Both the position numbers and the translations under genes were made by a program. The notes below the pieces were generated by a model. The model saw only the letters and a list, made by a program, of their open reading frames with translations. It made no database searches and was not told the DNA's origin. Source: a virus. From it: a stretch of DNA of 41,103 nt. Positions 1 through 41,103 of this stretch are shown one piece after another. Numbering within the stretch: position 1 is the first letter of the stretch; the number at the start of each line of letters is the position of its first letter. The stretch spans positions 1 through 41,103 of IMG/VR virus record IMGVR_UViG_3300020057_000069; one strand, given 5' to 3'.

Positions 1-658
1 ACCTATTACAGGCTGGGACTCACGTCTGGGGACATATATGGATCTCAACGGGAGTAATCAGGATGGAGTACTCAACCTAACAGGAAAACAAGTAGCACTT
101 CAACAGGTCACTATAGAGATTATCCACAGAGCCGATTCAGTCAGTCAATATAAAAGAGTTTTCCATGTTGGCGTAACGGCAGATCGTACCCACTCAATTG
201 AATTTGACGATGGGTGGGGGTATGTTTTTAATGCTGGGTGGTCAGGAGGCGGAGGTTCTTGGTCTATCCCTAAGCCGGCTGTTGGAGATATTGATCACTT
301 CTTCTGGACATACGATTGGGGATCAACAGCCAACAATCCGATTATCTACAAGAACGGCATTTCACAGACCGTTACAGTGCGCGGAGCACCATCAGGTACT
401 GCAAACAATGACTATACAAAGCTGACGATTGGTTCAGAATTAAGCACGAGTCAATACTGGGATGGGCGCATATATCTTGTTCGGATGTGGAGGCGTGTTC
501 TTACAGCAGGCGAAGTAACACTTCTAACAAATAACCCCTGGGCTATTTATGGAAACAATCCGAAAGCATTTATGCGAGTTGGTAAGGCACCAGCCGCAGG
601 AGCACCAGTCACATCAACCTCTATTTTTCAAACAACTAATCAGTTCTGGGGATCATAA
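1..658 (+). CDS. LamG/concanavalin-like tail protein, 3' part (5' part at 40851-41103)
   Basis: The reading frame is open from base 2 and has no start of its own. Because bases 1-152 repeat 40952-41103, it joins in frame to the gene starting at ATG 40851, giving a protein of about 252 aa. The joined protein looks like a LamG/concanavalin-type jelly roll: an N-terminal strand ending in LDLPFADG, alternating strands, a W-rich core (GWSGGGGSW, FFWTYDW) and a late DGRIYLVRMWRR strand typical of LamG_3 domains. Such domains in phage tails usually bind glycans. It is the last gene of the fibre/lectin operon and is followed by operon joint 1. The fold is inferred from pattern, not from a search. Confidence 0.75.
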   Translation, partial: PITGWDSRLGTYMDLNGSNQDGVLNLTGKQVALQQVTIEIIHRADSVSQYKRVFHVGVTADRTHSIEFDDGWGYVFNAGWSGGGGSWSIPKPAVGDIDHFFWTYDWGSTANNPIIYKNGISQTVTVRGAPSGTANNDYTKLTIGSELSTSQYWDGRIYLVRMWRRVLTAGEVTLLTNNPWAIYGNNPKAFMRVGKAPAAGAPVTSTSIFQTTNQFWGS

Positions 659-663
659 ATCTA

Positions 664-716
664 TTGATTACTAGGAGGTTGCAAGATATAATTAACAGAG
701 TTTCAAGTTTAAAACT
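664..716 (+). promoter_or_regulatory. Operon joint 1: promoter plus +1 hairpin
   Basis: TTGATT (664-669), 17-bp spacer, TATAAT (687-692). The predicted +1 is A699, which begins a hairpin AGTTT (699-703), loop CAAGTTTA, AAACT (712-716). The promoter lies just after the stop codon at 658 and points into the terminator at 721-745. Confidence 0.75.
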
Positions 717-720
717 AAGA

Positions 721-745
721 AGCAGCTCGGAAGGCTGCTTTTTTT
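721..745 (+). terminator. Operon joint 1: intrinsic terminator touching the start codon
   Basis: Stem AGCAGC (721-726) / GCTGCT (734-739), then a T-run to 745, with ATG at 746. A transcript from the promoter at 687 would be about 46 nt if it ended here. Confidence 0.75.
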
Positions 746-862
746 ATGGAGAATATGGGAATAGCATTTAAGGGAAAACACACAAGATACATATCTTATA
801 TACCCACGGGCAATAGCTCAATCTATGGGTGGAAAGGTTTGGTGACTAAAATATGCCATTAA
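746..862 (+). CDS. Small hypothetical protein, 38 aa
   Basis: The ATG directly follows the terminator U-tract of joint 1 (TTTTTATGG), the position taken by the first gene at most other joints. The peptide starts MENMGIAFKGKHTRY and has no recognisable motif. Its end overlaps the next gene by 10 bases. No Shine-Dalgarno sequence is present, since the hairpin and T-run occupy that position. It could be a real leader gene of the operon or an artefact of the conserved ATGG after the T-run. Confidence 0.45.
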   Translation: MENMGIAFKGKHTRYISYIPTGNSSIYGWKGLVTKICH

Positions 863-1200
863 ATTTAGATCTAGCAAATGAAGGAGGCGTGCAAATTATC
901 GGAGACGGTGGTGAAAATCCAGCCGGAGTAGTTCAGTTTAGAACAGCAGGAGCTATGCCCGCGCTTAATCTCGGGAGGACAGCAACTGGTAGTCAAACAG
1001 TAGGAATCCTTAGATTCGGTGGAAGCTCTATGGCCTCTGGTGCTCTTATGGAGTTTACAGGGGGCTTTATATCAGTAACCTCAATAGTTTTGACAACTGT
1101 TGCAAATGTTGACTTTGTAATTCCAGTCCAAGTTGGACTCGAAACACGGTACATTCCAGTATTCAAAACGGCTGCGGTTGTTGGAGCAGCAACTTTCTAA
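853..1200 (+). CDS. Hypothetical structural protein, 115 aa
   Basis: A Gly/Ala/Thr/Val-rich, cysteine-free protein predicted to be all beta, starting MPLNLDLANEGG. A GGTGA sequence 8 bases upstream may serve as ribosome-binding site. It lies just before the adaptor- and nozzle-like genes, so a small head-tail, decoration or tail role is likely. No family is recognised. Confidence 0.6.
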   Translation: MPLNLDLANEGGVQIIGDGGENPAGVVQFRTAGAMPALNLGRTATGSQTVGILRFGGSSMASGALMEFTGGFISVTSIVLTTVANVDFVIPVQVGLETRYIPVFKTAAVVGAATF

Positions 1201-1201
1201 G

Positions 1202-1225
1202 ACATGCTAGATGATGGCATGTTTT
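1202..1225 (+). terminator. Weak hairpin with a short T-run
   Basis: ACATGC (1202-1207) / GCATGT (1217-1222) followed by TTTT, 7 bases before the ATG at 1233. It resembles the hairpin-then-ATG layout of the operon joints but has no promoter. The U-tract is too short for efficient termination, so a role in attenuation or mRNA processing is as likely. Confidence 0.35.
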
Positions 1226-1232
1226 AATCATT

Positions 1233-1907
1233 ATGTCATGGACGTTGCAGGACGCTCAGATAAATATTGCATCTGAAATGGATCAGTCTTCCTCTGCTCC
1301 CACAGAGGGCGGTACTGATTGGATGATCAGAAAAAATGCCCTGAATAGGGCTCTAATTGATTGGGAAAATTCGAGTGATTGGGATAGTCTCAAAGTCTTC
1401 TATAACAGCAAGGTTACTGTTGCTGGATTTGCTACTTTGGGATTACCTGGTAACTTTAAGAAGCTAGATGGTATTCCTGGAATAACGTGGGATGGATCAA
1501 GTCATGCTAAGTTTCAAGTCATAGATCCCTCCACGAATCATCTTTACAACGATTCCGATAAGTTTGTAAATATATTTGACAATGCCCGCGATGGTAAAGC
1601 GATGTATATTCATTCGCCTACGCTAGCATCAGGAGCATCGGTTCAGTTTACCTATTACAAGAGCCCTCAAAGCCTCGCCTCAGCAGTAGATGTCATTGAA
1701 GTGCCTGATCCTACTTATGTACTTCAAAGAGCGCTCTATTACATATACAAGGGTCGTGAAGATGGTCGATTCCCTGAAGCAAAGGTTGAAGCAGATAAAA
1801 TTCTAGCTCGCATGATGGAAAACGAAGCATCCAGGGGTCTCGCATATAGAGATAGAAGTATTCCAAATCAATTAGAGCAACGAGGCTTCAAAATTGGCAG
1901 GGACTGA
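1233..1907 (+). CDS. Head-tail adaptor-like (tail tube A-like) protein, 224 aa
   Basis: The N-terminal helical stretch (DWMIRKNALNRALIDWENSSDWDSL) followed by a beta-rich middle and a C-terminal helical pair (YVLQRALYYIYKG, EAKVEADKILARMM) matches the layout of podovirus adaptor or tail tubular A-type proteins. These connect the portal to the nozzle. Its place immediately before the nozzle-like gene supports this. There is no clear ribosome-binding site. The call rests on layout and synteny rather than a diagnostic motif. Confidence 0.55.
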   Translation: MSWTLQDAQINIASEMDQSSSAPTEGGTDWMIRKNALNRALIDWENSSDWDSLKVFYNSKVTVAGFATLGLPGNFKKLDGIPGITWDGSSHAKFQVIDPSTNHLYNDSDKFVNIFDNARDGKAMYIHSPTLASGASVQFTYYKSPQSLASAVDVIEVPDPTYVLQRALYYIYKGREDGRFPEAKVEADKILARMMENEASRGLAYRDRSIPNQLEQRGFKIGRD

Positions 1908-1912
1908 TATGT

Positions 1913-3877
1913 ATGTCAAATTTCGATTTCAAAGAACCAGCTTACAAACCACCAAAAACCCTTCAGCTAGAATGGGACGAATGGCGTGGAGGATTAAATA
2001 CACTTCTTCGCCAAACTGAGATCAAAGACAACGAACTCGCACAAGCTGATAACCTTAAGCTTGTAGGAAAGGGAGTTCCCACGAAAAGAGAAGGATCAGC
2101 AGACTACTTTCTAACTGCGCCCTCTGTCGCTACTGGCTCGCAAAGAGTTCGCGGACTTAAAGGTGTACTATTCGCATCAGGAGTATCAGGCGTTAATGAA
2201 CTACTCGCGCTATCTGACTGGGGGATACTTGTTAAAAAAAGCGGCGCTTCTTATCAAAAAGTACTCGGTGCATCATGGGTCTCAGGATACAACGCTGAGA
2301 TGGTGCAGGTGTACAACAAGGTCTATATAACAAATGGAATTGATACGCTTAAAAAGTATGATGGTGCATCTATCTACGGCTTTACACAGGTTTCAAAGCC
2401 TACAGGGGTACAGGTAACAAATTTATCGGGTGTCTCAGGTACATTTACAAGAGCGTTTCGCATATCAGCGTTTAATGCTGTAGGAGAGTCAATAGCCTCA
2501 GATGCAGTACTTATTACTAACACGCCTCAGGATTTAATTAATACAACACTGCGTGTAACATGGACTACCTCATCTCCAGCCTCATCAGTAGTAGGGTATG
2601 GTATTTATGGAGTTGATCAAGGGGATGAAAGACTGATCACATCGGTTGACGCGTCGACGCTACGATATGACTACGCTGGTATACCTGATCCTTCTAACCT
2701 AGTCTTTCCCTCACTCGCTGATACAACTAGTGGGCCAGTAGCAAAGTATGTTATTTCACACAAAGACAAACTAGTTCTTGGAAATATTAGTGGATTTGAA
2801 TCAAGGATCTCATGGTCAGGAGGCGGAGTGAATGTAGATAAATTTAACTGGCAATACGGCGGAGGGTATATTGATATAGATAAAGATGCGGGGGATGAGA
2901 TTAAGGGACTTATTGAGTTTCAGGATGCAATTATTGTTTTCAAGGAGCGTTCCATCTGGTCAGTTACTCTCGCGCTCGCTGATAGTATCGTTGTTCCGAC
3001 AGTGAAGATGATCATGCGGGGTGTAGGATGTGTCTCCCACAGAACAATTCGCTATGTTGAGAACGATGTATTTTTCCTTTCAAGACGTGGAGTGTATACA
3101 TTGGGGAATGAACCTAACTTCCTAAACGTGCTTCGTACCAATGAGGTCTCAGCTCGCATAAGACCGATATTTGAGACGTTAACCGCTGCCCAGCTTGAAC
3201 AGGCTTGTGCGGTATATGCGACAAATAAGTATAGACTTGCATACCCTGCAACAACTGCAAATAAGAATACGAAAGAGATTATCTATGATCGAGAGCGTGT
3301 GGCATGGATGGGTCCAAATACCTACCCTGCTACTCCTGCGGTGTATGAGAATTATTATGACGGATCAAATGTGGATCAATTAGTATGGGGAGACTCCGAC
3401 GATAATTTTGTAACAAACTTTTCAACAGCAAACTCAAACGATAAAGGAGTGAAGATTCAGACGATACTTATAACAAAAAAGACTTCTTTTGGCAATCAAT
3501 TTCGGTTTAAACAAATGAAGAATCTCTATTCTAACTGGAGGAATGTGGCAGGATCGCCATTTGTAAATATTATTCTTGAAACAAGGGACGGTGCTGTAGG
3601 CTCAGCTCAGTCGTTTAGTATTACCGCTTCAAACGCGGGCATTGGATGGGGATTTGATAAATGGGGTACGTTCAAATGGGGAAATACCTCTGGTGCAGGA
3701 AATTCAGCAGGGAGCAATGACCTTGCTAAGAGAACAAGAATGAACAAGGTGGGGAGAACATTGCAGGTAGAAGTGACAACGACTGGAAACAATGATACCT
3801 ATGAGTTATTAGCAATGCAGATACAAGCGCAGGAACTCGGCGAAGGAATTATTCCTAGCTCGTGGTCGACATCATAA
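1913..3877 (+). CDS. Tail nozzle / tail tubular B-like protein, 654 aa
   Basis: Near the N-terminus the pattern EWRGGLNTLL, EIKDNELAQADN and KGVPTKREGS is typical of podovirus nozzle or tail tubular B proteins, which form a beta-propeller below the adaptor. Residues about 160-255 (KPTGVQVTNLSGVSGTFTRA... through the WTTSSP and YGIYG strands) look like an inserted fibronectin type III-like beta sandwich. The later part (FQDAIIVFKERSIWSV, DVFFLSRRGVYTL) has propeller-like repeats. ATG 1913 is nested with another ATG at 1909 (ATGTATG). Operon joint 2 follows directly. Confidence 0.7.
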   Translation: MSNFDFKEPAYKPPKTLQLEWDEWRGGLNTLLRQTEIKDNELAQADNLKLVGKGVPTKREGSADYFLTAPSVATGSQRVRGLKGVLFASGVSGVNELLALSDWGILVKKSGASYQKVLGASWVSGYNAEMVQVYNKVYITNGIDTLKKYDGASIYGFTQVSKPTGVQVTNLSGVSGTFTRAFRISAFNAVGESIASDAVLITNTPQDLINTTLRVTWTTSSPASSVVGYGIYGVDQGDERLITSVDASTLRYDYAGIPDPSNLVFPSLADTTSGPVAKYVISHKDKLVLGNISGFESRISWSGGGVNVDKFNWQYGGGYIDIDKDAGDEIKGLIEFQDAIIVFKERSIWSVTLALADSIVVPTVKMIMRGVGCVSHRTIRYVENDVFFLSRRGVYTLGNEPNFLNVLRTNEVSARIRPIFETLTAAQLEQACAVYATNKYRLAYPATTANKNTKEIIYDRERVAWMGPNTYPATPAVYENYYDGSNVDQLVWGDSDDNFVTNFSTANSNDKGVKIQTILITKKTSFGNQFRFKQMKNLYSNWRNVAGSPFVNIILETRDGAVGSAQSFSITASNAGIGWGFDKWGTFKWGNTSGAGNSAGSNDLAKRTRMNKVGRTLQVEVTTTGNNDTYELLAMQIQAQELGEGIIPSSWSTS

Positions 3878-3881
3878 ACTA

Positions 3882-3934
3882 TTGTATTTGTTTGTTAGTA
3901 AGTTTATAATTTAGGTAGTCAAAAGTTTATGACT
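3882..3934 (+). promoter_or_regulatory. Operon joint 2: promoter plus +1 hairpin
   Basis: TTGTAT (3882-3887), 17-bp spacer, TATAAT (3905-3910). The predicted +1 is A3917, the first base of a hairpin AGTCA (3917-3921), loop AAAGTTTA, TGACT (3930-3934). The stem differs from joint 1 but pairing is kept and the loop is nearly the same. Confidence 0.78.
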
Positions 3935-3938
3935 CATT

Positions 3939-3960
3939 GGCACCGCAAGGTGTCTTTTTT
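3939..3960 (+). terminator. Operon joint 2: intrinsic terminator
   Basis: Stem GGCACC (3939-3944) / GGTGTC (3949-3954) with a GCAA (GNRA) tetraloop and six Ts. The next ATG is at 3966, 5 bases after the T-run. Confidence 0.8.
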
Positions 3961-3965
3961 ATTTT

Positions 3966-4757
3966 ATGCCGGCAAATATCGCACGTCCTTCCGTTGATGA
4001 AAACATCAGTACCACGCTATCAAGTGGTATTACTGATGTGACTACATCTATGGATGTGGCAGCTGCTACAAAGATCGTTTCTCCTTGTTATCTAGTTATA
4101 GACCGTGTTGACAGTGCTGGAGCGCTAAAGGCTACTTCCCTATGGGAGTATGTCAAGGTAACTAATGTCGCAGGCAACACTCTAACTATTACAAGAGCAC
4201 AGAGTGGCTCAACGGGACAAGCTCACTCATTAGGTGCGGTTGTCGAAGCGGTTGTAACTTCTGCAATGTTTGAAGACTGGCGTGCTGTCCTAGATCCTGA
4301 ACACGATTCAGTAGGGGGTCACGTCATAGTAGGAACAATGACTGTTGCGGGAATGAATCTTGCCTCAGTTGCTACAGTAGCTGTACTTTCAGCCGGAACA
4401 CTAAGAGCTACGAATGGTCTGCTTGCTCCCGCATGGTTTATTCCATCATTACCATCTAGCGCCACTATTGGTCTTGGTAGACCCGTTGCTATGCCGAGAG
4501 CTGGAACACTTAACTTCGTTAATGTAACACTTAATGGAATCATATCTTCGCCATCTGTAGCATGGGATATTAGAAAGAATGGCGTTTCTATATTTGATAG
4601 TATCGGGAGACCGTTCCAGTCTCTTGGAACTTTTGTGTCAACAGCTTCGATTAAGACTCCAACTTTCGTAGCTGGGGATGTATTGCAGGTTGATTATGCT
4701 GTAGCTGTAGGCGGTGCTAATTCAGTCGATGCAACGGTTGTAGCGGTAGCTACATAA
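3966..4757 (+). CDS. Hypothetical tail/virion structural protein, 263 aa
   Basis: First and only gene between joints 2 and 3. It begins MPANIARPSVDENIS, and its N-terminal half (YLVIDRVDSAG, WEYVKVTNVAGNTLTITRAQ) resembles beta modules seen in phage tail and fibre-associated proteins. The C-terminal half (VAWDIRKNGVSIF, TFVAGDVLQVDYAV) looks like a second beta sandwich. Thr/Val/Ala content is high and Cys low, as in virion proteins. There is no Shine-Dalgarno sequence; the start follows a terminator T-run. Exact role unknown. Confidence 0.6.
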   Translation: MPANIARPSVDENISTTLSSGITDVTTSMDVAAATKIVSPCYLVIDRVDSAGALKATSLWEYVKVTNVAGNTLTITRAQSGSTGQAHSLGAVVEAVVTSAMFEDWRAVLDPEHDSVGGHVIVGTMTVAGMNLASVATVAVLSAGTLRATNGLLAPAWFIPSLPSSATIGLGRPVAMPRAGTLNFVNVTLNGIISSPSVAWDIRKNGVSIFDSIGRPFQSLGTFVSTASIKTPTFVAGDVLQVDYAVAVGGANSVDATVVAVAT

Positions 4758-4761
4758 TCTA

Positions 4762-4814
4762 TTGCAAATCGTTTAATTGAGGTAGTATAATACGGCAAGT
4801 TCAAGCTTATAACT
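4762..4814 (+). promoter_or_regulatory. Operon joint 3: promoter plus +1 hairpin
   Basis: TTGCAA (4762-4767), 18-bp spacer, TATAAT (4786-4791). The predicted +1 A4798 begins AGTT (4798-4801), loop CAAGCTTAT, AACT (4811-4814). It starts 5 bases after the upstream stop codon. Confidence 0.75.
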
Positions 4815-4817
4815 CAG

Positions 4818-4840
4818 AACGCCAATATGGCGTTTTTTTT
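4818..4840 (+). terminator. Operon joint 3: intrinsic terminator
   Basis: AACGCC (4818-4823) / GGCGTT (4829-4834), loop AATAT, eight Ts. It is followed at once by GTG 4841, which opens only a 26-codon frame (4841-4921), unlike the ATG-started genes at the other joints. Confidence 0.78.
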
Positions 4841-4856
4841 GTGGAGAGATTACAAA

Positions 4857-5072
4857 TTAACTTAGATCAAAAAGCTGAAAGAATGATTCAACCCAAGATT
4901 TTTTATAAGAGAAATAGATAAAAGATGCAATAAAACATAGAAGCAATGAGAGTTCAAAGACACCTTTTACCCTTTCAGATTCAGGTGTGGGAAATATTAA
5001 CGCCAATATAACAGAGAGAAAAAATTGCAAGGGAAGAGTTGTACATAAAGAAACAATTAGTATTTTTTTCAT
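4857..5072 (-). CDS. Candidate small membrane protein, minus strand, 71 aa
   Basis: The only convincing minus-strand frame. It starts MKKILIVSLCTT and contains two hydrophobic stretches (about residues 3-27 and 39-55) separated by a charged loop (PESERVKG), with a KK-W motif after the second. That is a plausible two-helix membrane topology. Without it, 4758-5074 would be a gap of over 300 bases. It lies between joint 3 and the gene at 5075, antisense to their transcript, as expected for a moron or late insertion. There is no Shine-Dalgarno sequence and no clear promoter. The frame could be fortuitous. Confidence 0.5.
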   Translation of the reverse strand: MKKILIVSLCTTLPLQFFLSVILALIFPTPESERVKGVFELSLLLCFIASFIYFSYKKSWVESFFQLFDLS

Positions 5073-5074
5073 AT

Positions 5075-6337
5075 ATGAGAAGCATATCACATAACCACTC
5101 AAATTACTACGGGATAGAAGAAAGAGTAAGTAGACTCCCTCATCTTCTAGGAAGTCTAGCTAATTTGTATGGTGCTACTCGATCTTTTGCAAAGGCAAAT
5201 CAATCAAGTCCTACAGCTGGAAAGCTCTGGGCAGGTACACCAGTATCTGATTTTTTAGTTGGAAAAGCTAAGGCTTCGTATACTCCACCAAGACCTCAAG
5301 TTTTGAGTTCAAAGACGGCTACCAATACCAATGCTGGTGTCATGGGGCCTCCTGGCCCACCAGCAGGCTACAGAGCCCCATCTAGTGGTGGAATGCCATC
5401 AAGCGCAGCTCCCCAGAATAATCTTCCAAAGCAACCATATCAATCTATCAAAGATAAACAGGACAACGGAAACAACCAGATTGATGATGACTATAACCAG
5501 TCAATGGCAATGCTTGATCAGGCATCCTCAGGCCTACAAGGTCAGGCAGGATCAGCACAGGATCAGATAACAAACGATGCGGCTGCGGCGCAAACTTCAC
5601 TTGGATCAGCACAGACAACAGGAGAACAAGGAGTACAATCATCCCTCTCAACAGCAGAGGGTCTAGGAAAGAACGCACTGCAACAGGCTCGAGACCTATT
5701 CAGGCAAACAAACCAGCAAAACAACGCTCAGTTGTCAGCACTTGGTATCTCATCGTCCTCCGTTTCAGAGGCACTCGCCGAAAGGCTCGGGGTCGAAACA
5801 GCTCGTAGAATAGCAGGCGTGAGTGGATCACTCGATGAGGTAAGACAAAATGCAGCAAACGAGGTTGGGAGAATTAAAAACTATTATTCTGAAAAGAAGG
5901 TACAACTTGATGAGAATGTCCGTATTCAGAAAGATCAGATCCAACAGTCACTCATGCAAGGGCTCAATCAAATTAACAACGCACGAGGACAGGCATCTCA
6001 GGCGAAATCATCAGCACGGGCAAACTTAATCTCGCAGGTGCAGGATCAAGTCTATCAACTTACAGCACAACAGCAACAGTTTGATCAGGCATTGCGAGAA
6101 TGGGCGCAACAGAAAAGCGCAGCGCTTACGCCTATTGCTCAAGACCAGAACTATCTGAATAGCGTCATTTCGAATATGCAAAACTTACAAACAAATCCAG
6201 CCTTATCAGGATTTAATGTGACCGCGGGGATTAATCAAAACGCAAAAAGCCAATATTCTAGCTCTTATAACATTGTGCCTAAGAAAAAACCTCAAGACGA
6301 TCCGCTAGCAGAGCTCTATAATCAAGCAGGAATCTAG
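5075..6337 (+). CDS. Coiled-coil internal virion/ejection-like protein, 420 aa
   Basis: Rich in Gln, Ala, Asn and Ser, with a Pro/Gly-rich N-terminal third (including GPPGPPAG) and then a long predicted coiled coil from about residue 135 to 370. It lies between the nozzle-like gene and the polyvalent gene, where podoviruses keep internal or ejection proteins. The start is uncertain. ATG 5075 follows TTTTTTTCATAT with no Shine-Dalgarno sequence; an in-frame TTG at 5039 has a weak GGGAAG site but would overlap the minus-strand gene. The N-terminus may have been altered by insertion of that gene. Confidence 0.6.
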   Translation: MRSISHNHSNYYGIEERVSRLPHLLGSLANLYGATRSFAKANQSSPTAGKLWAGTPVSDFLVGKAKASYTPPRPQVLSSKTATNTNAGVMGPPGPPAGYRAPSSGGMPSSAAPQNNLPKQPYQSIKDKQDNGNNQIDDDYNQSMAMLDQASSGLQGQAGSAQDQITNDAAAAQTSLGSAQTTGEQGVQSSLSTAEGLGKNALQQARDLFRQTNQQNNAQLSALGISSSSVSEALAERLGVETARRIAGVSGSLDEVRQNAANEVGRIKNYYSEKKVQLDENVRIQKDQIQQSLMQGLNQINNARGQASQAKSSARANLISQVQDQVYQLTAQQQQFDQALREWAQQKSAALTPIAQDQNYLNSVISNMQNLQTNPALSGFNVTAGINQNAKSQYSSSYNIVPKKKPQDDPLAELYNQAGI

Positions 6338-6345
6338 TAACGATT

Positions 6346-6408
6346 ATGTATGTCATTAATATTCAATCAGACAAGAAAAATCCACTAGACGATCCGTTCG
6401 CAGTGTAA
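6346..6408 (+). CDS. Possible 20-aa ORF or remnant
   Basis: A short frame, MYVINIQSDKKNPLDDPFAV, between two larger genes. Its end (KKNPLDDPFA) resembles the end of the preceding protein (KKKPQDDPLA), also at the DNA level, so it may be the remnant of a duplicated C-terminus. The start shows the nested ATGTATG seen at the neighbouring genes. No Shine-Dalgarno sequence. Confidence 0.3.
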   Translation: MYVINIQSDKKNPLDDPFAV

Positions 6409-6418
6409 TGACTTATGT

Positions 6419-9400
6419 ATGAGCGTCAAAGAACAACTAACGCGACTTCTCAAGGGCGATAAAATCCCGAACTACACTCAACAGGTTCTCGGAGACTTTC
6501 AAAAAACACCGGCCCACTCAGCTTTCGCAGCAGCAAGGGCTGTATTGAACCCAGAAGCAGCCGCAGCCAACGTTGCATTTAAGGTTGGTTCATCCCCTGC
6601 TTTTCAGCGTCAAGCCTCAAACGCAATTAATCGCCTCGGAAATATGCAAGTACCTGCACTATCTACCCTCCTGCCAAATAATCCCTTATCGAGCTTTATT
6701 CCCCAACAGTTCCAGCCGAAAATCACACCCTTTCAGGCAGGAAATTTTGTTAAGTCGATGACAATTGAGCCAACCTCGCGTGTTGGTGGATCACTCGGAC
6801 TCACACTGCAAGGACGAGAGGCCGCCATTCCTAAGGCCGGAATGCAACAGTTCTTATTCGGTAAACAGCCGGTAAAATCATTTCCTGCTCAAAAGAGAGA
6901 CTATTCAACATTCTTACAGCAGAAGGCAGGCTTCTCGCCCCAGCAGGCAGATTTATCAGGATCTCTTGCACTGGCAGGTGTCACAGCGCTGGATGTTTCC
7001 CCGTTGGGTTTTGGTAAAGGCAAGTCTCTTGTTGATCCGAGGCGCGTTGCGATGCTTCGCCGTGTTCTTCGACCTGAGGACATTCGCATTATTGGGAGAT
7101 TTGCCGAACTCGTTGAATCAGGCAAGGACAGGAAAGCACTCGGAGAATTGGGAACGATAGTGCAGTCCCTAACTGAGAACGTCTTTGGTAGTAAAGCGCG
7201 AAACCTAACGAACAAACAGATCAAAAACATCTGGGATCTTCATTTAAGCGCAGTTGGTCAACAGCGCAACGGCGCAGGGCTTGGTCTAGCTGTTAAGGAT
7301 GTCAGGGACACGGCACTCGCCAAGCAAGCCGCGCTAGATAAATCAAATGTCGTCGCCCAAGCTACAGGAGGAGTAAAGCCACTCCAACCCCTCGCCCAAG
7401 AAGCAAGGAAGTATAAGAGTGCGGAGGAGTTTGTGGATAGTAACATACCAGTATTTAGAGGTGGAGAAGCGGTAAGGGTAACAGAAAGAGGAGATAGGGG
7501 ATTACCAGTCTCAACTGATAGAAAAGTTGCGGAAACTTTTTTGAAAGCTAAACAAGATTTTAGAAAGAGTTTGCCATTTTTAGAAAAACCGTCAGTTAGC
7601 TTAGAAGAAGGTTTTATTTCCAAATCAGCCAAAATAGCTACAAGAAAAGACATTCCAGATGACATCTATATTTCTTATAGAGCTGCTGACCCGTTGTTAA
7701 AGCCAGATGTGGCAGAACCCATAATTGGTAAATGGGCAAAAGCAAATGGATTTGATGCTGTGGATTACAGAACGCTTGGAAAAACAAGCGCTAAAGAGGC
7801 AGAAATTAAAGTGCTGAACCCCGATGTTCTCAAAACCAAACAACAACTCACCGATATCTACACCCAAGCTACAGGAGGAGTAAAGGCAGTAGAAGAAGCT
7901 AGTGGAGTCTCTTTAAAAACTCCCATACTAGATAACAAACCTTTAACCATAAGCCAAGTAGCACCAGATAACCAAGGCCAATTACCAAATCCCCTAGATA
8001 CAGAGGCCAGCCGTTCCACCATGAATCAGCCCATATCCAACTCATCTACAGAACAGTATATAAAAGAGCTAACACAAAAACAACAGCAGGCGAGATCTAC
8101 AGGAAATGTAGGTATAAAGCAAAAAGTAGGTAGCTTATTGGCTGATTTCAAGGCAAAGCTGGTTGATGAGACTTCTCCCATTACTGACATACTTACTGTA
8201 GCTGAGAAGCAGAATAAATTTAAAACTCGTCCCTCTCAAGACATAAGACTTCAAATAGACAGAGTGCTTCGGAGCAAAAGTCTAGCAAGCCAATTTGCTG
8301 AAGATAATGGGTTGGTAAATGTGATCAAGAATGCTCCTGACATGGACGCACTCGATCAGTATATGATTGCAAAACAGGCAGCAAGCGTTGAGAAACAGGG
8401 AATAAAAACAGGTAGAGACCTAGTGCGGGATCAACAACTCGTAAATGATCTAGCTCCTCAATACGAAGCCCATGCCAAGGTTGTAAATGAATATAGTCGG
8501 AAATTGCTTAAGTATTCAGTAGAAACAGGGTTAATAGACGAGAACCTCGCCACGGAGCTTGTAAAAAAATACCCTGTCTATGTACCACTTAATAGAATAT
8601 TCAATCAGCTAGAAAAGTCAGTGAATCGTGGTACAGGGAAGGGTATTGCGTCCATATCCAAGCAAACGGTTGTACAGAGACTAAAAGGCTCGGAAAGAGA
8701 GATTACAAGTCCAGTAGAGTCATTACTTCTAAAGACACAAGATGCCTTCTCCCAAGGTGAAAGAAATGTAGCAGCTAAACAATTGGCAAGTTATAGAACA
8801 TTACCAGGATTTGAAGGATTAATAAAAGAGGTCGATGCAGGGGGAAGAGCTCCTCATACTTTCTCGTTTATAGAAAATGGGGTAAAAAAAACATTTGCAA
8901 CTACTCCAGAGATATCTGCTGCTGCTAAGTCTTTGAACATAGAGCAGATGGGATTACTCGGAAAGATACTCTCTACTCCAACGCGAATGCTACAGCTCGG
9001 CGCAACGGGACTTAATATACCTTTTGTAGTTACTAACATGTTGAAAGATGAGGTTTCAGGTTTCGTTAACTCAAGTCGTGCTGCAAAAACATCAATACTT
9101 AATCCAACTAACTTTGTTAAGGCGTTGTTTGCGGCAATAAAACACGACGAGCTATATAAGGATCTTGTCAGAAACGCAGGAGGGGGAACAAGTTTTGATA
9201 TAGCCAGAGATGCTCCTAACCTCGCTATAGCAAGACTGAGAAACCCTGTTGGATTTACTGTCAGACATCCATTAGAGCTCTTGAGGGCTATTGAGAATGT
9301 GGTTGGTAGAAGTGAGGAATTAGGGAGAATTAAAAACTTTGAAGGCATGAGACAAGCTCTCCTTAAGGAGGGAAGGACTCTACAAGATGCTAACTTACTT

Positions 9401-10477
9401 GCAGCACAAGCAGCGAGGGAGAACACGGCTAACTTCGCGAGGCGAGGATCTTTTGGTAGGGTAATAAACTGGACAATTCCCTTCTTTAATGCAGGCATTC
9501 AGGGATCACGGCAATTAGTTAGAAGTTTTCAAAATGCTCCAGCGCAAACCTCAGCGAAGGTCGCGATAACTATTTTTACTCCTATTGCAGTATCCACAGC
9601 GTGGAATCTGTCAGACCCTCAAAGGAAGCAGATTTATCAAGATATCCCTCAATACGAGAAAGAAAACAACATTATTCTCATTCCTCCCGAACCTACACAG
9701 GATGCTAAGGGCAGATGGAATGTTATCAAGATTCCTCTCCCCCCTGGATTGTCTAACCTGGGAACTATCGTTAGAAGGCAGATGGAGTCCGCAGAAGGAT
9801 TAGATCCTGTTAGGTTTAGTGAGTTAGCAACTAATTTAATAACCGCTGGAACCTCGGTGGATATAACTAGCGGTAATAAGCTAGCTTCTACATTCACTCC
9901 TCAAATTGCTAAACCGATTGTTGAGGCAACAACAAACACTAACCTCTTTACGGGTCGCAGAATTATTCCTGACTATATGAAAAACAAACTACCTGAGGCG
10001 CAGACTAGATCAGGCGTATCAGGTGTGGCAACAGGAATAGGTAAGATGCTAAATGTGTCTCCTCTCATGGTTGAAAACTTTGCCCAGACTCAATTGGGCG
10101 GTTTAGGTTCACAGCTTTTAGGCAAAGAAAACCCTGTGAGTAATTTGGAGAGAAGATTCGGAAAGGCATCTGGAGGCGTACTGCTCGATAAAGTATATTC
10201 AGATTCAGCTCAGGTTCAAGCAGTGGAAAGTCAGGTCAGGGATCTTGCCGAGGCAGGAAGACGTGAGGATGCCATACAGTTAATTCGGCAAAATAAAGAT
10301 CTATTGAGGCGAGCTAATACTATTAAAACAATTAAATCACAAGTAGATACATATCAGAAATATAAAAAGAGAGTCCGCGATGATACAAGGCTTACTCAGG
10401 AGCAGAAGAATAAGGTACTAATTTTAATTGAAAATAAGCTCAACGGGCTTTCTAACGCATACAATGAGCAAAAATAG
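6419..10477 (+). CDS. Polyvalent injected protein with ADP-ribosyltransferase-like module and LPD38-like region, 1352 aa
   Basis: The largest gene. Residues about 321-481 contain an ADP-ribosyltransferase-like R-S-E arrangement: R347 in VFRGG, S365/T366 in PVSTD, and E460/E462 in KEAEIKVL. This module is bracketed by 23-bp direct repeats (7356-7378 and 7863-7885). Residues about 845-1190 carry features I associate with the LPD38 region of phage polyvalent proteins: ATGLNIPFVVTNMLKD, ENTANFARRGSF and IPFFNAGIQGSRQ. Charged helices at both ends suggest coiled coil. Such proteins are thought to be packaged and injected, and its place after the ejection-like gene fits. ART activity is inferred from residue spacing only. 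Confidence 0.7.
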   Translation: MSVKEQLTRLLKGDKIPNYTQQVLGDFQKTPAHSAFAAARAVLNPEAAAANVAFKVGSSPAFQRQASNAINRLGNMQVPALSTLLPNNPLSSFIPQQFQPKITPFQAGNFVKSMTIEPTSRVGGSLGLTLQGREAAIPKAGMQQFLFGKQPVKSFPAQKRDYSTFLQQKAGFSPQQADLSGSLALAGVTALDVSPLGFGKGKSLVDPRRVAMLRRVLRPEDIRIIGRFAELVESGKDRKALGELGTIVQSLTENVFGSKARNLTNKQIKNIWDLHLSAVGQQRNGAGLGLAVKDVRDTALAKQAALDKSNVVAQATGGVKPLQPLAQEARKYKSAEEFVDSNIPVFRGGEAVRVTERGDRGLPVSTDRKVAETFLKAKQDFRKSLPFLEKPSVSLEEGFISKSAKIATRKDIPDDIYISYRAADPLLKPDVAEPIIGKWAKANGFDAVDYRTLGKTSAKEAEIKVLNPDVLKTKQQLTDIYTQATGGVKAVEEASGVSLKTPILDNKPLTISQVAPDNQGQLPNPLDTEASRSTMNQPISNSSTEQYIKELTQKQQQARSTGNVGIKQKVGSLLADFKAKLVDETSPITDILTVAEKQNKFKTRPSQDIRLQIDRVLRSKSLASQFAEDNGLVNVIKNAPDMDALDQYMIAKQAASVEKQGIKTGRDLVRDQQLVNDLAPQYEAHAKVVNEYSRKLLKYSVETGLIDENLATELVKKYPVYVPLNRIFNQLEKSVNRGTGKGIASISKQTVVQRLKGSEREITSPVESLLLKTQDAFSQGERNVAAKQLASYRTLPGFEGLIKEVDAGGRAPHTFSFIENGVKKTFATTPEISAAAKSLNIEQMGLLGKILSTPTRMLQLGATGLNIPFVVTNMLKDEVSGFVNSSRAAKTSILNPTNFVKALFAAIKHDELYKDLVRNAGGGTSFDIARDAPNLAIARLRNPVGFTVRHPLELLRAIENVVGRSEELGRIKNFEGMRQALLKEGRTLQDANLLAAQAARENTANFARRGSFGRVINWTIPFFNAGIQGSRQLVRSFQNAPAQTSAKVAITIFTPIAVSTAWNLSDPQRKQIYQDIPQYEKENNIILIPPEPTQDAKGRWNVIKIPLPPGLSNLGTIVRRQMESAEGLDPVRFSELATNLITAGTSVDITSGNKLASTFTPQIAKPIVEATTNTNLFTGRRIIPDYMKNKLPEAQTRSGVSGVATGIGKMLNVSPLMVENFAQTQLGGLGSQLLGKENPVSNLERRFGKASGGVLLDKVYSDSAQVQAVESQVRDLAEAGRREDAIQLIRQNKDLLRRANTIKTIKSQVDTYQKYKKRVRDDTRLTQEQKNKVLILIENKLNGLSNAYNEQK
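7356..7378 (+). repeat. 23-bp direct repeat, left copy
   Basis: Identical to 7863-7885. The offset is 507 bp (169 codons), so both copies read in the same frame and encode an ATGGVK segment. It marks the left edge of the ADP-ribosyltransferase-like module. Confidence 0.9.
7863..7885 (+). repeat. 23-bp direct repeat, right copy
   Basis: Identical to 7356-7378. It marks the right edge of the ADP-ribosyltransferase-like module. Flanking bases differ on both sides. Confidence 0.9.
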
Positions 10478-10478
10478 A

Positions 10479-10530
10479 TTGTAATTTAACAATTAGGGGA
10501 TTATAATGTATCTAGTCAGATCTTACTGAT
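10479..10530 (+). promoter_or_regulatory. Operon joint 4: promoter plus +1 hairpin
   Basis: TTGTAA (10479-10484), 17-bp spacer, TATAAT (10502-10507). The predicted +1 A10514 begins AGTCAG. GTCAG (10515-10519) pairs with CTGAT (10526-10530) across an ATCTTA loop, with one G-U pair. The leader is nearly the same as at joint 7. Confidence 0.78.
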
Positions 10531-10533
10531 CAC

Positions 10534-10557
10534 GGCACCAGGTAGGTGTCTTTTTTT
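10534..10557 (+). terminator. Operon joint 4: intrinsic terminator touching the start codon
   Basis: GGCACC (10534-10539) / GGTGTC (10545-10550) followed by seven Ts and then ATG 10558. Confidence 0.8.
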
Positions 10558-10677
10558 ATGGCTAGAAAAGCAAAAGCTCCAGTCAGAAAAATATTTAAGC
10601 TAAAATCCCTCTCAGTACGAAGGGGGGTAGTGAAGATTCCGCGTCTTCCACGAATAAAAAGCAAGCGGATAAAATGA
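10558..10677 (+). CDS. Very basic 39-aa peptide
   Basis: Encodes MARKAKAPVRKIFKLKS... with about 15 Lys/Arg in 39 residues and no acidic residue. The start follows the terminator T-run and the end overlaps the next ATG by ATGA. A peptide this basic could bind nucleic acid, such as packaged DNA or the leader RNA, but no family is recognised. The coding call rests on position and the ATGA overlap. Confidence 0.6.
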   Translation: MARKAKAPVRKIFKLKSLSVRRGVVKIPRLPRIKSKRIK

Positions 10678-11666
10678 ATACATCGCTCGTTAGCAAATAC
10701 TCATACCTCGTAAACTGGTTTGCCAATACTGAGATTGGAAAAGACTACCTCTCTCACAGAGGTATTATATTACCCAAAAAACAACTCATCATTCATTCAA
10801 ACGGCTATACATCGCGCGAAGGAAAGGGTGAATATCGCCATGTAGCGTCGACTGACAGTCTTCATATGGAGAAGAAGCTATTTCCAGCACTTAGAACAAT
10901 AGATGCTGTCTCGATGCGTCTTAATGACTTCAATGAGGCAAAGGATATTTTTCTCTGGGGACTAGGATTACGCAACAACTCATTTCTTCCTACACTCGTA
11001 AAGCAATTCCACTTTGCGCAATCAACTTTTACGCCTAATGCAAGTAACGTTGATGGCCGTGTAGGAAGGTCAGCGGGGAATGAATCATGGGCTAATAAGC
11101 GAGGCAATGTGGGAGACGTAGCGCAGACCGCTTCAGGTTCCGGTCCACAGATAAACGCAAGCGCAGATGCTGGGAATCCGTGGAGTGAGCTATTTAGAAG
11201 ACCTGAACCTGCTGACACCTCTGCTCTACCTGATACTGCAACCATTCAAAATACTTCGAAATTCCGTGTTTACGTCAATACAAAAACAACAACCCTTGCA
11301 AGTCAAAGCCTCGCCTTGGTTACAACAACTGGCCCTGCTAGCCTTACTGCGTTAGCTAATGGCGATTACGACGTGGCAGGTTGGGGTAGTACAAGGCAGG
11401 CTACCGACCTAACACTAGCAGGCATTACAACGAGCGCATTCAATGACTTTACCCTTAATAGTACAGGTGTTGGAAATATCAGCAAAACAGGGGTAACGAG
11501 GTTGGGACTTCGGATAGCAGCGGATGCAGATAATGCAGAGCCTTCCTGGTCATCAGGTGTAATTGCAGGATTGACAGTTGATCCATATAACGGCACAAAT
11601 CCCATGCAGTATGTTATCGACTATACACTTCCATCATCAGCAATAGGATCATTTACATTTCTATAA
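10674..11666 (+). CDS. Hypothetical virion protein, 330 aa
   Basis: It overlaps the basic peptide gene by ATGA. The N-terminal 125 residues are mixed helix/strand with many aromatic and basic residues (KYSYLVNWFANTEIGKDYL). The C-terminal half is a Thr/Ala/Ser-rich beta region (FRVYVNTKTTTLASQSLALV, TRLGLRIAADAD). The second half resembles beta-sandwich tail or appendage proteins. It lies between the polyvalent gene and the lysis cassette. Function unknown. Confidence 0.55.
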   Translation: MNTSLVSKYSYLVNWFANTEIGKDYLSHRGIILPKKQLIIHSNGYTSREGKGEYRHVASTDSLHMEKKLFPALRTIDAVSMRLNDFNEAKDIFLWGLGLRNNSFLPTLVKQFHFAQSTFTPNASNVDGRVGRSAGNESWANKRGNVGDVAQTASGSGPQINASADAGNPWSELFRRPEPADTSALPDTATIQNTSKFRVYVNTKTTTLASQSLALVTTTGPASLTALANGDYDVAGWGSTRQATDLTLAGITTSAFNDFTLNSTGVGNISKTGVTRLGLRIAADADNAEPSWSSGVIAGLTVDPYNGTNPMQYVIDYTLPSSAIGSFTFL

Positions 11667-11668
11667 AT

Positions 11669-11968
11669 ATGAAAGAAAGATATTCAGCAGCAGACGCTAA
11701 TGAAATCACAGTCAAAGCAGCTATAGACTCAGCAACCAGTAACGCAAAGATGGGTGAACAAATAACATATCTTGTCAAAGGATTTGATATTTTGAATATG
11801 AAAGTCGATAGCTTCTCGAATGCGTATGTCTCGGTACGGGATTTTACGCAGATAGAGGATCGAGTAAAACAAGCTGAGAATAAGGTTGAGACAATGCAGA
11901 AGTATCTTTGGCTAGGTGTGGGTGGACTTACTGTTATAACTTTTTTCCTAAAGTTTTTCGTAAAATGA
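11669..11968 (+). CDS. XhlA-like membrane protein, 99 aa
   Basis: Residues about 30-77 form a predicted amphipathic coiled coil (DFTQIEDRVKQAENKVETMQ), followed by one C-terminal transmembrane helix (YLWLGVGGLTVITFFLKFFV). This layout and the adjacent amidase match haemolysin XhlA-type lysis accessory proteins of phages from Gram-positive hosts. It overlaps the amidase start by ATGA, so translation is probably coupled. Confidence 0.6.
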   Translation: MKERYSAADANEITVKAAIDSATSNAKMGEQITYLVKGFDILNMKVDSFSNAYVSVRDFTQIEDRVKQAENKVETMQKYLWLGVGGLTVITFFLKFFVK

Positions 11969-12828
11969 ACATACAATGGGTTCCAAGCCCAAACTTCGAT
12001 AAGAATAGACTGCCTATTACGCACATCTTCATTCATTGGATTGTAGGAAATCTTGCTGCTGCTGATGCACAGTTCAAGAAAACTACCCCAGGAACCTCAG
12101 CCCATTATGGGATAGAGGATGACACAATACACCAATACGTTAAAGATGATGCAGTTGCTTATCATGCAGGGGTATATTCGTGGAATCAAAAAAGCATTGG
12201 CATTGAACATTCAGCAGCACCAGATAGATTAGCCTCTGAGAAGACCTACAAGACATCGGGACAGCTTATTGCCGAGATATGTACCAAATACCACATTCCG
12301 TTAAATCGTGAGCATATCAAGGGTCATAAAGAGGTACGCAACACACAATGCCCCGGCACGATGGATATTGATAAGCTCATTCGGGTAGCTAAGACGTTTA
12401 TGGGAGTCGATCCGCAGATTGAGCTGGATAAACTTCGCACAGAGCGAGATCGTAATTGGACCTACTTTGCCGGACTTTGCGACATCATGCAAGTACAGCC
12501 TAACTACGATATTGCAGCGGGAGAGTTAAAGAAGCTTGTTAGCTTTCAGGATGTATTGTTTCATAAGGAATCGCAACTGAAAGATGCTGATAAGAAAATC
12601 TCAGATCTTCAGATAGACCTAGTGAAGATAACAAAGGAACACGATAAGACAGTAGCCGAGAATACAAGCCTTGTCGAAGAAGCTAGGAGACAGAGTGACC
12701 GTATCAGCAAGCAGGAAGGGCAGATCAACACAGTCTCAGAGCAGCTAGATCAGTTGAAAAAACAATGCAGTATGACTGTTCTGACAGGTTATAAGAAACT
12801 AATCTATGACCTGTTAATAAAGGGGTGA
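11965..12828 (+). CDS. Endolysin, N-acetylmuramoyl-L-alanine amidase (Amidase_2/PGRP fold), 287 aa
   Basis: The N-terminal catalytic domain (about residues 1-145) has the zinc ligands H24 (THIFIHW), H121 (IKGHKEV) and C129 (TQCPG), plus SAHYGIE and SIGIEHS of the PGRP/T7-lysozyme fold. It should cut the amide bond between muramic acid and the stem peptide. Residues about 205-265 are a long coiled coil in place of a known wall-binding repeat, possibly an oligomerisation stalk. There is no signal peptide, so release depends on holin-like neighbours. ATG 11965 is chosen for the ATGA overlap. Confidence 0.88.
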   Translation: MNIQWVPSPNFDKNRLPITHIFIHWIVGNLAAADAQFKKTTPGTSAHYGIEDDTIHQYVKDDAVAYHAGVYSWNQKSIGIEHSAAPDRLASEKTYKTSGQLIAEICTKYHIPLNREHIKGHKEVRNTQCPGTMDIDKLIRVAKTFMGVDPQIELDKLRTERDRNWTYFAGLCDIMQVQPNYDIAAGELKKLVSFQDVLFHKESQLKDADKKISDLQIDLVKITKEHDKTVAENTSLVEEARRQSDRISKQEGQINTVSEQLDQLKKQCSMTVLTGYKKLIYDLLIKG

Positions 12829-12832
12829 TGCT

Positions 12833-12895
12833 ATGGGAATATTATTAACCATATTAGCGATACTTATTATTTTAAAACTCTTTGGAGTTATATAA
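12833..12895 (+). CDS. 20-aa transmembrane peptide
   Basis: MGILLTILAILIILKLFGVI is a single hydrophobic helix with one Lys. An AGGGGTGAT ribosome-binding site precedes ATG 12833 and the stop runs into the AAAGGAGGTGA site of the next gene. Placed just after the endolysin, it is a candidate micro-holin or lysis regulator. Confidence 0.55.
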   Translation: MGILLTILAILIILKLFGVI

Positions 12896-12911
12896 AGGAG
12901 GTGAGTTATTT

Positions 12912-13103
12912 ATGAGTCTTTCAAATACCATTATTAAGGTTATCGGTATTATTCTTGCGATTGTGGGACTTCTTCTTATTCTTTCAATTGTAGGACTAGG
13001 GTTTGGAGTATCACTTCAGCCTTGGTTTCTCGCATTGATTGTAGGAGTCGTTTTCTTAGGAGCTGGAATATATATTATCCGAGGGGGAAATTTTACCCTC
13101 TAA
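12912..13103 (+). CDS. Small two-helix membrane protein, possible holin, 63 aa
   Basis: Two hydrophobic helices (about residues 7-31 and 36-56) joined by a short GFGVSLQP turn, with a basic C-terminal tail. ATG 12912 is chosen because it follows a near-perfect AAAGGAGGTGA site with ideal spacing; an upstream in-frame start at 12882 would include that site. Length and topology fit a class II holin. No sequence family is recognised. Confidence 0.6.
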   Translation: MSLSNTIIKVIGIILAIVGLLLILSIVGLGFGVSLQPWFLALIVGVVFLGAGIYIIRGGNFTL

Positions 13104-13116
13104 AGGAGGTGAGTAT

Positions 13117-13356
13117 ATGAGACCTAGTAAGTCAATGTCACTTAATCATACCGACTGGAAAAATATTCTTCGCGGTGGTGTTATCTTTGTTGCGCCTGTT
13201 ATCTTAATTTATTTTGCACAAGTCACAGGAGCATTATCAGTTGAGGGTCATGCCTTCTCAGTGAGAGATTTTATTCCCTCTACTTTTACACAGGGAAGCA
13301 TGGTGCTTTTCGTTCTAAATAGACTGACAGATATACTTCGTAAATTTGTTAGCTAA
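13117..13356 (+). CDS. Holin-like membrane protein, 79 aa
   Basis: An AAAGGAGGTGA site precedes ATG 13117. One strong hydrophobic helix (GGVIFVAPVILIYFAQV, about residues 20-38) and a weaker C-terminal one (TQGSMVLFVLNRL), with charged ends. Position in the lysis cassette suggests a holin or antiholin paired with the preceding gene. The stop overlaps the next start by one base (TAATG). Confidence 0.55.
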   Translation: MRPSKSMSLNHTDWKNILRGGVIFVAPVILIYFAQVTGALSVEGHAFSVRDFIPSTFTQGSMVLFVLNRLTDILRKFVS

Positions 13357-13826
13357 TGGCAGTCGAGAAATATATCCGTGGTAAAAAGGATGATTGCTCT
13401 CACCACGGCAGACGTTCAGAAGTAAGACGGCTGGCAGAGAGCAACAATCAATTAAAGGAATATATGAGTCACGAGCGATATACACCAGAGGATAGAACTA
13501 GAGTGCCTTTCCGCAATGAGGAGTGGCATGCGTTGAGTGGTAGAGAGAATCGTATGCCTAACCAGTTCGGGCAACCAGACGCAGCAGTAGTGTTTGTTTA
13601 TGGACTAGGAGAAGGATCTGGGGGCTTTAGGCATACAAACCATCATGGAGAGGCTTTCATCGTTCCTGGTGTGAACTGTGACGCTGAGGAGGCATCCCAA
13701 TTAGCGGCAAGGGGGGCTGTTTTTCCTCTTGAGATAGCGCAACCAGTACCTGCTGCATCATTTGAAACCGAAGCACAATGGTTTAAACCTATCCATAATC
13801 TCAGCGATGACAGGAAAAATACGTAA
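13356..13826 (+). CDS. Hypothetical soluble protein, 156 aa
   Basis: Starts by TAATG overlap with the membrane protein gene. The N-terminal third is basic and His-rich (DDCSHHGRRSEVRR); the middle has a beta-like core (DAAVVFVYGLGEG, GEAFIVPGV); the end is acidic and Pro-rich. No family is recognised. It ends the late operon just before joint 8. Confidence 0.55.
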   Translation: MAVEKYIRGKKDDCSHHGRRSEVRRLAESNNQLKEYMSHERYTPEDRTRVPFRNEEWHALSGRENRMPNQFGQPDAAVVFVYGLGEGSGGFRHTNHHGEAFIVPGVNCDAEEASQLAARGAVFPLEIAQPVPAASFETEAQWFKPIHNLSDDRKNT

Positions 13827-13843
13827 GTGCCACAAAGATGTAG

Positions 13844-13907
13844 TTGCTTCTTTATCATAGAGAATGTAATATGGATTTAGATCAGCTTGTGGGAACAGAT
13901 TTTTTTT
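13844..13907 (+). promoter_or_regulatory. Operon joint 8: promoter plus +1 hairpin with its own T-run
   Basis: TTGCTT (13844-13849), 17-bp spacer, TAATAT (13867-13872). The predicted +1 A13879 begins AGATC (13879-13883), which can pair with GATTT (13898-13902, one G-U) across 14 nt. The 3' arm runs into eight Ts (13900-13907), so this first hairpin could itself end transcription. Confidence 0.55.
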
Positions 13908-13924
13908 GTTGATTAATCAGAAAA

Positions 13925-13962
13925 TCCCCGATGTTTACCACAAGTAGGCGTCGGGGTTTTTT
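13925..13962 (+). terminator. Operon joint 8: intrinsic terminator before the early region
   Basis: CCCCGATG (13926-13933) pairs with CGTCGGGG (13949-13956), one G-U, followed by six Ts. The ATGG after the T-run opens only a 4-codon frame (13963-13977) that includes the AAAGGAGG site of the true start at 13979. Confidence 0.8.
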
Positions 13963-13978
13963 ATGGAAAGGAGGTAAT

Positions 13979-14218
13979 ATGTTGCCATTTGTAAGTGTTG
14001 CATTAAGAGTTATAGACGAATTGCATATCATGGACAAAAAAGGGTCGGGAATGATTATGCGATTTGCCAAATTATATTCTCCTGAGAAGATGGGAGAAAT
14101 TATGAAAGAAGCAAAGAAGCTTTATTGGTGGGAGAATAATCCAGTCGCAGCGTTTATGGTTTCTATTAAGGCAGTAAATACCAAGGAGAAAGAGCATGGA
14201 CAATACTGGTTGGGTTAA
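13979..14218 (+). CDS. Hypothetical protein, 79 aa, first early gene
   Basis: ATG 13979 follows AAAGGAGGTAAT. A mainly helical protein (VALRVIDELHIMDKKGSGMIMRF) ending in a Trp-rich segment (KLYWWENNPVAAFMVS). It overlaps the DnaD-like gene by 23 bases. It is the first gene after joint 8, so probably among the first made after infection. Function unknown. Confidence 0.65.
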   Translation: MLPFVSVALRVIDELHIMDKKGSGMIMRFAKLYSPEKMGEIMKEAKKLYWWENNPVAAFMVSIKAVNTKEKEHGQYWLG

Positions 14219-14921
14219 ATTACACCGCAAAATTCTTGACAATGGAATAATGAAAGATGCCACTGCTTGGCAGGTTTTTAGCTGGCTTCTTTTAATGGTT
14301 GACAGAAAGACCGGAAAAGCAAATTTTGGTAGGTTTTGGGCTAGTAAGAGTTTAGGGCTTAACAGCAACACATTTTATAAAGCTCTCTTAAGATTATCAA
14401 AAAAGTGGCAAATGGTAACACTAAGCAGTAACAACAAATTTACAGAATGTAGCCTCATAAATTGGGAAAAGTATCAATCTGGTAACAGCGATGGTAACAA
14501 CAAAGTAACAACAAGGGAACAACAAAGTAACACTATACAAGAAGTAGAGAATATAGAATTAAGAATATTATCTGCTGATAATACAGAAAAAGAAAAACAT
14601 CCCAATAAGCTCTTACTAAACAAATCCCAACAAATGATGTTCTTAAAAGAGTTTCCCGGACTTGCAACGTCAGAATTAGTTGAGCAAAAAGAGAAATGTA
14701 ATGCCTATATGACCATGTCATCGAAGAATTATACCAACCCCGGTCTATTCTTCCGAGGATGGTTAAGAACCCATATGAGCGAAAAGACAACCAAGATATC
14801 CATTGACGTAGAAACTGCTAAGGTAATCGCTCCCTTGATTTCTCCTGAAGAAGAAGCGGCTGGTAAAAAGAAGCTGCAGGAGATTAGGGTGAGATTAAAA
14901 AATAAATTTTCCATAAATTAG
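14196..14921 (+). CDS. DnaD-like phage replisome organiser, 241 aa
   Basis: Residues 1-90 (GWVKLHRKILDNGIMKD, WQVFSWLLLMVDRKTG, GLNSNTFYKALLRLSKK) match the winged-helix N-terminus of phage replisome organisers and DnaD/primosomal initiators. The middle is Asn/Thr/Gln-rich and probably disordered. The C-terminal part (NPGLFFRGWLRTH) resembles the helicase-loading segment. Such proteins bind the origin and recruit host helicase, in line with the absence of a phage polymerase. AAGGAGAAAGAGC precedes the ATG. Confidence 0.75.
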   Translation: MDNTGWVKLHRKILDNGIMKDATAWQVFSWLLLMVDRKTGKANFGRFWASKSLGLNSNTFYKALLRLSKKWQMVTLSSNNKFTECSLINWEKYQSGNSDGNNKVTTREQQSNTIQEVENIELRILSADNTEKEKHPNKLLLNKSQQMMFLKEFPGLATSELVEQKEKCNAYMTMSSKNYTNPGLFFRGWLRTHMSEKTTKISIDVETAKVIAPLISPEEEAAGKKKLQEIRVRLKNKFSIN

Positions 14922-14922
14922 T

Positions 14923-15144
14923 ATGAATAAGACTACCTTAGAACACTTACAGCACCTTCGGCAAGACATACAACAAATAGAAGATAGGCTGGCACTACTT
15001 CGTGTGGCCTGGGTAAAGGCATCTCCCGGACAAAAGAGGTATATAGTATCTGTGGCGAAGGTTTCAAAAGAAGAGTTGGCTAGGTTGAAGGTAAAGCTGG
15101 ATAAAAACGCTGCGCTTGACAAGCAACTAACAGTCCGTGTATAA
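14923..15144 (+). CDS. Helical hypothetical protein, 73 aa
   Basis: Starts one base after the replisome organiser gene. Strongly helical with heptad-like Leu spacing (LEHLQHLRQDIQQIEDRLALL), so a coiled coil is likely. Its last codons contain the -35 element of the next promoter and its stop codon lies in the -10. Function unknown; it could partner the replication protein. Confidence 0.6.
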   Translation: MNKTTLEHLQHLRQDIQQIEDRLALLRVAWVKASPGQKRYIVSVAKVSKEELARLKVKLDKNAALDKQLTVRV

Positions 15145-15145
15145 T
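15116..15145 (+). promoter_or_regulatory. Consensus promoter giving a leaderless mRNA
   Basis: TTGACA (15116-15121), 18-bp spacer, TATAAT (15140-15145), lying in the 3' end of the upstream gene. The predicted transcript start (15152-15153) coincides with ATG 15153. Confidence 0.75.
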
Positions 15146-15152
15146 TATCTGT

Positions 15153-15290
15153 ATGGACTTCAAAGACCACAAGGAAATCTTCGCAGAGATGGGAAGAGTC
15201 TCCAGAAAGAAACGCTTAGAAGGAATGACCCCTAAGCAAATAAGCGATTACATGAAAAGGGTTAGAGCAGGTAAAAAGGAAGCTAAATAG
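15153..15290 (+). CDS. Basic small protein, 45 aa, leaderless
   Basis: Encodes MDFKDHKEIFAEMGRVSRKKR... with a basic C-terminus (KRVRAGKKEAK). There is no Shine-Dalgarno sequence. The TATAAT ending at 15145 puts the transcript start at or next to the ATG, so initiation is probably leaderless. The strong promoter and early position suggest a host take-over or regulatory factor. No family is recognised. Confidence 0.6.
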   Translation: MDFKDHKEIFAEMGRVSRKKRLEGMTPKQISDYMKRVRAGKKEAK

Positions 15291-15307
15291 CAAAACTCTT
15301 ACAGGAC

Positions 15308-15336
15308 TTGACAAGACAAACAGTTTGTGATACACT
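15308..15336 (+). promoter_or_regulatory. Promoter with palindromic spacer (possible operator)
   Basis: TTGACA (15308-15313), 17-bp spacer, TACACT (15331-15336). The spacer holds a palindrome ACAAAC-A-GTTTGT (15316-15328), the classic place for a repressor site. The predicted start is 1-2 bases before ATG 15345. Confidence 0.7.
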
Positions 15337-15344
15337 ACCATCAC

Positions 15345-15590
15345 ATGAAGCTCACAGCATACGATCTATCGGAATTATTCATCGCATCGGCAGAAAGACA
15401 CCTCAGCGTTGCAAAGATAGCTAATTCTCAAACGCATTTTTACTCTGAAAAAGTAGGCGCGGAAATACTCCAAGCTATGCAGGATAACTATGACTCGGAG
15501 AAAGAATATACCTCACAGATAGAGTGGCTGACATTAGCAGATCAAAGCAAAGAGATAGACCTAATCGAGTTACACGGAGGAACGATATGA
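15345..15590 (+). CDS. Hypothetical protein, 81 aa, leaderless
   Basis: Helical, acidic protein (LSELFIASAERHLSVAKIAN). A GTG at 15327 is in frame but lies inside the promoter, so ATG 15345 is preferred. The promoter places the 5' end within 2 bases of this ATG and there is no Shine-Dalgarno sequence. It overlaps the transglycosylase gene by ATGA, so this start should set expression of both. Function unknown. Confidence 0.6.
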   Translation: MKLTAYDLSELFIASAERHLSVAKIANSQTHFYSEKVGAEILQAMQDNYDSEKEYTSQIEWLTLADQSKEIDLIELHGGTI

Positions 15591-16114
15591 GAAGCAGATT
15601 AAACAGACAGGGTAGCAATCAATATCGAAACAAGAGGCGTTCATCGTGGAAGATCTACACTTTCGGATACATCATCGTTGTGCTTCTTTTCATCCTGACG
15701 GCTCAGTATTACAAGAATGAAGGTGCTGCCAAGGTTTACGCTGAGGAAGTTTATACAGCAGAAAACATCATCTCCCCACTCGCTGACGAGCCAAAGGTTA
15801 AAGAGGCCACTGATAAACAGTCGATATCAATAAGAAATAAAATCCGTGAGGTATTCGGAGATCATGCTGATAAAGCGTTCAAGGTCCTCTCTTGTGAGAA
15901 TGCAGCACTTAATCCTAACGCAGTGAATACAGCAGGAAACGAGCCGGCAGGCAGTCGCGACATCGGAGTATTTCAAATCAACGAATATTGGCAGAAAACA
16001 CAGGGAAAGTTCTTATTCGATCCTGAGGTAAATATCAAAATCGCTTACATCATCTTTAAAGATAACGGCTATTCATTTGATCGTTGGACATGTGGAAGAA
16101 AGTTTGGAATCTAA
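15587..16114 (+). CDS. Membrane-anchored lytic transglycosylase (SLT fold), 175 aa
   Basis: A basic N-terminus is followed by one transmembrane helix (about residues 23-41, IYTFGYIIVVLLFILTA), then a linker and an SLT/lysozyme-like domain from about residue 84. E104 in SCENAALNPNAVN is the probable catalytic glutamate, followed by DIGVFQINEYW and a final AYIIFKDNGYSFDRWTC, all typical of the family. It should cut the glycan strand from outside the membrane. GGAGG precedes ATG 15587, which overlaps the upstream stop. It sits in the early region, far from the endolysin, so roles in entry, early wall change or superinfection exclusion are possible. Confidence 0.8.
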   Translation: MRSRLNRQGSNQYRNKRRSSWKIYTFGYIIVVLLFILTAQYYKNEGAAKVYAEEVYTAENIISPLADEPKVKEATDKQSISIRNKIREVFGDHADKAFKVLSCENAALNPNAVNTAGNEPAGSRDIGVFQINEYWQKTQGKFLFDPEVNIKIAYIIFKDNGYSFDRWTCGRKFGI

Positions 16115-16125
16115 GGAGGAAAATT

Positions 16126-16626
16126 ATGCCAGTTAATATACACGGAAAACAATACATCACAGTAGCAGAGAGACTTGCGGAAGCACGAGAGGATTTAGTC
16201 TCGATAAACACTGAGGTCATCCCTAATGGTGGATCAGTTGTTATCAAGGCAACAGTCGTGACAAAAAAAGGTACTTTCACAGGTATCTCAGCAGCGAACC
16301 CAAATAAGTCAATTGAGAAGCAATCCCCTTATGAAGTCGCTGAGACATCAGCAGTAGGTAGAGCCTTGGGGTTCGCAGGATACGGAGTAATCGACAGCAT
16401 TGCATCAGCTGATGAAATCGTAAAGGCTCAGGCAGTTCAGGAAGAGGATGACGGATTAGTGAGGGAAGTATACGAGGACAGGGCAACAATTGATGCGAGG
16501 CATCAACCAAGGACATGCTCTGAGCATCAAGTAGAGATGGAGCGGAAGATATCAGTAAAGACAGATAAAGCCTACTGGTCACACAGAGAGAATGGGCAAA
16601 TTTGTTTTGGGAAAGGACTTCAATGA
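16126..16626 (+). CDS. Single-strand annealing/ssDNA-binding-like recombination protein, 166 aa
   Basis: ATG 16126 follows AAGGAGG; the longer frame from 16084 would include that site. The pattern VNIHGKQYITVAERL, VVIKATV, then ETSAVGRALGFAGYG and SIASADEIV is what I recognise from phage ERF/Rad52-type or ssDNA-binding proteins. The C-terminus (CSEHQVEM ... YWSHRENGQICFG) looks like a small zinc-binding knuckle. With RusA nearby, the phage has an annealing-plus-resolvase recombination set. The subfamily is uncertain. Confidence 0.6.
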   Translation: MPVNIHGKQYITVAERLAEAREDLVSINTEVIPNGGSVVIKATVVTKKGTFTGISAANPNKSIEKQSPYEVAETSAVGRALGFAGYGVIDSIASADEIVKAQAVQEEDDGLVREVYEDRATIDARHQPRTCSEHQVEMERKISVKTDKAYWSHRENGQICFGKGLQ

Positions 16627-16691
16627 CTCTCATTGGTTGCAGCAATGTGGACGAGTGAGTAGTGGTGTGGTCTGAAAAGACAGGGATTTAC

Positions 16692-16738
16692 GCTAGGGGA
16701 GATCCTCGAAATGGGCAGAAACATTTTTCTCCCCTAGC
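16692..16738 (+). other. 11-bp perfect inverted repeat in an intergenic stretch
   Basis: GCTAGGGGAGA (16692-16702) and TCTCCCCTAGC (16728-16738) can pair around a 25-nt loop. No T-run follows, so it is not a standard terminator. It lies in a 129-base gap (16627-16755), the clearest non-coding element of the early region. It could be a structured RNA, protein-binding site or replication element. Confidence 0.6.
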
Positions 16739-16755
16739 AAACATAGAGTTGGACT

Positions 16756-17076
16756 ATGAAAACACAACAAGATAAAGTTTTACAGTTACTAAAAGCATCA
16801 GGATCTAGGGGTGTTAATTCCTACGACCTTACATATCTCCACGCAATTAAACAAGCACCGACTCGAATCTCCGAATTAAAAGAACAAAATCATCGGATAT
16901 TTTCACGCACAGAGAAGAATAGAAGCGTTACCTACATTTTACAAAGCAACTTTGTCCCCACCACCAAGAACAAAGAAACTGATGAAGAATATGTTTGGAT
17001 ATACGAAGAAAACTCTGCTCGTCGCGTTTCTAGATCTCAAATGAAGCCTACTCAATTAAACCTGAGTATGACTTGA
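16756..17076 (+). CDS. Helix-turn-helix protein, 106 aa
   Basis: The first 55 residues (QQDKVLQLLKASGSRGVNSYDLTYLHAIKQAPTRISELKEQ) form a winged-helix pattern like HTH_39 phage proteins, with ITR/RISELK as recognition helix. The C-terminal half is charged and less ordered. Probably a DNA-binding accessory or regulator. There is no obvious Shine-Dalgarno sequence. It lies just after the large inverted repeat, which it might bind. Confidence 0.65.
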   Translation: MKTQQDKVLQLLKASGSRGVNSYDLTYLHAIKQAPTRISELKEQNHRIFSRTEKNRSVTYILQSNFVPTTKNKETDEEYVWIYEENSARRVSRSQMKPTQLNLSMT

Positions 17077-17130
17077 GGGAGAGAGGGCGTGAGCCTTAGT
17101 TGATTGATACAGTAAATATTATTTAAGTAC

Positions 17131-17277
17131 ATGAATATTATCAATGATTTAAAAGAAAGATTAGAGAAGTTAAGGAAGAAATGGGTAGATCGTCCTGCAA
17201 TGAGAAGTCTTACTGAGAAACGGGCGAAGATACTAAAAACCTTGTTGGAAAAGTATGAAGGAAAAGAAATTGCATAA
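17131..17277 (+). CDS. Basic helical peptide, 48 aa
   Basis: MNIINDLKERLEKLRKKWVDRP... is basic and helical with a Leu heptad pattern. There is no Shine-Dalgarno sequence. A TATTAT 8 bases upstream with a poor -35 (TTAGTT, 15-bp spacer) might give another leaderless start. Its end overlaps the next gene by 23 bases. Function unknown. Confidence 0.5.
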   Translation: MNIINDLKERLEKLRKKWVDRPAMRSLTEKRAKILKTLLEKYEGKEIA

Positions 17278-17383
17278 GTGTTTTGATTGCAAAGCCCTAG
17301 TTCATATGAACGCGGATAGATGCAAGCCCTGCTCAGAAGACCATAGGGAGCAGAAAGCAAGAGAGTACTCAAAAAGTAAATGA
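17255..17383 (+). CDS. Zinc-ribbon peptide, 42 aa
   Basis: Contains CFDC and CKPC spaced as CxxC-x11-CxxC, a compact zinc ribbon, then a charged tail. It starts inside the previous gene in another frame and overlaps rusA by ATGA. The paired cysteines and coupling support a real gene. Probably nucleic-acid binding. Confidence 0.6.
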   Translation: MKEKKLHKCFDCKALVHMNADRCKPCSEDHREQKAREYSKSK

Positions 17384-17748
17384 AAAATTGTATTTTTATC
17401 ATCCCTGGAGAATTAACTGATCTGAATACGTATATAAACGCTGAGAGAACAAATCGTTATAAGGCAGCGAGTATCAAGAAAGCTGAAACGCAGCGAGTTT
17501 GGGGAGAGTTAGAGAATCAGAAGGTAAAACCGATTAAGGGAATAGTTGAGATGATCTGTACATGGTATACCAAGGATCTCAAGAAGGATAGCGACAATGT
17601 AGCATTTGCTCTCAAATACATATTAGATGGCATGGTGCTTGCGAAAGTGTTGCCGGACGATAGCAGGAAGTATACAGGCTCGATTGTGCATATATTCGAT
17701 GTTGACGCTAAGAAACCAAGAGTTGAGATAGATATAACGCAGAGATAA
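17380..17748 (+). CDS. rusA: RusA-like Holliday junction resolvase, 122 aa
   Basis: The pattern KKDSDNVAFALKYILDGMV ... LPDDSRKY is diagnostic for RusA. D70 and D72 plus D93 (or D94) form the metal-binding acidic set, N73 follows, and D83 lies in the ILDGM motif. RusA dimers cut four-way junctions formed in recombination and replication, which helps produce packageable DNA. Length is normal for the family. Translation is probably coupled to the zinc-ribbon gene by ATGA. Confidence 0.88.
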   Translation: MKNCIFIIPGELTDLNTYINAERTNRYKAASIKKAETQRVWGELENQKVKPIKGIVEMICTWYTKDLKKDSDNVAFALKYILDGMVLAKVLPDDSRKYTGSIVHIFDVDAKKPRVEIDITQR

Positions 17749-17763
17749 TTTTCATACTGTCCT

Positions 17764-17883
17764 ATGAAAAACAATCGAACAGCAAAAGCTGTGTACAGGG
17801 TACTTGAGTATCTTGCGAAAAGATATAACAGTCAGATGTGTAGAGATCTCTGCTATAGAATCTATTGGGAGTTTACAAAATGA
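17764..17883 (+). CDS. Basic hypothetical peptide, 39 aa
   Basis: MKNNRTAKAVYRVLEYLAKRY... is basic and helical with two cysteines. It overlaps the next start by ATGA, first of a chain of four genes joined by 4-base overlaps (17764-18627). No family is recognised. Confidence 0.5.
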   Translation: MKNNRTAKAVYRVLEYLAKRYNSQMCRDLCYRIYWEFTK

Positions 17884-18038
17884 ATTTAGATATAGTTAGT
17901 TACATGGCAGGACTTTTAACTTTTCCGGCAATACTCGTTGGGCTGAGTATCTTATTAGGAGCAATCAGTAGTGTTGAGGATAGGGAGCGAGAAGAAGAAT
18001 TATTCGATTGGAAAAATTCGTATAAGGATAAGCTATGA
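17880..18038 (+). CDS. Single-pass membrane protein, 52 aa
   Basis: One hydrophobic helix (MAGLLTFPAILVGLSILLGAI, about residues 9-28, longer pieces not listed) followed by a charged tail (EDREREEELFDWKNSYKDK). The layout suggests an inner-membrane protein with a cytoplasmic acidic tail. ATGA overlaps on both sides indicate coupled translation. Function unknown. Confidence 0.55.
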   Translation: MNLDIVSYMAGLLTFPAILVGLSILLGAISSVEDREREEELFDWKNSYKDKL

Positions 18039-18109
18039 GGTGTATTTTAAATGTAATTATGTTTTTTGTTATTCTTTTTAGCTTGGCTGTAGTTTGGGTA
18101 TTGTTATGA
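18035..18109 (+). CDS. 24-aa transmembrane peptide
   Basis: MRCILNVIMFFVILFSLAVV then WVLL: one hydrophobic helix. It is linked by ATGA overlaps to both neighbours, which is the main argument that it is translated. It may be an independent membrane peptide or mainly a coupling ORF for the repeat protein. Confidence 0.5.
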   Translation: MRCILNVIMFFVILFSLAVVWVLL

Positions 18110-18627
18110 AAAAACTAACACTTAAATACTACTTCCATATTCACCATGGAATACTGGTAGAGGCATTGACTGAACCTTTAAAAAATAGGATTAAATACAT
18201 TAAGGAGAATAAACCAAAGGATGAGATTGAGTTAAGGCTAAAACTTATCAAACCTGTCAAGGGTAAGTTACCTAGTGAGTTTATTGAAGCAGACCAAACA
18301 TGGGATAAAGCATACCAAGCACGGGATAAAGCATACCAAGCAAGGGGTAAAGCACACCAAACATGGGATAAAGCATACCAAGCATGGGATAAAGCATACC
18401 AAGCAAGGGGTAAAGCAAACCAAGCATTCATTAAAGCAGACCAAGCAAGGGGTAAAGCAAACCAAGCATGGGGTAAAGCAAACCAAGCAGCGGATAAAGC
18501 AGACCAAGCATGGGATAAAGCACGAGAAGATAACATGCCAGCTCTTGAGAAGTTACATAAAAAAGAATGTGGATGTGGGTGGAACGGAGAAACTATCTTT
18601 ACTGAAGAGAATGGGTTGGATAAATAA
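18106..18627 (+). CDS. Heptad-repeat protein, 173 aa
   Basis: ATG 18106 overlaps the upstream stop; a TTG at 18094 is in frame but lies inside the previous gene. After about 61 residues (KYYFHIHHGILVEAL...) come 11 tandem seven-residue units of the type DKAYQAR/GKANQAW (77 residues), then a CGCGWNG segment that may bind metal. The units carry Ala and aromatic residues at regular spacing and should form a long helix or coiled coil. No family is recognised. The repeat is also conserved in DNA (21-bp units). Confidence 0.6.
   Translation: MKKLTLKYYFHIHHGILVEALTEPLKNRIKYIKENKPKDEIELRLKLIKPVKGKLPSEFIEADQTWDKAYQARDKAYQARGKAHQTWDKAYQAWDKAYQARGKANQAFIKADQARGKANQAWGKANQAADKADQAWDKAREDNMPALEKLHKKECGCGWNGETIFTEENGLDK
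18289..18519 (+). repeat. Eleven 21-bp tandem repeats
   Basis: Units of 21 bp with core GGRTAAAGCANACCAAGCA, all in frame with 18106-18627. They are nearly identical in DNA, so the array is young or kept homogeneous. Several shadow frames stay open on both strands for this reason. The units also look iteron-like. Confidence 0.85.
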
Positions 18628-18628
18628 T

Positions 18629-18784
18629 ATGAAAAAACTAACTAAAGAAGAACAAAGAGCCGAGGCATGGGAGGTCTGCAATGCAATAACAGAATTAGCA
18701 TGGAAAGCCTACCTAGCAACACAAGACTTAGCATATGAAGCCTACAGTGTAAAACTCAGGGAGATATACAAGGAGAGTAAATAA
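18629..18784 (+). CDS. Small helical acidic protein, 51 aa
   Basis: Begins with the same 27 bases, coding MKKLTKEEQ, as the gene at 19678. Its body (EAWEVCNAITELAWKAYLAT) resembles the 21164 protein (EAMEAYEAIVNP ... TKAYIAKCKEI). It ends in KESK encoded by AAGGAGAGTAAA, which doubles as ribosome-binding site of the next gene. Probably one of a family of duplicated small genes. Function unknown. Confidence 0.6.
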   Translation: MKKLTKEEQRAEAWEVCNAITELAWKAYLATQDLAYEAYSVKLREIYKESK

Positions 18785-18785
18785 T

Positions 18786-19049
18786 ATGAAAAATTACTAT
18801 AAAAAGGAAAAAATAAAATTTATGGCTACAATTGGATGGAATGGTGGAACTGTCGAGAAGGCTCTTAATGCAGTGATTACAGATCAAGGCTTTCTAAAAA
18901 AACGTAAAGGATATAAAACTTTTGGTGAGATGGTTGATGTACTTTGGAAAATAAATAAACAAAATAGAAAGATGGGATTTACTTCGGAATATACAGTTAT
19001 TTTACCATTAAAGGGAACAAAACCAATTTATAAAAAGACACTTAACTAA
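18786..19049 (+). CDS. Hypothetical basic protein, 87 aa
   Basis: AGGAG at the end of the previous gene serves ATG 18786. A second in-frame ATG at 18822 begins MATIGWNGGTVEKAL and may be the original start. A basic alpha/beta protein with FLKKRKGYKTFGEMVDVLW. No family is recognised. It is followed by the recurring CCTTTACTTATATG junction. Confidence 0.6.
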   Translation: MKNYYKKEKIKFMATIGWNGGTVEKALNAVITDQGFLKKRKGYKTFGEMVDVLWKINKQNRKMGFTSEYTVILPLKGTKPIYKKTLN

Positions 19050-19061
19050 ACCTTTACTTAT

Positions 19062-19661
19062 ATGAAAACTGATTCAACCAAAATAATATTGGACTTATGT
19101 GGTGGTACTGGCGCATGGTCAAAACCATATAAAGATGCTGGCTATGATGTGAGACTAATTACGTTACCGGATAATGACGTTAGAACTTATGAGCCACCTG
19201 AAAATGTATACGGGATTTTAGCAGCTCCGCCTTGCACTATGTTTTCGTTAGCGAGAACAAGAGCTAAAAAGCCAAGAGATTTTAATGAGGGAATGGAAAC
19301 TGTAGAAGTATGTTTACAGATTATATGGAAATGTAGAAAACAAAACAAGCTAGCCTTCTGGGCGTTAGAAAATCCAATGGGATATTTAAGACAATTTTTA
19401 GGTAAACCACCATTTCATTTTAACCCCTGGGAATTTGGAGATGCTTACACTAAAGGGACTGATATTTGGGGATACTTCAACTTCCCTATTAAAAAGTTTA
19501 CAAATATCGACCAGGTAATGACTGAAGACCAAAAACTCAAGTGTTCAATCAATAATCGTAAACTTCCAAGTATCTCAATGATAACAGGAAGCAAGCAACA
19601 GACAGCTAGGGCAATTACCCCACAAGGTTTTGCACAAGCATTTTATAAAGCTAATACTTAA
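19062..19661 (+). CDS. C5-cytosine DNA methyltransferase-like protein, 199 aa
   Basis: Motif I LDLCGGTGAWSKP (SAM binding), motif IV AAPPCTMFS with probable catalytic C58, and motif VI-like ALENPMGYL support a cytosine-5 methyltransferase. At 199 aa it is much shorter than cellular Dcm enzymes and seems to lack a large target-recognition domain, as in other small phage homologues. It may protect phage DNA from restriction or mark it for another role. The start follows the recurring CCTTTACTTATATG junction with no Shine-Dalgarno sequence. Confidence 0.75.
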   Translation: MKTDSTKIILDLCGGTGAWSKPYKDAGYDVRLITLPDNDVRTYEPPENVYGILAAPPCTMFSLARTRAKKPRDFNEGMETVEVCLQIIWKCRKQNKLAFWALENPMGYLRQFLGKPPFHFNPWEFGDAYTKGTDIWGYFNFPIKKFTNIDQVMTEDQKLKCSINNRKLPSISMITGSKQQTARAITPQGFAQAFYKANT

Positions 19662-19677
19662 CTAAACCTTTACTTAT

Positions 19678-19812
19678 ATGAAAAAACTAACTAAAGAAGA
19701 ACAAGCATTTGATGAACAGTTTGATCCTATGAAAGCAATAGAGCAATTGGTAGACGAAGCAAAGAGGCTTAAAGAGAAGTACTCAGACAAGGAGAAAGGA
19801 CAAGATGAATAA
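19678..19812 (+). CDS. Small charged protein, 44 aa
   Basis: Starts at a CCTTTACTTATATG junction with the same MKKLTKEEQ-coding bases as the gene at 18629, then diverges (AFDEQFDPMKAIEQLVDEAK). The end codes SDKEKGQDE, whose GACAAGGAG bases provide the ribosome-binding site of the next gene, with which it overlaps. Acidic and helical; function unknown. Confidence 0.55.
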   Translation: MKKLTKEEQAFDEQFDPMKAIEQLVDEAKRLKEKYSDKEKGQDE

Positions 19813-19918
19813 CAACGGAACACCATATACTGATGAAGAATGGAAAGCGTGGTACGCAAATGAAAGCAGTAGCGAAAGATTTGAAAGAGAACAAGAAAGA
19901 AAGGAGCAAGATGAATAA
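19805..19918 (+). CDS. Small acidic peptide, 37 aa
   Basis: MNNNGTPYTDEEWKAWYANE... starts by overlap with the previous gene (AAGATGAATAAC). It is Glu/Arg-rich at the end, where AAAGGAGCAAG also serves as ribosome-binding site of the next gene. No family is recognised. Confidence 0.5.
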   Translation: MNNNGTPYTDEEWKAWYANESSSERFEREQERKEQDE

Positions 19919-20084
19919 CTATATAAGAAAAACATATTCAGAGTTAGTAGCGTTACGTCGATTGAAAGAGATTGAGAAAAAAAATGGAGGCTTGATCAAT
20001 GGTAACTTTTCTTTTGTGGCACATGAAAATAAAATTAAAGTGAAGCGGTTACGTGAGCTTTACCAGGAGGAGAGTACGGCATGA
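19911..20084 (+). CDS. Basic helical protein, 57 aa
   Basis: ATG 19911 follows AAAGGAGCAAG; the longer frame from 19833 would swallow that site. MNNYIRKTYSELVALRRLKEIEKK... is a basic helical peptide. It overlaps the next gene by ATGA and shares the ATGAATAAC start of its neighbours. Function unknown. Confidence 0.55.
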   Translation: MNNYIRKTYSELVALRRLKEIEKKNGGLINGNFSFVAHENKIKVKRLRELYQEESTA

Positions 20085-20392
20085 ATAACTTAATAGCTGA
20101 GAGTATCAAGTGCTCAGTGAATTTTAGCAATAAGCCTATATGTAAAAGCAATTATCCTTGTGGTTGTCATTTTGGAGAGACTATTCACATGGATGGCTTT
20201 TGTGCTTGTGACGTTGATAAGTTTATCAAGCAAAAACTCCAAGCCATAGCAGAAAAAACGAGGGAGGATACAAAAAAGGAAATACTAAAAGATATAGCGA
20301 CAGCATATCACGGTACAGATGATAGTTCTGAGGGTGCAACAGTGTTATTTATAAAGATTAGGGATAAGTTATCAGACAAGGAGAGTAAATGA
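20081..20392 (+). CDS. Cys-rich small protein, paralogue of 20878, 103 aa
   Basis: The first 30 bases (MNNLIAESIK) are identical to those of the gene at 20878, and both contain an AIAEKTRE block and end in DKESK. Unlike its partner it has an inserted Cys/His-rich segment (CKSNYPCGCHFGE ... GFCACD) that could bind zinc. The pair is a tandem duplication separated by two genes. Overlaps on both sides are ATGA. Confidence 0.6.
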   Translation: MNNLIAESIKCSVNFSNKPICKSNYPCGCHFGETIHMDGFCACDVDKFIKQKLQAIAEKTREDTKKEILKDIATAYHGTDDSSEGATVLFIKIRDKLSDKESK

Positions 20393-20751
20393 TCCACCAA
20401 ACAACAATCAAATTTTATAAAGCACCCAAAATAGGGGATTACCTAGATATAATGCTTGTTAAGTGTGAACTGGGTAAGTCATTTAACGGATATTTAGAAA
20501 AAGGACACATTGTTTGGGAGGATATTAAAGAGGGTGCGGAGTGGAGAGACTACACGCCATTTATGGTGATTCCACATTATTTTCCCATTCAAGAACTTAT
20601 TGACGCATTAACAGACAAAGCAGTTTTGCCGAGCACTATGCAGGTAGAGATAATCGCTGAACTTAGCGCCACCAAATACCATTTAGAAGATATGAGAAAG
20701 TTAGTATTTAGAGAGCAGGAATCATACGAGAAGAAAGGCCAAGATGAATAA
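20389..20751 (+). CDS. Hypothetical protein, 120 aa
   Basis: Overlaps the previous gene by ATGA, with GACAAGGAGAGTAAATG acting as site and start. The N-terminal half is beta-like (IKFYKAPKIGDYLDIMLV), the C-terminal half helical (ELIDALTDKAVLPSTMQVEII). It ends KKGQDE over the AAAGGCCAAGATG start of the next gene. No family is recognised. Confidence 0.55.
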   Translation: MIHQTTIKFYKAPKIGDYLDIMLVKCELGKSFNGYLEKGHIVWEDIKEGAEWRDYTPFMVIPHYFPIQELIDALTDKAVLPSTMQVEIIAELSATKYHLEDMRKLVFREQESYEKKGQDE

Positions 20752-20878
20752 CTTTATAAGCCCAGCAGAGGCAAAGAAAATGGGTATAAACATAAAGTTT
20801 AGGAGAATTAAAAGGCTTGGCAGACCAGCAAAAGTATATGGAAAAAGACAAAGAGGGTGGGTAGAAAGGCCATTGTGA
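20744..20878 (+). CDS. Very basic peptide, 44 aa
   Basis: MNNFISPAEAKKMGINIKFRR ... GRPAKVYGKRQRGW is strongly basic and contains a GRPAK motif like an AT-hook or nucleic-acid-binding patch. It is linked by overlaps to both neighbours (AAGATGAATAAC at the start, TGATG at the end). Possibly DNA or RNA binding. Confidence 0.5.
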   Translation: MNNFISPAEAKKMGINIKFRRIKRLGRPAKVYGKRQRGWVERPL

Positions 20879-21162
20879 TGAATAACTTAATAGCTGAGAG
20901 TATCAAGGATCTTGAGTTCATCCTAACTGAGTGGGAGGGGGATACCAACGCTCTACTAGGTGCCGTAAGAGTAAACGCTAGATTGGACAGAATAACCCCC
21001 ATCCTCACAGCCATAGCAGAAAAGACGAGGGAGGAAACATTATGGGAAGTCTCAACTGAAGTTCATAAGATGACAAATAAATATGAGGAGGGATACATGG
21101 CAGCCGTGGTTGATGTTAAGTCAATCCTTGCCTCTCTCGATGCAGACAAGGAGAGTAAATAA
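20878..21162 (+). CDS. Small helical protein, paralogue of 20081, 94 aa
   Basis: ATG 20878 overlaps the previous stop (TGATG). It shares its first 30 bases with the gene at 20081, then differs, and shares the AIAEKTREE block and DKESK end. Mostly helical. Function unknown; it probably arose by duplication within this array. Confidence 0.6.
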   Translation: MNNLIAESIKDLEFILTEWEGDTNALLGAVRVNARLDRITPILTAIAEKTREETLWEVSTEVHKMTNKYEEGYMAAVVDVKSILASLDADKESK

Positions 21163-21163
21163 T

Positions 21164-21316
21164 ATGAAAACTAAACAAGAACAGAAAGAAGAGGCGATGG
21201 AAGCCTATGAAGCAATAGTGAACCCAATAAACAAATTCTACGATGCAATAGTAGACCCCGCAACGAAAGCCTACATAGCAAAGTGCAAAGAGATAGACGA
21301 ACAGGAGGAGGAATAA
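21164..21316 (+). CDS. Small acidic helical protein, 50 aa
   Basis: Preceded by GACAAGGAGAGTAAATAAT, the same junction as before 18786. MKTKQEQKEEAMEAYEAIVNP... resembles the protein at 18629 in its EAxEA and KAYxAK pattern. The GAGGAGGAA codons at its end provide the site for the next gene. Confidence 0.55.
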   Translation: MKTKQEQKEEAMEAYEAIVNPINKFYDAIVDPATKAYIAKCKEIDEQEEE

Positions 21317-21317
21317 T

Positions 21318-21614
21318 ATGAAAACATTCGGATTTAAGACAAGAAAAGAATTTAGGGAGAAGTTTCCAGATAGATGTGCAGATACCAAAGAAGCGGAATC
21401 CTTCCTCTCCAAATCAATCCACCAAGCAGTAGCAGAAGAGAGGGCGAGGGTGAGAAAAATTATAGAAGAAAGTCTGTGGGATTGTGCTGAACACGGATTG
21501 CCAAAGTATGAAAAAACCGATTGCGTGGAGTGCAATTCAGCCTTGGAAATAAATGTTGTACTAGGATCTCTCCTCTCCTCCCTAGACAAACCATTAACAG
21601 CCAGGGAGAAATAA
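21318..21614 (+). CDS. Hypothetical protein, 98 aa
   Basis: GAGGAGGAATAAT precedes the ATG. A charged helical protein (SFLSKSIHQAVAEERARVRKI) with a CAEH ... CVEC cluster in the middle that might bind zinc. It ends SLLSSLDKPLTAREK, like the SILASLDADKESK end of the 20878 protein. No family is recognised. Confidence 0.55.
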   Translation: MKTFGFKTRKEFREKFPDRCADTKEAESFLSKSIHQAVAEERARVRKIIEESLWDCAEHGLPKYEKTDCVECNSALEINVVLGSLLSSLDKPLTAREK

Positions 21615-21625
21615 CCTTTACTTAT

Positions 21626-21787
21626 ATGAATAAACTAACTAAAGAAGAACAAAAAGAAAAGGCTAAATTAAAAGGAAAATGTACTAATTGTCTTAAGCCG
21701 ATGGAAGATGAGAGTAATGAAAACTGGCAGATTTATTGTCCACGTAAAAAGTGCGTAGAGGCATTTATCAAATCCTTTTCAGACTAA
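21626..21787 (+). CDS. Zinc-ribbon small protein, 53 aa
   Basis: Starts at a CCTTTACTTATATG junction with an MNKLTKEEQ segment nearly identical to the genes at 18629 and 19678, then changes to a CTNC ... CPRKKC zinc-ribbon-like body. Same N-terminal seed, unrelated body: a mosaic pattern. It is followed by a fourth copy of the junction. Confidence 0.55.
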   Translation: MNKLTKEEQKEKAKLKGKCTNCLKPMEDESNENWQIYCPRKKCVEAFIKSFSD

Positions 21788-21818
21788 ACCTTTACTTATA
21801 TGAAAACTACGAAGTACT

Positions 21819-22211
21819 ATGACAAAGAAATATAACTACATCAAAAAGACAGGAAGACCAACGAAATATATACCTGAGATTATATTTCCAAAGGTAGAAG
21901 AATACATAACCTCATGTGGTAGAGAAAATACTGCACTTCCAACAGTTGAAGGACTTGCAATTTCGCTTGACGTAACAACTGAAACGATTTATCAATGGAC
22001 GAAAGAACACCTTGAGTTTTCTGATACTATTAAAAGAATAGCTAATAGACAGAAAGAGCAATTGATGAATGATGGGATGTACGGAGGCAAAGAAGTAAAT
22101 GCGGCAATGGCTATATTCTTACTTAAGGCAAATCACGGGCTTAAAGATAATGAAGGACAGGTGAATATTCAGGTAAATGTAACACCGATTGTTGATCTTG
22201 AAGCGAAATGA
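21819..22211 (+). CDS. terS: Terminase small subunit, 130 aa
   Basis: An N-terminal helix-turn-helix (GRPTKYIPEIIFPKVEEYI ... TVEGLAISLDVTTETIYQW) is typical of phage terminase small subunits, followed by helices (MNDGMYGGKEVNAAMAIFLLKANHG) as in the DNA-packaging families. It recognises phage DNA and starts packaging with the large subunit, which overlaps it by ATGA. An ATG at 21801 directly after the junction gives only 11 codons, so 21819 is chosen. Confidence 0.85.
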   Translation: MTKKYNYIKKTGRPTKYIPEIIFPKVEEYITSCGRENTALPTVEGLAISLDVTTETIYQWTKEHLEFSDTIKRIANRQKEQLMNDGMYGGKEVNAAMAIFLLKANHGLKDNEGQVNIQVNVTPIVDLEAK

Positions 22212-23404
22212 TCAAAACAACTGCCACGAAGAAGATATTTGAACTGAGGAGGCGTATTAGAGTTATTTCCGGAGGATCTTCTGCTTCAAAAACAATATCC
22301 GTCCTGATTTGGTGTATCAAAAGAGCGCAGTTTCCTCCAGACAAGACCCCTGAGCTAATTTCAATCGTATCAGAGACGTTTCCACATCTAAGGCGGGGAT
22401 CAATGAGGGATTTTCTTCTCATCATGGAGGAGCATAAAGTATTCAAAGACGCACAATGGAACAAGACTGATTGTATTTATACATTTGAATCAGGATCAAA
22501 GATTGAGTTCTTTTCGGCTGATCAACCTGGGAAAGTACGCGGTCCAAGGCGTGACATCTTGTTTATTAACGAGTGCAACAATATTTCCTATGAAACATAT
22601 ACCCAACTTGAAATCAGAACGAAGAAAATTATCTGGATGGATTTTAATCCTGTTCAAGAGTTTTGGGTGTATACAGAGCTTATCCCAAATATGGATCATG
22701 ACTTTTTAACGCTAACGTACAAGGACAATGAGGCACTTGATCCGGCTATTGTTGAGGCTATTGAATCACGAAAGGGGAACAAGAACTGGTGGAAGGTTTA
22801 CGGTTTAGGAGAGTTGGGGATGACTGAGGGCGTAGTGTATCCTCATTTTCTTCCACTTGATGATATTCCTCCCGATGCAAGGCTTGTAAGACGTGGAATG
22901 GATTTTGGATATACAGCTGATCCTACAGCAGTTCTTGATATTTATGAGTGGAACAATGCGTATGTTTGGGATGAGGTGCTCTATCGTAAGGGACTCAGCA
23001 ACAGAGACATTGCGGATGTGCTTATGAACTTACCAAAGGCATTAGTAGTTGCAGACTCAGCCGAGCCTAAATCAATTGATGAGATAAAGAATTACGGAAT
23101 AAATATTATCCCCTCTCAGAAGGGGCCAGGGAGCGTGCTACAGGGCATACAGTATGTTCAGGATCAGAAGATATATGTTACCAAGGGAAGCACAAATATA
23201 TGGCGTGAGCAGCGTAATTACTTATGGTTAATTGATAAAGACGGCAAGATCATTAATGAACCTTCTCCCTTCTTAAATCATTTGATGGACGCGGGGAGAT
23301 ATGGAATGGAAAGCTTGCGACCAATTGATCAAAAGGATCTTGAGCTCTACGGTGATAACTATCAGAAAGTAAACGAAGGGCTAGCCAACAAGTGGAGACT
23401 ATGA
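22208..23404 (+). CDS. terL: Terminase large subunit (PBSX/Terminase_3 type), 398 aa
   Basis: The ATPase half has Walker A GGSSASKT (residues 22-29) and Walker B ILFINE (117-122, E122 probable catalytic base). The RNase H-like nuclease half has D232 (MDFGYTADPTA), D283 (VVADSAEPKS) and D361 (HLMDAGRYG). These are the motor and headful or site nuclease of packaging. Length is normal for the family. Coupled by ATGA to both neighbours. The terminase class could help decide whether the 152-bp overlap reflects circular permutation. Confidence 0.93.
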   Translation: MIKTTATKKIFELRRRIRVISGGSSASKTISVLIWCIKRAQFPPDKTPELISIVSETFPHLRRGSMRDFLLIMEEHKVFKDAQWNKTDCIYTFESGSKIEFFSADQPGKVRGPRRDILFINECNNISYETYTQLEIRTKKIIWMDFNPVQEFWVYTELIPNMDHDFLTLTYKDNEALDPAIVEAIESRKGNKNWWKVYGLGELGMTEGVVYPHFLPLDDIPPDARLVRRGMDFGYTADPTAVLDIYEWNNAYVWDEVLYRKGLSNRDIADVLMNLPKALVVADSAEPKSIDEIKNYGINIIPSQKGPGSVLQGIQYVQDQKIYVTKGSTNIWREQRNYLWLIDKDGKIINEPSPFLNHLMDAGRYGMESLRPIDQKDLELYGDNYQKVNEGLANKWRL

Positions 23405-23724
23405 ACAAGTCACTGCCTACAATAGAGCAAGATCCATATAAGATCGAAACGGAGAATAATGATAAGAAAGTCTCGGTTCTTTTTGCCTCACTCTTTCCTG
23501 AGACTGCTGTGCCTTATGAGTATATCTTTGATGTAGTGAGGCTTTTAGAAAGCACTAAGGTTAACGCCAGAATCCTTCCTGAGGTGATAAGGGGAATATA
23601 CAATCTCAATAGTCATAATAGGAAAGGGCAGGTAATTGTTCATGTTTCACGTGAGCTTACAAATATTCAGATAAGGGAGAATAGTGAAACAATGAGTACC
23701 TTATCGGAAGATGAGGAAAAGTAA
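23401..23724 (+). CDS. Hypothetical protein after terminase, 107 aa
   Basis: ATG 23401 overlaps the terminase stop by ATGA; a GTG at 23392 is the alternative. A mixed helix/strand protein (YEYIFDVVRLLESTKVNARILPEVI, described in parts) with a strand-rich end (GQVIVHVSRELTNIQI). No family is recognised. It ends one base before the -35 of joint 5. Confidence 0.6.
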   Translation: MNKSLPTIEQDPYKIETENNDKKVSVLFASLFPETAVPYEYIFDVVRLLESTKVNARILPEVIRGIYNLNSHNRKGQVIVHVSRELTNIQIRENSETMSTLSEDEEK

Positions 23725-23772
23725 TTGATATTTAGATAAAAAGAGTATAAAATGTAGGAAATCGTCAAGATT
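23725..23772 (+). promoter_or_regulatory. Operon joint 5: promoter plus +1 hairpin
   Basis: TTGATA (23725-23730), 17-bp spacer, TAAAAT (23748-23753). The predicted +1 A23760 begins AATC (23760-23763), loop GTCAA, GATT (23769-23772). An alternative pairing AGAT/ATCT (23768-23771 with 23775-23778) excludes it. Confidence 0.65.
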
Positions 23773-23778
23773 GTATCT

Positions 23779-23807
23779 AAGACGGGTCGAAAGACTCGTC
23801 TTTTTTT
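23779..23807 (+). terminator. Operon joint 5: intrinsic terminator before the portal gene
   Basis: A 10-bp stem (23779-23788 with 23793-23802, one G-U) capped by a GAAA tetraloop and followed by a T-run to 23807. Strongest terminator of the set. The portal ATG is 9 bases later. Confidence 0.88.
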
Positions 23808-23816
23808 GTTGATAAA

Positions 23817-25877
23817 ATGGCAAAGAAGCAACCTATTGTTGGAAAAGGAACGCCTGATGAGGTTGAGGCGTTTACTGAGGTATCCACTCACTACGAACTC
23901 TCCCGACAGGACTTGGAGCAAAGAATCTATCGCAAGAATGGATTTGATGACGCGGACAAGATGTTTGCATCGCATATAGACGAGAACTCATGGCCGTATA
24001 GGTCACTGATGTTTGATCCCCGCCCTTACACAGTAATCCTCGAGAAATCAGCACGACTCATCGGAAGTAAGCCTAAAGGCCGCCTTGTGCCGCGTGAGGG
24101 TGGAGACTCTCTCGGAGCGTACATCAATAACGAGTTGCTTGATTATCAATGGGAAGACAATGTGAGGTTAGGCCAGTCAATGATATCAAAGTGGATCATG
24201 ATGGATCAAAATGTACGAAAGTACGGATCTTCATTTGCTTTAGATGATTGGCATTATGAATGTTACACGAAGGATGGAAAGAAGGAGGTATTTTATGATG
24301 GACCCAATATGAAGGTACTGAATAATAGACTTGTTTTCGCTAATCCATCATATGAGTATATTAACAAGTGGTTTGCATATGGGGAATTTTTGACCATAAA
24401 GGATCTGGAAACTGTGAATGATGCCGGTAGAACTAAACCTCAATACAAGAATCTTGATCTTCTACGGGATTCAGTTGATGACTCAACAAAGACAAATGGA
24501 GATACGCCAAACATTCAGAGTAAAAATAAGCAAATGAAAGGCTTACAGGACTATATGGGGAGAGATGAATACAACAAACCTCTTCTGATTATTCATGAGA
24601 GAAGGCCAGATAGATGGATCTCGGTTGCCATAAAGCATGGTGTCGTGGTACGAGATATCCCCAATCCATACAAGGATCGTGATCTACACGTCAATCACTT
24701 GAAATACTATCCTCTCCCTGATGATTTGTACGGAGTAAATGAGCTGGAGCCTGTAGCGAAGCAAATCAGAGCCATAAATGCTCATTTGTCAGCCTACTCA
24801 GACACTATTGCCCTTGCGCTGCGCCCTCCTATTCACGTTAATCCGATGAACGTACGTCTTCATACCCTCTCATGGGACCCTGAGGCAAAGTGGTTGATGA
24901 ATACACCTAACGTAGACGTTCAGTTGATGAGAATTGACACATCAGTTACAGCTAACTTTCAATCTATCTATCAGGTACTCGTCGGAAGTCTTATGAATGC
25001 ACTCGGAGAACAATCACAGCAGATGAGTAGTTCTAATCCCTTCCAACAGGCGGGGAATGTAACAGCAACAGAAATACGCGATACCGCCACGACGAGAAAT
25101 GTACGCGACAACATGAATAAGGTCTTTCTTGCAGAGGCACTAAAAAAACAGATCATGTCGTGGCATTCAATGAATCAACAGTTTATGTTTACTGCTAAAA
25201 CGGATAAGTTAAAGATTATAAGAATTGCAGGACGTGACGCAGTTGAGTTCTTCACGAGACAGGGATTGTCAGATATCAGACCAACGCAGGAGGATGCAGA
25301 GCAAATTGCTACGGGTCAAATGGATTCTGATTCGATTGCTCCTGGGCCACGCTTTGCAGTTAATGTGGGAGATGACGAAATGGGTATGCCTATGGAAGTA
25401 CCGAAGTATATGCCTGATGAATCAGGTGGTGGCGGTAATCTCATTATAGAGCCTGGTGATCTTCAAGGTAACTATAACTATATCCCGGATATTGAGTCAA
25501 TGGCTGCGCCTTCTGATCAGGACATCGAGCAGAAGCTTATGGCACTGCTAACAACAATGACAAATCCTGCAATTGTACAGGGGCTGATGCAGGAGGGAGT
25601 GAGGCCAAAGTATAAGGAATTACTCACAAAAGCAATTGAAGCAACAAACGTAGTCAAAGACGCTGATGCGTACTTTGAAGACATCAAGAACACTCAAATG
25701 GGAGGAGGTATTAATGAAGGTCAAATTAACGGTGGAGGAGTCCCTGCGGCAGCAGGAGGGGTTTCGCCTCAAGGAGATGTGTCAATCGGAGGGATGGAGC
25801 CTAGTGCTGTTCCCGCTACTGGAATCGCAAATCAAATCAGCAGTGGTGGACCCGCGCAAGTTCCAGTCGGAGTCTGA
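23817..25877 (+). CDS. Portal protein, 686 aa
   Basis: Position after terminase, length, and the long wing/clip/stem-like layout (PYTVILEKSARLIGSKPKG, NELEPVAKQIRAINAHLSAY, NVTATEIRDTATTRNVRDN) fit a podovirus portal. It forms the dodecameric DNA channel at one vertex and binds terminase. The C-terminal 90 residues are Gly/Pro/Ala-rich and probably flexible. Its 3' 164 bases also encode the start of the next gene in another frame. ATG 23817 lies 9 bases after the joint 5 T-run with no Shine-Dalgarno sequence. Confidence 0.82.
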   Translation: MAKKQPIVGKGTPDEVEAFTEVSTHYELSRQDLEQRIYRKNGFDDADKMFASHIDENSWPYRSLMFDPRPYTVILEKSARLIGSKPKGRLVPREGGDSLGAYINNELLDYQWEDNVRLGQSMISKWIMMDQNVRKYGSSFALDDWHYECYTKDGKKEVFYDGPNMKVLNNRLVFANPSYEYINKWFAYGEFLTIKDLETVNDAGRTKPQYKNLDLLRDSVDDSTKTNGDTPNIQSKNKQMKGLQDYMGRDEYNKPLLIIHERRPDRWISVAIKHGVVVRDIPNPYKDRDLHVNHLKYYPLPDDLYGVNELEPVAKQIRAINAHLSAYSDTIALALRPPIHVNPMNVRLHTLSWDPEAKWLMNTPNVDVQLMRIDTSVTANFQSIYQVLVGSLMNALGEQSQQMSSSNPFQQAGNVTATEIRDTATTRNVRDNMNKVFLAEALKKQIMSWHSMNQQFMFTAKTDKLKIIRIAGRDAVEFFTRQGLSDIRPTQEDAEQIATGQMDSDSIAPGPRFAVNVGDDEMGMPMEVPKYMPDESGGGGNLIIEPGDLQGNYNYIPDIESMAAPSDQDIEQKLMALLTTMTNPAIVQGLMQEGVRPKYKELLTKAIEATNVVKDADAYFEDIKNTQMGGGINEGQINGGGVPAAAGGVSPQGDVSIGGMEPSAVPATGIANQISSGGPAQVPVGV

Positions 25878-26028
25878 GTATGTATTTGCAGCAAAGACTG
25901 CATGGGCTTACGGTCAGCATGGAAGCGATGTCTTAGACATGATTGAAAACAAAGTCAAAGACGCTGAGTTCTTAACAGAAAAAGAACAAGGCAAGCATAC
26001 GGACAAATTAGCTGAGGCTATGAGTTAA
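25714..26028 (+). CDS. Hypothetical head-module protein overlapping the portal gene, 104 aa
   Basis: ATG 25714 follows GGAGGAGGTATTA, an excellent site that is itself inside the portal Gly-rich codons. The first 164 bases overlap the portal gene in another frame. The protein (VEESLRQQEGFRLKEM, EGWSLVLFPLLESQI, SESEYVFAAKTAWAYGQ) is helical and looks constrained beyond the overlap. It may be a small head-assembly or packaging factor. No family is recognised. Confidence 0.65.
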   Translation: MKVKLTVEESLRQQEGFRLKEMCQSEGWSLVLFPLLESQIKSAVVDPRKFQSESEYVFAAKTAWAYGQHGSDVLDMIENKVKDAEFLTEKEQGKHTDKLAEAMS

Positions 26029-26041
26029 AGGAGGTGAGTAT

Positions 26042-26191
26042 ATGGGAGGATTTAGAAGTTTATTTAAAGTGCGCAAGCCTGGAAACGGTGATGCGTTTCA
26101 AAAGAAAGCAGAAAGCGCAGGGAGAGCAAAGCTTTCAATTACTAACAAAGCTAGTAAGGTTCCTAACGGAGGGAAAAAGACTTCTGCTTAA
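26042..26191 (+). CDS. Basic small protein, 49 aa
   Basis: Follows a perfect AAAGGAGGTGA site. MGGFRSLFKVRKPGNGDAFQ... is basic, Gly/Lys-rich and probably disordered. It lies in the head module between portal and scaffold; small basic proteins there may bind DNA or the capsid interior. Function unknown. Confidence 0.6.
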   Translation: MGGFRSLFKVRKPGNGDAFQKKAESAGRAKLSITNKASKVPNGGKKTSA

Positions 26192-26205
26192 GGAGGTGAT
26201 TATTT

Positions 26206-26457
26206 ATGCCAATTCAAGTAGTTAATGTTGGAATGTTTGAACGTGATGCAAGTGGCGCAAGAACAACAAACATTACAAAGACAATATCTAACCAAGGAAC
26301 AGTACGGGTTGTGTATCAGGGGATTGAATACGTATTTGGACCAGGAGATTCAAAAAACTTTTCAGACGCCGGAATTGCCGCAGCAGTTGTTGCAGCAGAC
26401 GCAAGGCTCAGAGTAGCAGACTCCAGAGATGGTTTAGCTTCAGGGGGTGCTAGTTAA
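26206..26457 (+). CDS. Small beta-rich head-module protein, 83 aa
   Basis: An AAGGAGGTGA site precedes the ATG. The protein has strand-rich segments (TVRVVYQGIEYVFGPGDSKNF) followed by an Ala/Val-rich helix (AGIAAAVVAADARLRV). The stop shares a base with the next ATG (TAATG). Possible small capsid-associated or decoration protein; no family assigned. Confidence 0.6.
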   Translation: MPIQVVNVGMFERDASGARTTNITKTISNQGTVRVVYQGIEYVFGPGDSKNFSDAGIAAAVVAADARLRVADSRDGLASGGAS

Positions 26458-26693
26458 TGGAAAAGAAACAGTTGGACGAGCTGCCTCCCTCAGACGATGC
26501 AGAGTTTTGGGCAGAGGCAGACGTTCATACAAACATACAACCGAAGAATCTTTTTGACCAGAAGCATACGCTACGAAGGATTGCGGGTCATCAAGCGCAG
26601 TGTACTCACTGTGATTGGGGGTTTCAGTTAGATCCTGGAGATAGGATAGTAAACGGTCATTTATACAACAAGAAGAATGAGGTAGTTATTTAA
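26457..26693 (+). CDS. Zinc-binding-like small protein, 78 aa
   Basis: Contains H-Q-A-Q-CTHCDWG, a single CxxC that with nearby His (GHQ, NGHLY) could bind zinc. The N-terminus is acidic (LPPSDDAEFWAEADVH). It lies in the head module between the beta-rich gene and the scaffold. Translation is probably coupled by TAATG. Function unknown. Confidence 0.6.
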   Translation: MEKKQLDELPPSDDAEFWAEADVHTNIQPKNLFDQKHTLRRIAGHQAQCTHCDWGFQLDPGDRIVNGHLYNKKNEVVI

Positions 26694-26710
26694 GAAAGTG
26701 CTTAGGGAGT

Positions 26711-26809
26711 ATGAATGTACTTCGTAAGGACTTCCTTATAAGTTGTCCGAATGTTTTGACCATTCCGCTTCACCAGCGTTACCAGGTTGCAGAAATGGAG
26801 GTGATATGA
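26711..26809 (+). CDS. Possible 32-aa ORF before the scaffold gene
   Basis: MNVLRKDFLISCPNVLTIPL... starts after AGGGAG with tight spacing and stops immediately before the scaffold ATG at 26810. The scaffold site GGAGGTGAT is encoded by its last codons. It fills an otherwise empty 116-base gap. It may be a small gene or a coupling ORF. Confidence 0.4.
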   Translation: MNVLRKDFLISCPNVLTIPLHQRYQVAEMEVI

Positions 26810-27610
26810 ATGGATACAAATAACGTGGCTGAAGAAAACGTGGTAGAAACAGATACTACCCAAACCAGTTCGCCACAGGTTGAAAGCCCGATTACTGAGG
26901 GCAAAACGGTACAAGGGGAGACTGTACAACCTCCTGTTGTAGAGGATGCTAAAGATCCTGCCATGAACGAGGAGCAGCGAAGGGCGTTCCAAGAGATGCG
27001 GCAGGAGAATAAACGGTTAAAAGAGAAAATGGAGGCTCGCCCAACAGGTGAGTCTGCGTTCAATCAGTTTAGGGTGACGACTCCTCCAGCGAGTCAAGCT
27101 CCTGTAGATGTGCAGCAATTTACTGACCAACTTACAGGCGAGACTAACTGGTACGGGTACAATCAAGCCCAACAACAGAGAGAGCAGCAGATAATCCAGC
27201 AGGCGAAGTTCGAAGCACAGCAGACGACGCAAGAACTTTTGGATGAGAATAACGCTCGCCAGAAGTTTCCGGCACTGTTTGCTGACCCAGAAGTAGAGCA
27301 GGATATAGCCGATAAGTGGCTAGCAGCAAAGCTAAGGGGGCAGAATGCTTCTATTACTCAAATTGCTGATGGTTTCGCAAGAAAGCTCAAGCAGACCGCT
27401 TCCAAAGCCGAAAAAGTAGGCGCGGAGAGAATCCTGAATGAGGTATCTGACAAGGAAAACGCAGGACTAACGGCACAAGGCCAATCGTCTCAAGGCGCAA
27501 AACTCGCAATCTCGCAAGAGGACAGCGATAAATTACGTCTTAATACGAGACAAGGAAGCCTTGACGCAGTAACTGCAAGAATCTCACAGATCCCTTGGGC
27601 AAACAAGTAA
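26810..27610 (+). CDS. Scaffolding protein, 266 aa
   Basis: Located just before the major capsid gene. Acidic, Glu/Gln/Thr-rich N-terminus, a central helical coiled coil (EEQRRAFQEMRQENKRLKEK), and a Gln-rich helical middle (QAQQQREQQIIQQAKFEAQQ), ending with a mixed-charge helical tail. This is the usual composition of tailed-phage scaffolds, which direct procapsid assembly and then leave. ATG 26810 is used because ATG 26806 stops after five codons. Confidence 0.7.
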   Translation: MDTNNVAEENVVETDTTQTSSPQVESPITEGKTVQGETVQPPVVEDAKDPAMNEEQRRAFQEMRQENKRLKEKMEARPTGESAFNQFRVTTPPASQAPVDVQQFTDQLTGETNWYGYNQAQQQREQQIIQQAKFEAQQTTQELLDENNARQKFPALFADPEVEQDIADKWLAAKLRGQNASITQIADGFARKLKQTASKAEKVGAERILNEVSDKENAGLTAQGQSSQGAKLAISQEDSDKLRLNTRQGSLDAVTARISQIPWANK

Positions 27611-27619
27611 CCTAGTCTA

Positions 27620-27657
27620 TTCCCCCGTGGGTAGATAGGGAAAAACTCACGGGGGAA
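27620..27657 (+). other. Strong hairpin upstream of the capsid gene
   Basis: TTCCCCCGTG (27620-27629) pairs perfectly with CACGGGGGAA (27648-27657); the stem can extend two pairs inward with one G-U. There is no T-run after it, and the capsid ribosome-binding site (AGAGGTGAAT) follows within 10 bases. More likely an mRNA-processing or stability element than a terminator. Confidence 0.75.
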
Positions 27658-27675
27658 AGAAGAGGTGAATTTATT

Positions 27676-28578
27676 ATGTTAACTTCATATTACGATACAA
27701 GTCGAAGAGAAGATCTTTTGGATATTGTTGCGGATTTGACTCCTGATGACACGCCTTTAGCGACGATGCTTAAAACGTCTACAGCTAAAGACACGATCCA
27801 TCAGTGGCTCGAGGATTATGTTACTCCTCCATCATCTGTAACTTTTGCCGCTGAAGGTGCTGCTGCTACATATACAGCGCTCACACAGCCAAACAGAGTA
27901 ACAAATATTACCGCTACTCTAACTGAAACATTCCGTGTTTCAGGTACTGAAATGGCAGTCACGCCAGCAGGTGGAAATCCAATGGATTACCAATCGGGAA
28001 AAGCCCTTAGAGTTTGGAAAATGAAACAGGAGTATGCCATCGTCAATGGTGCACTTACTTCTGGTGTTTCCGGAACTGCTGCAAGCATGGCTGGTTTGAT
28101 TAACGTCATTACCACGCTTTACACTGCACGCAATTCAGGCACATCACTTTCTGAGATTGAGTTCCAAGATATGCATCAGCATTCATGGGATAAGGGAGGC
28201 ACAGATAATTCGTTTGATTTAGTCTTAGTACCGTTTGGTCTTAAGAGAAAAATCGACGGATTTACAGCAGGTGCGACAAAGTATGTTGACCAAAGCGACA
28301 AGAGATTGACGCAGCCAGTCGCCATATACGAAACATCAGCTGGTGTAGCCAGAATCATGCAGCACAGGTATGTTCCTAGTGCAGCAGCGAGTCCTGGTCC
28401 TCGATTCCTAGGTATCAAAGAGGACAAATTCCGAATCGCTTACCTCCGTAAGCCATTTAAGGAAATGCTCGCCAAAGATGGAGATCGTGAGAACGGTCAA
28501 ATCGTTGGGGAGTTTACTCTTGAATATCTCGGTGAAAAGTCGAGTGTTAACCGAAGTGGTTACGCAGTAAACGGCTAA
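27676..28578 (+). CDS. Major capsid protein (SU10-like), 300 aa
   Basis: Pattern LLDIVADLTPDDTPLATMLKT, IHQWLEDYV, NRVTNITATLTETFRVSGTE and a C-terminal RFLGIKEDKFRIAYLRKPF fits the SU10-type HK97-fold major capsid protein of podoviruses with this gene order. Length (300 aa) is normal, without an extra protease domain. It is flanked by strong hairpins on both sides (27620-27657 and 28592-28617), which may raise or isolate its mRNA. Confidence 0.8.
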   Translation: MLTSYYDTSRREDLLDIVADLTPDDTPLATMLKTSTAKDTIHQWLEDYVTPPSSVTFAAEGAAATYTALTQPNRVTNITATLTETFRVSGTEMAVTPAGGNPMDYQSGKALRVWKMKQEYAIVNGALTSGVSGTAASMAGLINVITTLYTARNSGTSLSEIEFQDMHQHSWDKGGTDNSFDLVLVPFGLKRKIDGFTAGATKYVDQSDKRLTQPVAIYETSAGVARIMQHRYVPSAAASPGPRFLGIKEDKFRIAYLRKPFKEMLAKDGDRENGQIVGEFTLEYLGEKSSVNRSGYAVNG

Positions 28579-28591
28579 TAGTCGTTTGATA

Positions 28592-28617
28592 GTACCTACT
28601 GCCCTTTCAGTAGGTAC
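28592..28617 (+). other. Perfect 10-bp hairpin downstream of the capsid gene
   Basis: GTACCTACTG (28592-28601), loop CCCTTT, CAGTAGGTAC (28608-28617). There is no T-run. The AGG of the 3' arm is the only possible Shine-Dalgarno sequence for ATG 28625, so the hairpin could lower translation of the next gene while protecting the capsid mRNA end. Confidence 0.75.
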
Positions 28618-28624
28618 GAATGAA

Positions 28625-29056
28625 ATGACTAAACTAATCAAACCAGATCAATTTCTTGCGCACTATATTTACGAGAAGCAGACGAACCCTGATGCTCGTA
28701 TTGTCATGCGCTCGTATCAGAAACGGGTTGTCAGTACGATTGATCACATCGTTGAGCTAGCACATGGGGATCGTGACGTTGTTTCCACTGAGAATGATTG
28801 GGGAATTGTTGAGGAGTTATTGAAGTTCTTTGCTAATCAATGGCCTCATGAGTTTAATGAGTTTAAGGCATCAATCCCTGATATACGAAGTACGAGAAAT
28901 GATGGTGGGTATTCAAAGAGTAAAGAGATTAAGTATGTTATGGCTGTTCCTCCACGCTTAGAGAGAATGATTAGGGTTATTTTTCCCATGCAGCAGTGGG
29001 ACAAGAAATTTGTCAATAAATTTGTAAAGAGACTTCCTATGTTTAAGGTGGGATAA
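28625..29056 (+). CDS. Hypothetical head/neck protein, 143 aa
   Basis: A helical, basic protein (IYEKQTNPDARIVMRSYQKR, VEELLKFFANQWPHEF) with a C-terminal basic stretch (QQWDKKFVNKFVKRLP). Located directly after the capsid gene and last of the head operon, so a neck or head-completion role is possible. A TTG at 28586 is in frame but lies upstream of the hairpin; ATG 28625 is preferred. No family is recognised. Confidence 0.6.
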   Translation: MTKLIKPDQFLAHYIYEKQTNPDARIVMRSYQKRVVSTIDHIVELAHGDRDVVSTENDWGIVEELLKFFANQWPHEFNEFKASIPDIRSTRNDGGYSKSKEIKYVMAVPPRLERMIRVIFPMQQWDKKFVNKFVKRLPMFKVG

Positions 29057-29137
29057 AGTATTGACTTACAGTAATGAGTTTTTTTACTTTCCTATATTTA
29101 TCCTCTCCCCATAAGATACTACCCTGAAAGTTTACAG

Positions 29138-29186
29138 TTGCAAGCGAAACAAATCCATGATATATTGATTTAGTCTAGTACAGACT
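29138..29186 (+). promoter_or_regulatory. Operon joint 6: promoter plus +1 hairpin
   Basis: TTGCAA (29138-29143), 17-bp spacer, TATATT (29161-29166). AGTCT (29172-29176), loop AGTAC, AGACT (29182-29186) starts 6 bases after the -10. The joint follows an 80-base stretch (29057-29137) where I see only a weak possible promoter (TTGACT ... TACTTT). Confidence 0.68.
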
Positions 29187-29202
29187 TACTGTCCTACGGC
29201 CA

Positions 29203-29236
29203 GACACCTTCAGCGATAGCTCGGGTGTCTTTTTTT
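29203..29236 (+). terminator. Operon joint 6: intrinsic terminator touching the start codon
   Basis: GACACC (29203-29208) / GGTGTC (29224-29229) with a small inner AGC/GCT stem, then seven Ts and ATG 29237. Confidence 0.78.
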
Positions 29237-30985
29237 ATGGCTAAAATTGCCGCTGGTTTAATAATAAAGAACGACTCAGAGCTGGAAATCCTCAAAAGAG
29301 CAGTAGGATCAATCATCAAAGACGTTGATGCAATCTACATAACCTCTACTTCGACACCAAACTATAAAATAGAAAAGTTCTGTAAGGAAATAGGAGCTCA
29401 GTACTCTTTCTTTCCGTGGGTCAATGACTTCTCAAAAGCGCGTAATTTCAATATGGCGCAGATCCCCGCTGAGTATGAGTGGTACTTCTGGATGGATACT
29501 GATGACGTTGTACAGGGTGCTGAGACCTTCAGGGATGCCATCACTATTGCTGAGGCTAATAACATCAAAGCAGTCTTCGCCCGTTATCTGTATCAGGTAG
29601 AACTTGATGGGAAGGGAAAGATCAAGAATATTCTCATTGAACACCTCAGAGAGAGATTGATAAGAAATGATGGTACATATGAATGGGTAGCACCTATTCA
29701 TGAGACACTCATTGAGAAAGTACCCGCAGGAAAAACTGACTTTCAAGGCTTCTGTGTTGTTCACTTGATGGCTGCTGATCAGATGGAAAAATCTATGTGG
29801 AGAAATATTGCCATTCTTGAGCAGAACATCATTGATAATCCTGCTGATCCCCGCCCTGTCTACTACCTAGCTAAAGCGTATTTTGATACACGGATTCCCG
29901 AGGTTTTAAGTGAGCCAATTGGAGAAGGACTGGATTCTTTGATGATTGAGCTGGTTAAGGTATATCTTGCTACATCAGGATGGGCTGAGGAGCGCGCGCA
30001 GGCGTGGGAGTATATGTCAATGGTATATCGGGAGCGTCAGGACTTTAAGGAGGGCATTAACTGCCTCATGAATGCGCTCAAAGAAGATCCTAAATTTACC
30101 TCAGCATATATTCAACTCGCCCTCTCTTATGTTCTGATGAAGGATTGGGAGAAGGCAATGCATTGGGTCAAAATGGCTGGAAATGTTGATATTCCTAAAA
30201 CTACGCTTGTTATTAATCCTAAAGACTACAAGGTGATGATTCTTGAGGCGTTGTTCCACATCTACTTAAATACAGGGAAGTTAGACGAAGTAGTTAAGGT
30301 AGCAACAGACCTGAATGAGATGCTTCCTAACGATCTCAATGCAAATCGGGTGAAGGATGTCATAGATCTTAAGGGGAGAAACGATCTCGCGCATTATATT
30401 GTTAAGCTTGCTCATCATCTCAGCAAGACAGGACAGGTCGAGCAATTGGAGAACTTAGTAGTCTCAATTCCACTTGAAATAGCTAACGAGCCGGCGATGG
30501 TTGATCTTAGAAATCAATTTACTAAGCCACGAATATGGGCAGATGATGAGATAGCAATCTTCTGCGGTCCTGGATTTGAACAATGGAGCTGGAAATCGGT
30601 AGCAAGGGGCATCGGCGGATCTGAGGAGGCTGTCATTTACATGAGCCATGAGTTAGCAAAGCTAGGGTGGAAAGTATACATCTATGCAGATCCACAGCAG
30701 GATGCAGGAGTACATGACGGCGTAGTGTGGATTCCTTACCATCAAATCAACTGGAGAGATCAATTTAATATTCTAATTGGCTGGAGGAATATTGGATTAT
30801 TTGATGTTCCTACTCTGAAAGCGAAAAAATCGTACCTCTGGAATCATGACATCCAGAACGGATTAACGTATACCCCTGAGAGGGTGAATAAGATAACGAA
30901 GGCAATGTTTTTGAGCAAATGGCATCGGGAGAACGTACCGCAGCTAGATGAGATGAAGGTAATGTACACGGGTAATGGTATATGA
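29237..30985 (+). CDS. GT2 glycosyltransferase with TPR-like region and the N-terminal half of a GT-B enzyme, 582 aa
   Basis: Residues 1-190 are a GT-A (family 2) domain with the metal-binding D87-T-D89-D90 in WMDTDDV. Residues about 195-420 are helical repeats of TPR type (QAWEYMSMVYRERQDFKEGI, AYIQLALSYVLMKDWEKAM). Residues about 431-582 match the N-terminal Rossmann half of a GT-B (family 4) enzyme (GGSEEAVIYMSHELAKLGWKV, AMFLSKWHRENVPQL, VMYTGNGI). The protein stops exactly where the second Rossmann half should begin; that half is in the next protein. It starts on the joint 6 terminator and overlaps the next gene by ATGA. Confidence 0.78.
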   Translation: MAKIAAGLIIKNDSELEILKRAVGSIIKDVDAIYITSTSTPNYKIEKFCKEIGAQYSFFPWVNDFSKARNFNMAQIPAEYEWYFWMDTDDVVQGAETFRDAITIAEANNIKAVFARYLYQVELDGKGKIKNILIEHLRERLIRNDGTYEWVAPIHETLIEKVPAGKTDFQGFCVVHLMAADQMEKSMWRNIAILEQNIIDNPADPRPVYYLAKAYFDTRIPEVLSEPIGEGLDSLMIELVKVYLATSGWAEERAQAWEYMSMVYRERQDFKEGINCLMNALKEDPKFTSAYIQLALSYVLMKDWEKAMHWVKMAGNVDIPKTTLVINPKDYKVMILEALFHIYLNTGKLDEVVKVATDLNEMLPNDLNANRVKDVIDLKGRNDLAHYIVKLAHHLSKTGQVEQLENLVVSIPLEIANEPAMVDLRNQFTKPRIWADDEIAIFCGPGFEQWSWKSVARGIGGSEEAVIYMSHELAKLGWKVYIYADPQQDAGVHDGVVWIPYHQINWRDQFNILIGWRNIGLFDVPTLKAKKSYLWNHDIQNGLTYTPERVNKITKAMFLSKWHRENVPQLDEMKVMYTGNGI

Positions 30986-33306
30986 CAGCGGAAGAACTGT
31001 ATAACAAAGTAAAAGAGGTAGACTTCACGATTGACATGAAGCCGTTTTATAAATGTGCTGATGGTGCTGTACGCGATGTAGAGTCAAAAGATGGACGATC
31101 AGATTACTATCAGTGGCTACCTAAACTCATTAAACTCAATAAGCCAAAGCAGGTCATTGAACTCGGTGGCGCTATGGGAGTTGCGTGTATTGCCATGCTA
31201 CAGACACTTCCTGAAAACTCAAAGCTCTACTCAATTACACTTGAGGAGCATGGGCTTGAGTTTGCGTACATGGATAAAGAATATTCAAACCTTGTCAAGA
31301 TAGTAGGAGATGACCTTAATCTTGCTAACTGGCCGAAAGATCTTGATCTCTCAAAAACTGATCTCTGGTTTATTGACTCTGAACACTCCTATGAACAAGT
31401 CAGGGCTGAAATTGATTTGTACAAGCCATTTTTCAAAGAAGGAGCAATTATACTTTTTGATGATATACACATCAATGATGGGCTTGCTCGTGTATGGGAG
31501 GAGATTAAACAAGAAATTCATGGATCAAAATATGAGTCAGATCTTCACTATTCAGGCTACGGGATTGTTGTTGTCGGGAAGCAGGTAGAGGAAAAGCGCG
31601 ATCCTCATTTAATTGTTTATGGATCTTCGTATGATCGTGGCCTTGAGCATCTTCTTAAGATGTGGCCTGAGATTAGGGAAGTAGTACCCGATGCCCGACT
31701 CAGAGTCTTCTATGGTTGGGATATGTTTGACCTAGGCTACCGTGACAATCCTGAGCGCATGGCGTGGAAAGAGAAAATAAATGCTTCGATGAAGCAAGAC
31801 GGTATACAGCATCTGGGCAGGATATCTCATCGCGCAGTTGAGAAGGAGTTTGAGCTAGCTGGCGTGTGGGCGTTTCCAACGCACTTTGGAGAGATTTCGT
31901 GCATGACAGCTATGAAGGCACAGAGATATGGTGCTATCCCTGTTGTCGTTGACTACGCGGCCTTAAAAGAGACTGTACAGTATGGGGTTAAGGTAAAAGG
32001 GGATATCTACGACAAAGAAACGAAGGATCTTTATAAAAGCGCACTAATAGCCCTCCTCAACGATGAGAAGCATCAAGAGGCTATCAGACCAGAGATGATG
32101 GAGTGGGCAAAGAGGTTTGCATGGGGAAACGTTGCGAAACAATGGGATCAAGAGTTTCGGCATGAGATCACAGCTGAGGAGAAAGCACTGCAACTAATCT
32201 ACGCAGGAGAACCAGTACAAGCACTTAAACTACTTACGAATAATACTCCGATGCGGGAAAAGCTGGTTAAAAAGCTCGATCAACTATTTAGTCCTGCTAA
32301 GTACGATATACCGCAACTAATTGAGTGTGTGCTAGATCCTCAGACACTAATCAATGAGATGCTCACTACAGGGAAAGAATGTGAAATAACAACTCCTAAA
32401 TTGGACGTAGCCTTGAATAAAAAGCTATGGGAGGGAGAAGGAAGGATTGATCGGCTTCGAATTATTGATAGACAGAATCTTGAGATACTATTAGCGGGAT
32501 GCAACGCCTCATTTACAGAGACAGCAAAAGATATAACAATAAAATTTAAGCGTAACCTCGATAAGATGGTAGTCGAGTTACTTGAGAATAATCAAACGCT
32601 ACAGGCGTGGGATATTGTCAAGGATACCGATTGGCCGAAGAAGGATAGGTTATGGCTTCGGGTCAAACACGCATTTGAACCTGAGGCGTATAAGAAGTAC
32701 TACTCAGAGCAGCTTGTTGAGCATCCTGTGACTGAGGAGCAGGCACTGGATTGTACAATGCTTTACCCGAGATTCAAGTGGTTAGTTGCGAGCATCGAGA
32801 AGCAAAAGCCCTCTAGCGTGTTGGATCTCGGTTGTGCTGATGGGTATGTCTGTTTAACCTTAGCGAAGCGCGGATATGACTGTTTTGGTGTTAACCTCTA
32901 TGAGCCATCAATTGTAATTGCTAAGGAAAGAGCGAAAAAACACAACGTACCCGCGAAGTTTGAAGTTGGGGATCTTATGGATCAGAAGCGTAAATATGAC
33001 GCTGTAATCCTTTCTGAGGTTCTGGAACACATGCCCAATCCCCAACTTGTTATTGATCATTGTATGAGCTTAGTTAATAAAGGCGGCAGCTTCTACATTA
33101 CCACTCCATCGCCGGAGCATATAGGTATCAAAGATCATAAGAAAGAAGCCGGAAGACTAAGCGGAGATTGGGATGACGGACTTCCAAGCGGCCATCTCCA
33201 GATATTCAGTGAAGAAGAACTACGGAGTTTATTGTCTAAGTATAAAGTTGAGCAATTCCTAATAGACGAACAAGGGTGTTTTATGAGTGAGGTGAGGCAT
33301 AAATGA
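30982..33306 (+). CDS. Methyltransferase / GT-B C-terminal half / methyltransferase fusion, 774 aa
   Basis: Residues 1-205 are a SAM-dependent methyltransferase (VIELGGAMGVACIAML at about 58-73; WFIDSEHSYEQV; LFDDIH). Residues about 207-395 are the C-terminal half of a GT-B glycosyltransferase (HLIVYGSSYDRGLEHLL, ARLRVFYGWD, GRISHRAVEKEFELAGVWAFPT), completing the half left at the end of the previous protein. A helical linker of about 200 residues follows, then a second methyltransferase (SVLDLGCADGYVCLTL from about 613; ILSEVLEHMPNP). The two gene products may assemble into one GT-B enzyme. ATGA coupling would favour equal amounts. Confidence 0.78.
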   Translation: MTAEELYNKVKEVDFTIDMKPFYKCADGAVRDVESKDGRSDYYQWLPKLIKLNKPKQVIELGGAMGVACIAMLQTLPENSKLYSITLEEHGLEFAYMDKEYSNLVKIVGDDLNLANWPKDLDLSKTDLWFIDSEHSYEQVRAEIDLYKPFFKEGAIILFDDIHINDGLARVWEEIKQEIHGSKYESDLHYSGYGIVVVGKQVEEKRDPHLIVYGSSYDRGLEHLLKMWPEIREVVPDARLRVFYGWDMFDLGYRDNPERMAWKEKINASMKQDGIQHLGRISHRAVEKEFELAGVWAFPTHFGEISCMTAMKAQRYGAIPVVVDYAALKETVQYGVKVKGDIYDKETKDLYKSALIALLNDEKHQEAIRPEMMEWAKRFAWGNVAKQWDQEFRHEITAEEKALQLIYAGEPVQALKLLTNNTPMREKLVKKLDQLFSPAKYDIPQLIECVLDPQTLINEMLTTGKECEITTPKLDVALNKKLWEGEGRIDRLRIIDRQNLEILLAGCNASFTETAKDITIKFKRNLDKMVVELLENNQTLQAWDIVKDTDWPKKDRLWLRVKHAFEPEAYKKYYSEQLVEHPVTEEQALDCTMLYPRFKWLVASIEKQKPSSVLDLGCADGYVCLTLAKRGYDCFGVNLYEPSIVIAKERAKKHNVPAKFEVGDLMDQKRKYDAVILSEVLEHMPNPQLVIDHCMSLVNKGGSFYITTPSPEHIGIKDHKKEAGRLSGDWDDGLPSGHLQIFSEEELRSLLSKYKVEQFLIDEQGCFMSEVRHK

Positions 33307-33467
33307 GCGACGGAAAATATAAAAAGAAATGTGATCACTGCAAGGAGAATGACGTTTGGGTGTTTGCAATGGATCGTATGGGAAATCTCCCCAAAGCATA
33401 TTGCGGCAAGGTCTGTGAAGCAAATGCAAAATATGACAAGAGATTTGACAAGAGATTTGAGAAATGA
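33303..33467 (+). CDS. Zinc-binding small protein, 54 aa
   Basis: CDHC near the N-terminus and CGKVC later (CxxC-x20-CxxxC) suggest a small zinc site; a basic tail repeats DKRF. It overlaps both neighbours by ATGA inside the glycan operon, so it is very probably translated. Possible accessory to the transferases; no family is recognised. Confidence 0.6.
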   Translation: MSDGKYKKKCDHCKENDVWVFAMDRMGNLPKAYCGKVCEANAKYDKRFDKRFEK

Positions 33468-34273
33468 ACATTGCTTTCTACTGGCCTTTTATTCATGCAA
33501 ATAAAGTATTTGACAACTGGCGGGATGGACTTCGTGCTGCAATTGAGATCATTGCCAAAGAACACGAAGTGGACTGGATTATTGGGCAGGACAAGTTACC
33601 TGAGGCGGGAAAGTACGATGCGATCATCTTCTGGGATGACAGCAACAGTGACTTTTTCAAACACTTTGGAGACTACAAAAAAGAGAAGATAGGGCTTTGC
33701 TTAACAACAAATCCGCAAAACTTTGAGAATCTCAACAAACTTGACGTTGTTTATGTTGAAAGTGGACCAGTATATGATCAGGTTCGATCTCATGGCATGT
33801 GGGCGCTTAAAGCGTTCGGAACAGATACTAATTTCTATACTCCAAATAACACCAATAAAGACATAGAGAACTTCTACCCCGCAACATTTAGTCCGTGGAA
33901 AAGACAACGGGATATTGCTGAACTTGGAGGGTCATTATATTGTGTCGGAACAATTCAGCCAGACGGTCAAGAAGACTATCAAGCAGTCTGTAACTCAGGA
34001 GCAACTGTTGAGGTTGGTTACTTTCCTCCTGAGCATATTAGAGACCTTTACAGAAGAGCGAATAATGTTGTAATCCCAGCAGTTCACGGCTCAGAGCGAA
34101 CGGTACTCGAGGCTATGGCTTGTGGGATTGAGCCTGATGTCAATCCGGATAATACTAGGGCGTACTCATATATCAAAGAACTTGAGGAGTCAGGACTATC
34201 ACCGCGTGATTTCGTTGTACTTAATTATTCATCTGAGAAGTATGCCAAGGCGTTATTAAGGGGAATCTTATGA
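33464..34273 (+). CDS. GT-B-like glycosyltransferase, 269 aa
   Basis: The N-terminal half (MNIAFYWPFIHANKVFDNWR, DAIIFWDDSNSDFF) is a Rossmann-like acceptor domain. The C-terminal half (VEVGYFPPEHIRDLYRRANN, ERTVLEAMACGIEP) carries the donor-binding EAMACG motif of family 4 enzymes. It is short for the family, with a compact second domain. Substrate unknown; probably a nucleotide sugar. ATGA-coupled on both sides. Confidence 0.75.
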   Translation: MNIAFYWPFIHANKVFDNWRDGLRAAIEIIAKEHEVDWIIGQDKLPEAGKYDAIIFWDDSNSDFFKHFGDYKKEKIGLCLTTNPQNFENLNKLDVVYVESGPVYDQVRSHGMWALKAFGTDTNFYTPNNTNKDIENFYPATFSPWKRQRDIAELGGSLYCVGTIQPDGQEDYQAVCNSGATVEVGYFPPEHIRDLYRRANNVVIPAVHGSERTVLEAMACGIEPDVNPDNTRAYSYIKELEESGLSPRDFVVLNYSSEKYAKALLRGIL

Positions 34274-35124
34274 AGTGTTTAGTTACAGGTAATGGAGGAT
34301 TTATAGGGAGTCATCTGACTGATTACCTTCTTGATCTTGGGCATGAAGTTATTGGTGTTGATAATTTTCTCACTGGAGACTTAAAAAACGTACAGGAGAG
34401 AGTCAATTTTTACTTTACTGATATTCGGTCTTTGGATACGATGAAGATTATCTTTAATCGTGAAAAGCCTGATTGGGTATTCCATCTCGCAGCAAATCCA
34501 AGAACATTTTTATCTGTTGAAGATCCTCTCCTTAATCATACGATTAACATTGATGGGACATTAAATGTTCTGTTAGCTGCAAGAGAGGCAAATGTAAAAA
34601 AGGTTATCTTTGCCTCAAGCTGTATCCTTTATTCTCCGAATACTCCCTATTATGTGAGCAAATTAACAGGAGAGGAATATATGAAGGTGTTTTCTAGTCT
34701 CTACGGAGTAAAGACAATCTCGCTTCGATATTCAAATGTTTATGGATCTCTGAGGCAGTCGGAGAAAGGATCGCACATAAACGCCCTAGCATCGCTGCAT
34801 AAAAGCAAACGTGCCATAGGAAGAATCTGGCTTACGGGAGATGGTAAGCAAACGAGGGACTGGACTCATGTAACGGATATCGCAAGAGCTAATTTATTGG
34901 CAGCAGAATCTACAGCAGAGGGGGTGTTTGATATATGTACGGGAGTACAGACAAGTATGAATACCATAGCCAAATATTTTGATTGTCCGATTGATTATAT
35001 TGCAGATCAATTAGGGGATGCAAAACATCTTAGTGTCTCACAAGATCCTATCCCAGCAAAAGATGCCTTCAAATACACCTACGAAATACCACTCAATGAG
35101 GAGAGTATTAAACCTTACCTATGA
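34270..35124 (+). CDS. NAD-dependent nucleotide-sugar epimerase/dehydratase (extended SDR), 284 aa
   Basis: TGNGGFIGSHL at the N-terminus is the NAD-binding glycine motif; D in GVDNFLTGD binds the cofactor ribose; YYVSK carries the YxxxK catalytic pair with Ser in FASSC. The segment between the Ser and Tyr is shorter than usual (SSCILYSPNTPYYVSK), lacking the usual dozen residues, so substrate specificity is unclear. It should convert an NDP-sugar for the glycosyltransferases of this operon. Confidence 0.82.
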   Translation: MKCLVTGNGGFIGSHLTDYLLDLGHEVIGVDNFLTGDLKNVQERVNFYFTDIRSLDTMKIIFNREKPDWVFHLAANPRTFLSVEDPLLNHTINIDGTLNVLLAAREANVKKVIFASSCILYSPNTPYYVSKLTGEEYMKVFSSLYGVKTISLRYSNVYGSLRQSEKGSHINALASLHKSKRAIGRIWLTGDGKQTRDWTHVTDIARANLLAAESTAEGVFDICTGVQTSMNTIAKYFDCPIDYIADQLGDAKHLSVSQDPIPAKDAFKYTYEIPLNEESIKPYL

Positions 35125-35843
35125 TTGATGTAGTGATGCTTGCGTTTAATTTCAATGAGGAGTTAGCACGACTTACGGAGTCTGCTATTCATTCAGTCAA
35201 ACAGTCTCCAATGGGCAGATTGCTAATTATTGACAATGCTTCTGAGATTAGGGCGGGGATGCTGCGGGATCTTGCTGACGTGTATGTGCGCAATAAAACA
35301 AATCTCGGATATCCCACAGCCGTCAATCAAGGGGTATCACTTGCAAGAACTGAGTTTATCGCAATAGCAAACAACGACATCAGGGTGTCTCCTAATTGGG
35401 TTAATGTATCAAAGAGTATCTTTAATGAGCATCCAAAGGTGGGATCTGTGCATTTTCGAATGATTGGGTACGATCATCCAATTATTGAAGGATCTGATAT
35501 CTGGATCACTGGTAAGGAGCGATGGTGTCATTCTTCTTTTTATGTAATACGAAAAGAGGCATTTCAAGTGTACGACGAGAATTACTCAAAGGGTGGCTTT
35601 GATGACTACGATCATCATTTTAGGCTCCGTAGTAAGGGTTGGAGGCAGGCATACACCAATAAGGTATCATTCCAGCATGTTGACTCGATTACCTATCGAA
35701 CAATGGAGAGTAAGGAGGACAGGTCAATAAGGGATCTTAAGAATAAAGAGTATTACAAAACTAAGTTTGGAGAATATCCTGATATCCAGTTCAACAAAGC
35801 GTTTCCTGAGCAGATTACCTTACCCTATATTCCTTTTCCATGA
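35121..35843 (+). CDS. Family 2 glycosyltransferase, 240 aa
   Basis: A GT-A fold: DVVMLAFNFNEELARL, LLIIDNAS, NLGYPTAVNQGVSLARTEF, then IANNDIRVSPNW in place of a canonical DxD, and a late FDDYDHHFRLRSKGW helix that resembles the ED/DxD base region. Rhamnosyl- or hexosyltransferase-like in pattern. ATGA-coupled to both neighbours. Confidence 0.78.
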   Translation: MIDVVMLAFNFNEELARLTESAIHSVKQSPMGRLLIIDNASEIRAGMLRDLADVYVRNKTNLGYPTAVNQGVSLARTEFIAIANNDIRVSPNWVNVSKSIFNEHPKVGSVHFRMIGYDHPIIEGSDIWITGKERWCHSSFYVIRKEAFQVYDENYSKGGFDDYDHHFRLRSKGWRQAYTNKVSFQHVDSITYRTMESKEDRSIRDLKNKEYYKTKFGEYPDIQFNKAFPEQITLPYIPFP

Positions 35844-36580
35844 TTTCAGTTATTACTCCATCAGTAAGAGATGAGATGCTTCCGATTATTGAGAAGTGCC
35901 TAAAGCGTCAGGACTTTGATGATTTTGAGTGGATTATAACTAGTCCAATTGAAATTGCCTCGGTTATGCCTACGCTACTTCTCAAAGATCCTCCAAAGCT
36001 TCCTGGTGACTTCTATACACTGTGCAAAGGCTGGAATCAAGCATATGCTCATGCAAAGGGTGAATTAATTGTTAATATTCAGGATGGCATTTGGTTTCCT
36101 CCTGATATCCTATCGAAGTTTTGGTTTCACTATCAGAATAAGCCTCGGGCGTTGCTCTCAGCGATAGGTCATCAATACGATAGCTTTGATGATCTCGGTG
36201 TACCGACAAACAAAATGTGGCATGATCCAAGGTCTAAATCAGACATATCGTTTGAAGAAGTTGCACCAAGTGAAATAGAGATGGTTCTTTGCTCTATACC
36301 TAGACAAGCGCTTATTGAATGTGGAGGAATCGATGAGGAATATGATACTTGCGCTGCGGTTTGTGAAAAGGAGATGTGCTGGCGGTTGAATGAACTAGGC
36401 TGGGATTTCTACATTGATCACACGATTGAGTATAAAGCTATCCACCATCCGAGGCTCAATGATGACTGGGAGAGAGTGTATCGTGAGAAATCTACTCCGT
36501 TATTCATAAAACACATGAAAGAACGTTCAGCAGGCACAAGAACGCTTAATGTTGACAATTTGTTGAAATACATTGCATGA
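35840..36580 (+). CDS. Glycosyltransferase-like protein (GT-A), 246 aa
   Basis: MISVITPSVRDEMLPIIEKC and GWNQAYAHAKGELIVNIQDGIWFPP match the start and metal-site region of a GT-A enzyme, with QDG instead of DxD. GGIDEEYDTCAAVCEKEMCWRL is like the acceptor-side loop. It ends the glycan operon, and its last codons contain the -35 of joint 7. Confidence 0.7.
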   Translation: MISVITPSVRDEMLPIIEKCLKRQDFDDFEWIITSPIEIASVMPTLLLKDPPKLPGDFYTLCKGWNQAYAHAKGELIVNIQDGIWFPPDILSKFWFHYQNKPRALLSAIGHQYDSFDDLGVPTNKMWHDPRSKSDISFEEVAPSEIEMVLCSIPRQALIECGGIDEEYDTCAAVCEKEMCWRLNELGWDFYIDHTIEYKAIHHPRLNDDWERVYREKSTPLFIKHMKERSAGTRTLNVDNLLKYIA

Positions 36581-36614
36581 GAGGGTATAATGGTTTTAGT
36601 CAAATCTTATTGAT
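36563..36614 (+). promoter_or_regulatory. Operon joint 7: promoter plus +1 hairpin
   Basis: TTGAAA (36563-36568), 17-bp spacer, TATAAT (36586-36591). The predicted +1 A36598 begins AGTCAA; GTCAA (36599-36603) pairs with TTGAT (36610-36614) across an ATCTTA loop. Compared with joint 4, both sides of one base pair change (G-C to A-U). Confidence 0.78.
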
Positions 36615-36617
36615 CAT

Positions 36618-36640
36618 GGCGCCTTAGAGGGCGTTTTTTT
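36618..36640 (+). terminator. Operon joint 7: intrinsic terminator next to the start codon
   Basis: CGCC (36620-36623) / GGCG (36630-36633), extendable with G-U pairs, then seven Ts; ATG at 36642. The weakest stem of the set. Confidence 0.65.
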
Positions 36641-36641
36641 C

Positions 36642-37115
36642 ATGGAACTAACAATCATACCATCAGAAGAAACACCAAGGGAGAATATCAGCTTGGGGTC
36701 ACTGAAAGACAAGCCAAAAGAAAAGAGGCCTGAAATTGTGGCTGAAAAACTTGAATTGTCAAAAAATATCCAAAAGTTCGATAATAAAAAACATACAGCT
36801 AGTCCTTATGATTACAATTCCATTTCATTAGCGAAAAAAACGGAGTATACTCCAACAGCTGATGAGATGATTACTACTCCCATATATAATCATGTAGGCA
36901 AGTTTTTAGGAATAGATACCAGACATGAATGGAATCAACACTACGATAAAGTTAAAACATTAGTTGATTGGGCACAAAAGAAAAGCGGAGCTAAAGATTT
37001 AAACTCGGTTATGAACTTTTTGAATGGTGCATTAAACGCTGCTCCGAGTTTTGGAATGAATCACAAGAGGATAGATCAATTATATATGTACGCAAGATTA
37101 AATATGGCAGGATAA
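36642..37115 (+). CDS. Hypothetical protein, 157 aa
   Basis: First gene of the fibre operon. The N-terminal 70 residues are polar and probably disordered (PSEETPRENISLGSLKDKPKE in part); the rest is helical (EWNQHYDKVKTLVDWAQKK, DLNSVMNFLNGALN). It starts right after the joint 7 T-run (TTTCATGG), so without a Shine-Dalgarno sequence. Possible chaperone or virion attachment factor; no family is recognised. Confidence 0.6.
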   Translation: MELTIIPSEETPRENISLGSLKDKPKEKRPEIVAEKLELSKNIQKFDNKKHTASPYDYNSISLAKKTEYTPTADEMITTPIYNHVGKFLGIDTRHEWNQHYDKVKTLVDWAQKKSGAKDLNSVMNFLNGALNAAPSFGMNHKRIDQLYMYARLNMAG

Positions 37116-37116
37116 T

Positions 37117-38550
37117 ATGGGGAACTTAAATTTTCAGGATGTAATTAGAGACGTACATGATGCTAGCCTTCATTCACTTAAAACAACTGCATCGCTGAGC
37201 GCTTCGACTGTATATGTGGGAAACTCTACGCTGTATGCAGTCGTCAATACTGGATCAGCAAGCGATTCAACTGTTAAGTTGGGATTTGTCACAGCCGCTA
37301 TCTCAACTCCTACATTGTTTGCGGTTGTTAACACCGCAGCCGCAGGACAAGCATCAATTGTGTTAGACAATAGTGTTGCATCAATAGGCTTTGCTACTGT
37401 GGCTATATCCACTCCGACAATCTTTGCGGTTGTTAATACTGGTGGAGCTAATACCGGTAATAGTACAATTAATCCTGGCCCTAATCAGATAGGTTCGGTA
37501 ACAGTATCTAATCCAATAACATTAAATAGTGTAGTAACGCTTTCCTCTTCTACTAATTACATTGGTCTTGCCTCAGTTAATATAGGTGGTACTCTTCCTG
37601 CACTGGTGGCAAGTACGGTTAATATTGGCTCAGTCTCAGTACTTGGTGGTGGTATTGGACTTAATTCTGGTATCAACTCAATCGGGTTTGCGACAGTAGC
37701 CTTATCAACTCCTACTATCTTTGCGGTTGTTAACACTGGTGCGGCAGGAGTAGGTAATTCTATTGTTACCATTAACCCCAGAATAGACTATTTTGGATTA
37801 GTCTCCGTTAGTGGTAATGTAGTGGTGTCATCATTGCCAGCAACACCAACTGGAGCTAACTATATTGGCCTAGCATCAGTAAACATAGGGGGAACATTAC
37901 CAGCCTTAACAGCAAGCACGGTAAACATCGGTTCAGTATCAATATTAGGAGGCGGAATAGCTTTAACAGCAAGTACAGTTAATGTTGGTTCTGTATCAGT
38001 CTTAGGTGGAACAATAGCCGTATCTTCACTACCAGCGTTAGTAGCTTCTACAGTTAATATAGGCTCGGTATCGGTATTAGGTGGTACTATCAACGCAGTT
38101 CAACAGACTAGCACTTTTAATATAGGTTCAGTTTCTATACTTGGTGGTTCAATAGTTAATTCGGCTGGTACAAGCTTCATAGGTCTTGTTACAGCAGTTA
38201 CAAGAAATGCAGGTACAAACAAAGCATTAATTAATCTGCCGGTAGGTTTCTCGGCAGGTAGTACTGCGACAATTGCAATACCTACAAATGCAAACACAAT
38301 GTACATTACGAGTCTTTTGCTTAACTCTGATGCAACTGTTCGCGTAACGCTGAAATCAGGTGTCACATATTTAACAGGTAATGCTTCAATCGGTGTCACG
38401 TTGAATCCTGGGGGAGGCTTAGTTATGACTGGATCTCCTGATTCTCCATCGTGGATCGGCTTGCCATCTGGCGCATTAGTAGTTGAAAAACTTGATCTCA
38501 CAGCAACGATAGCGAAGATAGCAGGAAACGTAGTTTACTTTCAAGAATAA
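37117..38550 (+). CDS. Repeat-containing tail fibre-like protein, 477 aa
   Basis: Built from two kinds of beta repeat: a longer unit (TIFAVVNTG preceded by IGFATVAISTP) and a short unit (ASTVNIGSVSVLGG) that occurs at least six times between about residues 160 and 350. This is typical of a beta-solenoid or fibrous shaft. The C-terminal 100 residues form a different, globular beta domain (NTMYITSLLLNSDATVRVTL). Codons differ from repeat to repeat although the protein repeats. Probably the shaft of a host-binding appendage. Confidence 0.68.
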   Translation: MGNLNFQDVIRDVHDASLHSLKTTASLSASTVYVGNSTLYAVVNTGSASDSTVKLGFVTAAISTPTLFAVVNTAAAGQASIVLDNSVASIGFATVAISTPTIFAVVNTGGANTGNSTINPGPNQIGSVTVSNPITLNSVVTLSSSTNYIGLASVNIGGTLPALVASTVNIGSVSVLGGGIGLNSGINSIGFATVALSTPTIFAVVNTGAAGVGNSIVTINPRIDYFGLVSVSGNVVVSSLPATPTGANYIGLASVNIGGTLPALTASTVNIGSVSILGGGIALTASTVNVGSVSVLGGTIAVSSLPALVASTVNIGSVSVLGGTINAVQQTSTFNIGSVSILGGSIVNSAGTSFIGLVTAVTRNAGTNKALINLPVGFSAGSTATIAIPTNANTMYITSLLLNSDATVRVTLKSGVTYLTGNASIGVTLNPGGGLVMTGSPDSPSWIGLPSGALVVEKLDLTATIAKIAGNVVYFQE

Positions 38551-38552
38551 TT

Positions 38553-38612
38553 ATGGCGAATATAGCAATTTTCAAATCAGGACAATTTCCTCAATATCTA
38601 CAAAGGAGGTGA
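38553..38612 (+). CDS. Possible 19-aa ORF
   Basis: MANIAIFKSGQFPQYLQRR starts 2 bases after the fibre gene. Its last codons are the AAAGGAGGTGA site of the next gene. It resembles the start of a longer phage protein cut short; it could be a remnant or a coupling ORF. Confidence 0.35.
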   Translation: MANIAIFKSGQFPQYLQRR

Positions 38613-38615
38613 ATT

Positions 38616-39077
38616 ATGGCTAACGAAATACGAACAAAACCAATAACAAAAGCAAACTTCACAATTACTTTGGCGTCACTCGCTAACGCTACAGCACGTC
38701 AATCAACTTTGTTGACCAACAGTAGCAATTATCCAGGTGCACTTCTCTATTTTAGAATTAAATCAAATGCAGCTCCCACAGCAGGGTCAGTCTATGAGAT
38801 TTATTTACTTAGAGCAGACGAGACACCAACACTTGCTGACGATAACGCTGGCGCGTCAGACGCAGCTATTACGATTGAAAATTCTCCATTACTAGGCACA
38901 ATCGTCTTAACGGCAACAGCAACAAAGAATTTCTACGGAGTCTTTGATACATCAGCACTCGGCCCATTAGGTCCGAAATGGGGAATCGCAGTTAAAAACA
39001 GTTCTGGACAAACGGTGTCTATAACTGAAGGGGATCACGGATACGAGTATGTTTACTACTTACCCGAAATCCAATAA
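38616..39077 (+). CDS. Hypothetical virion beta protein, 153 aa
   Basis: A perfect AAAGGAGGTGA site precedes the ATG. An all-beta pattern (FTITLASLANATARQSTLL, GSVYEIYLLRADETPTLAD) suggests a jelly-roll or collar/fibre protein. Charged residues are few and there is no Cys. Lies between the fibre shaft and lectin-like genes. Confidence 0.65.
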   Translation: MANEIRTKPITKANFTITLASLANATARQSTLLTNSSNYPGALLYFRIKSNAAPTAGSVYEIYLLRADETPTLADDNAGASDAAITIENSPLLGTIVLTATATKNFYGVFDTSALGPLGPKWGIAVKNSSGQTVSITEGDHGYEYVYYLPEIQ

Positions 39078-39083
39078 TGACTG

Positions 39084-39698
39084 ATGAAAATTGCGATTAC
39101 TCTGGTGCACAACAAATCAGACGCTGAAAATGCGGCTCAAATTGAGTCGATGTTCTCTCTTGTTACAGAACAAACTGAATTAATAGATGGTACAGATGAC
39201 GAGGGCAACGTAATAATTGGTGCATTTGAGAGACATTTCTACACGCTAAACGATCTTGGTATCCCGCACGAAATTGAGTTCTTCCATGTAATCCCCTTTC
39301 AACCTAAAAACCTGAGCGATCCATATATCGCAGTCTTGCCAAGTAATCTCTCCTTACTAAAAGGAAGAAATGTACAGTATGGCAAAGGGGATGAGGATAA
39401 GATTGGCGATCATCCGAGATTTTACAATTGGGGGTTAAAACGTGCTACGGACTATGGAGCTGAGGCCGTAATTCATATGGAGGACTATAAAAAGTTCTCA
39501 GTTGCAGACCTAGCCTTCCAGCTTAATACACTTATTGATCCAAATGATAAAACTGAATTTTTAGAAGATAAAGCGGTTAAGATAACCACATTAGATTTAT
39601 TAAAAGAAGTTGGTCAACTTGATGAAGCAAAAAGTAAAGAACAGGCAATTATTGATCTTAAACAAAGGAATATAGAAAAAGGAGGCAAAAATGGCTAG
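39084..39698 (+). CDS. Hypothetical protein, 204 aa, weakly GT-A-like
   Basis: MKIAITLVHNKSDAENAAQI and RFYNWGLKRATDYGAEAVIHMED recall a nucleotide-sugar-binding GT-A domain with MED in place of DxD. The C-terminal 60 residues are helical and acidic-basic (TLDLLKEVGQLDEAKSKEQA). It could be a degenerate glycosyltransferase used as a structural protein, or an active enzyme in the tail operon. It overlaps the next gene by 8 bases. Confidence 0.5.
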   Translation: MKIAITLVHNKSDAENAAQIESMFSLVTEQTELIDGTDDEGNVIIGAFERHFYTLNDLGIPHEIEFFHVIPFQPKNLSDPYIAVLPSNLSLLKGRNVQYGKGDEDKIGDHPRFYNWGLKRATDYGAEAVIHMEDYKKFSVADLAFQLNTLIDPNDKTEFLEDKAVKITTLDLLKEVGQLDEAKSKEQAIIDLKQRNIEKGGKNG

Positions 39699-40854
39699 AT
39701 TATGGAGTAGCGGATTGGAATTAAATTCAACAACTTCTGCCATGGAGTTTGAATCCATTTCGGCAGGTGGAACGACTGTCTCTAGCATTATTAGAAGTGG
39801 CATATATGCTCTTAGATCTAATTCAACAGGATCAGGACAGCAAAGCAGATTCGCCTTTAAATCAGCAGCCACGGCAGACGGTTTTTATGTTCGTGCCTAC
39901 GTGAGAATAGATTCATATGCTAATGCAATAGCTAGTTTTATTGCATTGTGGCAAGCAACGGGATCAAACCAAAAAGTTGCTATTCAAATGAATAGCGATG
40001 GAACATTGGAGCTATGGAACATAGAAGATTCGGCTCAAATTGGTTCTGATTCTTCGGTTTTATCCTTGAATACATGGCATTTATTGGAGTTGAAGGTTGA
40101 TTGCACAACAATTGCAAGCACAGCAATTGAAGCCAAAATTAATGGGACTGCCTTTGCTTCTGGAACAATAAATTTAGCAGCAGGAATATCAAGCATTCAA
40201 TTAGGTTTTCAGGGATTTATTACGGGAGATTTATACTTTGACGACATTGCCATCAACGATGATACAGGCTCTTTCCAAAACTCCTGGCCAGAAGAAGGCA
40301 AAATTATCCATCTCAAGCCAAACGCAGCAGGAGATAATTCAGCATGGACGAATGACTATCTCAGTGTAGACGAGGTAACGCCTGATAATGCAACTACTCT
40401 TGTTTCCTCGAATACTCTTGATCAGATTGATGACCATAATATCGAAGCACCTGCTTCACTTGGTACTAGTGACACCATCAACGTAGTTCAAGTGGGTGCG
40501 CGCTTTAATGGAGTAGGTGCATCAGCCAACGCTTCTTTTGTCTTAAGAATTAAGGCAGCAGCAAGCGGAACAGTTGAAGAGTCAAGTGCAATAACACCAG
40601 CAAGTGCGACCTGGGTAACAAATGCAGCCGCAGCACCTCGTAATTATTCCCTCACTCTTTATGATCTTCCAGGGGAATCAACTACAGTTTGGACAAAAGC
40701 AGATCTTGAGGCAGCTCAGATCGGGTATCGCCTCTCAGCTACCTCGACTAACGCAGCTCAACTCTCAACTATCTGGCTTCTCGTCGACTACACACCAGTC
40801 TACGGGACACTCAAAGCGAAACCGCGCAGACCTGTGATTAACTGGAAAATATGA
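39691..40854 (+). CDS. Concanavalin/LamG-like tail protein, 387 aa
   Basis: AAAGGAGG precedes ATG 39691. Residues about 1-205 form a concanavalin-like jelly roll (GFYVRAYVRIDSYANAIA, TWHLLELKVD, YFDDIAINDDTG). Residues about 210-375 are a second beta domain (INVVQVGARFNG, NYSLTLYDLPG). Such modules bind glycans or brace the tail tip. It overlaps the next, also lectin-like, gene by ATGA, so the two may form one complex. Confidence 0.72.
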   Translation: MARLWSSGLELNSTTSAMEFESISAGGTTVSSIIRSGIYALRSNSTGSGQQSRFAFKSAATADGFYVRAYVRIDSYANAIASFIALWQATGSNQKVAIQMNSDGTLELWNIEDSAQIGSDSSVLSLNTWHLLELKVDCTTIASTAIEAKINGTAFASGTINLAAGISSIQLGFQGFITGDLYFDDIAINDDTGSFQNSWPEEGKIIHLKPNAAGDNSAWTNDYLSVDEVTPDNATTLVSSNTLDQIDDHNIEAPASLGTSDTINVVQVGARFNGVGASANASFVLRIKAAASGTVEESSAITPASATWVTNAAAAPRNYSLTLYDLPGESTTVWTKADLEAAQIGYRLSATSTNAAQLSTIWLLVDYTPVYGTLKAKPRRPVINWKI

Positions 40855-41103
40855 TAACTAAAGACCTTGTATTAGATTTACCTTTTGCAGATGGTGGAAC
40901 CAGTCGTTTTACGGATACTGTTACTGGAAAAGTCGGAAAATGGAATAATACACCTATTACAGGCTGGGACTCACGTTTGGGGACATATATGGATCTCAAC
41001 GGGAGTAATCAGGATGGAGTACTCAACCTAACAGGAAAACAAGTAGCACTTCAACAGGTCACTATAGAGATTATCCACAGAGCCGATTCAGTCAGTCAAT
41101 ATA
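40851..41103 (+). CDS. LamG/concanavalin-like tail protein, 5' part (continues at 1-658)
   Basis: ATG 40851 overlaps the upstream stop by ATGA. The frame codes MITKDLVLDLPFADGGTSRF... and runs off the window end. The last 152 bases equal the first 152 of the window, so the gene continues there to the stop at 658 (252 aa in all). The one base difference (T40977, C26) is a synonymous Leu codon change. Confidence 0.85.
   Translation, partial: MITKDLVLDLPFADGGTSRFTDTVTGKVGKWNNTPITGWDSRLGTYMDLNGSNQDGVLNLTGKQVALQQVTIEIIHRADSVSQY
40952..41103 (+). repeat. Terminal overlap with bases 1-152
   Basis: 151 of 152 bases match the window start; the exception is C26/T40977. It is coding throughout and cuts a gene in two, which fits a circular or circularly permuted molecule. 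Confidence 0.95.

Follow-up and report, generated by a model that had tools for sequence, protein, structure and literature searches.

The window, by which we mean the whole stretch of 41,103 bases analysed here, is IMG/VR virus record IMGVR_UViG_3300020057_000069. A 152-base repeat is common to both of its ends, and its long, annotated-looking genes lie on the + strand throughout. T-runs stand behind a terminator-like stem at eight joints, at 739, 3955, 4833, 10551, 13957, 23801, 29230 and 36634, which we name J1 to J8 in that order. At seven of the eight (J1 to J4 and J6 to J8), a -10 box lies 5' of the hairpin, with its end 41 to 63 nt before the T-run, and a TTG-type -35 at a spacer of 17 to 18 nt completes a sigma70-like promoter. 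The order of parts at these seven joints is promoter, leader, terminator-like hairpin and gene, placing a terminator between promoter and first gene as in an attenuator. Because the -10 box is upstream of the hairpin, we read the hairpins as belonging to the leaders of the operons that follow. The gap between promoter and first gene of late gene blocks in this uncultured phage group seems to hold a tiny RNA off/on switch, and the T-run before the start codon seems to act as that switch's stop signal and to be more than the mere end of the block before it. The parts of the window leaders, with the upstream hairpins listed as putative antiterminators, are as follows.

664..692, + strand: J1 promoter (TTGATT, 17 nt, TATAAT)
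700..723, + strand: putative J1 antiterminator (GTTTC a AGTT taa AACT aa GAAGC), whose 3' strand is the terminator's first bases
719..745, + strand: J1 terminator-like hairpin with T7
746..862, + strand: putative 38-aa ORF of J1, start on the U-tract, without conservation
3882..3910, + strand: J2 promoter (TTGTAT-17-TATAAT)
3918..3941, + strand: putative J2 antiterminator (GTCAA a AGTT tat GACT ca TTGGC)
3939..3960, + strand: J2 terminator hairpin with T6; gene start ATG 3966
4762..4840, + strand: J3 promoter and leader (TTGCAA-18-TATAAT; terminator hairpin 4816-4836, T8)
10479..10507, + strand: J4 promoter (TTGTAA-17-TATAAT)
10515..10536, + strand: putative J4 antiterminator (GTC a GATC ttact GATC ac GGC)
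10534..10557, + strand: J4 terminator hairpin with T7, then ATG 10558, opening a basic 39-aa ORF that overlaps the next start at 10674
23401..23724, + strand: conserved 107-aa protein, candidate regulator, its gene just 5' of leader J6
23725..23753, + strand: J6 promoter (TTGATA-17-TAAAAT)
23762..23785, + strand: putative J6 antiterminator (TCGTC a AGAT tgt ATCT aa GACGG)
23779..23807, + strand: J6 terminator hairpin with T7; portal start ATG 23817
29138..29166, + strand: J7 promoter (TTGCAA-17-TATATT)
29167..29236, + strand: longer J7 leader, in which no antiterminator was found; its terminator-like hairpin starts at about 29202 and is followed by T7
29237..30985, + strand: first gene of the J7 operon (582 aa), with a conserved N-terminus and its ATG immediately after the U-tract
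36563..36591, + strand: J8 promoter (TTGAAA-17-TATAAT)
36599..36620, + strand: putative J8 antiterminator, weaker, score 7.5 (GTCA a ATC ttatt GAT ca TGGC)
36618..36640, + strand: J8 terminator hairpin with T7, then one C and ATG 36642, N-terminus conserved

This arrangement exceeds chance, as judged by 200 dinucleotide shuffles of the window in which the end of the -10 box was required 36 to 71 nt before the T-run. Terminator-like stems precede 9 of the 16 T-runs of six or more on the + strand (shuffles: mean 0.21, maximum 2), the ninth, at 5251, sitting inside a gene, and 0 of the 36 on the - strand. Stem, T-run and -10 box occur together in the seven window leaders (shuffles: mean 0.035, maximum 1), and a stem with an upstream -10 box and an ATG within 1 nt occurs four times in the window and in none of the 200 shuffles. 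The identical test on the coding strand of other records gave counts of seven in G004, six in G007, five in G010, and two each in G008 and G006.

At J5 (joint 13926-13962), no -10 box was found within the range tested; its stem of 13 pairs is longer than those at the other joints, and the next gene, at 13979, has a normal Shine-Dalgarno (SD) site. Within 13880-13962, an upstream CTTGTGG is complementary to CCACAAG of the hairpin loop region, and the fold z is -4.2. The early-type region that follows, 13963-23724, is without a leader of the kind seen at the other seven joints. It has features of its own: a perfect TTGACA-18-TATAAT at 15116-15153, with its expected transcription start on ATG 15153, may serve a leaderless early gene; about 15 tandem 21-nt units at 18245-18564, inside ORF 18094-18627, encode a heptad-like DKAYQAR/GKANQA repeat; and short early ORFs at 18616-21826 have 5' ends that recur (ACCTTTACTTATATGAAAAAACTAACTAAAGAAGAACAA and ACAAGGAGAGTAAATAATATGAAA) and resemble duplicated start cassettes. 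Elsewhere, an 81-aa ORF with two hydrophobic stretches lies directly behind J3 on the - strand (4857-5102) and may be an insertion that has pushed the start of the J3 gene out of place, and 29237-36580 holds a long glycosyltransferase/methyltransferase-like late module that is conserved across the clade.

Leaders in related phages and the upstream hairpin

Searches of viral_contigs with portal and capsid gave overlapping sets of 14, 13, 31 and 25 loci. The leader scan returned 43 distinct hits with a -10 box, and 39 were kept, 7 from the window and 32 from related IMG/VR phages; three hits were left out as judged spurious (L027+1775, L030-1191 and L045+14959), as was L027-9037, probably a true leader, which has no start within 20 nt. 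A -35 with a TTG start accompanies 7/7 window leaders and 30/43 scan hits. All 39 kept leaders have the form of an intrinsic terminator, a GC-rich hairpin with a T-tract directly after it, the length of T6 or more being fixed by construction of the scan. Leaders are syntenic with those of the window in 6/6 cases in G007 and 6/7 in G004, at the positions of window genes 853, 3966, 5039, 23817, 29237 and 36642. G004 is slightly shorter than the window. There, 21 window genes had tblastn matches, and of these only 23401-23724 lies outside the late modules; no window gene from 10558 to 23404 had a match.

Among 27 portal loci, down to 29% identity, 20 have a hairpin with T-run just 5' of the portal start that scored above every one of 40 shuffles. 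The signal was weak in L026, L054, L055 and L058, and the script detected none in L045, L046 and L051; visual inspection does show stems with T-runs before the portal in L046, L051 and L054. The absent or weak portal-leader terminators of the distant relatives L045, L055, L026 and L058 count against an attenuator reading. At L102:6763, L103:10929 and L106:10966, a terminator after the capsid gene has a promoter-like site 3' of it, which is the usual arrangement and unlike that of the leaders. Hairpin and T6 sites in named phages numbered five in MW202497, one in MW202710 and none in MW202524, MN698244 or NC_010325 (LUZ24), and in these five records no site was read as such a leader. Portal alignment against genome_contigs gave no match, and capsid alignment gave one relative (L098, 38%) on a Candidatus Moraniibacteriota MAG contig, which may be a weak hint of a Patescibacteria host or a binning artefact.

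When leaders were folded only to the end of the terminator 5' arm, 35/39 formed at least three pairs with that arm, a count taken without a shuffle control, and against shuffles the folds were modest (mean energy z -1.13; p 0.05 or below in 8/39). An independent hairpin ending 5' of the terminator, tried as an alternative description, was rejected as weaker (mean z -0.85; 8/39 at p 0.05). The recurrent form, of about 22 to 26 nt, is an outer stem, a single 1x2 internal loop in which one base stands opposite two, an inner stem of three to five pairs and a loop of three to six bases. With a score of 8 or more, the exact form occurs in 15/39 leaders and in a mean of 0.35 (maximum 3) after shuffling, for a descriptor derived from the same 39 leaders on which it was scored. 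At a score of 7.5, it is found in 19/39 leaders with their own terminator arm vs 198/1480 with swapped arms, a conservative control since related leaders have arms in common. The leaders thus carry, as attenuators do, an alternative hairpin that excludes the terminator by using the same 5' arm, with J3 and J7 of the window giving no match to the descriptor. The unpaired single base of the internal loop is A in 18/19, and the first base of the loop is T in 16/19. The first pair lies a median of 7 nt after the -10 box, so the hairpin would begin at about the first transcribed base; the covarying hairpin begins near the predicted +1 in about half of the leaders.

Both arms of this hairpin covary across phages. 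In nine portal leaders, 93.1% of cells are paired vs 76.6 in shuffles, 6/8 pairs have changes on both sides, and the covariation score is 0.625, a value reached by 0/500 shuffles and by no slid register (at most 0.181); further pair types are no more numerous than in shuffles (157/500). A covariance model built from these nine leaders alone was searched in 726 kb, and its best four hits outside its own class were window J3 (4793-4840, E 0.0018), window J1 (695-745, E 0.0048) and leaders in L033 and L037. Up to E 1, 12/16 further rows were leaders and 4/16 were not; even at E 10, the model gave no hit at window J2, J4, J7 or J8. The predicted fold energy of J6 is -16.5 with the 3' arm, as terminator, vs -5.3 kcal/mol for the antiterminator, which would make the terminator the stable state and fits termination by default. 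Rfam had no family up to E 1 in the window, and for 20 of 34 leader loci it gave only four chance-level matches, far below cut-off.

Start codons behind the T-runs

An earlier note on this DNA had proposed that start codons sit directly on the terminator U-tracts, leaving no room for an SD sequence. The positions are as it described at four joints: T7 runs at 739-745, 10551-10557 and 29230-29236 lead straight into ATG at 746, 10558 and 29237, and T7 at 36634-36640 is followed by C and the ATG at 36642. At J3, T8 (4833-4840) does run into GTG 4841, but this codon is unsupported as a start because it opens only 26 codons and because, in G007, a 211-aa ORF has its ATG 4 nt behind the syntenic leader. 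Abutment of T-run and ATG is above chance at the four joints but not universal across leaders, the offset being 0 nt in 15 of the 32 leaders that have an ATG start, 1 nt in 1 and 4 to 17 nt in 16.

For two of the starts, support comes from orthologues that share the N-terminus. Those of 29237 have M(A/S)KIA, or a close variant, at the N-terminus, and those of 36642 align from residue one, as do those of 3966; an ATG lies 0 to 1 nt after the T-run in 5/7 leaders of the 29237 class and 6/6 of the 36642 class. Portal starts lie 0 to 17 nt behind the T-run. For the putative ORFs at 746 (38 aa) and 10558 (39 aa), tblastn found no relative among 18 contig groups, and three relatives have AAAGGAGGTGA, a strong SD, between T-run and gene at the position of J1 (739). 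The lack of room for an SD therefore holds for 29237 and 36642 but not for the family. The proposed contrast with internal genes stands on average: anti-SD energy has a mean of -3.4 at 32 T-run starts (-6 or below in 7/32) and of -5.6 at 43 internal window genes (-6 or below in 21/43), so SD sites are not uniformly absent behind T-runs. A GGTG-like SD hidden in the 3' arm of the terminator was considered and dropped, as the 32 starts showed no consistent difference from shuffles (mean p 0.37).

The same note had suggested that a ribosome covering the terminator stem could tie initiation to termination. Control of the same transcript's termination in this way is impossible, because the start codon is made only after the U-tract. 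The anatomy does support a link between the two, but of another kind, since the hairpins lie 3' of their own operon's promoter and would be undone by an upstream antiterminator hairpin.

Probable attenuation and the other readings of the leaders

We consider it probable that the joints are promoter-proximal terminator/antiterminator attenuators of about 45 nt, which would keep late operons off by default. Host RNA polymerase would start at the sigma70-type promoter of each late operon, and the first 25 nt or so of leader RNA would fold into the small antiterminator, whose 3' strand is the start of the terminator's 5' arm. Where the antiterminator does not hold, the stabler terminator and its U-tract would release the transcript some 45 nt after its start, upstream of every gene. 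Late in infection, all the operons would be turned on at once by a factor that makes the antiterminator more stable or helps polymerase through in another way. Read-through would leave the terminator's 3' arm and the U-tract free directly ahead of the start codon, where they could act as a landing site for the ribosome, and the compactness of the leader would account for the U-tract lying beside that codon.

A broader version of this reading, which we hold only tentatively, is that attenuation is distributed: every late operon would have its own switch of about 45 nt from the first transcribed base, a single phage factor or a state of the polymerase or the RNA 5' end would flip all of them, and the same pairs would both gate transcription and free the ribosome site. 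Such a diffusible phage factor could perhaps be the conserved product of 23401-23724, the gene immediately upstream of the portal leader.

The hairpins could instead be ordinary terminators of upstream operons that abut the next gene, with -10 matches arising by chance. A hairpin with a T-tract is the usual end of an operon, the capsid-gene terminators of L102, L103 and L106 do precede a promoter-like site, and joint 13926-13962 lacks a -10 box within the range tested. This is very unlikely given the -10 boxes 41 to 63 nt upstream at 7/8 window joints (shuffle mean 0.035), the recurrence of the promoter-hairpin order in relatives and the covariation of bases before the stem with the terminator arm; as the sole reading of the joints, end-of-operon terminators were set aside on account of the upstream promoters. 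It is also quite unlikely that hairpin and U-tract are no terminator at all and form a cap-like stabiliser of the mRNA 5' end or a translation element such as an S1 or standby site. Start codons 0 to 1 nt from the U-tract in 16/32 leaders and weak SD sites at T-run starts would suit such an element, yet the stem and T6-8 are kept where the offset ranges over 0 to 17 nt and where a strong SD lies behind the T-run, and the alternative hairpin that destroys the stem is itself conserved.

Two further readings concern the upstream hairpin. The leader RNA might itself modify RNA polymerase constitutively in cis, as HK022 put does, with no factor needed. A leader that begins at about +1, with two hairpins and phage-wide use, is consistent with this, as is the presence of leaders in both G004 and the window, whose early genes are not common to G004. 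The two hairpins have bases in common, however, and the antiterminator sequence varies much between leaders, unlike putRNAs as they appear in the available part of their description (PMC9378689); we regard this reading as unlikely. The small dyad behind the promoter could also be a DNA operator and not an RNA hairpin, a view to which the AGTC-like dyad start common to window leaders lends itself. We find it more improbable than any of the others, for the two arms vary in step, both among the leaders of one phage and between phages, and the 3' arm of the dyad is the terminator arm.

Candidate factors and known systems

If attenuation by a diffusible factor is the correct reading, the protein encoded at 23401-23724 is a weak candidate for the regulator of the leaders, with a small chance of being so. 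By profile, it was found in 26/38 loci searched (E 6e-8 or better), its gene usually directly before the portal leader and 2 to 7 kb off in L026, L045, L047 and L048; no homologue was found in L058, although a portal is present. Co-occurrence with the leaders is weak evidence, because the protein is in any event conserved along with the clade. After a poor first structure model (pLDDT 65), a second (pLDDT 89.6) predicted three helices and a beta hairpin, with no Foldseek match at E 0.001, no PDB relative and a best Z of 3.1 over 43 residues in VIA. Similarity to DUF2292 was below cut-off (best E 0.003). Homologues are acidic in 18/24, which speaks against plain RNA binding. Among known factors, CAT_RBD was matched in 0/6 phage records (control matches in 4/14 genomes; a host protein is possible) and Pfam Phage_antitermQ in 0/6 (control matches in 2/14). 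The NusG domain of LoaP and RfaH-type paralogues was matched in 0/6, as was the ANTAR domain, for which the control was likewise silent everywhere; host factors are possible for both.

In lambda-type late control, Q acts at pR'/tR', where a terminator close to the promoter blocks late transcription. The leaders described here resemble it in both the position of the terminator and the blocked late transcription they would impose, and differ in number, with one promoter per phage there and about seven leaders here, and in lacking a Phage_antitermQ match in the six records. Attenuators of the BglG/SacY/LicT RAT type are bacterial terminator/antiterminator switches with RNA-binding proteins. Like the leaders here, they have a short hairpin whose bases extend into the 5' arm of an intrinsic terminator, and they are off by default, as the leaders would be. 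Here, in contrast, the hairpin has about 22 to 26 nt with one 1x2 internal loop, CAT_RBD is matched in none of the six records, and the same minimal form stands before most late operons of one phage.

HK022 put, too, is an RNA element of a phage; it lies immediately downstream of a promoter and relieves termination, as the leaders would. As far as the available part of PMC9378689 describes them, putRNAs are about 70 nt long, of similar sequence and made of two stem-loops, and put is present in two copies and acts on distant terminators without protein. Set against that description, the leaders do not hold two independent stem-loops in about 70 nt; their terminator lies inside the leader and has bases in common with the first hairpin. 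Naville and Gautheret (2010, PMC2965389) catalogued premature-terminator attenuators across bacterial genomes, and the available part of that catalogue deals with bacterial genes and with prophage 3' terminators exapted upstream of cellular genes. The likeness lies in a terminator between promoter and gene with a possible antiterminator; the difference, relative to that part, is that here phage operons each have their own switch. Attenuators and put RNA are therefore the nearest known kinds, and a search of the open-access literature found no description of such leaders.

Phages control their late genes through new sigma factors, polymerases of their own, activators or a single antitermination event. 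Genome-wide minimal attenuators, if the reading is true, would represent another layout for late control, with about seven independent copies per genome, and would explain why SD-poor start codons are placed on U-tracts. About seven copies, together with covariation across phages, would allow the smallest functional terminator/antiterminator switch to be tested directly in vitro, and the leaders give a sequence handle for calling operons in uncultured phages.
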